Assembly (NCBI GenBank): GCA_016783455.1
Contig: JADHWN010000013.1
Span: forward strand, 1 to 50,067
DNA length: 50,067 nucleotides
Reading direction: 5' to 3'
From: Candidatus Bathyarchaeota archaeon
GTDB lineage: Archaea; Thermoproteota; Bathyarchaeia; TCS64
Part shown: one piece after another, positions 1 to 50,067 of the stretch
How the letters are laid out: each line of letters opens with the position of its first letter
How positions within the stretch are numbered: the first letter of the stretch is position 1
Made by a program: the position numbers and the translations under genes
Notes under the pieces: generated by a model
Seen by the model: the letters and a program-made list of their open reading frames with translations, nothing else
What the model was told of the DNA's origin: nothing
Database searches by the model: none

Positions 1-2
1 TG

Positions 3-224
3 GCTGAACTATACAACATCCCGACACGCCCCGGAACACTCTACATTCTGTTCCGGTTAACAGCGACGGATAGACTAGACGCGTCAACAGCCGAGGACAA
101 ACTCGACCAGATGATCAACGCAGGCCTGTACCTCGACCCGAGGACACTCGTCGCGGCGAAACGCAAGCTGAGGGAACATCAGACCCCTCCCAAGAAAGAG
201 GATGCCAGCAAAAACGTTCCATAA
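3..224 (+). CDS. C-terminal part of a PIN-like (DUF3368-type) protein, cut by window edge
   Basis: An open frame enters from the left edge and stops with TAA at 224, giving 73 residues. The segment GTLYILFRLTATDRL followed by LDQMINAGLYLDP resembles the C-terminal end of DUF3368/PIN-domain toxins, where a GTLxxLLRA-type helix is followed by a helix ending in a short 'aGfyls' segment. The catalytic acidic residues would lie upstream, outside the window, so activity cannot be judged. A second DUF3368-type PIN gene lies at 1038-1562, so this region has collected several related toxins. The assignment rests on a short similarity and is tentative; it could be another small alpha/beta protein. Confidence 0.45.
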   Translation, partial: AELYNIPTRPGTLYILFRLTATDRLDASTAEDKLDQMINAGLYLDPRTLVAAKRKLREHQTPPKKEDASKNVP

Positions 225-254
225 ACGAACGCTCAAACTGGCGCGTTTTCTGCG

Positions 255-618
255 CGCGCAATATCATCCACAGCCGAACAACAATAAGAAGTCCAGTCGT
301 AATCAGTGGCCACTACGAGATAGGACCCAACGCCTTCATCGGCCCCTACACCAGATCGGAGACCACACCACCATCCGGAACACCGAGATAGAGAACACCC
401 TCGTCATGCAGGGCAACCACATAGACTACGGGAGAAGGATCACGGACAGCCTCATATGCAGAAACGACACCATTCTCAACCACGAACAGAACCTACCCAG
501 AGGCCACAAACTCATAGCAGGAGATCAAGCAACAATCACACTGCGCACGCACACGGCTAGAACACTACACTCTTACGAGACATCCAAATTGACGTCCAAT
601 ACATCGCAGCACCAATGA
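255..618 (+). pseudogene. Frameshifted remnant of a glucose-1-phosphate thymidylyltransferase-like (RmlA long form) C-terminus
   Basis: Two adjacent reading frames together give a left-handed beta-helix tail. One frame reads VVISGHYEIGPNAFIGPYT up to about 350. The +1 frame then continues IGDHTTIRNTEIEN, VMQGNHIDYGRRI, TDSLI and PRGHKLIAGDQATI. This hexapeptide-repeat pattern is that of the C-terminal domain of long sugar-1-phosphate nucleotidyltransferases (RmlA/GlmU-like). The N-terminal nucleotidyltransferase domain is absent and the frame changes at about 350, so the gene is dead. The 138-residue open frame starting at 202 is only part of this relic, not a separate gene. A (CG)n tract lies inside it at 251-257. 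Confidence 0.6.
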
Positions 619-688
619 CAATCTACGAGGCCAAGTAGACCGGTGTACCCCAATACCCGCACTCTTCCCCAATTGATGAGAAAGGATC

Positions 689-699
689 AAACTTAATAA
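689..699 (+). promoter_or_regulatory. TATA-like box before the first toxin-antitoxin pair
   Basis: AAACTTAATAA lies about 24-34 bases before the GTG at 723. This is the usual archaeal TATA spacing for a leaderless or nearly leaderless transcript. No ribosome binding site is visible before the GTG. Confidence 0.45.
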
Positions 700-722
700 C
701 GGTCGTATTCTACTAGAATACA

Positions 723-1037
723 GTGAACGCCTTGACGTTCAAGGTCACAACCGTCAGGCTGCCCGAAGAGACCCTAGAGGCCCTAGAAGACCTCACAAAC
801 AAGCTTCAGAGGGAGAGATCCGACGTCATGAGGGAGGCCATGAAGATCGGGATCGGGGAGATGACGCTACGCCTAGCCCTGGAGCTGTACACCAACGGCA
901 AGATATCCTTCGGAAGAATGTCAGAGCTGACAGGCCTAGGCTACAGAGAGCTCTCCATCTCCCTCAAGCGGAGAAACATCACCCTCAGATACGGAGAAGA
1001 GAGGCTCGACGAAGAGGTCGACCAACCGGTGGGATAG
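723..1037 (+). CDS. UPF0175-type antitoxin
   Basis: A 104-residue protein. Residues 5-45 look like a ribbon-helix-helix DNA-binding module (VTTVRLPEETLEALEDL). The C-terminal half matches UPF0175: LELYTNGKISFGRMSELTGL then an amphipathic helix and a short acidic tail. UPF0175 proteins are commonly the antitoxin of PIN-domain toxins and would repress their own operon. The stop is followed directly by the TTG of the PIN gene at 1038, so the two are translationally coupled. The start is GTG at 723, placed by the TATA-like box; no Shine-Dalgarno sequence is seen. Confidence in the family is good; the regulatory role is inferred from the pairing. Confidence 0.8.
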   Translation: MNALTFKVTTVRLPEETLEALEDLTNKLQRERSDVMREAMKIGIGEMTLRLALELYTNGKISFGRMSELTGLGYRELSISLKRRNITLRYGEERLDEEVDQPVG

Positions 1038-1562
1038 TTGGCGGCATCCTCAGACGCCGGCCCCCTCATATGGCTGGCAAAATGCGACATACTACACCTA
1101 TTAAGGAAACTATATCCCCAAGTACTGATTCCCGAGGCAGTCCACGAAGAGGCCGTATCACGCGGCCTCGAAAAGGGATTCGAGGACGCCAAAATAATTG
1201 AAAAGGCCCTAGAAGAGGAATGGATAAGAGTTCACACGACAAGCACACAGTTCACAGACAAGGTTGAAGCCGTGGAGAAAAGGCTCGACATCGAGTTGGG
1301 CTCAGGAGAACGAGAAGCGATAGCACTGGCCCTAGAGAAAAAAATCCCCACATTCCTGACAAACGACGAAGACGCATACCAGACTGGGAAGATCCTCGGC
1401 CTGGAACCAAAGGGAGTCCTCTTCCTGCTCCTGAAAGGCGTAAAAGAAGGACATCACAACAAGGAAAAGGCAAAAGAATCGCTGAGAGAGATGCTCGAAG
1501 AAGGCTTCTGGCTCTCACCCACCATCATCCACAAGTTCCACGAAGCACTAGCCAGACTATAA
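1038..1562 (+). CDS. DUF3368-type PIN-domain toxin
   Basis: A 174-residue PIN-like nuclease, the presumed toxin partner of the UPF0175 gene directly upstream with no gap. Visible acidic PIN residues: Asp in SSDAGPLIWLAK at the N-terminus, Glu in GSGEREAIALAL in the middle, and Asp in PTFLTNDEDAY. The C-terminal SPTIIHKFHEALARL is typical of the DUF3368 subgroup. Such enzymes are presumed Mg-dependent RNases inhibited by their antitoxin. The start is TTG at 1038, chosen because it follows the upstream stop and begins the first beta strand. It looks intact. The specific RNA target cannot be told from sequence. Confidence 0.8.
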   Translation: MAASSDAGPLIWLAKCDILHLLRKLYPQVLIPEAVHEEAVSRGLEKGFEDAKIIEKALEEEWIRVHTTSTQFTDKVEAVEKRLDIELGSGEREAIALALEKKIPTFLTNDEDAYQTGKILGLEPKGVLFLLLKGVKEGHHNKEKAKESLREMLEEGFWLSPTIIHKFHEALARL

Positions 1563-1564
1563 GA

Positions 1565-1837
1565 AACGGTAACTCCCTCGACCAGGTCTGCAGAACCATA
1601 GTCCTCAGAGACGAACGCCAGCTCGTCATGAAACGGGGTCCCGAGACCGGAGTCGTCCTCGAACCCATGAAGATCCTCGTCCCCACCGGAGACCCTGCAG
1701 CCACCAAGTGGTTCGAATCCATCGGCCTCGAAGTCGTCGAAGTCGAATGCAGCAGCCTCGTCGGACCCAGGAACAGCGGCTCAATCCACTGCGCGGCAGG
1801 CTCAATAATAAGAGACCCAGAACCCATAGGCTACTAA
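1565..1837 (+). pseudogene. C-terminal fragment of an arginine-deiminase/DDAH-family enzyme (copy 1)
   Basis: The frame 1568-1837 encodes about 90 residues ending in SSLVGPRNSGSIHCAAGSII. This matches the end of guanidino-modifying enzymes (arginine deiminase, dimethylarginine hydrolase, amidinotransferase), whose catalytic Cys lies in a GGxxC-type context. The preceding EPMKILVPTGDPAATKWFES fits the last alpha/beta unit. The N-terminal three quarters, with the other catalytic residues, is missing: the sequence begins directly after the PIN gene stop. A second, shorter copy of the same tail lies at 2715-2798. Which family member it came from cannot be settled. Confidence 0.6.
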
Positions 1838-1844
1838 ACTCCTA

Positions 1845-1859
1845 TTTTTTTCTCGCGCG
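1845..1859 (+). terminator. T7 run followed by CGCGCG after the deiminase fragment
   Basis: A run of seven T (1845-1851) follows the fragment stop codon and could act as an archaeal oligo-T terminator. It is followed at once by CGCGCG (1854-1859). The second deiminase tail has the same arrangement, with a T run and then CGCGCG at 2819-2824. Confidence 0.4.
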
Positions 1860-1928
1860 ATCGACTGGAAAACACTATGAACGCTGGATACACCCACACG
1901 CGCATGAGCCGCACCAATCTGTAATACC

Positions 1929-1939
1929 TTTTTATATTA
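1929..1939 (+). promoter_or_regulatory. TATA box of the VapBC-like pair
   Basis: TTTTTATATTA lies 20-32 bases before the candidate starts TTG 1958 and GTG 1961. This is consistent with a leaderless transcript. It is one of the clearest TATA boxes in the window. Confidence 0.6.
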
Positions 1940-1957
1940 CGATTTTGTAGTAACTAT

Positions 1958-2200
1958 TTGGTGGTATACCTGACGAAGACCGTGACCGTATCCGCAAAGA
2001 TCACCGTAGAGCTCAGAAGGAAGCTCGCCGAACTAGGCGTAAAGCCCTCTGAGGCCATAAGGAGAGCCCTCGAGAGGGAGGTCGAGGAGAGGACGCGCGA
2101 GAAGCTCCAGGAAACCATTGAGAACGCCAGCGCGATACTGTCCAAAGTCGACAGAGAGGACTGGGTGAAATCCGTCAGGGAGAGCCGGGATGAGAGATGA
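1958..2200 (+). CDS. VapB-like antitoxin
   Basis: An 80-residue protein. The N-terminus VTVSAKITVELRRKLAELGV is a short beta strand plus helices of a ribbon-helix-helix or AbrB-like VapB antitoxin. The rest is a charged helical tail (REVEERTREKLQETIENA) likely to wrap the toxin. Its end overlaps the PIN toxin start at 2197 by four bases, the classic VapBC coupling. The start is TTG 1958 or GTG 1961; the TATA box position does not separate them. It should bind its own promoter and neutralise the partner. The role is inferred from size and pairing, since antitoxins diverge quickly. Confidence 0.75.
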   Translation: MVVYLTKTVTVSAKITVELRRKLAELGVKPSEAIRRALEREVEERTREKLQETIENASAILSKVDREDWVKSVRESRDER

Positions 2201-2589
2201 AACACCTCTTCGACTCCTCATCGATCATAAACCTATGCTCTGAGCGTAAAATCGAGAGGCTGCTGGAGGGCTGCACCCTGAACCTGGCCTTCTACGAACT
2301 GGGGAACGCCGTCTGGAAACAGGTCCACCTCCATAAAGCCCTGACACAAGAGGAGGGCGTCGTAGCCCTGGCAGCCCTCGCAGAGGTGTATGGGCAGATG
2401 AGAGAACTCCACGTCGAAGACACATCATCCATCCTAAACATAGCCGTCGAAGAGGGGCTAACCTACTACGATGCCTCGTACATCCACGCCGCCATAAAGA
2501 ATGATGCAGTGCTAGTCACAGACGATAGAAGTCTTCACACCGCAGCCCGCAAATACGTGGAAACTGCGACCAGTGAAGAGCTCGACTGA
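2197..2589 (+). CDS. vapC: VapC-type PIN-domain ribonuclease toxin
   Basis: A 130-residue PIN domain of normal VapC length. The acidic site is visible: Asp in KHLFDSSSIINL, Glu in FYELGNAVWK, Asp in TYYDASYIHAA and Asp in VLVTDDRSLH. These four residues hold the metal in VapC ribonucleases, which usually cut tRNA or rRNA. It starts at ATG 2197 inside the end of the antitoxin gene. The gene appears intact, so the pair is probably active, although it sits between two deiminase gene relics. The target is not predictable. Confidence 0.85.
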   Translation: MKHLFDSSSIINLCSERKIERLLEGCTLNLAFYELGNAVWKQVHLHKALTQEEGVVALAALAEVYGQMRELHVEDTSSILNIAVEEGLTYYDASYIHAAIKNDAVLVTDDRSLHTAARKYVETATSEELD

Positions 2590-2714
2590 ACCCAATCCCC
2601 TCCAGCACCATAACACCGTGCATATCGAGGAAAAGACGGAGTCCAAGCACGAGCGCGCGAGTTGCTCATCACATTAACAATAAGACGATAATACTTACTA
2701 CGCGTAAATACCCC

Positions 2715-2798
2715 AGCCTCATAGGCCCCAGGAAAAGCGGATCCATCCACTGCGCCGCAGGCTCCATAATCAGGGACCCGGAGCCCAAAAGCTACTAA
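2715..2798 (+). pseudogene. C-terminal fragment of an arginine-deiminase/DDAH-family enzyme (copy 2)
   Basis: The frame reads SLIGPRKSGSIHCAAGSII, then RDPEPKSY and TAA. It is almost the same peptide as the end of the fragment at 1565-1837 (SLVGPRNSGSIHCAAGSII). Third-position differences show the copies have diverged rather than being a recent duplication. Nothing of the domain is recognisable upstream of 2715. Both tails are followed by a T run and a CGCGCG tract. The VapBC pair lies between the two copies. Confidence 0.6.
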
Positions 2799-2825
2799 CC
2801 TTCTTTTTTTCGTTATCACGCGCGG

Positions 2826-2842
2826 TAGGGTTCGAATCCCGA
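2826..2842 (+). other. tRNA T-arm-like remnant
   Basis: TAGGGTTCGAATCCCGA has a perfect TTCGAAT T-loop flanked by GGG/CCC. No acceptor stem, anticodon arm or D-arm can be drawn around it, so it is not a tRNA gene. It could be the leftover of a tRNA-directed integration, or chance. Confidence 0.25.
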
Positions 2843-2898
2843 TGCTAAGCACCTTTAAATGAGCCCTCCCCATCTTGGACCTTTGTAGAGGGAAAACA

Positions 2899-3546
2899 AT
2901 GAAGATTATCGGTGTCAGTGCAGGCGTAGTCGGACATGACTCGAACATCGACCGTATGGTCAAGGCAATAATGGAGAAAAGCAGCGATGACCACGAGTTC
3001 ATAAAACTCAATGACCTCGACTATTCGGCATGTAAGGGCTGCTCATGGCTCTGTGCTAAGCCACAAATATGCACGCTAGAAGACGACCTTCAACCATACG
3101 TCCAGAAGGTAAGAGACGCCGACGCAGTCGTCCTGGGATCCCCCATCCACTTCAGGACAGTGAGCCCCACAATGTTAAGTTTCATATCACGCCTATGGGG
3201 TTTCAGACACGTGGACTACGTCTTAAAAGACAAACCATTCGCCCTCGCTCTCAGCGGGATCAATGCAGACAGAGGAACCCCTGAAGAGGATTTTAGGAGA
3301 GCGCTGAGTGTCTTCAAGGTGGATGTGCTGGATGTCATCAAGTACTCATCTAGGATACCTCCCTGCTATAGATGCGGCCGTCACCAGGAATGTGAGATCG
3401 GAGGAGCATACAGTCTATGGGGTGATAAAGCCCGTAGCTTAGTCATCAGACCTGAACTTTTCAATAGATGGGAAGACAACGAAGAGACCGTGAATAGAGT
3501 TGATGCTATAGTTGAGAAGCTCAAACAATCCGAAAACACAAGATGA
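2899..3546 (+). CDS. Flavodoxin-like NADPH-dependent FMN reductase / iron-sulfur flavoprotein
   Basis: A 215-residue protein. The N-terminus MKIIGVSAGVVGHDSNIDRM is the first beta strand and phosphate loop of the flavodoxin-like FMN reductase fold. CKGCSWLCAKPQIC carries a cluster of four cysteines in the position used by iron-sulfur flavoproteins. ADAVVLGSPIHFRTVSPTM is the FMN-binding segment usually written GxPxyxxxxs. A second Cys group, PPCYRCGRHQECEIGG, follows at the C-terminal side. It probably moves electrons between NAD(P)H or ferredoxin and an unknown acceptor. ATG 2899 is chosen over an upstream TTG because GAGGG at 2888-2892 precedes it. It has no obvious operon partner. Confidence 0.8.
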   Translation: MKIIGVSAGVVGHDSNIDRMVKAIMEKSSDDHEFIKLNDLDYSACKGCSWLCAKPQICTLEDDLQPYVQKVRDADAVVLGSPIHFRTVSPTMLSFISRLWGFRHVDYVLKDKPFALALSGINADRGTPEEDFRRALSVFKVDVLDVIKYSSRIPPCYRCGRHQECEIGGAYSLWGDKARSLVIRPELFNRWEDNEETVNRVDAIVEKLKQSENTR

Positions 3547-3634
3547 AAAAAAGATGTGGTGATTTCACCACTGCCCGCGCGAAGCATTATAAATTTCAAA
3601 AATATACTTTCACCATCGAAAGGAAGTATAAATT

Positions 3635-5512
3635 TTGAACCCACCTCGTGATGATTTCTCCAAAGATGTGGACACGCGCGGCACCGCGGACAGCGAGATC
3701 CCAGAAAAGTTCACACCAAAGACAGACAGCTTCGACTATATCCGCCGCGAGGAGATGATCCCGATGCGCGACGGCGTGAAGCTCAAGACCATAATACTCG
3801 TACCGAAGGAAGCGCAGGACGCCCCAATCGTGATTACACGCACGCCCTACAACGCCTCGGTGACCACGCTCCGCTTCAACAGCCCAAACCTCTCCTCAGT
3901 CGTACCCCAGATAAACGACACCACATCTGCAGCGCGCTACATCATCGTGTACCAGGATATACGCGGGAAATACGGCTCAGAGGGCGACTACGTGATGAAC
4001 AAGCCACCCACGGGGCCCCTGAACACGACCGGCACCGACCACTCAACAGATTGCTACGACACCATCGACTGGCTGGTGAAGAACGTGGCAGAGTCGAATG
4101 GCCGCGTAGCCGTGATAGGCGGATCCTACAAGGGCTTCACGACGCTGATGTCCACGATAAATCCGCACCCAGCGTTGAAGGCCGTGGTACCGTTCGCATC
4201 TATGGTAGACGGCTGGATCGGAGACGACTGGTTCCACTGGGGCGCGTTCCGCCAGGAGGTTGCGCTACCTTTCTTCTACAACCAGCAAGCGACACGCAAG
4301 AACGAGATCTTGTGGTGGTCCGACATGCCCGACACCTATGAAGCCTACCTACGTGCAGGCAACGCAGGTACGGTTGCATCCTCGCGCGGCATGGAGAGCA
4401 TCGGGTTCTGGCAGAAGCTAGCGGCGCACACGGCCTATGACTCCTTCTGGCAACAGCAAGCCGTAGATAAACTGCTCGCCGAACGTCCACTCACTGTACC
4501 TATGCTGATCGTCGGCGGACTCTTTGACGAACAGGACCAATACGGTTCACCGGCGGTCTACAAGGCGCTTGCACCCAAGGACCCTAACGGCAGGTTCATC
4601 CACTTAGTGCTCGGACCCTGGAACCACGCACAGGGGCGGCGCGAAGCGCGTAGCCTCGGCCTGCTACAGTTCGAGGGTGACACGGGCGGCTGGTTCAGGC
4701 GCAAGGTGATGCAGCCGTTCCTGGACCACTACCTGAGGGACGCTCCGAAACCAGAGACACCGCGCGTGCTCGTGTACGAGACCGGCGCGAATGTCTGGCA
4801 CCACTACGACGACTGGCCGCCTACGAATGCGCGTACGCGCAGTCTATATGTGCAGGAAGATGGGAAACTCGGCTTTGAAGCACCACCCGCCGCGAAGCAG
4901 GCATTCGACGAGTACGTGTCTGATCCTGCGAAGCCAGTGCCCTACAGGGAACGATCGTCGATACCGAAATACGCATCGGAGCCCACCCATGGCGAATGGC
5001 TTGTAGACGACCAACGCCACGCCGCCTCACGCACAGACGTGCTGGTCTGGACCACGGAGCCGCTAAAAAAGCCTGTGCGTGTCGCAGGCGAGCCCATAGC
5101 TAGGCTGTTCGCCTCGACAAGCGGCAGCGACTCTGACTGGGTCGTAAAGATCATCGACGTCTGGCCGGACGAGGTGCCCGAGAACCCCAAGCTAAGCGGC
5201 TGTCAGCAGATGCTTTCAGCCGACATCTTCCGTGGCCGGTATCGCGAGGATCTATCGGTTGCGAAACCGCTTGACCCCGGTAAGGTGCTGGAGTACCACA
5301 TCCCCTTGCCACATGTGAGCCACACCTTCCTGCCGGGTCACCGAATCATGGTGCAGGTGCAGTCAAGCTGGTTCCCACTCTACGACCGAAACCCGCAGAC
5401 CTTCGTGCCAAATATCATGTTTGCGCCGCCTGAGAGCTACCGGAAGGCGACGCAGCGCGTATGGCGGACGGCGGAGTTCCCGACAGCGATCGAGCTGCCC
5501 GTTATCTCGTAG
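3635..5512 (+). CDS. CocE/NonD-family alpha/beta hydrolase (X-Pro dipeptidyl-peptidase-like)
   Basis: A 625-residue cytoplasmic hydrolase without a signal peptide. The alpha/beta-hydrolase domain holds the nucleophile motif GGSYKG with Ser164, an Asp at about 298 (GGLFDEQDQYG) and His331 (LGPWNHAQG), giving a complete triad. YQDIRGKYGSEGDY is the hallmark motif of the S15/CocE family. The C-terminal third is the jelly-roll domain typical of CocE and X-Pro dipeptidyl peptidases. Substrates in the family are acyl esters, beta-lactams or Xaa-Pro peptides; which applies is unknown. TTG 3635 is chosen from AAAGGAAG at 3619-3626. Arginine is written mostly CGC/CGT here, while flanking genes favour AGG/AGA, so recent transfer is likely. 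Confidence 0.85.
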   Translation: MNPPRDDFSKDVDTRGTADSEIPEKFTPKTDSFDYIRREEMIPMRDGVKLKTIILVPKEAQDAPIVITRTPYNASVTTLRFNSPNLSSVVPQINDTTSAARYIIVYQDIRGKYGSEGDYVMNKPPTGPLNTTGTDHSTDCYDTIDWLVKNVAESNGRVAVIGGSYKGFTTLMSTINPHPALKAVVPFASMVDGWIGDDWFHWGAFRQEVALPFFYNQQATRKNEILWWSDMPDTYEAYLRAGNAGTVASSRGMESIGFWQKLAAHTAYDSFWQQQAVDKLLAERPLTVPMLIVGGLFDEQDQYGSPAVYKALAPKDPNGRFIHLVLGPWNHAQGRREARSLGLLQFEGDTGGWFRRKVMQPFLDHYLRDAPKPETPRVLVYETGANVWHHYDDWPPTNARTRSLYVQEDGKLGFEAPPAAKQAFDEYVSDPAKPVPYRERSSIPKYASEPTHGEWLVDDQRHAASRTDVLVWTTEPLKKPVRVAGEPIARLFASTSGSDSDWVVKIIDVWPDEVPENPKLSGCQQMLSADIFRGRYREDLSVAKPLDPGKVLEYHIPLPHVSHTFLPGHRIMVQVQSSWFPLYDRNPQTFVPNIMFAPPESYRKATQRVWRTAEFPTAIELPVIS

Positions 5513-5579
5513 CGCATGCATTAACATGATAACATAATCTTGTGAGACATCATTTGATGATCTCTCATGATGCTGAGTA

Positions 5580-5589
5580 CGCGCGCGCG
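5580..5589. repeat. Alternating CG tract (CGCGCGCGCG)
   Basis: A ten-base alternating C-G run in the spacer between the CocE hydrolase and the amidohydrolase. Similar tracts occur in many other spacers of the window: 1854-1859, 2819-2824, 3576-3581, 6621-6631, 7940-7949, 10290-10297, 10326-10333, 11420-11427, 12466-12473, 17465-17473, 17767-17773, 24274-24282, 31471-31477, 32881-32886 and 32999-33004. The function is unknown. Confidence 0.7.
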
Positions 5590-5662
5590 ATGAAGAATTT
5601 CTTCTACATGTCTTGCGTGGAATACCTTTTGAGGAAGTTCATCTCTCATAAGCTGGAAAATA

Positions 5663-6604
5663 ATGAGAGACCCATGGAAGTACGCCGGCCCCATCTTCGA
5701 CGCCCACACACACATCGGATCAATCGAGAACACCTCCAAGATGATAGCCATCGAAGACGAATATAGCGTAACAAGACAGGTCGGAATCGTACACGACGAG
5801 GAAGGGTTCCAGCAGGCCAAGGAACAGTATCCGGGCAGGTTCGTCTACGCTAAGTACCTCTCCCTGAGGGACATAGCCCAGTACAACGTGGAACCCGTCC
5901 TCGACGAGATATCTAACCTGCTGGATCAGGGCTACTCAATCGCCAAGTCATGGTTCGGACCGCGTTGGCGCGACTTCATTGAGAACGTGCCAAGAGACTT
6001 CAGGATCAACCACTCCAAGCTGGACCCCATCTACGAGTCCCTCGAGGAGAATGACATCCCTCTCATTATCCACGTAAGCGACCCCGACACCTACTACGCG
6101 TCCCAGTACCGGGACTCCGAGAAATATGGACTCAAGGACGATCACCTCCAAGAGCTCGAGGACGTAATATCCCGACACAGCAAACTGCGGGTCCAGGTCC
6201 CCCACCTCGGGGCACAACCCGAGATACACCGGCTACCAGCCCTCTCCAGGTGGATGGACACATATCCGAACCTTGTGCTCGATACGGCATCGTCAAGGTG
6301 GATGGCCCGAGAGTTAAGCAAGGACCCAAAGAAGGCACGTGAGTTCATGCTTACGTACTCGAACAGAGTCCTCTTTGGGACTGATATCTTTAGTGGCAGA
6401 GGTGAACGTGACTATTTCTCAGGTCGGTATACTGCACAGAGAATCCTTTGGGAGACAGCTGAGCGAGATACGCCTCTCCCCATCCCTGATGCTGACACCG
6501 TGAACACTGGAGGAACTTTCATCAATGGCCAGGATCTGCCTCTTGACGTTCTCAGAAAGCTGTACTGGGAGAATTCAAATCGAATCTATCCCGCTAATAG
6601 TTAA
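5663..6604 (+). CDS. Amidohydrolase-2-family metal-dependent hydrolase
   Basis: A 313-residue TIM-barrel hydrolase. The metal site residues can be followed: DAHTH at residues 13-17 after strand 1, His in PLIIHVSDP after the middle strands, His in QVPHLGAQ, and the final Asp in FGTDIFSGRG. The family (amidohydrolase 2, including ACMSD-like decarboxylases and cyclic-ester hydrolases) works on amides, lactones or carboxylated rings; the substrate here is unknown. It lies 44 bases before the MFS transporter on the same strand, so uptake and hydrolysis of one compound is a fair guess. The ATG at 5663 is taken because the next Met (5673) would leave very little before the first strand. Confidence 0.8.
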   Translation: MRDPWKYAGPIFDAHTHIGSIENTSKMIAIEDEYSVTRQVGIVHDEEGFQQAKEQYPGRFVYAKYLSLRDIAQYNVEPVLDEISNLLDQGYSIAKSWFGPRWRDFIENVPRDFRINHSKLDPIYESLEENDIPLIIHVSDPDTYYASQYRDSEKYGLKDDHLQELEDVISRHSKLRVQVPHLGAQPEIHRLPALSRWMDTYPNLVLDTASSRWMARELSKDPKKAREFMLTYSNRVLFGTDIFSGRGERDYFSGRYTAQRILWETAERDTPLPIPDADTVNTGGTFINGQDLPLDVLRKLYWENSNRIYPANS

Positions 6605-6648
6605 GGCAAGAATAGACTGTCGCGTGCGCGCACCTGGATGAATGAGAA

Positions 6649-7935
6649 ATGGAAATACTCCACGACATGGTGGCTTTCTGGAAAAGGCAGAAAGAAAATT
6701 TCAAAGTCTTGATAACCCGGGATTCCCTCAGGATGCTTTCTGGGAGAAAAATAGTTGGGCGTACCAGGGCAGTAGTAGGATATGAATCAATATTTCTCAG
6801 TCGATTGGGCGCAAACTCGATTCAAATAGGCATAGTAAGCGGAGCCATGTCCCTGTTGAACGTCCTATTCGCAGTGCCTGCTGGAACGATAATAGACCGA
6901 GTGAAAAATGTCAGGAATTTATACTTGATGAGTTTTGCGTTTGGACTCCCCAACCTACTCCTATTAGCTCTTGCCCCCAATTGGCTTTCTTTTCTCCTAA
7001 TAATGTTAGGGCAGACTCTCGTCCTAACCATTCAGATGCCCACAAAGACGATTATAGACATCGACGCGATCAATGACGAAGATCGTGTCGTAGGTTTATC
7101 CATTCACAGAATGATCACCGCAATAGCGGGTGTTGGCTCCCCGCTACTCCTAGCATACATAATAAATTATTATGGAGGATTGGGCTCCGCGAATGCCATC
7201 AGGCCTATCTTCCTTCTACAGTTCGTTAGTGAAATAATAATATTCATAGTCCTTTACACTAAATTAGAGAATGTCTTCATAGAGAAAAAAGTTGGAAGAG
7301 AGAGCCTCGTGGAAGGTTTGAAGTTAATCTTGGCCGGGCCAGTCCCACTAAAGCTAATTCTGGTAAGGGATGTCGCGACCATGTTCGTAATGGGAATGTC
7401 CAATCCATTTCGAGGAATCTATCAGGTTGACGTTAAAATGGCCACCGTTTTCATTTTTGGCTGGATCGGAGTAGCTGAACCGGCTATAGATATCCTTCTT
7501 TCCATTCCGGCAGGTAAACTCATCGAGAAATATGGGAGAAGAAAAGTGGGATATGCCGGCCATATTGTAGGAATCATAGCCCGATTACTCCTCGTGCTGA
7601 CCCCCAGATCATTTCCCGAATTACTCATACTAATGACAGCTCTTGGCTCCTTGGAGGGCTGCCTCTACCTTGGCTTTGACGCTTATGGCCAGGAAATTAT
7701 CCCACAAGATATAAGAGGTAAGTGGATGGGAGTCCTCGCAGTCATCACAGGTGTAATTGGTGTAGTCGCTCCAGTTATTGGTGGATTCATCTGGAGGTTA
7801 AACCCGGACTATCTCTTCTGGCTTAACGTTATTCAGTGGACCTTCGTGGCCTTCCCCATCATGATAATCTTGATAGAAAAATATTCGATAGATGGAAGGA
7901 ATAGGACGCCAGCGCTCGGAAATATTAAGCGGTGA
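6649..7935 (+). CDS. MFS transporter
   Basis: A 428-residue integral membrane protein with about twelve hydrophobic helices in two halves. Between helices 2 and 3 the loop GTIIDRVKNVRN fits the conserved MFS loop, and AGKLIEKYGRRKVGYAG is its repeat in the second half. A central charged loop (YTKLENVFIEKKVGRES) separates the halves. The family exchanges small solutes or drugs using ion gradients; the substrate is not predictable. It stands between an amidohydrolase and a small zinc-ribbon gene on the same strand. A CG tract (7940-7949) starts five bases after its stop. The start is ATG 6649; a later in-frame Met (MVAFWKRQKENF) is possible. Confidence 0.85.
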   Translation: MEILHDMVAFWKRQKENFKVLITRDSLRMLSGRKIVGRTRAVVGYESIFLSRLGANSIQIGIVSGAMSLLNVLFAVPAGTIIDRVKNVRNLYLMSFAFGLPNLLLLALAPNWLSFLLIMLGQTLVLTIQMPTKTIIDIDAINDEDRVVGLSIHRMITAIAGVGSPLLLAYIINYYGGLGSANAIRPIFLLQFVSEIIIFIVLYTKLENVFIEKKVGRESLVEGLKLILAGPVPLKLILVRDVATMFVMGMSNPFRGIYQVDVKMATVFIFGWIGVAEPAIDILLSIPAGKLIEKYGRRKVGYAGHIVGIIARLLLVLTPRSFPELLILMTALGSLEGCLYLGFDAYGQEIIPQDIRGKWMGVLAVITGVIGVVAPVIGGFIWRLNPDYLFWLNVIQWTFVAFPIMIILIEKYSIDGRNRTPALGNIKR

Positions 7936-7968
7936 TGTACGCGCGCGCGTCTGAGTAAGGGCCAAGAA

Positions 7969-8121
7969 GTGGTCCGAATATTCTGTCCATCCTGTGGTCC
8001 ACAGGAGCCATATACAGCTGAGGACTTCGACAAGCACGTGGTGTTCCTAGTGAAACCCGACAGGACAAAGGCACTTACATGCCCGAAATGCAAGACCAGA
8101 TTCAACGTATTGGTGAGATAA
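7969..8121 (+). CDS. Small zinc-ribbon protein
   Basis: A 50-residue protein. It has two Cys pairs: IFCPSCGPQ near the start and LTCPKCKTRF near the end, separated by about 30 residues including FDKHVVFLVKPDRTKA. This is the spacing of a small treble-clef or rubredoxin-like zinc ribbon, probably binding nucleic acid or a protein partner. The start is taken as GTG 7969; the frame stays open back to the MFS stop, and a CTG at 7951 is a weaker alternative. It follows the MFS gene by 33 bases. No function can be given beyond zinc binding. Confidence 0.55.
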   Translation: MVRIFCPSCGPQEPYTAEDFDKHVVFLVKPDRTKALTCPKCKTRFNVLVR

Positions 8122-8206
8122 CTGAATTGCGGGCGATGAATACATAAAATAGCTTCTAAACGAAAATTCGTGTAAACCTAAATAATGAATCAAGTTCAGC
8201 TTCTTA

Positions 8207-8449
8207 ATGTCAATTGAAAGGCTTGGATATAATACAAACGTACAAGAAAACCTGGACGAGCATAACTTAAGGAATTTAATCCATTTCTATGAAGCAGAGC
8301 TTCGAAGTATCATGAGCGGAGAATCCCCCTGTGAAGTTCTAAGCTACAACATACGTCGCAAGTTCAGACGATTACGTGTTTTTAGAGATAGAAGGGGTTC
8401 GAATCAACTTTCAGAAAAGACACTTCATATTCTTAAAAGCGGATCCTAA
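8207..8449 (+). CDS. Small hypothetical protein, AT-rich
   Basis: An 80-residue protein, not recognised. It looks helical, with a basic centre (NIRRKFRRLRVFRDRRGSNQ) that could contact nucleic acid. Base composition is more AT-rich than its neighbours. The ATG at 8207 follows TAAACCTAAATAATG at 8174-8188, which could serve as a TATA region. It converges with the winged-helix gene at 8455 with only five bases between stops. It might be a real small gene or a chance frame; codon use gives no strong signal either way. Confidence 0.4.
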   Translation: MSIERLGYNTNVQENLDEHNLRNLIHFYEAELRSIMSGESPCEVLSYNIRRKFRRLRVFRDRRGSNQLSEKTLHILKSGS

Positions 8450-8454
8450 ATAAA

Positions 8455-8748
8455 TTAAATAGTGACCGCTGTCTTCTCTCGCAGCTGCTTCGACCTGTCG
8501 AACTCCTCGTAGAAGTTCCACTTCGACGTGAACTCGTCGTACTCCTCCACGAACCTGACTCCCCGGGGCGTCGTCACCAGCATCCTACCCTTATCCTCGA
8601 TGAGCCCCATCCTGAACAGGACGTTGAGATACCTCCTCAACATCGAGAAATTAATGTTCGTAAGGTACACCAGACGCGTCCTCTTGACCCCCTCCTGAGC
8701 CAGGCTGAGGATCTCGAAGATGACGTCAAGCTTGTGGCGCCTACCCAT
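8455..8748 (-). CDS. Winged-helix transcriptional regulator (ArnR1-like)
   Basis: A 97-residue single-domain DNA-binding protein. HKLDVIFEILSLAQEGVKRT forms helix 1-2, TNINFSMLRRYLNVLFRMGL is the helix-turn-helix with recognition helix, and IEDKGRMLVTTPRGVRFVEE is the beta wing and following helix. This layout (a 'TxxGxxFLEEY' wing end) is common in small archaeal winged-helix regulators. It has no sensor domain. It sits upstream of, and divergent from, the FAD oxidoreductase gene and may control it or itself. The start is ATG at 8748. Confidence 0.75.
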   Translation of the reverse strand: MGRRHKLDVIFEILSLAQEGVKRTRLVYLTNINFSMLRRYLNVLFRMGLIEDKGRMLVTTPRGVRFVEEYDEFTSKWNFYEEFDRSKQLREKTAVTI

Positions 8749-9004
8749 CCCAGCAAAGTCTACGAAAATCGGCTAATAAATCATTAAGAAGGATAGTGCC
8801 GTACCCGCCCTTCGGAGCAGAATTACTGATCCCAAGCGTAAAATGGTACCATTCCACTCGCACACGATCAAAAGGGAGCCCCTGAGAGCCATCGCGGGAT
8901 CCGCATGGCTACCGGTCCGAGATAAATCCACCACGACTCAGCTGGACTAACCATTCCACATGGGAAATATTATAGACGCAAACCATCATTCATCTGTCAA
9001 CGCC

Positions 9005-10282
9005 ATGTACCTAGACATCCTGGTGATCGGAGCTGGGGCCATAGGCCTCAGCTCAGCCCTCCACCTGAAGAGGCTCAACCCCGAGAAGAGCGTAATGGTC
9101 GTCGACATGCTCGGCGGACCCGGCCAGGGAAACACCGCCAAGTGCGCGGGCATCTTCCTTAACCTCGCCACCACCGAGCTCAACTTCGGCCTCTCCGACT
9201 CCACCATCGACTGGTTCCACCACCTCCAGGGGGACCTGGGCCACAACCTGGGCCTCACACCGTATGGCTACCTCTACCTCTTGGACAAAGACCGCTACGA
9301 GAAGGTGAAGAAACCAATCGAGGAGGCCCGCAGCGTCGGCGTCGACATCAAGACCTATGAGAAGAATGAAGTGGAGCGCCTGCTACCAGACCTAGCCACC
9401 AGGTTCGGCGAGGAGGAGACTGAGCTCATGGGCCTCAAGCCCGTGGAGGTCGGTGTCCTCACGGAAAAGTGCGGGAGCATAGACGCAGACGGCCTCACCC
9501 GAAGCCTGGAAGTAGAGTTCCTGAAGCTTGGCGGCGAGGTGAGCTACAACACGACAGCCGAGAGCCTAATCGTTAAGCCCAGGAACGAGATTGGCATAGA
9601 AGGGGAGCCCTTCGTCTGGCAGGACATACACATCACAGGCGCCGAGACCAGTAAAGGCGAGATCCAGGCGGGGACGACCGTGGTGGCCGCCGGCACCTGG
9701 TCAGAGAGGCTGCTGGACCCCATCGGCTTCGACACACTGATGAGGCCCAAGAGCCGGTCCATCTTCGTCTTCAAGGACCCCAAGCTCGACAGGCTCCGGG
9801 ACACCCGAGGATTCAGCAAGGTGGATCTCCTCCCCTTCACCCACATCCCGGAGATCAGCGTCTACCTCAAGGTGGAGCCCTCCGAGGGCAGCATCTGGCT
9901 GGGCTGCGCAGACGACTTCGGCAGGCGCTACGGCCTCGAGGACGACCCCCAACCCGAGCGGGGGCTGTACGAGGACGACATCTACCACGCCCTGATGAAG
10001 TACCTCCCCTGTTTCAAGGACCTGAGGCCGCTGAACTCGTGGACCGGCCAGAGGGCCATGAACAGACTGGACAAGACGCCAGTGATCGCCCCGGCCCCCG
10101 GGATGATCTACGTCGGCTCCGCCACCGGCTACGGGGTGACGAAATGCGACGCCCTGGGGAGGACTGTGGCCGCGGCATACGCCGGGGAAGAGGAGGCGGA
10201 GCTCTACGGGGGCCGACGAATCAGGGTCGCGGACATTGGCATAGAGAACCGCAAGAAGGTGAAAGAAACCTTCAAAGTCTAG
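9005..10282 (+). CDS. FAD-dependent oxidoreductase of the DAO family (glycine/sarcosine-oxidase-like)
   Basis: A 425-residue flavoprotein. The N-terminus DILVIGAGAIGLSSALHLKR is the FAD-binding GxGxxG motif. The middle contains the DAO-family substrate domain with GTTVVAAGTWSERLLDP, and the C-terminus WTGQRAMNRLDKTPVIAP and YVGSATGYGVTKCDALG closes the FAD site. Relatives oxidise sarcosine, glycine, dimethylglycine, D-amino acids or glycerol-3-phosphate; the substrate is open. ATG 9005 is chosen because family members start just before the first strand; ATG 8960 in the same frame would add 15 residues. It stands before a ureohydrolase and a methylamine-methyltransferase-like cluster, so an N-methyl amino acid is an attractive but unproven substrate. 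Confidence 0.75.
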   Translation: MYLDILVIGAGAIGLSSALHLKRLNPEKSVMVVDMLGGPGQGNTAKCAGIFLNLATTELNFGLSDSTIDWFHHLQGDLGHNLGLTPYGYLYLLDKDRYEKVKKPIEEARSVGVDIKTYEKNEVERLLPDLATRFGEEETELMGLKPVEVGVLTEKCGSIDADGLTRSLEVEFLKLGGEVSYNTTAESLIVKPRNEIGIEGEPFVWQDIHITGAETSKGEIQAGTTVVAAGTWSERLLDPIGFDTLMRPKSRSIFVFKDPKLDRLRDTRGFSKVDLLPFTHIPEISVYLKVEPSEGSIWLGCADDFGRRYGLEDDPQPERGLYEDDIYHALMKYLPCFKDLRPLNSWTGQRAMNRLDKTPVIAPAPGMIYVGSATGYGVTKCDALGRTVAAAYAGEEEAELYGGRRIRVADIGIENRKKVKETFKV

Positions 10283-10289
10283 GATGCAA

Positions 10290-10333
10290 CGCGCGCGGGC
10301 TGACTAAATTATCTCCTTAAACGGAGCGCGCGC
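10290..10333. repeat. Pair of alternating CG tracts between convergent genes
   Basis: CGCGCGCG (10290-10297) and GCGCGCGC (10326-10333) lie in the 54-base spacer between the stops of the convergent oxidoreductase and alpha/alpha-barrel genes. Each gene therefore ends close to a CG tract. This placement suggests a link with transcript ends rather than with promoters. Confidence 0.6.
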
Positions 10334-10336
10334 CCC

Positions 10337-11374
10337 TCAAAGGTCATCAAGCCTTCCGGCGAGAGCCAGCATCCGCATCGCCCTGAAGGTGACCCACTTG
10401 CTCTCATCACCCGGCACGCCCCACGTCGTGTACATGTTGTTGGGCGTCGCCTCCAAGAGCCAGCGGCCTCTCTCGTTTCTCTTGCTCAGAATGTATTCGA
10501 TGGTCTCATCGATCGCGGGGTCGTGTACACCGAGTCTCAGGAGCATCGTGGCTAACTCGATGGCATCGTCGTGGTATGTGAGGGGGGCTTTGAGGGTCCT
10601 CGGGTCGTTTCTGCCTGTGATCATGGGTCTCGAAGGTTTGCGGCTGCTCCACATGAGCCTGTGGAGGAGCACGAACTCGACGCTTTTTCTCTTCGCTTCC
10701 ATTGCGTCCTTAGTCCAGTAGCAGTCGGGGACGACCGTCATAGCCCTGAGGAGCTTCGTGACTCCCCAGTAGCAGGTGTGCCCTCCCCAGCACCTATCCT
10801 GCTTCCCGAAATGGGGCCACTCCTTCTTGGGCTTGTATCCGCCGTCGTCGAACCTCTGATGCCTAACGAGGAACTCGAAGCTGCTCCTGACCCGGGGGTC
10901 ACCTCCAAATCCGAAGGAACAAAGGGCGTGCACCATGTTCCCGATGAAGCAGGGGATCCTCTCCAGCCTGGACCCGGTCTTGAGCTCCACACTCCATCCG
11001 AAGGCACCCATCTCTTCGCTGAAACTGTTCTCCAGGATGTACTCCCCCAGGGCGCGGATTCGAGGGTCACTCCCCGAGAGGCCTGCCTGGGCGAGGAACA
11101 CAGCCTGCCACGTGGTGGCCCTGTGTTTGGGAGAATAACCAACCCGTGCGCTCTCAATGCCCCGCCTCTTCACGAAGGACTCCTGCAGGAAACCACCGTC
11201 CGGGTTCTGCTTCGCAAGAATCTTGGAGACGGGAGGAGACTCGATCATGCGCTCCCTGCTCTCGATTACCTCTGCGTCGTCAAGAGGGCGCCGGAAAATG
11301 TGTCTCAGCGTGTTGTACCTGACGTGAGGCGCGTTCTCCTCCAAGAGCCACTGGACGATGTCGTAGTCCTCCAT
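10337..11374 (-). CDS. Alpha/alpha-barrel protein resembling prenyltransferase/squalene-cyclase repeats
   Basis: A 345-residue protein. It has repeats of the terpenoid-cyclase/prenyltransferase toroid kind: AKQNPDGGFLQES, ATTWQAVFLAQAGL, FEFLVRHQRFDDGGYKP and YILSKRNERGRWLLE are Q-W/GG-type turns between helices. No DxDD cyclase motif or clear prenyltransferase zinc site is seen, so catalysis is doubtful. Similar archaeal proteins are often named only by this fold. It lies between the oxidoreductase (convergent) and the ureohydrolase, which is on the same strand and upstream; the 63-base spacer between them contains a CG tract. The function is unknown; a binding or hydrolytic role linked to the neighbouring amine metabolism is possible. 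Confidence 0.6.
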   Translation of the reverse strand: MEDYDIVQWLLEENAPHVRYNTLRHIFRRPLDDAEVIESRERMIESPPVSKILAKQNPDGGFLQESFVKRRGIESARVGYSPKHRATTWQAVFLAQAGLSGSDPRIRALGEYILENSFSEEMGAFGWSVELKTGSRLERIPCFIGNMVHALCSFGFGGDPRVRSSFEFLVRHQRFDDGGYKPKKEWPHFGKQDRCWGGHTCYWGVTKLLRAMTVVPDCYWTKDAMEAKRKSVEFVLLHRLMWSSRKPSRPMITGRNDPRTLKAPLTYHDDAIELATMLLRLGVHDPAIDETIEYILSKRNERGRWLLEATPNNMYTTWGVPGDESKWVTFRAMRMLALAGRLDDL

Positions 11375-11437
11375 CCCGCATCCTCCAGAAATAGGGACCC
11401 CTTCATCTCTATATCTTCTGCGCGCGCTGCCTATGCT

Positions 11438-12394
11438 CTACCCTTCTGATGCCAGCTTCTTCTTGAGAGCGATGAGAGAGACGAACTCGTAGACTATATT
11501 CGCCCCTAACAGAGCCGTGACCTGGGACGGATCGTACTGGGGCAGGACCTCAACCAGGTCAAAGCCTACCAGGTTCAAATCCTTAAGCCCCCTCACGGCC
11601 TGCAGCGCCTCCCGGCTCGAGAAGCCCCCCACCTCGGGCGTACCAGTCCCCGGTGCGAACGCGGGGTCCACGAAGTCGATGTCAAAGGTGACGAACACCT
11701 TCTCATCCCCCACGCGATTGACTATCCTCTGTACTAGCTCCCCGATGCCCTGCTCCTGAGCCTCTACAGAGGTGACGAGCTCGAACCCCAGCTTCCTCGA
11801 GTCGTCGAGGCTGTCACGGGAGTAGATGGAGCCCCGCATACCGACCTGGATGGAATGGTCCACAAGCAACAGCTCCTCCTCGACCGCCCTCCTGAAAGGC
11901 GTCCCATGAGTGTACTTACGACCGAACCTTTTATCCCCCGTGTCAGAGTGCGAGTCGAACTGAATGAGGGCCACCGGCCCATGCACCTTATTCATCGCTC
12001 TGAGCTCCGGGAGCGTAACTGAGTGGTCTCCCCCGAGGAGTATCGGGATCACCCCACCCTCCAGAATGGGGAGGAGACCATCCTCAATCATCTGATACGA
12101 GTCCTCGACATAGCCAGGGTTGACAGGCAGATCACCCCAATCCACGACCGAGCAATGTTCGAAAATGCTCACGTCCAAAACCTCATTGTGGTGACGAAGC
12201 AGAGCAGAGACATTCCGGATGGCCTCAGGCCCAAACCGTGCACCAACCCTGTATGATGCCCCAGTGTCAAAGGGGACACCAACGATAGCGATGTCAACTC
12301 CCTCAGTCGTCTTGATATGAGGAAGACGCATGAACGTCTTGATGCCGGAGAACCTCGGGGATTCTCGGGGGTCAACAGGTCTATACCCCTCCAT
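11438..12394 (-). CDS. Ureohydrolase (agmatinase/guanidino-acid hydrolase family)
   Basis: A 318-residue dimanganese hydrolase that releases urea from a guanidino compound. Metal motifs are complete: GGDHS at 121-125, DSHSD at 147-151 (usually DAHxD, here Ser for Ala), THGTP with His163, and DIDFVDP at 238-244 followed by APGTGTPEVGG. Length and the GTGTPEVGG loop fit agmatinase-like members, but this family also contains guanidinobutyrase, guanidinopropionase and guanidine hydrolases, so the substrate is not fixed by sequence. It is transcribed in the same direction as, and downstream of, the first MtmB homologue. Hydrolysis of a methylated guanidine would give methylamine, which would connect it to that cluster. 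Confidence 0.85.
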   Translation of the reverse strand: MEGYRPVDPRESPRFSGIKTFMRLPHIKTTEGVDIAIVGVPFDTGASYRVGARFGPEAIRNVSALLRHHNEVLDVSIFEHCSVVDWGDLPVNPGYVEDSYQMIEDGLLPILEGGVIPILLGGDHSVTLPELRAMNKVHGPVALIQFDSHSDTGDKRFGRKYTHGTPFRRAVEEELLLVDHSIQVGMRGSIYSRDSLDDSRKLGFELVTSVEAQEQGIGELVQRIVNRVGDEKVFVTFDIDFVDPAFAPGTGTPEVGGFSSREALQAVRGLKDLNLVGFDLVEVLPQYDPSQVTALLGANIVYEFVSLIALKKKLASEG

Positions 12395-12497
12395 TGAAGA
12401 CCACTCACTCTTCAGAGGAGTGAAGATCTATAAAATTTAACAGCGATCTGCGCCTAAAACTTCCACGCGCGCGATAAAAGATTGGTGTATATTCACA

Positions 12498-13880
12498 TTA
12501 CCATTGGAGCCCGCAGTCCTCGAACTCCTTCTTGACCCTTGCGATTAGTTCTTGATACTCTGGGCTTGGCTTATGACGTTGCAGGTCATAGCACTCAGTG
12601 ATCAACTTACCGGGCTCCGGAGTCGTGTTCGTCATGAGTTTTGTGATAACTGGCTTGAACATCCCATACACATCATCACGTTTGACCCCCGATCTAATGG
12701 CCGCGTCCGAAGCCTCGATCATCAACTCGGCGTCCGCCGGAGTCTGCCCACCGTTCATACGACTGCGACTGACACGGGGAACATACAGGTTGGCACCGTT
12801 AACAGTCGCCTCAATGCTCCGCAACACCAACTCCTCAAGATGGCTCTCCGTGCAGAGCTCCGAGACCGGGATGGGCCAATGCATCGGAATCCCATCCGAG
12901 TTCCTGATGGTAGCCTGGTAGACGACGGAACGAGCGAAATGAATGGGAAACATAATCCGCTTACCCCCGCTGACATGGGTGAAGTGCTCCACGCCGTTAT
13001 AGTAGAGGTTATCCCGATAGACGATCCACGCAATGATCGTCTTCACCAAACTCTCAATGATAGCCCCCTCCGGGCCCCCCGCGAAACCTCCAGCGATGCC
13101 GAAGCTGCCGCTGATCCCGAAATAGCCATAGCTCTGATACACGAGTGCCGCCGTGATCAGGTCATACTGCACCTTGACATCGGGCAGCACGGAGAGGAGG
13201 AGCCCATCCGTCGGCCTCAGCCCCGCATCCGGGTCAATCGCAGCGAGAAACGATGAAGCAGCGGTACTGATAGGATAAAGCACTATGGCGGCGCCGGGCC
13301 TCCCCGCCTTCCTGACGCCCTCCCTCACCCAAGCCACCTGACGCTTAGACGCGTAGGCCTCAAGGGGAATCCCGTAGATGTCATACCCGTCGATCTTGGG
13401 GAAGTTGAATCCCTCAAGGAAGTCGAGCCGCGGGATCATAGCAAAGTTCTCAACGACACTGTTCGCTAGATCCTCCGTGAAAGGCGCGTGATGCCCCGGG
13501 GCAACGTTCATGGGCTCAGTGCCCTCGATCTCATGCTGCCTCCACACACGAGCATCCTCCCCCTCGCCCATCACGACCTCCTTCTGCATCGAATGAATGG
13601 CTTCCCTGACCTCCTCCTCGGAGAACCTTACCACCCGCTCCCTGTCCAGACAGAAGCACCCAACGTCGACGACGAAATCCACGGCCGCCTGCCAGGCAGC
13701 GTCAGCCAGTCTGTCGTCGGTGTTGATCCAGACCGAAGGATCATCGGGACACTTGATCTCGTACTCCTTCACCAGCTCAGACATCTTCTTGAAGAGAGCC
13801 ATATCCCAGTCCTTCCCGGACATCATCGGACCCGTCCGCATCCGATCCGCGATCTCAACGAGGCTAATCATACTCCCCAC
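12498..13880 (-). CDS. MtmB-family corrinoid-dependent methyltransferase lacking pyrrolysine (paralogue 1)
   Basis: A 460-residue homologue of methanogen monomethylamine methyltransferase MtmB, of the same length and collinear. From the family: MtmB is a TIM barrel with pyrrolysine at about residue 202 in a GRPGMxV-Pyl context. Here the segment is KAGRPGAAIVLYPIS, so Val200 takes the Pyl place and no stop codon occurs there. Other shared segments are IAGGFAGGPEGAIIESLVKT and the end ECYDLQRHKPSPEYQELIAR. It is the most divergent of the three copies. It is divergently transcribed from the corrinoid protein across 77 bases. It probably transfers a methyl group from an unknown donor to that protein. 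Start ATG 13880; Met4 is an alternative. Confidence 0.85.
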   Translation of the reverse strand: MGSMISLVEIADRMRTGPMMSGKDWDMALFKKMSELVKEYEIKCPDDPSVWINTDDRLADAAWQAAVDFVVDVGCFCLDRERVVRFSEEEVREAIHSMQKEVVMGEGEDARVWRQHEIEGTEPMNVAPGHHAPFTEDLANSVVENFAMIPRLDFLEGFNFPKIDGYDIYGIPLEAYASKRQVAWVREGVRKAGRPGAAIVLYPISTAASSFLAAIDPDAGLRPTDGLLLSVLPDVKVQYDLITAALVYQSYGYFGISGSFGIAGGFAGGPEGAIIESLVKTIIAWIVYRDNLYYNGVEHFTHVSGGKRIMFPIHFARSVVYQATIRNSDGIPMHWPIPVSELCTESHLEELVLRSIEATVNGANLYVPRVSRSRMNGGQTPADAELMIEASDAAIRSGVKRDDVYGMFKPVITKLMTNTTPEPGKLITECYDLQRHKPSPEYQELIARVKKEFEDCGLQW

Positions 13881-13957
13881 ACCAACACCCCGGCAAACCC
13901 CTCAGATAATTAAACTTACATGTAGACATCCACATATTTAGGCTTCAGTGGTAATAA
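13881..13957. promoter_or_regulatory. Divergent promoter of the MtmB/MtmC-like cluster
   Basis: The 77-base spacer separates the minus-strand MtmB homologue from the plus-strand corrinoid gene. On the minus strand AGTTTAATTAT (13906-13916) lies about 30 bases before ATG 13880. On the plus strand CACATATTTAGG (13931-13942) lies about 20 bases before TTG 13958. Both look leaderless. A shared regulator could act on both sides, but no clear operator repeat is visible. Confidence 0.5.
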
Positions 13958-14611
13958 TTGACCAAAGAAGAGGAGATTCTCCAAAACCTCTCCGATGCCG
14001 TACAATCTTTCGACTCCGACGCCGCCATCGACGCCGCGAAAGCCTCGGTCGAGGCAAAGATTAGCCCCGTCAAGGCCATCGAAGAGGGCCTCGCAAAGGG
14101 CCTCAGAGTGGTCGGAGACAAATTCGAAGCCGGAGAGCTATGGCTCCCCCACCTGGTCCTAGGCGCGGAAGCCCTGGAGGCCGCCGTGAAGGTCCTGGAA
14201 GGGCATATGGCCATTGAGGACCTTGAGTCCACCAACCGCGGGACCATCGTCATAGGCACCGTCGAAGGTGACATACACGACCTGGGGCTACGTATCGTCG
14301 CATCGATGCTCAGGGCGAACGGCTTCAGAGTCTACGACATAGGCTGCGACGCCCGCACCCTGAACTTCATCGAGAAGGCGAAGGAGGTCAAGGCAGATAT
14401 TATCGCAGCCTCCTCCCTCATGACCACGACGATGCCCTTCATGAAGGACCTGGTCGAAGCCCTGGAGACTGCCGGAATCAGGGACCAGTACAAGGTCATG
14501 GTGGGAGGTGGACCCGTCACCGAGGAATGGGCGAAGGCCATCGGCGTCGACGGTTACGGCAAAGACGCAGCCGAGGCCGTTCGAGTCGCAAAGGAACTCG
14601 TAAAGAAATAA
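13958..14611 (+). CDS. MtmC-like corrinoid (B12-binding) methyltransferase protein
   Basis: A 217-residue protein, the usual length of MtmC/MtbC/MttC. Residues 1-90 are the helical cap. Residues 95-217 are the Rossmann B12 domain with EGDIHDLG (DxHxxG at 105-110), where His107 should be the lower cobalt ligand; then AASSLMTTTMP and KVMVGGGPVTEEWAKAIG complete the nucleotide-loop pocket. It should carry the methyl group from an MtmB-type enzyme to a second methyltransferase. It is followed by the two plus-strand MtmB homologues with a 12-base gap to the first. TTG 13958 is used; no Shine-Dalgarno is seen but the TATA box position fits. No reactivase (RamA) or MtbA-type acceptor is in the window. 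Confidence 0.9.
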   Translation: MTKEEEILQNLSDAVQSFDSDAAIDAAKASVEAKISPVKAIEEGLAKGLRVVGDKFEAGELWLPHLVLGAEALEAAVKVLEGHMAIEDLESTNRGTIVIGTVEGDIHDLGLRIVASMLRANGFRVYDIGCDARTLNFIEKAKEVKADIIAASSLMTTTMPFMKDLVEALETAGIRDQYKVMVGGGPVTEEWAKAIGVDGYGKDAAEAVRVAKELVKK

Positions 14612-14623
14612 GGAGTGAATGAT

Positions 14624-16033
14624 ATGGCCGCCCCGAGCCTCTGGGAAGTACTCGACAGAGCCTGCAACACCGGACCAGTCATGGCGACAAAGGACTTCGA
14701 CATGAAGATATTCAGCGTCGCCACCCGCCTCACCAAGGAATACGACATAAAATATGACCCCAAGACCCCGGTCACGATAGACGACAGCCTCGCCGACGAC
14801 GCCTGGAACGCCGGACTGCAACTATTCACGGAGGTCGGGGCATACTGCATGAACTCCAGCCGAGTCATAAAATTCGACGAGTCAGAGATCAAACAGGGCC
14901 TCAAGGAGCTGCGAGGCGAAGCGATAATCGGAGAGGGCTCCGAGAGAAGGATCCTGAAACTCAGGAAAGTGGAGGACAACAGCCCCCCCTCCATCGTCTG
15001 TGGCGGAGTCATCGAGAGCAACTTCCCGGAAGGCGAGAACTTCGTCAAACTCTACCAATCCATAGCCCAGGAACCCCTCATCGACGGCTTCTACGTGGGC
15101 CCCCCACTCCAATCCTCAGAGGGACGACTGGTACGCTCAGGGACACCCCTGGAGACCCACCTGGGCAGATCCATGGTCTCCTGGGTACGCGAAGCGATCA
15201 GGCGAGCAGGGAGACCCGGACTACACTTCATATCAGCATGCACATCTGCCATAGCAAACATAGCTGCAGCCGACCCCAACGAAGGCCTCCGGAGGTCAGA
15301 CGGAATAGTCTCCACCATAATGCCTGAACTGAAGACAGACTACGAGAACCTCAACAAGATAGTCTACAGCCACGACTACGGCTGCATAAAACACGTCTAC
15401 AACGGAGGGATGATCGGCGGCTGGGCAGGCGGACCAGAAGGCGCCCTGATAGTATCCATCGCCAACGCCATCATGGCCGTCATAGTCTACCAGATGAGCG
15501 TAGGCGCCTCATACCACGCACTAGGCTACCTCAGGGCCTCAACACCCAACTACAGCGCCTTCGTGACCCGCCCATGCCTCTGGGGTTCATCCATCGGCAG
15601 CCAGGCCCTCTCACGGAACACCAAGATAATCAACACGGCCGTCGCCATGACCAACGCCGGACCCGGCACGGAGATGCAGTTCCAGGAGATCGTAGCCGCC
15701 ATATGCGCCTCAATCCCCTGCGGTAGAGAAGGACTCAGCCAAGGAGCCAGAAGATTCAAGGTGGTCCCCCTGCTCGGCAGCGGGCTCGAGAACAGGTTCT
15801 GGGGGGAGGTCGGCCACGCCATGTCCAAGGTGAAACGCGACTTCGCTAACTCCCTCGCAGAGGAGATGCTCCAGAAATTCGAACACAGAATCACCAGGGA
15901 GTCAGACGGCGGCCCATTGGGCCACACACTCGACGAGATATACGACCTGAAGACTCTACAGCCGAGGAAGAGATTCCTCGATGTCTATGAAGGGGTGAAG
16001 AAGGAACTCGAGGACCTGGGCTTGGAGTTCTAG
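14624..16033 (+). CDS. MtmB-family methyltransferase lacking pyrrolysine (paralogue 2)
   Basis: A 469-residue MtmB homologue. The Pyl region reads RRAGRPGLHFISACTSA, placing Ile203 at the Pyl site. The glycine-rich segment IGGWAGGPEGALIVSIANAI and the end LKTLQPRKRFLDVYEG match the family, as does GPGTEMQFQEI (MtmB has a PCTEM-type segment here). AGGAGTG at 14611-14617 sits eight bases before ATG 14624, which decides that start over GTG 14615. It ends with TAG, so amber is used here as a normal stop. It is closely related to the next gene, with which it shares most motifs; the pair looks like a tandem duplication with divergence. The methyl donor is unknown. Confidence 0.88.
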   Translation: MAAPSLWEVLDRACNTGPVMATKDFDMKIFSVATRLTKEYDIKYDPKTPVTIDDSLADDAWNAGLQLFTEVGAYCMNSSRVIKFDESEIKQGLKELRGEAIIGEGSERRILKLRKVEDNSPPSIVCGGVIESNFPEGENFVKLYQSIAQEPLIDGFYVGPPLQSSEGRLVRSGTPLETHLGRSMVSWVREAIRRAGRPGLHFISACTSAIANIAAADPNEGLRRSDGIVSTIMPELKTDYENLNKIVYSHDYGCIKHVYNGGMIGGWAGGPEGALIVSIANAIMAVIVYQMSVGASYHALGYLRASTPNYSAFVTRPCLWGSSIGSQALSRNTKIINTAVAMTNAGPGTEMQFQEIVAAICASIPCGREGLSQGARRFKVVPLLGSGLENRFWGEVGHAMSKVKRDFANSLAEEMLQKFEHRITRESDGGPLGHTLDEIYDLKTLQPRKRFLDVYEGVKKELEDLGLEF

Positions 16034-16053
16034 CATCGGGAGATACAGACTGA

Positions 16054-17460
16054 ATGACTGCTCCAGACTTCTGGGAGGTCCTGAACCGGGCGATCAACAC
16101 AGGAGCGCAGACCCCCGTCAGAGACTTCGACATGAAGATATTCCACGAGGCGTCGAGGCTGGTCAAAGAACACGACATAAAATACGACCCTGAGGTCTAC
16201 GTGCCCAACGACGACAGCCTCGCCGACGACGTCTGGAATGCGGGTATCGAGCTATTCCTTGAGCTAGGCATGTACTGCATGAGCTCAAAACGCGTCATAA
16301 AATTCGAAGAATCCGAAGTGAAAGATGCCCTCAAAGATGTAAGCGACAGCGTCGAGATCGGGGAGGGCAGCGAGAAACGAACGGTGACACGGAGAGGAAT
16401 AGGCAGCACGAAGCCCCCAGTAATCGTCGGAGGCGTTATCGAGAGCGACTTCCCTGAGGGCGAGACCTTCATCAAGCTCTACCAGAGCATCGCGGAGGAT
16501 CCTCTCATCGACGGGCTGTACGTTGGCCCACCACTCCACACGTCCGAGGGCCATACCGTACGGATGGGCACCCCCCTGGCGCTCCACCTGGGAAGACGCA
16601 TGGCCTCATGGGCCCGTGAAGCCATACGGAGAGCGGGGAGACCTGGCCTCCACTTCGTCTCAGCCTGCCCCTCAGCCATCGCGGACATCGCCGCCTGTAA
16701 CCCCGAAGACGGCGTTAGGAAGTCCGATGGGCTCTTCATCTCAGTCACGGCAGAGCTCAAGACCGACTACGAGGCCCTCGGGAAGACCGCATACGCCCTC
16801 GACTACGGCTGCATCAGGGCGACACACGGAGGCTCCATCATCGGCGGCTGGGCCGGAGGACCGGAGGGCGCCGTCGTAGTGTCGATATCCGACTTCATCG
16901 CCTCCGTGATGGTCTACCAGCACAACCTCGACCCCGTCTACGGCGACCACGGCCTCACGAGGTGCCCCGGGCCAGTACCCATCTCAAGCGTAAACCCGGG
17001 GATGTGGGGCACGGAGCTCACAGGACAGGCGATAGCACGGAACTACAAGGGCCCCAATGGAAGGTTCTTCCTTACCGCCGCGGGCCCGGGCACGGAGATG
17101 CAGTTCCGGGAGGTCGCAGCACTATGCATCGCCAGCTTGGCCTCAGGACGAGACCTATTCTGCGGCGGTGGAATACGCAGGTACAAGGTAAAACCCATGC
17201 TGGGCAGCGCACTGGAAAATAAATTCCACGCTGAACTGGGGCACGCAGCAACGGGGATAAAGAGAGACGACGCCAACGAACTAGTGAAAACTATCGTCCA
17301 GAAATACGAGAAGAAGGTAACAAAAGATGGAGGCCCTTGGGGATTCACATTCGATGAGATGTATGACCTCGAAACACTGACTCCCAGACAGAAATTCATA
17401 GAACTCTATGACAAGATGAAGAATGAGATGAAGGACCTGGGCCTAGAATTCAAGTATTAG
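16054..17460 (+). CDS. MtmB-family methyltransferase lacking pyrrolysine (paralogue 3)
   Basis: A 468-residue MtmB homologue and tandem partner of the gene 20 bases upstream. The Pyl region is RRAGRPGLHFVSACPSA with Val202, exactly the MtmB Pyl position by numbering. IIGGWAGGPEGAVVVSISDF and AAGPGTEMQFREVAALC are conserved. It ends ...DLGLEFKY then TAG, again a normal amber stop. It shares the corrinoid partner at 13958 and is presumably co-transcribed with it. Compared with paralogue 2 the difference is mainly in the 100-120 and 310-340 regions, so the two may act on different methyl donors. A GGGAG at 16039-16043 precedes ATG 16054 by ten bases. Confidence 0.88.
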   Translation: MTAPDFWEVLNRAINTGAQTPVRDFDMKIFHEASRLVKEHDIKYDPEVYVPNDDSLADDVWNAGIELFLELGMYCMSSKRVIKFEESEVKDALKDVSDSVEIGEGSEKRTVTRRGIGSTKPPVIVGGVIESDFPEGETFIKLYQSIAEDPLIDGLYVGPPLHTSEGHTVRMGTPLALHLGRRMASWAREAIRRAGRPGLHFVSACPSAIADIAACNPEDGVRKSDGLFISVTAELKTDYEALGKTAYALDYGCIRATHGGSIIGGWAGGPEGAVVVSISDFIASVMVYQHNLDPVYGDHGLTRCPGPVPISSVNPGMWGTELTGQAIARNYKGPNGRFFLTAAGPGTEMQFREVAALCIASLASGRDLFCGGGIRRYKVKPMLGSALENKFHAELGHAATGIKRDDANELVKTIVQKYEKKVTKDGGPWGFTFDEMYDLETLTPRQKFIELYDKMKNEMKDLGLEFKY

Positions 17461-17492
17461 AAATCGCGCGCGCACCTACGTGAGAAGCGTTT

Positions 17493-17723
17493 TCATTCAC
17501 TGATGATCATCGTAACCGTGTTGCGAACCCTGTCTATCCGCCGGATCTTCGAGGAAATAACATCCTTGAGACCCGACAAGTCCTCAGCCTCAACCTTGAC
17601 AATGATATCATAGACCCCGTACACCCCGTATGACTCCTTCACCTCAGGCATCCCACGGAGCTCCCTCAGAACCTCCTCAACTGCACCGATCTCAACGCTT
17701 ATGAGGACATATGCGAGACCCAA
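17493..17723 (-). CDS. Stand-alone Lrp/AsnC ligand-binding (RAM) domain
   Basis: A 76-residue protein. AYVLISVEIGAVEEVLREL is the first beta-alpha unit, VKESYGVYGVYDIIVKVEA is the typical 'xxxxGxyDixvxv' strand pair of the RAM domain, and SSKIRRIDRVRNTVTMIIS is the last unit. The helix-turn-helix part of Lrp is absent. Such small RAM proteins form dimers and higher rings that bind an amino acid, and can modify full Lrp regulators. The start is TTG 17723. It lies convergent to, and 32 bases after, the third MtmB homologue with a CG tract between. Its effector is unknown. Confidence 0.8.
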   Translation of the reverse strand: MGLAYVLISVEIGAVEEVLRELRGMPEVKESYGVYGVYDIIVKVEAEDLSGLKDVISSKIRRIDRVRNTVTMIISE

Positions 17724-17774
17724 AAAACCACCGTATAAGAGTTAAGAAGACTAGAATAATACAGTTGCGCGCGA

Positions 17775-18134
17775 TCAGCGCCGTCCCTTACTCTGATTGT
17801 ACAGGACCCCAGCGATGATGAGCACGCCAACAACTATGGCTGCAAAAGGCCCGAGATCGATGTTCCAGTCAAACAGCTCACGCGCGCCCACGAGGATGAT
17901 GGCAAGCCCGAACAGTACGCCGATGATCGTGTTACCCTCGGGAAGCCCGAAACACTCACGCTCCATGCGCTTACCGAACTGCTCAGCCCGTTCGCCGAAC
18001 TCCTCCGCCCGGACCTCCAGCTCCTCCTCCCAGCCCATTCTCCCCGCGCGAGAGGCCTGAAGAGACTCCCCACAGCTTACACAGGTCGATGCTCCTTCCT
18101 CGTTCTCGGCTCCACACTTGGTACAAAATACCAT
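17775..18134 (-). CDS. Zinc-ribbon membrane protein
   Basis: A 119-residue protein. The N-terminus MVFCTKCGAENEEGASTCVS is a zinc ribbon with CxxC pairs at 4-7 and 18-21. A charged helix follows (WEEELEVRAEEFGERAEQ), then a soluble segment and two hydrophobic helices, NTIIGVLFGLAIILVGAREL and LGPFAAIVVGVLIIAGVLY. It ends with a basic tail. This plan (zinc ribbon, linker, one or two membrane helices) is common in archaea and has no known function. The start ATG 18134 is taken instead of the upstream start because the zinc ribbon begins there. A CG tract lies just past its stop. Confidence 0.7.
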   Translation of the reverse strand: MVFCTKCGAENEEGASTCVSCGESLQASRAGRMGWEEELEVRAEEFGERAEQFGKRMERECFGLPEGNTIIGVLFGLAIILVGARELFDWNIDLGPFAAIVVGVLIIAGVLYNQSKGRR

Positions 18135-18217
18135 GACCTTAACGCCTACCTGAAAAACACTCACAGTCAAGTACTTAAATTATATTAACCCACGTGCGTC
18201 CACCAAAAAATGGGAAA

Positions 18218-18436
18218 TTAGGAGATTACCTCTTTGCCCTTCTCGCTGATGACGTACTTCCCCTTCTCAGGGCTCTCCACGAGCCCCTTACCCTTGAGTC
18301 CACGCATCTTTCCCATGACGCTCCTCCAAGACAGGTCGGAGGCCCCGCCGATGGCCTTGCACCCGGAGGGTTCAGCTAGGTTGTAGAGGGCTTTGAGGAT
18401 GCTTCTCTGTTCCTCATTCAACTCCGTTTTTGACAT
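18218..18436 (-). CDS. Small winged-helix DNA-binding protein
   Basis: A 72-residue protein. LNEEQRSILKALYNLAEPSG is helix 1, SDLSWRSVMGKMRGLKGKGL is the helix-turn-helix, and VESPEKGKYVISEKGKEVIS is the wing. The wing ends 'YVISEKGKEV', a common archaeal MarR/ArsR-like ending. No effector domain is present. The start at 18436 (ATG, MSKTELNEEQ) is preferred to the longer frame that begins at 18493. It is in line with the zinc-ribbon gene downstream on the same strand, with 83 bases between. Confidence 0.7.
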   Translation of the reverse strand: MSKTELNEEQRSILKALYNLAEPSGCKAIGGASDLSWRSVMGKMRGLKGKGLVESPEKGKYVISEKGKEVIS

Positions 18437-18513
18437 ATCTAAGGTTCCAGACGGAATGCCTAAATTAAAACCTTGAGTTGAAACCACGTTCACCGTGCAG
18501 ATGTTGAATGGGA

Positions 18514-19527
18514 CTAGCCTATCACCTGCTTGATCAGCCTCAGATGGTTCCCGCCGAGTATCTTGCGAACATCCTCCTCCCCGTAGCCCCTCTTCACCAG
18601 CTCTGAGGTGATACTGGGCATCTTGGTCACATCCTCAAGGCCCACGGGCGTAGAGGGAATGCCGTCGAAATCAGATCCAAGCCCCACATGGTCTGGCCCA
18701 ACCAGCTCGACGACGTGGTCTATATGATCAACGAGGGTCTCCACGGATGGGTTCGTGGCGTGGACGAAGGACGGGGCGAAGTTTATCCCCATCACCCCAC
18801 CCCCCTCGGCCAGAGCACCTATCATCTCATCTGTCATATTCCTGGGATGGTCGCAGACCGCCCTGCAATTGGAGTGGGAGGCGATGACCGGGCCCCTGGC
18901 GACCTCCATGACGTCCCAGAACCCAGCGTCGTTGATGTGGGAGACATCCAAGATGACACCCAGACGATCCATCTCCTCGACCGCCTGCACCCCCAACTCG
19001 GATAAACCTCCCCCCGTCCGCCTGTCGGTGACGCCATCCGCGAGGAGGTTCCTGAGGCTGTGGACGAGGCCGACCATCCTCACCCCGAGGCGATGGAAGA
19101 CCCTGAGCATGGACAGCTCCCCCTCGATGACGTCCGCGCCCTCTATCGAGAGCATCGCCGCCACCCTGCCCCCCTCAACCGCATCCACGATCTCCCGGTG
19201 GCAGGTCACGGGCGCAATGGTCTCCCCGTTCCTCTCGCACTCCCCGTAGAATACGTCGATCATCTCAAGAGCGGTCCTGAGAGCGTGGGGCGGCGTCCTC
19301 TCCCTCGAGGACGAGACGGCGAAGACCTGGCAATCGACTCCCCCCTTCATCAGCCGGGGGATGTCCACGTGGCCCAGGGGAGACCTCTCGCCGAGTCCGA
19401 AGGCCGATCTGTCGTCCCACATGGAGTCACGGGGACGGGTGAACTCAGGGGAGAGGCACTTCAGTGTATCACAGTGGGTGTCCACAACCAGGGCATCTGT
19501 ATGGAGCCTAGAAATCTCATCGTCCAA
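18514..19527 (-). CDS. Membrane dipeptidase (renal-dipeptidase family, peptidase M19)
   Basis: A 337-residue TIM-barrel zinc dipeptidase. VVDTHCDTL gives the HxD metal pair near residue 18, SIEGADVI gives the bridging Glu, SHSNCRAVCDHPRNMTDE gives the later His pair region, and GSDFDGI gives the final Asp. All metal-site residues of the family appear present. It cleaves dipeptides, including D-amino-acid or non-protein ones. It has no signal peptide, so it should be cytoplasmic. It starts with TTG at 19527. No clear partners are seen; the neighbouring small winged-helix gene is on the same strand downstream. Confidence 0.9.
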   Translation of the reverse strand: MDDEISRLHTDALVVDTHCDTLKCLSPEFTRPRDSMWDDRSAFGLGERSPLGHVDIPRLMKGGVDCQVFAVSSSRERTPPHALRTALEMIDVFYGECERNGETIAPVTCHREIVDAVEGGRVAAMLSIEGADVIEGELSMLRVFHRLGVRMVGLVHSLRNLLADGVTDRRTGGGLSELGVQAVEEMDRLGVILDVSHINDAGFWDVMEVARGPVIASHSNCRAVCDHPRNMTDEMIGALAEGGGVMGINFAPSFVHATNPSVETLVDHIDHVVELVGPDHVGLGSDFDGIPSTPVGLEDVTKMPSITSELVKRGYGEEDVRKILGGNHLRLIKQVIG

Positions 19528-19642
19528 GGCTGTTCAGTTTCCAAATCGGAACTGGAGGCTTAAAAGAACCATCATCGACCATGCTTCCCACCACTCATCA
19601 TAGCGAGCCATAGTTCCCATTCAGCTTAAAACGGTGGTCAAC

Positions 19643-20359
19643 TCAGAAACGTAAACGGGAAAACACCAGTATCAAGAAATTAAGATATTCCCCTAATCCG
19701 AGCTTGCTCTCGCCAGCCTCCCTGTCCCTGAAGCTGATAGGATGCTCCCTGACCTGGTAGCCCATCCTGACAGCGTTCATCAGGGCGTCGATCTGGAAGT
19801 CAAACCCCTCCCTGGTGACGCTCCCAATTAAGTCCTTAACCAGATCCGAGCTGTAGCACCTGAAACCTGACGTACAGTCCCTGACCGGGAGCCCTCCCAA
19901 GTATCGTGCCAGGAGGTTCGCTCCCCCAGAGACAGCCCTCCGCCACAGCGTCCACCCCTGGACCTCGCCACCTTTGACATATCTACTTCCTATAGTCAAC
20001 GCACCACGATCGCAGGACCGCACCAGTCCAGGTATCTCGTAGGGGTCGTGGGAGAGGTCCCCGTCCATGGATACGATGTATCCTGGTACCGGCTTCAAAC
20101 TCAGAGCCTCCTCGAATCCCTCGATAAGGGCGGAGCCCAGCCCCAGCTTTCCCCCCCTCTCAATTAGGCGGATGTTCCCGTACTCCCCCATCAGTCTCCT
20201 GACGATGTCAGAGGTGCCATCGCCGCTGTTATCATCGACCACGACGATCACCTTCCTCAATCCCTCAAGCCCCTCAATGCGAGAGATGACCTCGCCGATG
20301 GTACCCGCCTCATTGTACGTGGGGATGCAGACACAGACACTTGGCTCTGAGGAGTCCAT
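19643..20359 (-). CDS. Family 2 glycosyltransferase, dolichyl-phosphate-mannose-synthase-like
   Basis: A 238-residue glycosyltransferase. VCVCIPTYNEAGTIGEVISR is the GT2 start, VVDDNSGDGTSDIV is the first nucleotide motif, and SMDGDLSHDP holds the DxD-type metal site. DCTSGFRCY and the RDREAGESKLGLGEYLNF tail are typical of polyprenol-monophosphomannose synthases; only a short hydrophobic C-terminus follows, so it lacks the extra membrane domain of some homologues. It probably transfers a sugar from a nucleotide to a dolichol-type carrier for protein or lipid glycosylation. Two small membrane-protein genes lie upstream on the same strand. Its N-terminus MDSSEPS and leader resemble those of the small gene at 20754. 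Confidence 0.85.
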   Translation of the reverse strand: MDSSEPSVCVCIPTYNEAGTIGEVISRIEGLEGLRKVIVVVDDNSGDGTSDIVRRLMGEYGNIRLIERGGKLGLGSALIEGFEEALSLKPVPGYIVSMDGDLSHDPYEIPGLVRSCDRGALTIGSRYVKGGEVQGWTLWRRAVSGGANLLARYLGGLPVRDCTSGFRCYSSDLVKDLIGSVTREGFDFQIDALMNAVRMGYQVREHPISFRDREAGESKLGLGEYLNFLILVFSRLRF

Positions 20360-20453
20360 CAGGAACTCTCTAGGAACCTGTGTAATTCAGCGAGATGTGA
20401 CTAGGAGACCCTCAACTGATGAACATGAAGAGGATATGTTCGCCAAGCCCGCT

Positions 20454-20645
20454 CTATTCCTTGAGCTGTACATACCAGTAGTAAACCGTGAACGCTCCCA
20501 TCGCCACGGTCTCAATAATCAGTAGCGGCAGATTCGACTCCTCTATCGTGATCCGACCATACAGGATCAACGTCAGCAACTGGAAGAATATCAAAAACAG
20601 GAAGACTCCTGCACCGAAATCGGTCCAGCTAACTCCTTGAAACAT
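20454..20645 (-). CDS. Small two-helix membrane protein
   Basis: A 63-residue protein starting at ATG 20645 (MFQGVSWTDF); a GTG nine bases upstream would add three residues. Two hydrophobic stretches are visible, FGAGVFLFLIFFQLLTLIL and LPLLIIETVAMGAFTVYYW, joined by a short loop with charges. It overlaps the 3' end of the 41-residue gene upstream by 17 bases and precedes the glycosyltransferase by about 95 bases on the same strand. It could be a membrane partner of that enzyme, replacing the anchor it lacks. It is not recognised as a named family. Confidence 0.6.
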   Translation of the reverse strand: MFQGVSWTDFGAGVFLFLIFFQLLTLILYGRITIEESNLPLLIIETVAMGAFTVYYWYVQLKE

Positions 20646-20754
20646 GGACGCCACCCACGATAAGAGTCAGCAGCGTCACCTTGAGCAGCCATAGCAGCGG
20701 ATATCCCGCTGCATTCACGCATTCGACAGGTTCACTCGGCCCGGAAGAATCCAT
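20629..20754 (-). CDS. Very small single-helix membrane protein
   Basis: A 41-residue frame with one hydrophobic stretch, YPLLWLLKVTLLTLIVGGV. It begins MDSSGPSEPV, close to the MDSSEPSV of the glycosyltransferase at 20359, and the DNA just upstream is also alike. This suggests that the 5' end of the glycosyltransferase gene was duplicated and now feeds a new small protein. It overlaps the start of the next small membrane gene. It is too short for firm support; it may be a leader or a degraded copy. Confidence 0.4.
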   Translation of the reverse strand: MDSSGPSEPVECVNAAGYPLLWLLKVTLLTLIVGGVHVSRS

Positions 20755-20786
20755 CAGAGACCTAGATGAAGCGTGTCTAATTCAAC

Positions 20787-20822
20787 GAAATGTAACCCGG
20801 ACAAGAAATGTAACCCGGACAA
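20787..20822. repeat. Tandem repeat, two 18-base units
   Basis: The 18-base unit GAAATGTAACCCGGACAA occurs twice in direct succession and is followed by GAAA, the start of a third unit. It lies in the leader of the small membrane genes. It may be replication slippage or paired regulator sites. Confidence 0.8.
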
Positions 20823-20868
20823 GAAAGAGTGATGAACAATAAAAAACGGAAAAAAGGGGTTGTGGGTG

Positions 20869-21999
20869 TTAACCCACGCAGGTGTTCGAGAGGCAGCTCA
20901 GGGCCTCGTCAAGGGTCACCTTGATCCTGTGAGCGATCTCCGGATTGATCGCCCCGGAGTAGGTGAGGTCCTCTAGGGAGTCAAGCCCCTCTCTACCGAG
21001 GTTCCTGAGCTCGGAGATCTCATCCTCAGAGATCACCATGTTCAGGTCCCCCAGGAACTTTATCTCAGCCCTGCTCTTCTCGACGTCGACCTGGTATTTC
21101 TGTATGTCCCACTCGAAGCCGGGGGCCTTGGCGTTATACTCCTCGTCAGACGCGTCTCTTATGGACATCCGGATCTTCAGCTCCTCGAGGCCAATCCTCG
21201 CCTCGTTGAGCCCCCTCTCCATGTTGTCCAGGTCGAATTTGACCCGCTCCAGCATCTCGTTTCTGCTGTTCATCAGGAGCTCCCCGCGGGCCGCGTAGCT
21301 CTCGAAGAGCCTGCTGAACGTCTCCAGCTTCACCTCGCCGTCCTTGAGCAGCTTCACGAGCCTTATCTTCATGGCGATGTTCTTGGCGAAGGTCTCCATG
21401 ACCTCCCTGATGACGGGGTCGGGCTCGAAGCTGGGCTCAGCTTCCGCAACGACCTCGACGAAGGGCTCCTCGACGACCTCCTCAATCTCCGGCTCAGGCT
21501 CATCGACCACAGGAACCTCCTCGACCTCTACGACCTCAGCAGCCTCTTCAACGACCTCGACGACCTCCTCTACTGGCTCGGGCTCCAACTGGAACGCCTT
21601 GACCGCGTGCTCAACGACGTCCTCAACAGTGACATCCTCTTTGGCCACGTGCTCGATATCAGTGACCTCATCGATCACCAATGCTAGATCAGTAGGAATT
21701 ACCTCAGCTTGAATCTCGGTCATCTCAACCGGTGCATCCTCGACGACTTCAGGCTCCTCTAACTCGACCTCGATGGGCGCAATCTCCGCAAGCTCCCTCA
21801 GAGGCTCCAGTGAGAAGGGCTCAGGGGCGACCTCGATGATGACCTCCTCGGGCTCCTCCTTAGGTTCCTCTTCCTTCGCCTTCTCCAGCACGTCCATCTT
21901 GTACAGTGGATATCCGCAGTTCAGGCAGTACAGCGTCTTGGGTACCTCTTCCTTGCAGTTGGGGCAGAGAACAACTTCTGGCTTCAATTCGGTTTGCAT
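20869..21999 (-). CDS. Zinc ribbon, long acidic linker and coiled-coil protein (possibly CdvA-like)
   Basis: A 376-residue protein. Residues 10-33 are a zinc ribbon (VVLCPNCKEEV and LYCLNCGYPL). Residues 40-195 are a Glu/Val/Pro-rich low-complexity linker (VEEVVEVVEEAAEVVEVEEV). Residues 200-360 are helical, with VKLLKDGEVKLETFSRLFES and MLERVKFDLDNMERGLNEAR likely to form coiled coil. The ending SCLSNTCVG has two more Cys. Coiled-coil archaeal division proteins of the CdvA type have a similar helical region, but the similarity is weak and this is only a suggestion. GGAGGGTGA at 22005-22013 on the minus strand precedes ATG 21999, so it is strongly translated. It is monocistronic. Confidence 0.65.
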   Translation of the reverse strand: MQTELKPEVVLCPNCKEEVPKTLYCLNCGYPLYKMDVLEKAKEEEPKEEPEEVIIEVAPEPFSLEPLRELAEIAPIEVELEEPEVVEDAPVEMTEIQAEVIPTDLALVIDEVTDIEHVAKEDVTVEDVVEHAVKAFQLEPEPVEEVVEVVEEAAEVVEVEEVPVVDEPEPEIEEVVEEPFVEVVAEAEPSFEPDPVIREVMETFAKNIAMKIRLVKLLKDGEVKLETFSRLFESYAARGELLMNSRNEMLERVKFDLDNMERGLNEARIGLEELKIRMSIRDASDEEYNAKAPGFEWDIQKYQVDVEKSRAEIKFLGDLNMVISEDEISELRNLGREGLDSLEDLTYSGAINPEIAHRIKVTLDEALSCLSNTCVG

Positions 22000-22426
22000 A
22001 ATTCACCCTCCACTCGCTACTCTATCGATTGAGTAGTAGAACCACACGTTATCATTTATTTTTTTTAGACGATCTGTTAATACATCTGTGTTAAAACCAC
22101 CATGCAATATGCACTAAGAATTTCATTATTCCTTTAAAAAAAGGGCGTTCCTCCGAAAACACGTGTTGAAAGAGTTAATTCACATCGAATACAACCACTG
22201 ATTTTTAAATAATTAGGTAATACGTCATTCTTCGAGGTAATGTAAAAACCCCTAAAAAACGTCTCAGGAACACCATTCTGAATATAAAGTAGAATGAAAT
22301 CGAAAGAGAATACGAAGGGAGATAAGGCCGGAAAAACACCCCTTTCTCGCTATTATAGACACGGAGAGACCATTTAAACTCGAAATCCCTATCTATATAA
22401 AGGAAAATTAGGCTTGTTCCTCGCCG
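22000..22426. other. AT-rich spacer without gene
   Basis: The spacer carries the ribosome binding site of the zinc-ribbon gene (22005-22013) and an A/T-rich stretch around 22050-22070 (TTATTTTTTTTAG) that may end or start transcription. I see no convincing reading frame, tRNA or repeat in the remainder. Confidence 0.6.
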
Positions 22427-23266
22427 CTAAAATATCACTCTCTCATTGTGAGAGTACACGTTCATCCTCCGCCCCCTCACGAAGCATACAAGGGTTATCC
22501 CCGTAACCCTCGCCACCTGTATCCCCGAGGTCAGCGGCGCGGCCACCGAGGCCACGACGGGCACGCCGCTCCTTGCAGCCTTCAGGACCATCTCGCTCGA
22601 CTGCCGCCCCGAGGACACGAGGGCGCACTCCCCAAAGTCGACGCCCTCAAGGAGGGCTGCCCCGACCACCTTGTCAACGGCGTTATGCCTCCCCACGTCC
22701 TCAGCGAAGGAGGTGACCTCCCCGTCCACCTTACATAGCATGGCGGAGTGGGTGCCCCCCGTTTCCTTGTACTTCTCACCTCGGAGGTTTAGCTCGCGGA
22801 CCATGCGCCAGATGACCTCTGCCTCAATCTGGACATCGGATGAGACCCCGAGGGCCTCCAGCTGTCCAGGGTTCACGGGGGTTGAGAGGCTCCCGCACGC
22901 CGTGGTGATCAGGTCCACCTTGCTCATGTTGAGACCTTCGAAGTCCACCTCCCCCCGCAGCTCCACGCGGACCTTGAGGGGCTGTACCTCCAGCTCCGCA
23001 ACGTCCTCCATCGAGCCTATGACCCCCTCGGTGAAGAGATGCCCCAAGACTAGCTCCCTGGCCATCCCCGGGGTGGCTATCATCGTCCTGTAGAACTCGT
23101 CGTTTATGAAGACGCAGATGGCCTCGTCCGAGGCGACCACGTCCTCAATCTCCTGCTTCGACCTCTTCTCCAGGTCAACCCGGTGCAGTCTCACATGTTC
23201 GCTGGCCAACGGTGTCACCTGTACCTTAGCACTAGATCTGCAATGAGATAACTGTTTACGCCGCAC
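22427..23266 (-). CDS. fdhD: Formate dehydrogenase accessory sulfurtransferase FdhD
   Basis: A 279-residue FdhD. It passes sulfur to the molybdopterin cofactor of formate dehydrogenases before insertion. Typical blocks are ATPGMARELVLGHLFTEGVI, EDVGRHNAVDKVVG, SSGRQSSEMVLKAARSGVPV and TSGIQVARVTGITLVCFVRG. The mobile-loop Cys appears in ITTACGSLS; family members usually have a CxxC here, but the second Cys is Leu. A molybdopterin oxidoreductase that needs such a factor lies at 49468-50067. It follows cysK by seven bases and is likely co-transcribed. The start is GTG 23266; a later GTG at 23218 is equally possible. Confidence 0.9.
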   Translation of the reverse strand: MRRKQLSHCRSSAKVQVTPLASEHVRLHRVDLEKRSKQEIEDVVASDEAICVFINDEFYRTMIATPGMARELVLGHLFTEGVIGSMEDVAELEVQPLKVRVELRGEVDFEGLNMSKVDLITTACGSLSTPVNPGQLEALGVSSDVQIEAEVIWRMVRELNLRGEKYKETGGTHSAMLCKVDGEVTSFAEDVGRHNAVDKVVGAALLEGVDFGECALVSSGRQSSEMVLKAARSGVPVVASVAAPLTSGIQVARVTGITLVCFVRGRRMNVYSHNERVIF

Positions 23267-23273
23267 GCCGCGG

Positions 23274-24230
23274 TCAGGTCGTGTACTTCTTCACCGTGAA
23301 GTAGCGGTCTCCGCTGTCGTGGAGGATCGTGGCCACCCTCTTCCCAGGCCCCAGCTCATCTGCGACCTGGAGCGCCAGATGAACGTTGGCCCCTGATGAG
23401 ACCCCGCAGAAGATCCCCTCCTCCCTGACCAACCTCTCATGCATCGCGGCTGCGTCATCGTTGTCGACGGCGACCACCTCGTCAATGAGCCCGCTCTCCA
23501 TCATCTCCTCGATGATGCCCCCGGTTACCTCGTCGCCGAACCCGGGCACCCTCCAGTGCCCCTCGCTGAGGGGGAACCTCCCTCCGGCTGGCTCGGCGCC
23601 CACTATTCGGACATCGGGGAGTTCCTCCTTGAGGACCTTAGCGATACCGTAGAGCGTCCCCCCGGTCCCTATGGAGGCCACGAAGGCGTCCACCCTCCCA
23701 TCCATCTGCTCAAGTACCTCCCTCCCAGTCGTCAGATGAGCCCTCGTATTGGCGGGGTTGCTGAACTGTCGGGCCCACCACGTCTTGGGCTGACTCCGCT
23801 CTATCTCGTAGCAAGCCATGCGGGTCCCGATCTCCACCTCCGCACCGGCCACGCCGCCGCTCCCCGAAGCTCCCTCCCCCTTCAGTTCGTGGACCTCGGC
23901 CCCGTAGCTCTCCATGAGCCTTATCCTCTCAGGCGTCATCCCCTCGGGCATGTAGATGACAACCCTGTAACCCAGAAGGGTACCCACGAAGCTCAGGGAG
24001 GTGCCCGTGTTCCCTGTGCTCGCCTCGATGATAGTGTATCCGGGCCCCAGCTTGCCCTCCGTCTCCGCCTCCCTGATCATCTCCAGGGCGATGCGGTCCT
24101 TGAGGCTGCCGCTCGGGTTGAAGTACTCACACTTCACGAAGATGTCCGCAGCTCCGTCACCTGATAACTTATCCAGCTTGACCAGCGGGGTGTTCCCAAT
24201 TAGATCCAAAACACTGTCGACAGCCTTCAT
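23274..24230 (-). CDS. cysK: Cysteine synthase (PLP-dependent, CysK family)
   Basis: A 318-residue fold-type II PLP enzyme. The PLP lysine is in NPSGSLKDRIALEMI, the substrate loop is ASTGNTGTSLSF, and the phosphate loop is SIGTGGTLYGIAK. It makes cysteine from an activated serine and sulfide. Archaea may use O-acetylserine or O-phosphoserine; the residues that separate these are not clear here. It is directly upstream of fdhD, which fits the idea of cysteine as the sulfur source for the FdhD pathway. It starts at ATG 24230 with the usual short N-terminal helix (SVLDLIGNTPLVKLDKL). Confidence 0.9.
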   Translation of the reverse strand: MKAVDSVLDLIGNTPLVKLDKLSGDGAADIFVKCEYFNPSGSLKDRIALEMIREAETEGKLGPGYTIIEASTGNTGTSLSFVGTLLGYRVVIYMPEGMTPERIRLMESYGAEVHELKGEGASGSGGVAGAEVEIGTRMACYEIERSQPKTWWARQFSNPANTRAHLTTGREVLEQMDGRVDAFVASIGTGGTLYGIAKVLKEELPDVRIVGAEPAGGRFPLSEGHWRVPGFGDEVTGGIIEEMMESGLIDEVVAVDNDDAAAMHERLVREEGIFCGVSSGANVHLALQVADELGPGKRVATILHDSGDRYFTVKKYTT

Positions 24231-24318
24231 CTGCTCTCAGTTAACAGCTAACATATCTCTGCATAACTATTTTGCGCGCGCGAACAATCTCTTGAGTGTG
24301 CGACTGAGTCTATCAGAC

Positions 24319-24432
24319 TCAGATCCTATTCCTTAAACCTGACTCTCTTGGTCTTCTGCTTAGGAATATCAGAAAGATTCCTACGCCTATCATGGTAAAC
24401 CCGAGACCCAGCAGAGACATTGATGTCACCAT
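24319..24432 (-). CDS. Very small membrane protein
   Basis: A 37-residue frame, ATG 24432 to TGA. It contains one hydrophobic helix, LLGLGFTMIGVGIFLIFL, followed by a basic tail SRRPRESGLRNR, so the positive end should face the cytoplasm. A stop codon lies directly before its ATG. It sits between the geranylgeranyl-reductase-like gene and cysK on the same strand. No family is recognised; the clear helix and basic tail favour a real gene, but the size leaves doubt. Confidence 0.45.
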   Translation of the reverse strand: MVTSMSLLGLGFTMIGVGIFLIFLSRRPRESGLRNRI

Positions 24433-24517
24433 TTACGCGAACCTTCGCCACTTAGTAAAGCTCTCATTCTTAAACCTTTCTGACAAGGATTCTACTTCGC
24501 ATAGAACAAAGGATGAG

Positions 24518-25705
24518 TTACAGCTGCATGACCCGGAGGGTCCTCTCCATCAGCCTCATCTTGGTGTCCATCTCGCAGAGGACGAACTTCATCACCATCT
24601 CCTCCGTCAGCCACCCCCGCTTGGTGACGAAGTCGATCATCTTCTCGTTCTTGAAGACGACGTCGCTCATCCTCCTCATCCTGAGAGAGTTCTCCAGCGT
24701 CTTCCCCATCTGAGCCCTCCAGGCACCCTCGAAGCGGGTCAACGGCTTCCCCTCCTCGAAGTACTCCACTAGGACCTGTCCGGCGATCCTCCCACAGATC
24801 AACGCCGGAGGTACACCGCCTCCGACGGTCGGGATCGTGTGGCCCCCCGCATCGCCGACAGCCAGAACCCTCTCGGTGCAGGTCCTCTCCATAGCGCCTC
24901 CCACGGGTATGAAGCCGGCCTTAATGGCCGTACGCTTCGCATTCCTGAGCTTCTCCGAGGAGATCGGGTGCTTCTCGACGAAGTTCCTCTGGTAGTCCCG
25001 GATGTTGAGCCCCTTCTTCATGTACGGCGTCCTCACCCCCGTCCCAACGTTGGCGACGTCGTCGCCCTTGGAGATGATCCAGGCGTAGGTCCCCGGGGCG
25101 ATGTCCTCCCCGAGGTACATGTCGACGTAGTCGGGGTCGTGGTCTACATTGACCATCTCGTACTGGTACCCGACGCCGTAGTCGAGGGGGTCCCGGGAGA
25201 CTGGCAGGCCCGCCCTACGGGCGACTAGTGAATATGCTCCGTCGGAGGCGACGATGGTCTTCGCCTCGATGTCTCTGACTCCATCGATGTCCTTGACCCT
25301 CACCCCCTTTCCATCCTTCAGGAGGTCTATCGCCTTCGTGAGGATCGCAATATCCGCTCCCGCCCTCGCCGCCTCATTGGTCAGATGCTTGTCGTAGAGC
25401 TTCCTCTCCAAGGTCAACCCCCTGAATGGGACGGCTACCTCATGGTTGTTGGGAAACACGAACTTCACGTACTTCGACCGGTTGACGATGCAGCTGCTGG
25501 GGGGATCAAAGAGCTCCTCCGCGTTGGGGACACTCGGGGCCAGGCGCTTCATCTCCTCCAGGCTGGGGATGTACTCGCCGCACTTGTCCGGTACGCCCAC
25601 CTCCAGCTCCCTCTCGAGAAGGAGGACGCTGAGCCCCCTCTCCGCGGCGGTCTTAGCAGTCATGGAGCCCGCGGGGCCGGCGCCGACTATTACGACATCG
25701 TACAG
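24518..25705 (-). CDS. Geranylgeranyl-reductase-family flavoprotein, CTG start
   Basis: A 395-residue FAD enzyme. The N-terminal FAD loop VVIVGAGPAGSMTAK is only included if translation begins at CTG 25705; the first ATG (25663) would cut it off. GGAGGAG at 25711-25717 lies five bases before that CTG. Other family blocks are the LYDKHLTNEAARAGADI and AVGDAGGHTIPTVGGGVPPA FAD contacts. Enzymes of this family reduce the double bonds of archaeal lipid precursors or of quinone side chains. It is transcribed after the polyprenyl diphosphate synthase, 62 bases downstream, and the two share isoprenoid substrates. Confidence 0.85.
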   Translation of the reverse strand: MYDVVIVGAGPAGSMTAKTAAERGLSVLLLERELEVGVPDKCGEYIPSLEEMKRLAPSVPNAEELFDPPSSCIVNRSKYVKFVFPNNHEVAVPFRGLTLERKLYDKHLTNEAARAGADIAILTKAIDLLKDGKGVRVKDIDGVRDIEAKTIVASDGAYSLVARRAGLPVSRDPLDYGVGYQYEMVNVDHDPDYVDMYLGEDIAPGTYAWIISKGDDVANVGTGVRTPYMKKGLNIRDYQRNFVEKHPISSEKLRNAKRTAIKAGFIPVGGAMERTCTERVLAVGDAGGHTIPTVGGGVPPALICGRIAGQVLVEYFEEGKPLTRFEGAWRAQMGKTLENSLRMRRMSDVVFKNEKMIDFVTKRGWLTEEMVMKFVLCEMDTKMRLMERTLRVMQL

Positions 25706-25710
25706 AGATA

Positions 25711-25717
25711 CTCCTCC
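25711..25717 (-). promoter_or_regulatory. Shine-Dalgarno deciding a CTG start
   Basis: GGAGGAG on the minus strand, five bases from CTG 25705. It is one of the strongest ribosome binding sites in the window. There is no ATG, GTG or TTG between it and the conserved FAD loop, so it supports a CTG start for the reductase gene. Confidence 0.65.
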
Positions 25718-25767
25718 TGATGGTTCAATGGTAATGCAGACTCCCTCTTTTAAAGATGCGGCATGGC

Positions 25768-26763
25768 CTAGATGATGACTTTCAACCTGTCAGCGGGGCT
25801 GAATTCCTTGTAGTACTGGTTGATGAGCTGCTCAAGGAAGTCCCTCGCCTCGCTGTCACCGAATTTCAGCAGGTATCCCCTCGCCTCCTCAGCGAAGCCC
25901 TTCATCTTCTCAATGGACCTCTCCAGCGCCCCGGTCTCCTCGTAGACCTCCTGGACGTACTCAAGGTCAATACTCTCCCTCTCGCCTGAGTAGACTGACA
26001 GCAGGGTCAGCCTGTCCTCATCTGACAGCCCGTCGGAGTCGAGAGCGTAGATCATGGGCAGGGAGATGTCGCCGTTGAGGAGATCGTTCCTCGAAAGCTC
26101 GTCTTCCCTGTTCTCGGCGTAGACCCCGCAGATATCGTCGCGTATCTGATATGCGTTCCCGAAGTGCTTCCCGAAGCCGGCCAAGTCCTTAGCGACCGTC
26201 TCATCATCCTTGATCATGAGGCCTCCGAGGACCGCCGCCGTCTCGAAGAGGCTTCCGCTCTTGAGGTAGTTGATGTAGAGGTACTCCTCCTCGGCGACGA
26301 GCTGCCTCCTGTAGAGGGTCTGCAGGGCCACCCCCTGGACCATCTTGAGGGCGGCCTCCGAGAGCCAGTCGACTATGCTCGTCCTACCGGTCTTGGCGGC
26401 GTACTTGAGCCCAAGGCTCAGGAGTGCGTCACCCGTGAGGACCGCCCGCTTCCCCCCGAACTTGACGGGGACCGAGGACGTCCCCCTCCTGAACAGGTCC
26501 TCGTCTATGATGTCATCGTGGACGAGGGTGCCATTATGAATCAGCTCCAAGGCCAGGAAGGCGTCCTTCGCATCCCTGTAGTCGCCGCCCACGACCTCAG
26601 CGCAGTAGACACACATGATGGGCCTGAGGCGCTTCCCCCCGCTCGCGACGGCGAACTTTGTAGGAACCTGGAGGATGGGGTTGACGTGGGAGAGGTCGAG
26701 CTCCTTGAGGGCACTGTTGATGTAACCCAGCTTCTCCCCCAGTCTCTCCGCGAGGTTGATCAG
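25768..26763 (-). CDS. Polyprenyl diphosphate synthase (GGPP synthase type), probable CTG start
   Basis: A 331-residue all-helical synthase. Both Asp-rich motifs are present: LVHDDIIDED and YQIRDDICG. The first conserved block, AVASGGKRLRPIM, lies upstream of the first ATG (26616), so that ATG cannot be the start. The frame is open back to a TAG before GGTGCTGTCACCTG; the only plausible start is CTG 26763 with GGAAAGGTG upstream. It builds C20 or longer isoprenoid chains for membrane lipids or quinones. It is the first gene of a minus-strand unit with the reductase-like gene, and divergent from the UbiA-type prenyltransferase. Confidence 0.85.
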   Translation of the reverse strand: MINLAERLGEKLGYINSALKELDLSHVNPILQVPTKFAVASGGKRLRPIMCVYCAEVVGGDYRDAKDAFLALELIHNGTLVHDDIIDEDLFRRGTSSVPVKFGGKRAVLTGDALLSLGLKYAAKTGRTSIVDWLSEAALKMVQGVALQTLYRRQLVAEEEYLYINYLKSGSLFETAAVLGGLMIKDDETVAKDLAGFGKHFGNAYQIRDDICGVYAENREDELSRNDLLNGDISLPMIYALDSDGLSDEDRLTLLSVYSGERESIDLEYVQEVYEETGALERSIEKMKGFAEEARGYLLKFGDSEARDFLEQLINQYYKEFSPADRLKVII

Positions 26764-26890
26764 GTGACAGCACCTTTCCTAGTGAACTCGTATCTAACCC
26801 CCTGTAATCCTATTTTAACTTAAGGGTTCTTTCCGCTGCCTTTTGGGAAGAATTATTAGTGTGTTAATGCGAGGAAGTCAAGACATTCAG

Positions 26891-27784
26891 ATGAGCCTGA
26901 AGACCTGGTTCAACGAGACGAGACCCCCGTTCCTACTCCTCACACCCATCACATACTCGGTGGGAATAGCATCCGCGTACATAGTGGGAAGCTTCGACGT
27001 CTTCCGAGCCCTGCTGGGCCTCGTCGGGGTACTCCTCGCCCATATCAGTATAAACGTCATCAACGACTACTTCGACTACAAGAGCGGCCTCGACTTCACC
27101 ACGAAGCCGACGCCCTTCAGCGGAGGCAGCGGGATGCTCATCTCTGGAACCCTTCAAGCGAAGGACGTCTACAAATTCGCCGTGGGAAGCCTCATCATCG
27201 GGAGCGCCATCGGCCTCTACTTCGCCTACACGATGGGCTGGATGCTCCTGCCCCTCGTCGCCGCCGCAGCCATCTCCATCTACTTCTACACCCCCGCCTT
27301 CTCCCACTGGTACATCGGGGAGATAATAACGGGCACCAACTTCGGGCCGCTAATGGTCCTCGGGGGATACTTCATCATGGCCGGGCAGTACAGCTACAAT
27401 GCCCTAGCAGCGGGGGTCATCCCCGGCATACTCGTTGGAACACTCCTCTTCCTCAACGAGTTCCCCGACATGGAGGCGGATGAAGGAGTGGGACGTAAGA
27501 ACGTCGTGATCAGCCTAGGCCTCGAGAAGGCCTCAAGAATCTATGTGGCCCTCATCGCCGCCACCTACGCCTGGGTTCTGATCTGTATAGCGACAAGTCT
27601 GCTCCCCATCACGACCCTCGTCACGTTCATAACGTTGCCCACAGCGCTGAAGGCAACGAGGGGCGTGCTCCGAGACCACGGTGACATCGGGAAGCTCATC
27701 CCAGCCATGGGGGCAAACGTCACACTGACGTTGAACATGACCGCCTGGACAACAGTGGGCCTTCTGCTGTCTCTCCTAGTCTAG
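26891..27784 (+). CDS. UbiA-family prenyltransferase (MenA-like)
   Basis: A 297-residue membrane protein with about eight or nine helices. The two Asp-rich sites are NVINDYFDYKSGLD and EFPDMEADEGVGRK, which bind the Mg-diphosphate of the prenyl donor. The first block NETRPPFLLLTPI and FSGGSGMLISG are closest to 1,4-dihydroxy-2-naphthoate prenyltransferases, so menaquinone synthesis is a fair guess; archaeal lipid ether synthases are an alternative. The start ATG 26891 is preferred because the family begins near 'W..E.RPPF'; TTG 26843 would add 16 residues and fits a TATA-like TATTTTAACTTA at 26809-26820. It is divergent from the polyprenyl synthase. Confidence 0.85.
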   Translation: MSLKTWFNETRPPFLLLTPITYSVGIASAYIVGSFDVFRALLGLVGVLLAHISINVINDYFDYKSGLDFTTKPTPFSGGSGMLISGTLQAKDVYKFAVGSLIIGSAIGLYFAYTMGWMLLPLVAAAAISIYFYTPAFSHWYIGEIITGTNFGPLMVLGGYFIMAGQYSYNALAAGVIPGILVGTLLFLNEFPDMEADEGVGRKNVVISLGLEKASRIYVALIAATYAWVLICIATSLLPITTLVTFITLPTALKATRGVLRDHGDIGKLIPAMGANVTLTLNMTAWTTVGLLLSLLV

Positions 27785-27786
27785 TC

Positions 27787-27870
27787 ACGCGCCCGAGGAG
27801 CATGAGTGGGCCAAGGTGCTCAAGGACGACACAGTCCTTTCTGGCCCTACGTGGGTTCAGATCCCATCAA
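27787..27870 (+). other. Degenerate tRNA-like segment
   Basis: The segment has GTGGG-TTCAGAT-CCCAT at 27851-27867, a T-arm-like hairpin, and AAGGAC/GTCCTT at 27822-27839 like an anticodon stem with a six-base loop. A following CTGGCCCTAC could be a variable arm of a class II tRNA. The acceptor strands do not pair and the loop sizes are wrong, so no tRNA gene is called. It precedes the GC-rich glycyl-radical block. Confidence 0.3.
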
Positions 27871-27994
27871 CCACATCAATCTAATTCTATGAAGTACCAA
27901 GTCCGAAATCTCAACCAAATTTTGAGTTCACCTCCTACGCAGCCTAGCATAATGGTTGAATTCGTCCAGCCGAGAGCCCTATTCTCAACTTGGG

Positions 27995-30298
27995 ATGGCT
28001 TACCGGGAAATAACTTATGGGGCTCCACTGCCGTTTCATGATCTAATGGACATCAAAGGCGGGGAGACGGGGTACGAGGCCCTGACGTATCAACGCCGGC
28101 TTGAGATGCTCAGAGCCAGGAAGCTGGAGCACGCCAAGAAAAAGGTGAAGCTCACGGGGCCCAGGGACGGCGACGAGCAGGGGAATATACCCCTGCCCTC
28201 GGAGCTCACGGAGGTAGTCGAAGCGGTGAACGGCTCCGGCGTCCTCGTCAAGACGGCGGTCCTCAAGGGCTTCAAGCCCGTAAGCAACCACCCCAGCGGC
28301 GGATTCTTCGGCCCCAGGGCCGTCGGCGAGAACTTCAGGCGGCTTCTGGGGGTCCACCCCACGTACAACGACCCCCTGAGCTCGATTGCCGGGGTCTACA
28401 TGGTCAGCTTCACCTCCTACAGGGACCCGAGCTGGAACCCGGACTTCGACTTCTCCCACCTCTACCGGGAGCAGGAGATGTACGGGATAGACCACGGCAT
28501 CGGGGGGCTCCAGCACTTCTGCCCCGACCTCAAGATCGGGCTGGACCTGGGCTGGGGGGGACTCCTCGAGAAAGTCAGACGCTTCCGGGAGGTGAACCTC
28601 GGGGCTGCAGAGTTCTACGCCGGCCTCGAGGAGGTGGTGTTGGGCATGCAAGACTGGATAAGGAGGCACGGAGAGGCTGCCCGGGAGATGGCCGAGGAAG
28701 AGGCCACCCCCCAGCTGAGGGAGAACCTATCAGCCATCGCGGAGACCTGCAGCCACCTCGCCTCCGAGCCCCCCCGTACATTCCGGGAGGCCTGCCAGTG
28801 GCTCACATTCTTCCAAGCGGCGGCGAAGATGTACAACGGCAGCGGCGAGTGGGGGCAGCTGGACGAGCTCCTGAGGCCATTCTACGAGAGGGACGTCGAG
28901 GCGGGGAGGCTCACCGATGAGGAGGCGGTCTTCCACACCGCCTGCCTCCTCCTCAGCGAGACCGCCTACATCCAGCTCGGAGGGCCTGACCCTCAGGGCC
29001 GCGACCTCACCAGCCCCGTCTCGTTCCTGGTCCTGGAGGCGGTCCACCGGCTGAAGACCCCTGCCAACATCGGCGTCAGGGTCGGGAGGAGCTTGGACCC
29101 CGGGCTCTTCCGGAGGGGAGTCGAGATACTACTGGAGGACAGGATGGGGTTCCCCAAGTTCATCGGCGACGACGCCGTCACCCTTGGCTTCACGAGGAAC
29201 GGCTACCCCGTCGAGGACGCCAGGGCCCGCATCTACGCGGGGTGCCACTGGCTGGCCATCCCAGGCCGCGAGTATAACATGATGGACCTTATCAAGATCG
29301 ACCTCGCCAAGGTGTTCGACATTGCTTTCAGGGGGATGATGGCGGACCCAGACGCGACCCCCAGCATCGCCGAGCTCTGGACCAGATTCGAGGGGCACCT
29401 GCGCCGGGCCGTCGAGGTGGTCGCCGAGGGCATCGACCTCCACCTGGAGCACATGCACGAGGTCTTCCCCGAGCTCTTTCTCGACCTCTTCTGCTACGGC
29501 CCCCTGGAGAAGGGGATGGACGTGAGCCAGGTGGGGGCGGTCGACTACACCGACATCGGCGTCGACGGGGCCTCCCTTGCCACCGCTGCTGACTCCTTCG
29601 CCGCCCTGGAGCAGAGGGTCGAGGCGGAGGGGCAGATGACCTGGTGGGAGGCGATGGAGCTCATCGAGGGGGACTGGGCCGGGCTCGAAGGTGAACGTGC
29701 GAGGCTGATGATGCGGAATATACCTCGCTTCGGGAGCGGGGGCTCATCCGCCGACGGGTGGGCTGAACGGATCTCCAGCACACTCACGAGACTGGTCACC
29801 GGGGCGCCCACGCCAGGAGGCATCCGCATGGTGCCCGGCCTCTTCTCATGGGCGAAGGTGGTGACCTACGGCAGGAGGCTGGGGGCGACCCCTGACGGGA
29901 GGCGGGCGGGTGCACCCCTCTCCCATGGCCCCAACCCCTCCCCGGGGTTCAACCGGGGGAAGGGGGGGACGCCGACCCAGATGGTGGCGGCGGTGGCGGC
30001 GGTCCAGCCGGGGTACGGGAACACCGCCCCCCTCCAGCTAGACTTGGACCCGTCGACGGGGGCGGACGGGGAGCTCGTCGACAACGTCATGGCGCTGATC
30101 TGGAGCCACTTCGATCTGGGGGGGACCCTGGTGAACATCAACGTGCTGGACAGGGAGACCCTCATCGACGCGCAGAGGGACCCCTCCAGGTTCCCCGACC
30201 TCATGGTGAGGGTGACGGGGTTCAGCGCTTACTTCGCCAGCCTCTCGGAGGAGATGCGCCAGTACGTGGTGGACCGACTCGTCGAGGGGGGCGGCTGA
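27995..30298 (+). CDS. Glycyl radical enzyme with unusual GCHW active-site motif
   Basis: A 767-residue glycyl radical enzyme. The radical Gly is in MVRVTGFSAYFASL (Gly742, 26 residues from the end). The active-site Cys is in YAGCHWLAIPGREY (Cys417). Most dehydratases, lyases and decarboxylases of this family have GCVE at this place, with Glu as a general base; here His-Trp replaces Val-Glu. The N-terminal region holds the usual ten-stranded barrel segments. It probably cleaves C-C, C-O, C-N or C-S bonds of an unknown substrate under strictly anoxic conditions. It overlaps the activase gene by one base (TGATG). The start is uncertain: 27956, 27995 or 28046. It is markedly GC-rich. Confidence 0.85.
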   Translation: MAYREITYGAPLPFHDLMDIKGGETGYEALTYQRRLEMLRARKLEHAKKKVKLTGPRDGDEQGNIPLPSELTEVVEAVNGSGVLVKTAVLKGFKPVSNHPSGGFFGPRAVGENFRRLLGVHPTYNDPLSSIAGVYMVSFTSYRDPSWNPDFDFSHLYREQEMYGIDHGIGGLQHFCPDLKIGLDLGWGGLLEKVRRFREVNLGAAEFYAGLEEVVLGMQDWIRRHGEAAREMAEEEATPQLRENLSAIAETCSHLASEPPRTFREACQWLTFFQAAAKMYNGSGEWGQLDELLRPFYERDVEAGRLTDEEAVFHTACLLLSETAYIQLGGPDPQGRDLTSPVSFLVLEAVHRLKTPANIGVRVGRSLDPGLFRRGVEILLEDRMGFPKFIGDDAVTLGFTRNGYPVEDARARIYAGCHWLAIPGREYNMMDLIKIDLAKVFDIAFRGMMADPDATPSIAELWTRFEGHLRRAVEVVAEGIDLHLEHMHEVFPELFLDLFCYGPLEKGMDVSQVGAVDYTDIGVDGASLATAADSFAALEQRVEAEGQMTWWEAMELIEGDWAGLEGERARLMMRNIPRFGSGGSSADGWAERISSTLTRLVTGAPTPGGIRMVPGLFSWAKVVTYGRRLGATPDGRRAGAPLSHGPNPSPGFNRGKGGTPTQMVAAVAAVQPGYGNTAPLQLDLDPSTGADGELVDNVMALIWSHFDLGGTLVNINVLDRETLIDAQRDPSRFPDLMVRVTGFSAYFASLSEEMRQYVVDRLVEGGG

Positions 30299-31206
30299 TG
30301 GTTTCAACGGGCATGATCTTCGACGTCAAGCACTACGCCATCCACGACGGCCCTGGAATCAGGACCACCGTCTTCCTCAAGGGGTGCCCCCTGAGGTGCC
30401 TCTGGTGCCACAACCCGGAGTCGATCTCTACGCAAACCCAGCTCATCTACACCCCACAGAAGTGCATAGGCTGCGGCCACTGCATCGAGGCCTGCCCGGA
30501 GGGTGCGCACATGCTGGTCGAGGGGCGTCACGTCGTGGAAAGGGGGAGGTGCCTCTCCTGCGGGGCGTGCGCGGAGGGTTGCTACTCCGGAGCCCTGGAG
30601 ATGGCGGGGCAGCGGGCCACCGTCGGCGAAGTGATGGAAGAGGTGCTCAGGGATCGGATCTTCTACGCCAACTCCGGCGGCGGTGTCACCCTCTCCGGGG
30701 GAGAGCCCCTCGCCCAGCCAGAGTTCACCCGAGCCCTGCTCGAGGCGGCGAGAGATGAAGGAGTCCACACTGCCCTGGACACATCGGGCTATTCGCCCTG
30801 GCGTGTGCTGGAGGGGGTCCTCGAGTTCACGGATCTCGTGCTCTACGACCTGAAGCAGATGGATTCCGAGGTGCACAAGGCCCTAACTGGGGTAACCAAC
30901 GAGCTCATCATCGAGAACCTCCGCCGGCTCGACGGGCATGGCCTCCCCATCTGGATCCGGATACCGCTGATCCCGGGGCGCAACGATGGGGACCTAAACC
31001 TCCAAGCCATAGGTGAGCTTCTGTCGGAGCTGGCGAACGTCGAGCGCGTCGAGATCCTCGGCTATCACCGCCTGGCGGAGTCGAAGTACGAGAGGGCGGG
31101 AATGGAGTACACATTGAAGGGGCTGAAGCCGCCCACAGAGGAGGAGGTCGAGTCGAGGAGGCAGATCCTGCTTGTCCACGGCCTGTCGGAGCGGGTCGTG
31201 AGGTGA
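30298..31206 (+). CDS. Glycyl-radical enzyme activating enzyme (radical SAM)
   Basis: A 302-residue activase. The radical-SAM Cys motif is CPLRCLWC near residue 31. A ferredoxin-like insert follows, with CIGCGHCIEACP and CLSCGACAEGCY, which is the two-cluster form of the non-PFL activases. GGGVTLSGGEPLAQPEF is the conserved SAM-binding glycine block. It should abstract the hydrogen from Gly742 of the upstream enzyme. The one-base overlap (TGATG) couples translation. ATG 30298 is the start. The partner relation is secure; the substrate of the pair is not. Confidence 0.93.
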   Translation: MVSTGMIFDVKHYAIHDGPGIRTTVFLKGCPLRCLWCHNPESISTQTQLIYTPQKCIGCGHCIEACPEGAHMLVEGRHVVERGRCLSCGACAEGCYSGALEMAGQRATVGEVMEEVLRDRIFYANSGGGVTLSGGEPLAQPEFTRALLEAARDEGVHTALDTSGYSPWRVLEGVLEFTDLVLYDLKQMDSEVHKALTGVTNELIIENLRRLDGHGLPIWIRIPLIPGRNDGDLNLQAIGELLSELANVERVEILGYHRLAESKYERAGMEYTLKGLKPPTEEEVESRRQILLVHGLSERVVR

Positions 31207-31329
31207 CAGGACCTCGTCCGGGTTCATGGAGTGGCTTTAAGATAAGGAGAAGATGAACGGCGGATGCCGATGGGGCTGCATGGGCAAAGCCAATATCATA
31301 GTGGGAGAGCGAGATGTCGGTGTGAATTT

Positions 31330-31470
31330 TTGACCAAGTGGGAGGGCGCATACACGATCCTTCTGACCGCCTACACGAAGGACGGGGGCATCGACCGGGA
31401 CGCGATGAGAAGCTCCGTCGACTTCGTCCGCGAAGGCGGGGTGCAGGGCGTGGTCGCTCTGGTGAGCTAA
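31330..31470 (+). pseudogene. Truncated dihydrodipicolinate-synthase/N-acetylneuraminate-lyase-family gene
   Basis: The frame from TTG 31330 reads WEGAYTILLTAYTKDGGIDR and then DAMRSSVDFVREGGVQGVVAL before TAA at 31470. This is the first beta-alpha unit of the DapA/NAL aldolase family ('Gv.t.l.TPft.dg.iD...l..lv.f.i..Gv.Gl...G'). The rest of the roughly 290-residue barrel is missing and non-family DNA with a CG tract follows the stop at once. It lies downstream of the activase on the same strand and may once have belonged to the glycyl-radical pathway. Confidence 0.65.
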
Positions 31471-31581
31471 GCGCGCGAGAGAAAGGAAATAAACAGAGAC
31501 GCAGGTTGAAAATACGCCGCGACTACAAAATTCGTTCGGGCATAAAGGAGTGGCACACACGACATGGGTTAACTGAGACTT

Positions 31582-31737
31582 TCACCGTCTCCCTCGTGTG
31601 CCGCGCTTATGTTTCTTCTCTTTGATGTATCCATTTTGGAGCATCCATTCAATGTTCTCGTCGGATTTCTCCTCGGGAGTGTAGCCGTACAACTCCTGGG
31701 ATCGCTTGATGACGAGATCTGTGGACTTCTTCCCTTT
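31582..31737 (-). pseudogene. Open frame remnant without start codon
   Basis: A 51-codon frame on the minus strand is bounded by TAA at 31738-31740 and TGA at 31582-31584. It reads like protein (VIKRSQELYGYTPEEKSD, NIEWMLQNGYIKEKK) but has no ATG, GTG or early TTG; a TTG occurs at 31697-31695, after 14 codons. I do not recognise the family. It looks like the C-terminal end of a decayed gene. Confidence 0.3.
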
Positions 31738-31857
31738 TTAAGAAATCAGGCTATTCACTCACGTGGATATATGGAGGCTAGTACTAATTAACATGATGCG
31801 AGCACAGCGGGGCACTGACATACTGGAATCCAAGACTTCGATTAATGTACTCACATT

Positions 31858-31878
31858 CAGGGCTCCCAAAGAGCCCTG
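31858..31878. other. Perfect hairpin
   Basis: CAGGGCTC and GAGCCCTG pair perfectly (8 bp) around the loop CCAAA. It stands alone in a 330-base gene-free stretch (31741-32071), followed by TTGACC rather than a T run. It could be a bidirectional transcription end, a protein site or part of an unknown RNA. Confidence 0.5.
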
Positions 31879-32071
31879 TTGACCTAGCCGTCGCACAATG
31901 CATAAGCCCTTCGTCTCTCCAGTCCTAATCAGTCTGTGGGGGTCAAATTCGCGTGCTGTGAAGACGAGATCCTATGACGGGCGAAATAACTCATCGGATA
32001 TCAGTTACTAAAACCTTCATATCGGTGTGGTTGATGTGTTAGGAGACTTCGAACGCAGACCCCTTTTCAGC

Positions 32072-32593
32072 TTACATCATTTTCTCTTTGAAGCATTGAC
32101 TCAGGGTCGGCTCAGGATTATAATCTAAGCTGAACGAAAGGGTGGCTCTCTTTGTATTGATTGTAAGCGTCCAACTCCTTTCAACTTCTTCCTGATTTAT
32201 CTTAGCGTTGTGTCTCAATATGTTCGGCATTTCCACAACGACATCATCCTCGCCGTCGACCATATAATTCTTCAGGGCATCGGATGGGTCGTACATGAGG
32301 GTGAAGGGGATGTCCTCAATCACCTCGATAAAGGAGACTTCGTCGATGAGGATGTCGTAGTTGATTACAGACTCTCTGAGGATCTCATCGGGGCTCATGT
32401 AGAGAAACCTCTGAGGGTCTTTGATCACATTTAAGCGGCGACTCCAAATGTTGAGGAACCCCTTGGATCCCTGGAGGGCGAAGATCAGCCTCTTGTTTGT
32501 TATCACGAGAGCGTACTCCTGTTCCCTCCCCAAGGGTCTCGCCTTCTTCAAACCAGGGATCACGCTACATATCGTCTCAGTCGTTGTCCCCAT
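32072..32593 (-). CDS. PH-like (GRAM/bPH) domain protein
   Basis: A 173-residue protein from ATG 32593; a TTG at 32632 would add 13 residues. EYALVITNKRLIFALQGS is the characteristic strand pair of bacterial/archaeal PH-like domains, which often read 'lvvTnkRLif'. The first segment TETICSVIPGLKKARP fits the opening strand. The C-terminal WTLTINTKRATLSFSLDYNP could be another sheet edge. No membrane helix is seen. Such domains probably bind a lipid or protein ligand; the role is unknown. It lies in an AT-rich, gene-poor region. Confidence 0.6.
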   Translation of the reverse strand: MGTTTETICSVIPGLKKARPLGREQEYALVITNKRLIFALQGSKGFLNIWSRRLNVIKDPQRFLYMSPDEILRESVINYDILIDEVSFIEVIEDIPFTLMYDPSDALKNYMVDGEDDVVVEMPNILRHNAKINQEEVERSWTLTINTKRATLSFSLDYNPEPTLSQCFKEKMM

Positions 32594-33177
32594 ATTTAGG
32601 AGGCTCAGGACATGAGCGGTGGAATACCTCAATGACTGTCCATATACGAATCATGAAATGATGGATGAACATTATTTTACGTGGTTACTTAAAGAAATCA
32701 TCTGGACCCCCTCTGCTCTTAACGCATCGATGTAAATAAGTTAAACTCTCATTATCTGTTAAAAAATCATTAATTTTCTACATTAATAATGCAATAGTCG
32801 AGGCCATTTAATCCTTAATGAAACTCTATCATGCAATGAAATAGCTATCATTCTGAGATTGAAGCGTTGCCTTTTTTGATGCGCGCATGCACTTTTCTTG
32901 ACTTCCACCTAATTCAATCATGATCTATGATGATTGATCTAGCTACATTCCAATTAGTAGGATGTACACCGGCAATCGTGGGGGTCCAAACTGCTTGTGC
33001 GCGCCAAAAGCCTCGTCGATAACCTTTTTTGTGTTATGATATTTACACGAGTAATTTTATGGCGTAGAGTTGTTCCTGTCCCAACATCTGTTTATAAAGG
33101 GGAAGTTTGAGAGCCCATAATTATCTTCGTTCTAACAAAGTTAAAATAACCCAGGATTATCGACATAAGGAATACAG
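32594..33177. other. AT-rich spacer
   Basis: This stretch shows no convincing gene. It contains several A/T runs, a GCGCGC at 32881-32886 and another at 32999-33004. A likely TATA box for the SNase-like gene lies at about 33140-33147 (TTAAAATA), 30 bases before ATG 33178. I see no RNA gene. Confidence 0.55.
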
Positions 33178-33474
33178 ATGAAAACCGCTACAGTTGTAGA
33201 GGTCCTCGACGGCAAGTCCTTCAGGCTTCGAACTGACGCCATTCTAGTCATCGAAGGCCTACAAATACCGGAGATGGGAACCGAGGGCGCCAAGAAGTCC
33301 AAGCAGAAGCTGGAGGAGCTCGTTCTCAAGAAGAAGGTCTCGTATGAGGCTACGACCTGGGACGCTATGGGGAGGACTAACGCCAAGATCTATCTGGATG
33401 ATCTGGATATCAAGGAAGCCATGGAGGCTTTCCTGAAGATCCTCCAGACATCTAGAAAGGCTGCAATGATGTAA
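33178..33474 (+). CDS. Staphylococcal-nuclease-like (SNase fold) protein, probably inactive
   Basis: A 98-residue protein. ATVVEVLDGKSFRLRTD matches the start of SNase-like domains ('V..V.DGDtf.l'), then ILVIEGLQIPEMGTEGAKKS matches 'irl.gidaPE.....ak', and YEATTWDAMGRTNAKIYLDD matches the last strands with 'D.yGR.lA.vyl'. The catalytic Asp/Arg/Glu set is incomplete: DGKSF replaces DGDT and the Arg of 'vRLxGI' is Val-Ile. It may bind nucleic acid without cutting. It is next to an HNH nuclease on the opposite strand. It starts at ATG 33178 with a TATA-like box 30 bases upstream. Confidence 0.6.
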   Translation: MKTATVVEVLDGKSFRLRTDAILVIEGLQIPEMGTEGAKKSKQKLEELVLKKKVSYEATTWDAMGRTNAKIYLDDLDIKEAMEAFLKILQTSRKAAMM

Positions 33475-33554
33475 TAGACTTTTTTTTCCTACGTGCGCAA
33501 CCCAAATTATTATATTAAAAAGTATTGTCACATTGATTTATATGTATTATTTGA

Positions 33555-34058
33555 TTAGTAGCTACTTTTCCGTTTTCTCTTCCTTTTTTCAGGTGCAGGG
33601 ATATTCTTTATTGATGATTTGATGTCCTCTGGCGTAACCTTCTTTGAGATAGCTGTGATGTATTGAGTCTTTGTAGGTGCTTTGGTAGTGGTTCCGTACC
33701 AATCCTGCTCCTTCTTGCCTCTGACAGTTACCTTGTGCATCTTCGCAAGTTCCTTTAACTGTGCGACAGTGAGAGTCTTCAAGACATCTTTAGCTTCATT
33801 TACAGGACTAGATTTACCTAGCTTCTTCAAGAATTTTGAAAATGAATCGGTTCCTTGAAGTTTATTGCATGTATAACATAAGCATACACTGTTACGTAGT
33901 GTGGTACTTCCACCTCTAGAGTAAGCTGTTTTATGACCAACTTGCATGTCGAGATATGTGATTGATTTACCGCATGCCTGACATTTGCCATCTGCTTTTT
34001 TCCACAAGATTTGACGTTCACGAGTTCCAAGAGTCCTCTTTCTTGGCTCATCCCCCAT
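33555..34058 (-). CDS. HNH endonuclease with C-terminal basic domain
   Basis: A 167-residue nuclease. The HNH core spans residues 20-75: KCQACGKS, VGHKTAYSRGG (the catalytic His), LRNSVCLCYTC. The Cys pairs hold a structural zinc. The C-terminal part contains TVAQLKELAKMHKVTVRG, a SAP-like helix pair, and ends in a very basic tail KRKRKRK, both fit for DNA binding. It is AT-rich compared with most genes here, a sign of a mobile or viral origin. No intron, intein or integrase is visible next to it. It starts at ATG 34058. Confidence 0.8.
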   Translation of the reverse strand: MGDEPRKRTLGTRERQILWKKADGKCQACGKSITYLDMQVGHKTAYSRGGSTTLRNSVCLCYTCNKLQGTDSFSKFLKKLGKSSPVNEAKDVLKTLTVAQLKELAKMHKVTVRGKKEQDWYGTTTKAPTKTQYITAISKKVTPEDIKSSIKNIPAPEKRKRKRKSSY

Positions 34059-34490
34059 AATAAACACCTACATTGATACAGTTATAAGGAATAAAAAAAA
34101 TTATTATTAATTGTATTTTATTCACTGTATCTTTGTTCCTCTGAAACACCATGCCTGAACCACTATCTACTGATAAATGGGACTAAACCTGAAAATGGGT
34201 TGATTCTGGGGTTCTAAAAAATGATACAGTGCCTATTTCCAGTGTCTCCAGTTACCATATTTATCGTGGAACTGGAAGCTGACCGTGCTCTTTTATTCAT
34301 ATTATAAATCCTCATTTTTTTGTGTGATATACGTGATACGTGGTGATGGAAAGAGAGAAGAAATAAGAGAACATAGAAAAAAATTGAAAGAAAATTTGGG
34401 TTTGGGTTAAGGGTTAAATTTTACCTTCCGCTCACGCGACATTAGATAAATTAATGAGAACGTTCGCGATATCCATACTTCGGAGAAGCC
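34059..34490. other. Promoter-containing spacer between divergent genes
   Basis: This spacer separates the HNH gene (minus) and the ThiF-like gene (plus). It is AT-rich. AGATAAATTAATGAG at 34444-34458 is a likely TATA region for the plus gene, about 35-45 bases before ATG 34491. I see no gene or stable RNA in it. Confidence 0.5.
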
Positions 34491-35546
34491 ATGTCCGCTA
34501 GGGTAGCTGGTTTCACAGAGAATGAGGTCGAGTACTACTCGCGACAGATGGTCATGAAGGACTTTGGCGTCGAAGGGCAGAGAAGGCTTAAACGGGCCAA
34601 GGTCTGCATCGTCGGACTCGGAGGTCTGGGCAGCCCGGTATCCATCCAGCTCGCCACGATGGGCGTCGGACTCCTAAGGCTCGTCGACAGGGACGTGGTC
34701 GACGTCTCCAACCTCCACAGGCAGCATCTCTACGGCGTCGACGTGATAGGCTATCCGAAGGTCGAGGCCGCCGCCGAGCGGCTGAACAAGCTGAACCCAC
34801 ACATAACCGTTGAGCCCATGCCCCTCTCCGTGACGCCGAGCAACGCGGAGGATCTCATCAAAGGCATGGACCTCGTCGTGGACTGCCTTGACAGCATGGC
34901 GCCCAGGTACTCGCTGAACCGGGCCTGCGTCAAGCTCGGAATCCCCCTGATCCACGGGGCCGTCATCACCCAGATAGGAAACGCCACCACTATAATCCCC
35001 GGGGAGACGGTGTGCCTCGAATGCTTCCAGGGAGGCCTGGACGACGACTCCCTCCCCTCATGCGCCATCGTCGGCGTCCACCCCTCAATAATCAGCATCG
35101 TGGCAAGCATCCAGGTCTCCGAGGCTGTCAAGCTCCTCCTGGGGAAGACCCCGAGCCTCAGGAACACACTGCTGTTCTGCGATCTAAGCGACCTCTCATT
35201 CGAGAGGATCAACCTAGCCCGGATGGAGAACTGCCCCGTCTGCGGCAGCCAACCCCGCTCCAATTCTTCCCCGATAGCACACGAGCCGTTCCAGGAGATC
35301 TGTGGCAGGGAGGGGCGGAGGGTGTTCGTCTTCGAGCCTGACGGAGGCGTCAACATCGATCTCAAGGCCTTGTACAGGATCCTCGAAGGACAGGGATTCA
35401 ACGTCGACGTCAGGGCGAAGCTTGGCACCTCCTTCTCAAGGGGTCCTGTGAAGGGGAGCATCCTCGTGAGCGGGGTAATGATTCTCGAGGGCTTCAACAG
35501 CAGCGATGACGCCGTCAGACTCTACGATACCTTGATAAAATCCTAA
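34491..35546 (+). CDS. ThiF/MoeB/HesA-family E1-like adenylyltransferase
   Basis: A 351-residue enzyme. VCIVGLGGLGSPVSIQLATM is the ATP-binding loop; LVDRDVVDVSNLHRQHLYG is the highly conserved Asp/Asn/Arg-Gln block. Zinc pairs are CLECFQG and CPVCGSQ. The family adenylates the C-terminal glycine of ubiquitin-like sulfur carriers (ThiS, MoaD, SAMP). A C-terminal tail of about 90 residues after the CPVC motif (INLDLKALYRILE-like start) has MoaD/ThiS-like length but lacks a terminal Gly-Gly, so it is only a possible fused carrier remnant. In this neighbourhood a link to molybdopterin synthesis is plausible because a molybdopterin oxidoreductase is nearby. Confidence 0.85.
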   Translation: MSARVAGFTENEVEYYSRQMVMKDFGVEGQRRLKRAKVCIVGLGGLGSPVSIQLATMGVGLLRLVDRDVVDVSNLHRQHLYGVDVIGYPKVEAAAERLNKLNPHITVEPMPLSVTPSNAEDLIKGMDLVVDCLDSMAPRYSLNRACVKLGIPLIHGAVITQIGNATTIIPGETVCLECFQGGLDDDSLPSCAIVGVHPSIISIVASIQVSEAVKLLLGKTPSLRNTLLFCDLSDLSFERINLARMENCPVCGSQPRSNSSPIAHEPFQEICGREGRRVFVFEPDGGVNIDLKALYRILEGQGFNVDVRAKLGTSFSRGPVKGSILVSGVMILEGFNSSDDAVRLYDTLIKS

Positions 35547-35552
35547 CTCGCG

Positions 35553-36239
35553 TCACTTGCCCTTCACGGCGGTGGCTACTATCAGCCCTCCGAGGGCAAG
35601 CTCATCCAGATCCGCTCTCCCTACGATCTCGGTCATCATCCCCTCGTAGACCCTGTTGACGGGGAGGGAGAGATACGTCTTGTACAGGAGGCTCCAAGGG
35701 TTCCTGTAGCCATACCCCGCCATGATACCCGCGATGGCAGGAACTATGAATCGAATGTAGAGTGACAACCCATTCCTGACTAGCCAGTTGTTCGGCCTCC
35801 CGATGTCGACTACCAAGAGGTTTCCCCCCTCCCTCAGGGCAAACGAGATCTCCTCAAGAGCCCTCTCCTTCTCGGGTGTGTCCCTCAGGGCGTACGCTCC
35901 GGCCGCGAAGGATACAATTCCCTTCCTGAAGGGGAGAGCCTCGAAGATCGCCCGAACGAACCCGACGCATTGCTCCCTGTTCCGTGCCCAGCCGACCCTC
36001 AGCATCCTGTCGGAGTAGTCGAGGCAGACAAGGGACCCGTCTAAAGCCTCGTGTAGCATCGGAGTGAAGTTCCCGGGTCCCGAGCCCAGCTCAAGACCCA
36101 CGCCTGTCTGAGGCCCCGCCATCTTGAGCCCCTTCCTCCGGGCCTTCTCGTCCTGGAAGAAGGAGATGACGTGGTTCACCCTCTCGTAGTCCTCGATGAT
36201 GGACTCGAGGGCGTCCTCAACCTCCCACCAGACCGACAT
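35553..36239 (-). CDS. Class I SAM-dependent methyltransferase (UbiE/MenG-like)
   Basis: A 228-residue methyltransferase. GLELGSGPGNFTPMLHEAL is motif I for SAM binding, SLVCLDYSDRMLRVG is motif II with the acidic Asp, and ALPFRKGIVSFAAGAYALRD is the motif IV region. Length and motifs resemble UbiE/MenG, which methylates quinone rings, and a MenA-like gene is at 26891; other small-molecule methyltransferases cannot be excluded. It is convergent with the ThiF-like gene (6 bases between stops) and divergent from the ArsA-like gene. It starts at ATG 36239. Confidence 0.8.
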   Translation of the reverse strand: MSVWWEVEDALESIIEDYERVNHVISFFQDEKARRKGLKMAGPQTGVGLELGSGPGNFTPMLHEALDGSLVCLDYSDRMLRVGWARNREQCVGFVRAIFEALPFRKGIVSFAAGAYALRDTPEKERALEEISFALREGGNLLVVDIGRPNNWLVRNGLSLYIRFIVPAIAGIMAGYGYRNPWSLLYKTYLSLPVNRVYEGMMTEIVGRADLDELALGGLIVATAVKGK

Positions 36240-36312
36240 GAAGCCTCAGCCGCTCCCTTCCATACCCCGTTTGCGCCTCATAAATGCGTCGCATAACGGA
36301 GCCGTGATGAAC

Positions 36313-36321
36313 GTTTAATTA
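36313..36321 (+). promoter_or_regulatory. TATA-like box of the ArsA-type gene
   Basis: GTTTAATTA lies 27-35 bases before ATG 36348, consistent with a leaderless start. Confidence 0.45.
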
Positions 36322-36347
36322 GAACCGGAATCGAGAATAGTTGAACC

Positions 36348-37295
36348 ATGTCTACCGACAGTCTCCGCTTCCTCGAGGAGGTTAAGCCCCGTATAGTCAT
36401 GTTCTGCGGCAAGGGAGGCGTCGGCAAGACGACATGCGCCTCCACAACAGCCGTACACTTCGCCTTGAAGGGATACAGGACCCTCCTGATATCCACCGAC
36501 CCAGCCCCATCCCTCTCCGACATGCTGGAGCTGGACGTACGCGGCGAGGTCACCCAGGTTCCCTCAGTGGAGAACCTGGAGGCCGTCGAGCTCGACTACG
36601 ACAGGGTCGTGGAGCTGTGGAAGGAACGCTTCGGCGACGAGGTCTACGAACTCATATCCTCTTTCCTCCCCGTCGAGGAGGACATCATCGAGTACGTGGC
36701 AGGGGCACCAGGGATAGACGAGGAGTTCGCCCTCAGCTACGTCTACGACCTATACATCAGCGAGAAGTACGACATCATCATCTGGGACACGGCCCCCGCC
36801 GGTGGAACCCTCTCGCTCCTCAAGCTACAGGACACCTTCTACACGCACCTGGGGGAGGCGGCGAAGCTCTACGTGAAGGTGAGGAGCGCCCTAAGTGCCC
36901 TCACTGAGGGCAGAACCCAACGGGATCCCCTGAAGATAATCAAAGAGTGGGAGCACCTAGCCCAGGTGGTGCTCGAGATGCTGAAGGACGAGAGCACCCA
37001 GGCCTGCCTCGTCACGATACCCGAGGCACTCGGCGTCAACCAGACCCAGAGGGTGGCCAACGACCTCGAGAAGTTCGGTCTCCACGTAGGCGGCGTCATC
37101 ATAAACCACGTGCTCACAGAGGAGGCGGCAAACACCGGTTTCTACATGAGCCGCAGGGAGATGCAGCTGAAGTACATCGAAGAGATCGAGAGGACCTACA
37201 GCGACGCAATGCCCGTCGTGAAGCTGCCACTTCAGTCATTCGAGGTCAAAGGTGTTGAGGCATTGAGGAAGGTGGAGGAACTCCTCTTCAGGTAG
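36348..37295 (+). CDS. ArsA/Get3-family ATPase
   Basis: A 315-residue P-loop ATPase. MFCGKGGVGKTTCASTTAVH is the deviant Walker A with the signature Lys. STDPAPSLSDML is the switch I region typical of ArsA/Get3, and IIWDTAPAGGTLSLLKL is Walker B/switch II. It is a single domain, as in Get3-like archaeal members. Family roles are arsenite extrusion or delivery of tail-anchored membrane proteins; no ArsB is nearby, so the latter or a related role is likelier. It converges with the radical-SAM gene at 37300 (four bases between stops). Confidence 0.9.
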   Translation: MSTDSLRFLEEVKPRIVMFCGKGGVGKTTCASTTAVHFALKGYRTLLISTDPAPSLSDMLELDVRGEVTQVPSVENLEAVELDYDRVVELWKERFGDEVYELISSFLPVEEDIIEYVAGAPGIDEEFALSYVYDLYISEKYDIIIWDTAPAGGTLSLLKLQDTFYTHLGEAAKLYVKVRSALSALTEGRTQRDPLKIIKEWEHLAQVVLEMLKDESTQACLVTIPEALGVNQTQRVANDLEKFGLHVGGVIINHVLTEEAANTGFYMSRREMQLKYIEEIERTYSDAMPVVKLPLQSFEVKGVEALRKVEELLFR

Positions 37296-37299
37296 CCCC

Positions 37300-39027
37300 T
37301 TACTTACCCTTCGCCAACTTCAGTAGGTATCTCAGGGCGCCCTTCAATCTAAGTCCCGCCATGCCGGGCATCCTGAGCTCCCTCTTGGCGTAGTCAGTGT
37401 TCCTCATGGCCTCCTCTATCTCCACCTTCAGCCTCCTGTACTCCTGGGCCCTCTTGGCCTCGGAGTCCGTGGAGGCTATGATGCCGTCGATCTGCCTCAT
37501 TATGTCCCGGGCGAGGTTCAAGCCGAACGTGATCTGCTCTCCCTTGTCGGCGTCAGTGATCCCTACATCGACCTTGAGGGCGTTCATCCGGATCATCGCC
37601 TCGTAGGTGGACTCGGCTATCTCATCGCGGCTCATCCAGTCCGTGTAGTAGCTCAGGTAGAGCTTCCAGCTGGGCTGGTAGAGGGCCTCCTTGTGCTCCC
37701 TGAGGGTCTTGTAGAGCTGGGTGAACCCGTATTTGCGGGGGTCCTCGAAGATCATGCTCCCGGGGTCGAGGAAGGGAGCCATGGGGGTGATGAACGTGTA
37801 TATCCTCCTGTCGTTGTCCATCTTCCGGTAAAGGTGGCGGCAGTACTCCACCGAGTCGAGCACCGACTGGCTGCTCTGCCCTGAGAGGCCCGCCATGAAG
37901 TAGACGTCCAGCTTGGCGCAGTCATTCTCAAGGGCGTTCTCCAGGGTCTTCTCCATCTGGGCGACGGTGTAGGGCTTCCCCATTATCTTCCTGATGCCGT
38001 CGTCGTGGGACTCAGGGGAGATCTCCAGGGTCCACGACTCCGTGCTCCCAGCGATCTTCTTCATGTAGTCCTCCGGGACGGCGTCGAATAGCTCGTACGT
38101 GATGGTGTTGTCGAACCCCTCCCTCTTGATCCCGTCGAGGACCTCCTCGGCCCAGCCCATCCCCGCCTGCCTCAGGTCCCCGATGAGGAAGAGGGGGGCC
38201 TTGAAGTACTCGGATATGATGGTCATCTCCTCGACGAGTTTCTTGGGCGTCTTGAAGACGGGCCTGTCCCGGCCGAAGAACTTGCTGAAGGCGCTGCAGG
38301 AGCCGCCGCATGTTATGCAGTTATGGGTGCAGCCCTTGCAGGTGAGGAGGGCGGTGAATGGGTACTTCATGAAGTTCTCATATGGAAGGGTGCTCTCAAG
38401 GTCCCGGTGCCTGACCACGAGCTTCACGACCTCGCCGTAGTCTATCCAGAGGTCGTCGATGTCCTCGGGGACGAAGCTGAGGGGGTTAACGCGCTTTCGA
38501 CCATCGTTTGTCCTCCACGTGAGGTTGGCCACGTTCCCGGGTTCCCTATCATCCTCAATACACCCCATGAGCTCCTTGAGGGGCTTCTCAGTCGTGTCCC
38601 CCCTGAGGACGTAGTCGATCTGGGGGAAGTGTTCGATCACCTCCTCGTGATAGTACGAGGCGGAGAGGCCGCCGAGGAGGATCGGCGTATCCGGGTGATG
38701 CTTCTTGACTATCTCCGCGAGGTCGAGGCTCCCGGCGGCGTGGGCCAGCCAGTGAAGGTCGAACCCGAACGCCTTCGCGTCCAGACCGGCGATGAGCCTC
38801 TCGACATCCAGCCTCGGATTTTTCAGCATCTTCACGGCTAGGTTGATAATCCTCGCATGGTAGCCGTGCTGCTCCAGGTACCCGACCATGCTCACGAATC
38901 CCAGCGGGTACATCTCGAACACCGGCGTAGAGGGGATGACATCGCTTATCGGACCGTACATCGCAGGGCGTTCCCTGAAGTCGTAGACGCTCGGCGCGTG
39001 GAGCAGGATCAGGTCGAGGTCTGGCAT
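37300..39027 (-). CDS. B12-binding radical SAM protein (Ta0216-like)
   Basis: A 575-residue enzyme. Residues 1-180 include a B12-binding-like domain (MVGYLEQHGYHARIINLAV, ILLGGLSASYYHEEVIEHF). The radical-SAM Cys triad is in CKGCTHNCITCGGSCSAF (CTHNCITC). The rest is the SAM barrel with LEISPESHDDGIRKIMGKPY and a C-terminal helical domain. This matches the archaeal 'B12-binding/radical SAM, Ta0216' group, whose function is unknown; methylation or rearrangement is usual for B12-radical-SAM enzymes. A DUF4145 gene lies upstream on the same strand. Confidence 0.85.
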   Translation of the reverse strand: MPDLDLILLHAPSVYDFRERPAMYGPISDVIPSTPVFEMYPLGFVSMVGYLEQHGYHARIINLAVKMLKNPRLDVERLIAGLDAKAFGFDLHWLAHAAGSLDLAEIVKKHHPDTPILLGGLSASYYHEEVIEHFPQIDYVLRGDTTEKPLKELMGCIEDDREPGNVANLTWRTNDGRKRVNPLSFVPEDIDDLWIDYGEVVKLVVRHRDLESTLPYENFMKYPFTALLTCKGCTHNCITCGGSCSAFSKFFGRDRPVFKTPKKLVEEMTIISEYFKAPLFLIGDLRQAGMGWAEEVLDGIKREGFDNTITYELFDAVPEDYMKKIAGSTESWTLEISPESHDDGIRKIMGKPYTVAQMEKTLENALENDCAKLDVYFMAGLSGQSSQSVLDSVEYCRHLYRKMDNDRRIYTFITPMAPFLDPGSMIFEDPRKYGFTQLYKTLREHKEALYQPSWKLYLSYYTDWMSRDEIAESTYEAMIRMNALKVDVGITDADKGEQITFGLNLARDIMRQIDGIIASTDSEAKRAQEYRRLKVEIEEAMRNTDYAKRELRMPGMAGLRLKGALRYLLKLAKGK

Positions 39028-39083
39028 GACGGCAGTCTAATCTCAACCCCAATCGGGGTATTTAATGTTGGCTGATCCGTGAC

Positions 39084-39746
39084 CTATTCCCCTATCTTGG
39101 CGCGGAACAGGAACTCGTCGCTCTTCTTCTTTGACCCCTTCTTGCTGGGGAGGCTGTCCAGTATCTCATCCACCCTCATGGGCTGGGTGATCATGGCGTC
39201 AACTATCAGGTTTAGCAGGTTGAAGAGGACCTGAGCGGTCTCATCGTCGTCCCTCGGGTCGATCTGACCGGGATTGATTGCCTCCTCCCCCGTGACCTTC
39301 ACCGAGTCCAGGGCCGTCTGTATCTTGACGTCAAGCCCCTTGTTCCTCAGGTCCAGTATCACGTCGTTGATGTTCTCTCCTTCCTCCCCCAGATTGTACA
39401 TCAGCATCTGGATGGCGTACCTCAGCAACGCGGCGGCTGACCGTGGGGAGGCATTCATGATGTTACGGGCCTCGTTGTAGACCTCCTTGACATCGTCGGG
39501 CATCTCCTCCAGAGGGAGGGGTACGACGGAGGGCAGCGGGAAGATCATCTCATCCTTTATCCACACCGCATAGCTCCCGCACTTGTCGCAGTAACTGAGG
39601 GCGAGGTCATCAGAGGCCTCCTTCTCCTCGTCCACGGGCGCGTTCTCTAGGGAAACGTCATACCAGTCCTGATGGGCGAAGACCCCGCAGTGGGGGCAGT
39701 TGAACCCGTCTCCCCTAAAAGTCGGCGGGGTGTACTCCCCTTTCAT
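39084..39746 (-). CDS. Zinc ribbon and DUF4145 protein
   Basis: A 220-residue protein. The N-terminus has CPHCGVFAHQ and YCDKCGSYAVW, a zinc ribbon. Residues 80-200 match DUF4145: EARNIMNASPRSAAALLRYA and INDVILDLRNKGLDVKIQTA, then a helix ending EILDSLPSKK. DUF4145 occurs in free proteins and in restriction/defence modules; no nuclease or helicase is adjacent here. GAGGTGGAG at 39752-39760 on the minus strand precedes ATG 39746, so the start is well supported. The function is unknown. Confidence 0.8.
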   Translation of the reverse strand: MKGEYTPPTFRGDGFNCPHCGVFAHQDWYDVSLENAPVDEEKEASDDLALSYCDKCGSYAVWIKDEMIFPLPSVVPLPLEEMPDDVKEVYNEARNIMNASPRSAAALLRYAIQMLMYNLGEEGENINDVILDLRNKGLDVKIQTALDSVKVTGEEAINPGQIDPRDDDETAQVLFNLLNLIVDAMITQPMRVDEILDSLPSKKGSKKKSDEFLFRAKIGE

Positions 39747-39860
39747 GTCTCCACCTCTCTTTATCTAGTCTAATAAAATGTACGTTTAATAAAACAGGTC
39801 TAATCGCGAAATGAAGGTTACGCAGGGATATAACTTCGTAGTGCTGACACAACGCCTCTT

Positions 39861-40592
39861 CTACTCCTGTACGTCTGGCGTAACGTTCTCAACATGCTCA
39901 TCGGCGTCAGGGAGATCCGTGGAGACGACACCTGCCTGGGATTCCCTGTCCCCGAAGCCGAGGATCTCCTGAACTTCTGTCACTATCCTCCCCTTCATAT
40001 CCTCCCTCTGGCTCTTCTCGACCAATGAGACAATGGCTATTATGGCGTTCTTCAGGTATGTCCGGCAGACCTCAAGCTCCTTCTCCCTCAGACTCTCATT
40101 GAGATCCCGGAGGACGCCTACGACCTTGAACACCCCCGCCTCGAAGTTCTCGTTCAGCGATTTGAGCCCCAGATCCCTCATAACAGATAGGTGATGTCTG
40201 TACGACTCCACGTCGGATTTCCCGCCGAGATACTCCCCGTAGTTCTCTAGGACGGCTCTGAAGGGGTGGTAGTTGTGATGGTGGGCGGACATCAGCCCGA
40301 AATGAGTTACCTCCCTGAAAATCTGCTCCTCCTCGACGTCTTCCGGCGAGGCCTCTATGATCTCGAACAGCAGCTCCACGAAGTACTCGAAGGCCTCCAG
40401 GTCGCCTGACACGTAGGCCATGTTTCCCTGGGAGACGAGCATCCATAGGACCTCCTCGCTCGTCTCTACCCCGTACTTCTTCAGCAGCTTACCGTGCTTG
40501 TGAGGTTCGTCGAGGATGGCCTGCTTCAAGCCGCTCAGCAGCTCCAGCCTCCCCTCGCGCTCCTGCAAGTAATCTCTAAACGACACGTCCAT
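39861..40592 (-). CDS. Helical hypothetical protein overlapping the TPR gene
   Basis: A 243-residue, mostly helical protein. Not recognised as a named family. It has alternating helical blocks (GRLELLSGLKQAILDEPHKH, EVLWMLVSQGNMAYVSGDLE, AFEYFVELLFEIIEASPED) that look like degenerate TPR/HEAT units, and a C-terminal acidic tail (DADEHVENVTPDVQE). Its ATG (40592) lies inside the end of the TPR gene (stop at 40576), a 17-base overlap, so the two are translated together and may act as a pair. No enzyme motif is visible. Confidence 0.65.
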   Translation of the reverse strand: MDVSFRDYLQEREGRLELLSGLKQAILDEPHKHGKLLKKYGVETSEEVLWMLVSQGNMAYVSGDLEAFEYFVELLFEIIEASPEDVEEEQIFREVTHFGLMSAHHHNYHPFRAVLENYGEYLGGKSDVESYRHHLSVMRDLGLKSLNENFEAGVFKVVGVLRDLNESLREKELEVCRTYLKNAIIAIVSLVEKSQREDMKGRIVTEVQEILGFGDRESQAGVVSTDLPDADEHVENVTPDVQE

Positions 40593-43500
40593 TCTCCTCC
40601 TTCAAGCTCTCATATATCAACGGCGAGTCTCCGACGTTGGAGTACTCATCGATCGCTCTCTCCCCGCTCTCAATCATCTCAGCCGCCTTGTCCCATCTGC
40701 CCTTCGACGCCAGCTGATGTCCCTCCCTGATGATGATCCAGCCCTTCAGGGCGACCATCTCGCTCTCTATGACCATCTCCTTCGTGAGCTGTATCAGATC
40801 CTCAAGGGGCTCGTTGGACTTTATCCTGTGACAGGCCAGGCTGTCGATTATCCTTGCAGCGGTATCCTTTGGAGTATCAAGAGACTTATCCTTGGGGTCC
40901 TTCAGAACCGTAACAGCATCATCGAAGTACGACTTCGCCTCCGCGGCATCACCCACCACATTTGAGACTGTCCCGAGGTTACACAACGTCTCCACGACTG
41001 CAAGGCCATCCTCAATCTTTCGCTGAATAGTGAGCGCCTTCTTGAGTCTTTCAAGGGCCTTTTCCGGGTCTCCTTGTCTCCCCAGAACAACGCCTATGTT
41101 ATTGAGGATCCTGGCCTCACTTTTCTTATCGCTGCCCATCTTACAAAGCTTCAGAGCCTCGGAGAGCGATTTCTTTGCCTCACCGTAGTCCCCTTTCTGG
41201 CTCATCCTCAGACCTATGTCGTTGAGGACGGCGACGGAGGACTCTGAGGCGCCGAGTTCACTGTAGATATCGAGGGCCTCTTTCAAGTGCATGATTGAGC
41301 TCTCGATCTCATATGGTTCCTCCTGGAGGAGTCCGAGGCCATGCAGGTTCCTCGCAGTCGCCTCCTGGTCCCCTAGACTCTTGAAGATCTCACGGGCCTC
41401 CCCGAACTTCGCCAAGGCCTCCTCACGTTCGCCGAGATGAACCAGAACCGATCCGAGCCTCTCCAGGGTCCGTCCCCGCTCCCTCTCGCCCGCTGAGTAT
41501 GTCAGTGCCTCCTCGAGATGCTGCCTTGCCTCCTCGTGCTTCTCGAGCTTGATGAGGGTCTCGCCTAGCGTGACGAGGGTCCTGCTTATCTGGTCTTTGC
41601 CTTCCATATCCCTCTGGATGGTCAGAGCATCACGCAGATGCCTCTCAGCCTCCTCAAGCTCACCCATCTCGAAGAGGCATATACCCATGTACCCTAGAAC
41701 GAGGCATGCACGCTCGATATCACCCCGTTCCTCGTGTGTTTGGAAGGCTCTCTCCAGGTGAGGTCTACCCTTCTTGTGCTCTCCTGTCTCGACCAGTGAG
41801 ATCCCCAGATAGTGTGTCAGCTCCGTCCTGGCCCCTTCATCGTCTGACCCTGTGTACTCCTCGAGGGCCTCTTCCAGGTACTTTGAGCTCTCCCCGTAGC
41901 TCCGAGTGTGATATGCCAACACCCCTATCTTGCCCAATGTCTCGGCGAGGACACTTCTATCCTCTGCTTCCCTCAGTTTTATCAGAGCCTCTTCGAGTAA
42001 TGGTTTCGCCTCCGCGTACTCGCCGAGGTCCATCATGGTGTCCCCGAGCTTGAGCTGGGTCTCGAGGCTGCCCCCCTCCTCTATCTCGCCCTGGACCTCA
42101 AGGGCCTCTTTGAGGGTTGCCTTCGCCTTATACGGCTTCTCTCCCTGGGTGTATGAGGTTCCGAGCAGGAGCAGCGTCTCGATGAGGGCCTCCCTCTCCC
42201 CCGTCTCTCTGTACAGGTTTGAGGCTTCCTCCAGCAGGTGGCTGGCTCTTCTGTGCCTCCCGATCTCAAGCATCACCTTTCCGAGGCCTGATGAGGTTCT
42301 GGCGATCCCTTGGCCGTCCTCCTGCTCCCTGAAACCCTTGAGCGCCTTCTCCAGGTTGTTCTCGGCTTCATCGAACTTGGATGCTCGGAGGTGTATCTCA
42401 CCAATCTTGAGATAGAATCCCGCTTTGTCGCCCTCACGATCAGTCTCCTCGTAGAACTCCAATGCCTCTTGGTAGCTGGTGATGGCCCCCTCGTAGTCCT
42501 CGAGCTCCTCATTCAGTCTACCAAGGTTTCCGAGGGAGTTCGCCACCCCCTCCATGTTCCCGAGCTTCTTGAACTCCTCTAGGCTCTTCTCCAGGCTCGA
42601 CTTCGCTGCTTTATGGAATCCCAGGCGGCTGTCGGTGACGCCGAGGTTGTATAGTGACCAGGCCATGCCCTCGGTATCCTTGAGGGATTCCTGGATCTCA
42701 GACGCCTCTTTGAGGTGTTTCTTCGCCGTTTTGTACTTCTCTAGCTCGCACAGGGTGACGCCGAGGTTGTAGAGTGTCCCAGCCATGGCGGGCTGATCCT
42801 CGTACTTTCTCTGGATCTTCAGCGCCTGATCCAGGAGCGTCTTGGCCTTCTTGTAGTTCTCAAGCTCGCTGTGGATGACGCCGAGGTTGTACTTCGCCTT
42901 CGCTACTTTCTCCTCATCACCGAGCTCTTCGTATATCTTGATGGCCGCTTTGAAGTGCTTCTCCGCCTTCTTGTAATCGCCATGTTCGCTGAGGATGGCC
43001 CCGATGTCATTACACGTGTTGGCTAGTTCCTTCCGCTTGTAGTACTCCTCGTAGATCTTAGCCGCTTCTTCCAAGCATTGCAGAGCCGCCTGGTAGTCCC
43101 CAAGCCTATCATTAACATCGCCGAGAGCCGCTGTGCAATCTGCGATAGCCTCTTTGTCGTTGAACTCCCTCTGTAGCGCGAGGGCCTCGTCGAGATGCGT
43201 CTTACCCTTCTTGAGGTCGCCCTGCCCGACATAGATTCTACCAAGATAGTATAGGGCCTTGGAGACCTCCTTCTTTTCACCGAGATCTCTGTACAGCGTC
43301 AGAGCCTTGCTGAGGTACTTCTCAGCCTCGGAGACCTTGTCGAGTCTCGTCAGGACTGCTCCCAGGTAGAGCTGTGTCCTAGCCAGGCCATCCTTCTCTC
43401 CTGAAGCCTTGTAGCTATCGTAGGCCTGCAACAGGTGTCGTCTAGCCTTCTCATAGTCGTTTGACTGATACAGGACGACTCCGAGGTAGCTGTGGCTCCC

Positions 43501-44196
43501 GACGATGCCTGTTTCGTCCTCCATCTCGGTGTACTTCTTGAGAACCTCATCGAACCTTGGTTTCGCGTCCTTGAACCGCCCCATCTTGGTAAGCAGTGTG
43601 CCGAGGAGGAACTTTGAGTCGACTATGCCCTTCTCGTCCTCTAACCTCTCGAAGATCTGGAGTACGAGGCGATAGAAGATCCGGGCCTCGTTATACTCCC
43701 CGATTAGCTCGAAGATCCTACCTAGGTTGCGTATCGTCCTCGTCATCTCTCTCTTATCGTCGAGCTCCCGTCTGATCTTGAGGGCCTCTTTCAGGTGGGC
43801 CTCAGCCTGTTTGTAATCTTTCCTCTCGATATGTATCTCGCCGAGGTTGTTGAGTATCTCAGCGATCCGGACTCGCTCCTTGAGGTCCCTGAAGACCTGC
43901 AGCGCCTCCTTGAGGTGAGAGACCGCCTTCTCTAACTCCCCCAGACTCTCGTTTACATTTCCGAGGCTGTGCTGTGCGTCCCCAATTCCTTCTTGATTGT
44001 TTATCTTGCTGTAGATGGCGAGTGCATTTTCGTAGAGTTCTCTGGCTTTAACGAGGTTGCCTTCCTCGAGAACCGCTATCCTGGCCTGAGCAGTGGCTAG
44101 GAGGGCTTTGGCTTCATCAAGTTCAGTGTTACCTACCTCGAGTGAACTATCTTGCTGCCTAGCCTCTGTTTGCACTGCTTTTTCCCCCGAAGCCAA
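40576..44196 (-). CDS. Giant tetratricopeptide-repeat protein
   Basis: A 1206-residue protein made almost wholly of TPR units of about 40 residues, roughly 28 of them. Typical units contain 'Gda.hsLGnvnesLGele' and 'A..hlkeAl.i.r.l.dk', e.g. ARTQLYLGAVLTRLDKVSEA and AGTLYNLGVTLCELEKYKTA. This is the kinesin-light-chain-like (TPR_12) form. It has no enzymatic domain or signal peptide, only a short N-terminal tail. It should be a scaffold or protein-binding hub. The start is TTG 44196. Its partner is the overlapping helical gene downstream. Repeats vary in sequence, so this is old rather than a recent expansion. Confidence 0.9.
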   Translation of the reverse strand: MASGEKAVQTEARQQDSSLEVGNTELDEAKALLATAQARIAVLEEGNLVKARELYENALAIYSKINNQEGIGDAQHSLGNVNESLGELEKAVSHLKEALQVFRDLKERVRIAEILNNLGEIHIERKDYKQAEAHLKEALKIRRELDDKREMTRTIRNLGRIFELIGEYNEARIFYRLVLQIFERLEDEKGIVDSKFLLGTLLTKMGRFKDAKPRFDEVLKKYTEMEDETGIVGSHSYLGVVLYQSNDYEKARRHLLQAYDSYKASGEKDGLARTQLYLGAVLTRLDKVSEAEKYLSKALTLYRDLGEKKEVSKALYYLGRIYVGQGDLKKGKTHLDEALALQREFNDKEAIADCTAALGDVNDRLGDYQAALQCLEEAAKIYEEYYKRKELANTCNDIGAILSEHGDYKKAEKHFKAAIKIYEELGDEEKVAKAKYNLGVIHSELENYKKAKTLLDQALKIQRKYEDQPAMAGTLYNLGVTLCELEKYKTAKKHLKEASEIQESLKDTEGMAWSLYNLGVTDSRLGFHKAAKSSLEKSLEEFKKLGNMEGVANSLGNLGRLNEELEDYEGAITSYQEALEFYEETDREGDKAGFYLKIGEIHLRASKFDEAENNLEKALKGFREQEDGQGIARTSSGLGKVMLEIGRHRRASHLLEEASNLYRETGEREALIETLLLLGTSYTQGEKPYKAKATLKEALEVQGEIEEGGSLETQLKLGDTMMDLGEYAEAKPLLEEALIKLREAEDRSVLAETLGKIGVLAYHTRSYGESSKYLEEALEEYTGSDDEGARTELTHYLGISLVETGEHKKGRPHLERAFQTHEERGDIERACLVLGYMGICLFEMGELEEAERHLRDALTIQRDMEGKDQISRTLVTLGETLIKLEKHEEARQHLEEALTYSAGERERGRTLERLGSVLVHLGEREEALAKFGEAREIFKSLGDQEATARNLHGLGLLQEEPYEIESSIMHLKEALDIYSELGASESSVAVLNDIGLRMSQKGDYGEAKKSLSEALKLCKMGSDKKSEARILNNIGVVLGRQGDPEKALERLKKALTIQRKIEDGLAVVETLCNLGTVSNVVGDAAEAKSYFDDAVTVLKDPKDKSLDTPKDTAARIIDSLACHRIKSNEPLEDLIQLTKEMVIESEMVALKGWIIIREGHQLASKGRWDKAAEMIESGERAIDEYSNVGDSPLIYESLKEENGRVV

Positions 44197-44370
44197 CGAA
44201 ACGTAGCCCCTAGTCTCTATTTTTTCCGTATTCCATCGAATACAAATATAGAAAAAGAAAATGGACGAATGATATTGACCATTAATTCATGTAGTTAAAC
44301 GATCTCGCAGAGCTTGGTATTCCATATTGGTTCGCGGTGATTTATTCAGGTAAAAACAGCTAATACTCGT

Positions 44371-44844
44371 CTACTGGGTCGCTACGACCACGAACTCCCC
44401 TTTCTCCGCGATAACCGTTGTGATCATCAAGGCCTCTTCCCACAGCTTTGAGAAGATCTCCGAATGACGCTCTATGATATCTGAGAGGGAGAGCAACCCC
44501 ACCAGCCTATCCTCATAGGCATGGCTCGTGACCAATGGGATCTTCTTGATCTTATGCTGGAGCATTATCTTGATCGCCTCCTCGAGGGGGGCGTCCGGCC
44601 TCATCATGATCACGGGCTTCGACATGACGTCCACCACGCGCGTGCTCTCGGGGTCCAGGCCCTTGGCGACCACTCGCGAGACAACGTCACAGGTCGTCAG
44701 GATCCCTGATATCTCCCCCCCCGTGAGCACTATCAGGCAGCTCGTTGAGCGGCTGATCATATGTTCAGTGGCCTCTCTAACCGAGGTCTCGGAGTCGATA
44801 GTCTCCACCTTCCTAATAGTGACATCCTCGATCAAGAGTTTCAT
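44371..44844 (-). CDS. Tandem CBS-domain protein
   Basis: A 157-residue protein of two CBS domains. Domain 1 spans ETIDSETSVREATEHMISRS to SGILTTCDVVSRVVA; domain 2 spans VDVMSKPVIMMRPDAPLEEA to LVGLLSLSDIIERHSE. Each ends with the typical 'G.lt..Dv..rv' pattern that binds adenosine nucleotides or SAM. It is a likely energy or metabolite sensor without an attached effector. The start ATG 44844 (MKLLIEDV) is preferred because it begins directly before domain 1; an upstream start at 44865 would add seven residues. Confidence 0.88.
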   Translation of the reverse strand: MKLLIEDVTIRKVETIDSETSVREATEHMISRSTSCLIVLTGGEISGILTTCDVVSRVVAKGLDPESTRVVDVMSKPVIMMRPDAPLEEAIKIMLQHKIKKIPLVTSHAYEDRLVGLLSLSDIIERHSEIFSKLWEEALMITTVIAEKGEFVVVATQ

Positions 44845-45096
44845 TGAACCACCAGATTTTCCCATGTGGATGGTCGGGACCTAAAATATCGATTATGGAC
44901 TTATAATACAAATTGCTTATATCGGTTTCAAACCGTGGACTTCCGATACTATGTCAAGACACATTTCGTCAAATGATAAACAGAGCACGTTTTTCACAAA
45001 AAATTCGGGGTTCCGTGTTTGTAGTTTTGGAGACTTACACACGCCTAAATTAAACTGGATTTTCAATACTGATCAGCAATAAGGGGTGTAGTATAA

Positions 45097-46236
45097 ATGC
45101 AGGTTGAAGCGGAAGTCGTTTCTCTTTCAATGGCAGAACGAAGCATCGAAGAGATAGCCAAGGAATCCATCCCCAAGATAAGCGTCATCGGCGTCGGAGG
45201 CGGTGGATCTAACATCGTCTCCTGGATGAAGCGGGGGATCACCGGAGTCAGAACGTACGCCATGAACAGCGACGCACAGCACCTTAGCATATCGAAGGCG
45301 GACGAGAGGATCCTTCTAGGCTACAATACCACAGGCGGACTCGGATGCGGGGGCTTCCCCGAGCAGGGGCAGAGGGCCGCTGAGGAGAGCGCACTAGACA
45401 TCGAGAAGGCGATAGGAGACGCGAACCTCGTCTTCGTGACGACGACCCTCGGTGGAGGAACTGGGACAGGGGCCTCCCCGGTGGTAGCTAGGATCTCAAA
45501 GGAGCTTGGTAACCTGACCCTTGGTGTCGTGACCATTCCCTTCGAGGTCGAGGGGACTAGGCTTGACAAGGCCAAGGACGGCTTGAAGGACCTGGTTGAG
45601 ATCTGTGACTCTGTCATCGTAGTCGACAACAACAGCCTACGTAGGGTGGCAGGCAACCTCCCGCTGAAAGAGGCCTTTGGCGTAGCCAACGAGAGGATCT
45701 CCACATTCATCAAGAACATGTCCGAGGCCCTCTCACTGCCCGGACTGATGAACTTGGACTTCGCAGACATGAACGCCATCATGAGGCAAGGCGGCATCTG
45801 TGCCATCGGCTACGGCGAGGGCGCCGGAGACTCCAAGGTCGAAGAGGCCGTCGAGAGGGCGCTCGACTCCCAGCTCCTGGACATAGGGGACATAAGGGAG
45901 GCCAAGGGGGCCCTTGTCTATATCGAGGGCGGAGAGGACATGACCTTAGAGGACGTCAACAGGGCGGGGGAACTCGTCCTGGACAGGGTCTCACCCGACG
46001 CCCGTGTCACATGGGGCGCCCGGGTTACCAGCGACCTCGATGACAGGATGAAGGCGACAGTCGTGCTCGCGGGAGTGGACAGTCCCTTCCTCTCAGATTT
46101 TCCCAAGCCGTCCTACGAGATGGCGAAGGAGAAGCCTAAGAAAGTGCTAGTTGCCAAGAAGAGCGAAGCAAAGCCCACGGCGAAACCGACGACAGAGAAA
46201 GCCAAGAAATCAGTGAAGCTCGCGAGAAGCAAGTAA
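45097..46236 (+). CDS. ftsZ: Cell division protein FtsZ
   Basis: A 379-residue tubulin-family GTPase. ISVIGVGGGGSNIVSWM is the nucleotide-binding loop, TTTLGGGTGTGASPVVA is the tubulin signature, and LMNLDFADMNAIMRQGG contains the T7 catalytic loop. The C-terminus after residue 340 is a disordered Lys/Ala/Pro-rich tail (KKSEAKPTAKPTTEKAKKSV) in place of the usual acidic spacer. It polymerises at mid-cell. AAGGGGTG at 45080-45087 is ten bases before ATG 45097. It is monocistronic; TatC is convergent beyond a T-rich terminator. Confidence 0.93.
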   Translation: MQVEAEVVSLSMAERSIEEIAKESIPKISVIGVGGGGSNIVSWMKRGITGVRTYAMNSDAQHLSISKADERILLGYNTTGGLGCGGFPEQGQRAAEESALDIEKAIGDANLVFVTTTLGGGTGTGASPVVARISKELGNLTLGVVTIPFEVEGTRLDKAKDGLKDLVEICDSVIVVDNNSLRRVAGNLPLKEAFGVANERISTFIKNMSEALSLPGLMNLDFADMNAIMRQGGICAIGYGEGAGDSKVEEAVERALDSQLLDIGDIREAKGALVYIEGGEDMTLEDVNRAGELVLDRVSPDARVTWGARVTSDLDDRMKATVVLAGVDSPFLSDFPKPSYEMAKEKPKKVLVAKKSEAKPTAKPTTEKAKKSVKLARSK

Positions 46237-46242
46237 TAACCC

Positions 46243-46271
46243 TTTTTTCCCAGACCCTTTTTTAATTTTTT
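46243..46271 (+). terminator. T-rich terminator after ftsZ
   Basis: Two T runs, 46243-46248 (T6) and 46258-46263 (T6), and a further T run at 46266-46271, follow the ftsZ stop. This looks like an archaeal oligo-T terminator, with no stem required. Confidence 0.6.
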
Positions 46272-46325
46272 ATAGACCCCAGTCGAGACCATGGTTAGTC
46301 CTGCAGCTCTGGGGAAGAATAGATA

Positions 46326-47171
46326 TCAGGTGTCAGGGTCCTGTTGTCTACTCAGCATCTCCCTAGAGGCCTGTATTCCAATGTCAATTGCTGGGTCCTT
46401 CTTCTCCTTCTTCACCCTGGAGAGGACCTGTATCGTGATCTCGTACAGTATGTAGAACGGGATCGACATGAGGAGCATCGAGAAGGGCGTAGGGTCGGGC
46501 GTGAAGACAGCGGTTATAATGAGAAGTGCCAGGAAGAGCTGCTTCCTGTTCTCCTTTAGGGTCTGGACCATTATGAGGTCCGCGGCCACCAGGAAGTAGA
46601 TTATCACGGGGAACGTGTAGAAGAGCCCTGAGCCCAATAGGCCGAATGACACCATATCGTAGAAATCCTTGATCGAGAAGAACGGGAGCACCCTGCTCTG
46701 ATAGACGAAGTTGTATAGAACCCTGAACGTCGTGGGGAGCAGGATGAACCAGGCGTAGAGGGCGCCGACGGTGAACAGCCCTGTGACCACGACGATGAAA
46801 GCGTACATCCTGCTCCTCTCGCTAGGGTAAAGGGCCGGCGCGATGAACTGGTAAAGCTCGAACGCCATATAGGGCATCGTCACCAGCATACCAAGCACGA
46901 AAGCCACCATGAAGTAGATGTAGAACGTGTCAAGCCAGTTGAACGCGATAAGGTTGACGCCATCTGGGAGAAGGGAATCTTGGATATACTCCAGGATCAA
47001 AGAGATCAGGGGCCTGTACCCGCTGAGGTTTAATTTAAGGATCTCCGCTGGATTGCTTGGCATCGATATGATGGCAACGGTCGCTATTACGATGACGATA
47101 ATGACCCTTCGGAGCCGTGTAGCTAGCTCCTCAAGGTGATCCCAGATTGACTGCTCTTCATCAACCGTCAT
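46326..47171 (-). CDS. tatC: Twin-arginine translocase subunit TatC
   Basis: A 281-residue membrane protein with six hydrophobic helices. The N-terminus SIWDHLEELATRLRRVIIVI is the conserved cytoplasmic 'HLeELR.R' motif. MPYMAFELYQFIAPALYPSE is the conserved periplasmic/FxAPaL block. It recognises Tat signal peptides. TatA is 32 bases upstream on the same strand, followed upstream by the molybdopterin oxidoreductase genes, whose export it presumably serves. It starts at ATG 47171. Confidence 0.93.
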   Translation of the reverse strand: MTVDEEQSIWDHLEELATRLRRVIIVIVIATVAIISMPSNPAEILKLNLSGYRPLISLILEYIQDSLLPDGVNLIAFNWLDTFYIYFMVAFVLGMLVTMPYMAFELYQFIAPALYPSERSRMYAFIVVVTGLFTVGALYAWFILLPTTFRVLYNFVYQSRVLPFFSIKDFYDMVSFGLLGSGLFYTFPVIIYFLVAADLIMVQTLKENRKQLFLALLIITAVFTPDPTPFSMLLMSIPFYILYEITIQVLSRVKKEKKDPAIDIGIQASREMLSRQQDPDT

Positions 47172-47203
47172 ATAAGAGCTCCAGAGGTTCGGAGTATGGT
47201 TGC

Positions 47204-47491
47204 TTACTCCCTGTCTGAGACTTTGACAAGCTCCTCTGCGATCTCCTTGATGCTCCTGCCCTCGGTCTCAATGCCGAGTTTCCTGGCTGCTTCAAGGATC
47301 GCGTCTCGCTCTTCCTCTTCCTTCGTCTTGGTCTTAGAATCCACGTACTTCAAGGGCTCCTTCGAGGCATCCGTGTACTCTCTAACTGCGGAGCCCATGG
47401 AACGCGCAAGCTCGGGTAGCTTCCTGCCACCGAAGAGTAACAGTATGATGAAAAGGATCACGACCAGCTCGGGAGTCTGGAGTCCTAACAT
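47204..47491 (-). CDS. tatA: Twin-arginine translocase subunit TatA/B
   Basis: A 95-residue protein. LQTPELVVILFIILLLFGGR is the single membrane helix with the FG hinge, then KLPELARSMGSAVREY is the amphipathic helix. A charged tail follows. It forms the Tat pore with TatC, the next gene on the same strand. The start is ATG 47491. It could serve as TatA or TatB, as archaea often have one kind only. Confidence 0.92.
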   Translation of the reverse strand: MLGLQTPELVVILFIILLLFGGRKLPELARSMGSAVREYTDASKEPLKYVDSKTKTKEEEERDAILEAARKLGIETEGRSIKEIAEELVKVSDRE

Positions 47492-47645
47492 TTGTGGTTC
47501 AATACTCCTCTAAGGGGTATGTTAAAAACATTGCCGATAAAAGCGTTGCCTGAATAGTTTAGAAAAAAAGGAGTTTAATCTGAAATATCGCCTGGTTCAC
47601 ACTCGAAGGTTTCTGAATGAAAGAAAAAAGGAATAGAAATTTGGA

Positions 47646-48551
47646 TTAGTGGATTAGCTGGCCGCCGACGAGGACCACATACCGCAGTATGAAGCCGCCC
47701 AAGAGGACCATGACCTGACCGATCATTGCGGAAAGCACTATCATCATGTCCTTCCCCTGGTGCTCCAACCTCGAGTTAAAGTAGCCGATACCCAACGGCA
47801 ACAGCAATCCTATCGCGATGTAGGCGTAGAACAGCAGCGAGACCGAAGATCCCGCGAGCAGTATTCCCGTAGTAGGAGTCGTACCAATGTACAGAGCAAG
47901 GAGAACTATCTCCACGACGGTCAGTATCTGACAGTACTTCTCGGTCTGTCCGATCATGCCAACGTAGGAAGCCTTCCTCTCGTAGAGCTCCCAGAAGCTG
48001 TTCAGCGCCTTGGGCATAATGTAGGCTGCAACCGGTATCATCAGCATGGCCATCGTGAGGCCTGTAAGTATCCCGGAGACTGTGAATAGCGCCGGTAGGA
48101 ACGGTGAACCCCAGAAGGGTATCCCCCTGCAGTATGACAATACGAGTCCTGTGTAAGCGACTGTCCCAAGGCTCAGGACTATGCCGACGACATCGACAAT
48201 CTTCCTTATCAGCCAGTTGCCGCCGAAGAACGCCAGTATTACGGTCACCACTGATATGATCAGCAGGCTGGTGAGTATCCAGGTGCCGACCGAGATCATT
48301 GAACCCGGGAACTGCCTGAATGCGTTCAGGAAGCTCAGAGGTTCTACCATAAAGCGTTTGATCTCAGCCAGCAGCACCACGACGCTCGCTATCACTGCGA
48401 CTGTACTTACAAGGGCGCCGGACTTTGAGAGGACCTCGTAGTCTTCTCCCTTGAAGAGGTCGACTAAGGCGCTGATCAGGTAGGCTCCTCCGGCTATACC
48501 TCCTAGGAAGAGGTATGTCGCCATCAATGGTCCCCAGACTAGTTCGGACAT
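47646..48551 (-). CDS. NrfD-type membrane anchor subunit
   Basis: A 301-residue integral membrane protein with about eight or nine helices. SELVWGPLMATYLFLGGIAG is the NrfD/PsrC first helix; GIPFWGSPFLPALFTVSGIL is a later conserved helix pair. It anchors the molybdopterin enzyme and exchanges electrons with the quinone pool or couples them to proton movement. ATG 48551 is chosen since it follows the stop of the ferredoxin gene (TAAGATG); a start at 48575 would overlap that gene. It is the third gene of the catalytic-ferredoxin-anchor order on the minus strand. Confidence 0.88.
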   Translation of the reverse strand: MSELVWGPLMATYLFLGGIAGGAYLISALVDLFKGEDYEVLSKSGALVSTVAVIASVVVLLAEIKRFMVEPLSFLNAFRQFPGSMISVGTWILTSLLIISVVTVILAFFGGNWLIRKIVDVVGIVLSLGTVAYTGLVLSYCRGIPFWGSPFLPALFTVSGILTGLTMAMLMIPVAAYIMPKALNSFWELYERKASYVGMIGQTEKYCQILTVVEIVLLALYIGTTPTTGILLAGSSVSLLFYAYIAIGLLLPLGIGYFNSRLEHQGKDMMIVLSAMIGQVMVLLGGFILRYVVLVGGQLIH

Positions 48552-48552
48552 C

Positions 48553-49467
48553 TTAGTTGCCTCCCTCGCTGTCATTCTTCATTATCGCTTCTCTCCTCTC
48601 TGCATACAGCTTTACAGCTGCCAGAATTGCGCCTCCAACGAAGAGGCCTGCGCCGGCGAACTTCATCAGTATATCCGACTCGTAGCCCTTCTGGGTCACA
48701 GTGGAGTACTCAGGCAGGCCGAACTCTGAGAACGGTACGTCTGAGATGTAGATCCAGCTCGTGCCCCCGACCTCGTCCACGCCGTACGTGTACAGGCCGT
48801 TGGCTTCAGCGTCCGCAGCCACCCTTCTGGCTTCCTCTAGGTTCATGTACTGCAGTGCGTCCGTTGGGCAGACCGAGACGCACGAGGGCTCCAGGCCTTG
48901 GTCGATGCGGTCGAAGCACATTGTGCACTTGCGTATTGCGTGCAGTTCATCATCGAAACGCGGTACTCCCCATGGGCAAGCCATTGTGCAGTAACCGCAG
49001 CCTACGCATCTGTCGAGGTCGTATAGGACTGGTCCATCGCTCCTCTTCCAGAGGGCAGCGGCCGGGCAGACTGAGACGCAGCTGGGCTCTAGGCAGTGCT
49101 TGCAGTTGTCTGAGAGCATCCTCCACTTGAGGCCGCCTGTCCCTGCTGTATCTTCGTCGTAGTCGCCGATCTCCTTGAAGCGGACGATCTTCCATGTTAT
49201 CGGTGAGAAGAACTTCGGGTTGGTGAACTCACCATCCCTGGATATCTCCGTCTTCTCCGCCGGGAGCTTGTTCCATCCCTTGCACGCTATCTGGCAGGCC
49301 TTGCAGCCTATGCATCGAGTTACGTCGACGACTACGGCTTTCTGCTCGCCTAGGTGCTGCACGGGGGCTCTCTGACCTCTGTCCAGACCTTCCAGTGCCA
49401 TCGGGGCGACCACTAGGGATGCGCCAGCGGCCATGAGGAAGTCCTTCCTGGAAATCTTCTCGGTCAT
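48553..49467 (-). CDS. Four-cluster ferredoxin subunit of a membrane molybdopterin oxidoreductase
   Basis: A 304-residue FdhB/DmsB-like subunit. Cys motifs in order: CIGCKACQIACKGWN, CKHCLEPSCVSVCPAAA, CVGCGYCTMACPWGVP and CTMCFDRIDQGLEPSC, fit for four 4Fe-4S clusters. The N-terminus KISRKDFLMAAGASLVVAP is a Tat-like signal with RK instead of RR. The C-terminus has one helix, MKFAGAGLFVGGAILAAVKL, as in formate dehydrogenase N beta subunits. It relays electrons from the catalytic subunit to the NrfD anchor. Its ATG overlaps the stop region of the catalytic gene (TAGATG). Confidence 0.9.
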   Translation of the reverse strand: MTEKISRKDFLMAAGASLVVAPMALEGLDRGQRAPVQHLGEQKAVVVDVTRCIGCKACQIACKGWNKLPAEKTEISRDGEFTNPKFFSPITWKIVRFKEIGDYDEDTAGTGGLKWRMLSDNCKHCLEPSCVSVCPAAALWKRSDGPVLYDLDRCVGCGYCTMACPWGVPRFDDELHAIRKCTMCFDRIDQGLEPSCVSVCPTDALQYMNLEEARRVAADAEANGLYTYGVDEVGGTSWIYISDVPFSEFGLPEYSTVTQKGYESDILMKFAGAGLFVGGAILAAVKLYAERREAIMKNDSEGGN

Positions 49468-50067
49468 CTAGTACACCCCCTGATGGTAGCCCTTCTCCTG
49501 GATGGCCGCTATCTCGGCGTCAGTCGCCTTCAGTATCTTGCACATGCAGGCCTTGGTCTCGGGTATGAACGCGTGGGGGTCCACGGCTCCGATGGATACA
49601 AAGTTGGCTATGGAACCCTTCGCCATGCCCTTGGGCCCGAAGTGGAAGGGCGTCATTATCTCCCAGTAGTCGACGTTGTTGATCTTCAACTTGCCGACCC
49701 TCTTGGTGGCCATGATCTTGCAGATGACCCAGCCCCTCTTGGACTCGACACGGACGTAGTCACCGGAGTCGACCCCGACCTCAGCTGCGTGACCGGGGTG
49801 CATCTCGATGAAGTACTCGGGCTGCGTCTCGTTGAGCAGTGGCATGTTCCTCGTGAAGGTGTGGAAGTGCTCCGTGAGCCTGAAGCTGCCCCAGATGACG
49901 TTGTAGCCATCCTCGGGCAGGCCGACCAGGCCATCATCCCAGAGCTTGTCGTTCGCCTCGTACTCGGATGCCCTGTTGGTGTAAAGCCAGCCGTAGCACG
50001 GATAGTCCTCCGCAAGAGCTGTGTTGGGGTACTCCATGGGCTCGAAGTGCTCGGGGAGGCCGATCAT
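49468..50067 (-). CDS. Molybdopterin oxidoreductase catalytic subunit, C-terminal part (formate-dehydrogenase-like)
   Basis: The frame runs off the right edge, so only the last 199 residues are visible. LTEHFHTFTRNMPLLNETQP followed by EYFIEMHPGHAAEVGVDSGD is the molybdopterin-dinucleotide binding domain, closest to formate dehydrogenase alpha subunits. The active-site residue (Cys or Sec) and the iron-sulfur domain would be upstream, outside the window, so formate versus another substrate cannot be decided. FdhD at 22427 would support a formate dehydrogenase. The ferredoxin and NrfD genes follow in the same transcription unit. Confidence 0.88.
   Translation of the reverse strand: MIGLPEHFEPMEYPNTALAEDYPCYGWLYTNRASEYEANDKLWDDGLVGLPEDGYNVIWGSFRLTEHFHTFTRNMPLLNETQPEYFIEMHPGHAAEVGVDSGDYVRVESKRGWVICKIMATKRVGKLKINNVDYWEIMTPFHFGPKGMAKGSIANFVSIGAVDPHAFIPETKACMCKILKATDAEIAAIQEKGYHQGVY

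Follow-up and report, generated by a model that had tools for sequence, protein, structure and literature searches.

Three MtmB-family genes without a pyrrolysine codon around one corrinoid-protein gene in a Bathyarchaeial genome

Introduction

The window (the whole stretch of 50,067 nucleotides analysed, from a Bathyarchaeia draft genome) contains three genes, B1, B2 and B3, for homologues of the methyltransferase MtmB around a single corrinoid-protein gene, C. The locus raises the question of which methylated compounds three MtmB-type enzymes without pyrrolysine (Pyl) would use, and of where the methyl group would go. A 2010 paper remarked on MtmB homologues that have no amber codon and carry a hydrophobic residue in place of Pyl (PMC2933860). 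Among non-Pyl homologues of MtmB, MtqB of Methanococcoides methylutens Q3c removes methyl groups from tetramethylammonium and choline and has low activity with monomethylamine (PMC13044021, 2026), and in Ca. Formimonas warabiya dichloromethane is a strong inducer of a non-Pyl protein of the MtmB superfamily (PMC9768040). The view of the initial annotation that MtmB had no characterised counterpart without Pyl is superseded by MtqB, and the two other reports also bear on it; non-Pyl MtmB is an enzyme kind already known, of which B1-B3 are not the first. Many non-Pyl homologues of MtmB exist, and most of those in a tree of 1,061 MtmBs with and without Pyl are without assignment (PMC13044021); a donor has been assigned for only one.

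Organization of the cluster

B1 (12498..13880) lies on the minus strand, divergent from C (13958..14611), B2 (14615..16033) and B3 (16054..17460), which are closely spaced on the plus strand. The three B genes are full length and are predicted to encode non-Pyl MtmB-family corrinoid protein Co-methyltransferases. They matched PF05369 (MtmB) with 170 (B1), 243 (B2) and 249 bits (B3), and these matches are not due to chance because the cut-off is 25 bits. No other Pfam family was matched by B1, B2 or B3, and no NCBIfam model named any of them. B2 and B3 are 57% identical. The open reading frames and Pfam matches thus agree with the arrangement first described, of three full-length MtmB homologues around one corrinoid gene.

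The 77-bp intergenic region between B1 and C (13881..13957) has the same length and a nearly identical sequence in G233, a genome of the same genus, and is presumed to hold both promoters. An agmatinase-type ureohydrolase gene (11438..12394, minus strand; TIGR01230 and NF002564 above cut-off) is situated downstream of B1 on the same strand. The cluster was found to include no gene for an acceptor, an activase or a transporter, and the window no tRNA gene.

The product of C, which begins with a TTG start codon, is a two-domain corrinoid protein (PF02310, PF02607) with the cobalt-ligand motif DIHDLG (D-x-H-x-x-G). It passed the general model TIGR02370 (217.8 against a cut-off of 215.3) and none of the substrate-specific corrinoid models (MtbC, 218.5 against a cut-off of 350). 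The earlier description as an MtmC-like carrier holds for the corrinoid protein, but the MtmC label is over-specific. C is the adjacent cognate corrinoid protein that characterises a three-component corrinoid methyltransferase system.

Pyrrolysine position and predicted active site

The position equivalent to Pyl202 (GRPG+4; numbering of Methanosarcina barkeri MtmB1, recovered from the match to the PDB) is V200 in B1 (GTG), Ile in B2 (ATA) and V202 in B3 (GTC). The Ile of B2 is I203 when counted from the ATG at 14624 and I206 from the GTG at 14615. No in-frame TAG precedes the stop codon of B1, B2 or B3, so that both the residues Val200, Ile203 and Val202 and the lack of an amber codon read initially from the sequence are confirmed at codon level. 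The amber codon, or Pyl at residue 202, that strictly defines a Pyl-MtmB is missing in all three.

The only amber codon among the cluster orthologues was in B2 of G233, at Trp269 of GGWAGG (TGG to TAG), away from the Pyl site. The use of Pyl at that codon was considered and rejected, the site being the wrong one and PylS being absent. The Pyl-containing allele in the same neighbourhood of a related genome, which the initial annotation named as evidence against its proposal, was consequently not encountered among these orthologues.

AlphaFold models of B1 (pLDDT 92) and B3 (pLDDT 88) have the TIM barrel of MtmB type, with TM scores of 0.88-0.92 to the MtmB structures 1nth, 1l2q and 1tv2 (B1, 0.91 to 1nth; B3, about 0.9 to 1nth and 1tv2). 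In the models, the 202-equivalent lies within a barrel strand (E198-201 in B1, E200-203 in B3), as does Pyl202 of MtmB (PMC9842639). The TM scores to MttB and MtgB structures were only about 0.5.

Residues E229, E259, Q333 and Y335 of MtmB1 are taken here, from the MtmB structure papers, to be the acidic and polar side chains that adjoin Pyl. At these four sites B1 has L/G/W/I, B2 has V/Y/V/M and B3 has F/H/F/L, with no acidic residue in B1, B2, B3 or their orthologues, and the pocket residues are conserved within each orthologue group. Genome G211 has a Pyl-containing Bathyarchaeial MtmB that retains all four. The acidic and polar cleft around Pyl that is strictly characteristic of a Pyl-MtmB, the "anionic cleft" of MtmB (PMC2933860), is therefore missing from B1-B3. 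Its loss makes monomethylamine a less likely donor, and the predicted pocket, uncharged and hydrophobic or aromatic, would suit quaternary ammonium or neutral N-methyl compounds. By analogy with MtqB, which shows some monomethylamine activity, the missing cleft would not strictly exclude simple amines.

Host genome and proposed methyl transfer

The host genome is a Bathyarchaeia MAG (2.19-Mb draft, 75% complete). Its contig C22 carries two further genes for non-Pyl MtmBs, both with an adjoining corrinoid protein of their own, and also encodes MtrH, three MtaA/MtbA-like proteins, a third corrinoid protein and a RamA-like activase; a separate group of non-Pyl MttB, corrinoid protein and MtrH is on contig C54. 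The genome search proposed with the initial annotation found two MtrH, two RamA-like and three MtaA/MtbA-like genes, as well as CdhC and Mch, all outside the cluster. The MtrH, MtaA/MtbA-like and RamA-like genes are on contigs C22, C54 and C9 and are tied to C by the genome only. PylS above the cut-off and MCR (mcrA), by which methanogenesis is recognised, were not found in the host genome, although an absent gene is weak evidence because the MAG is only 75% complete. PylS was also absent from five related genomes of family f1, and no f1 genome with the cluster has it; its detection in two other Bathyarchaeia served as a positive control for the search. No relative was found in IMG/VR and none among plasmids, and a viral origin was rejected for want of any IMG/VR relative.

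As CdhC and Mch are present and MCR was not found, entry of the methyl group into the tetrahydromethanopterin branch of the Wood-Ljungdahl pathway is possible, and methane formation by the host is unlikely. Methyltransferases of methylamine type in Bathyarchaeia, with a possible link to the Wood-Ljungdahl pathway, have been proposed earlier (PMC8407382, PMC9635834, PMC11264602).

The explanation preferred here, with a little better than an even chance, is that B1-B3 are Pyl-independent MtmB-family methyltransferases which share C, use donors of quaternary-amine type and deliver the methyl group to the Wood-Ljungdahl pathway. The assignment to an enzyme class is secure, that of a substrate class a modest bet. 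At the entrance of its TIM barrel, each of B1, B2 and B3 would bind a methylated substrate, from which a methyl group would go directly to Co(I) of C with no Pyl adduct. The donors would most likely be N-methyl compounds that are activated from the outset, such as quaternary amines like choline or tetramethylammonium, as with MtqB, rather than monomethylamine. Methylated C would be demethylated by a second methyltransferase of MtrH or MtaA/MtbA type encoded on C22 and C54, and a RamA-like activase would hold C in the Co(I) state. The methyl group would then serve assimilation, acetogenesis or oxidation through the tetrahydromethanopterin branch, and not methane formation. The new methyl-donor system suggested by the initial annotation is possible on these terms.

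Related loci and alternative explanations

The order and strands of B1, C, B2 and B3 are shared by G233 and by G244 and G247, of the same family; in G255, B1, C and B2 are present as far as the contig end. B2 is conserved in G233, G244, G247, G251 and G255, and B3 in G233, G244 and G247, with a frameshift in G247. The dN/dS ratios against G233 were 0.05-0.11 for B1, C, B2 and B3 (B1, about 0.06). The unit of B1 and C-B2, with or without B3, is conserved within the family and is under purifying selection. Any MtmB was found in only 20 of 257 Bathyarchaeia genomes, so that the trait is patchy in this class.

In a tree of 76 MtmB-family proteins, the two Pyl-MtmBs formed one branch (100/100), B2 and B3 fell in a private Bathyarchaeial clade (100/100), and the clade of B1 took in a protein of a Peptococcaceae bacterium. 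B1-B3 are off the Pyl-MtmB branch. Support for joining B1 with B2/B3 was only 83/67, and none of the alternative groupings tried was rejected by AU tests (p = 0.26, 0.44 and 0.18).

Corrinoid genes adjoin most MtmB homologues in other lineages, and among the loci examined both archaea and bacteria repeatedly show a single carrier accompanied by two or three divergent non-Pyl MtmBs. A single corrinoid gene beside two divergent MtmBs was found at five Methanomethylicia loci (C-B-B), in Desulfurococcaceae L025, in Peptococcaceae L022 (C with a B3-like and a B1-like gene), in Bathyarchaeia G211, G025, G043 and G216, and in the window. The tandem genes of Methanomethylicia and L025 fall in two separate clades of the tree. 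B1-type and B2/B3-type proteins might accordingly be partners on one carrier, in a mixed oligomer or in two successive demethylation steps, and mixed hexamers are conceivable because MtmB is a D3 homohexamer (PMC9842639). However, only one MtmB gene is present at roughly half of the examined loci (e.g., L020, L024, L027, L033), the union of B1 with B2/B3 in the tree is poorly supported and physical contact is conjecture; partnership is possible but less likely than not. At some loci MtrH and RamA are carried directly (L020, L021 and L083, C-B-MtrH-RamA).

A second proposal is that B1-B3 demethylate N-methyl amides or guanidines and that the hydrolase downstream of B1 cleaves the product. The same-strand gene after B1 is of agmatinase type in the window and of the acetamidase/formamidase family in G247 (L009), and an uncharged, hydrophobic or aromatic pocket is consistent with such donors. 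Yet these are two data points only and the cluster flanks differ: the agmatinase is near B1 within the genus, with another open reading frame between them in G233, it is not beside B1 in G247 or G255, and the flanking genes in G255 are others again. The agmatinase, an association confined to the genus, is only possibly part of the system, and demethylation of amides or guanidines is considered unlikely. An operon including the agmatinase or an FAD oxidoreductase was likewise rejected, as the flanks are not conserved beyond the genus.

Quite unlikely, too, is that B1-B3 are monomethylamine methyltransferases which dispense with Pyl. A cultured member of Methanomethylicia forms methane from monomethylamine and not from di- or trimethylamine or betaine (PMC12244365), and each of the five Methanomethylicia genomes examined (a set without the cultured Methanosuratincola petrocarbonis) has only two MtmB genes, both non-Pyl, with no PylS above the cut-off. 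This combination predicts Pyl-independent demethylation of methylamine in Methanomethylicia, and the low monomethylamine activity of MtqB is in the same direction. But the Methanomethylicia MtmBs retain D333 and W/Y335, of which B1-B3 have neither, and the clades differ. Decay of a former Pyl system, to which the stop at Trp269 in G233 and the frameshift in B3 of G247 might point, is very improbable given the low dN/dS, the intact frames in the window, the conserved pockets and a B1-B3 group not branching from Pyl-MtmB, and isolated lesions of this sort in draft MAGs may be errors of sequencing.

Pyl-independent methyltransferases sharing C thus remain the preferred explanation. A broader and more tentative proposal, held with low confidence, is that pairs of B1-type and B2/B3-type enzymes on one carrier constitute a Pyl-independent MtmB subsystem, which would feed an unrecognised donor into the archaeal Wood-Ljungdahl pathway and which in Methanomethylicia would account for the use of monomethylamine without Pyl. 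Testing would be most worthwhile for the shared-carrier or paired-enzyme design. Bathyarchaeia are abundant in sediments, and a cluster with three enzymes to one carrier in a member in which no MCR was found suggests that non-methanogens draw carbon from methylated compounds. The paired architecture bears on whether methylamine itself can be handled by MtmB-type enzymes without Pyl, and hence on why Pyl exists.

Comparison with known systems

The pair MtqB/MtqC resembles the window in having a non-Pyl MtmB homologue without an amber codon that adjoins a corrinoid protein (MtqC, annotated for dimethylamine and MtbC-like), a likeness drawn by description and not by sequence. It differs in belonging to a methanogen, with CoM and MCR as the sink and one MtqB gene, whereas the window has three enzymes per carrier, and the host has MtrH-type acceptors and no MCR found. 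Ga0180325_111810 of Ca. Formimonas warabiya (PMC9768040), also likened by description, is a non-Pyl MtmB homologue of unsettled function as well, but is bacterial and induced by dichloromethane.

Members of the non-Pyl MttB family (MtgB and relatives) take methyl groups from quaternary amines without Pyl through three-component corrinoid systems, as proposed for B1-B3, but this is another family, with TM scores of only about 0.5 to the models of B1 and B3, and the host has its own separate member on C54. MtmB1/MtmC of Methanosarcina barkeri (1nth, 1l2q, 1tv2) is similar to the window in fold (TM about 0.9), length, the strand of residue 202 and the corrinoid partner; B1-B3 differ from MtmB1 in having no Pyl, in an identity of about 26-30%, in the replacement of all of E229, E259, Q333 and Y335, and in a donor that is not expected to be monomethylamine.

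Pyrrolysine-encoding Bathyarchaeia and stops at a different codon

PylS scored above the cut-off in two Bathyarchaeia genomes, G211 and G217 (loci L037, L085 and L086). G211 encoded a true pyrrolysine-containing MtmB, with TAG at codon 202 (L037, G211:C1:354100-355452), alongside at least five MtmB without pyrrolysine.

Two different MtmB homologues (L007:5645-7060 and L043:493-1863) were interrupted by stops (TAG, TAA) at one shared GG[W/Y]AGG codon; these stops may reflect either errors in the metagenome-assembled genomes or gene decay. None of the 11 MtmB-family matches on a single contig of an Acidimicrobiia bacterium (G270, L026) had internal stops.

Gene neighborhoods

The FAD-dependent oxidoreductase of the window (8960-10282), distantly similar to the beta subunit of sarcosine oxidase, was close to the MtmB cluster, yet was not conserved with it. 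At 27956-31206 the window encoded a PFL-family glycyl radical enzyme together with its radical SAM activase; the enzyme fell under every substrate-specific cut-off, including that of CutC.

On contig C22 of the same genome (L006), hydantoinase/oxoprolinase A and B genes (2061-5920) were separated by about 2.3 kb from the genome's second MtmB cluster, and N-methylhydantoin-type metabolism is conceivable. Locus L070 (G033, 3053-9473) contained a row of a B3-like MtmB, a corrinoid protein and a non-pyrrolysine MttB, with a glycine-cleavage P-protein-like gene nearby; this gene set hints at betaine or glycine breakdown.

Methanomethylicia

Five Methanomethylicia loci (L011, L012, L013, L015 and L016) had one corrinoid protein gene followed by exactly two tandem non-pyrrolysine MtmB genes, and PylS was not found above the cut-off in their genomes. 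These organisms could possibly use monomethylamine independently of pyrrolysine (cf. PMC12244365).
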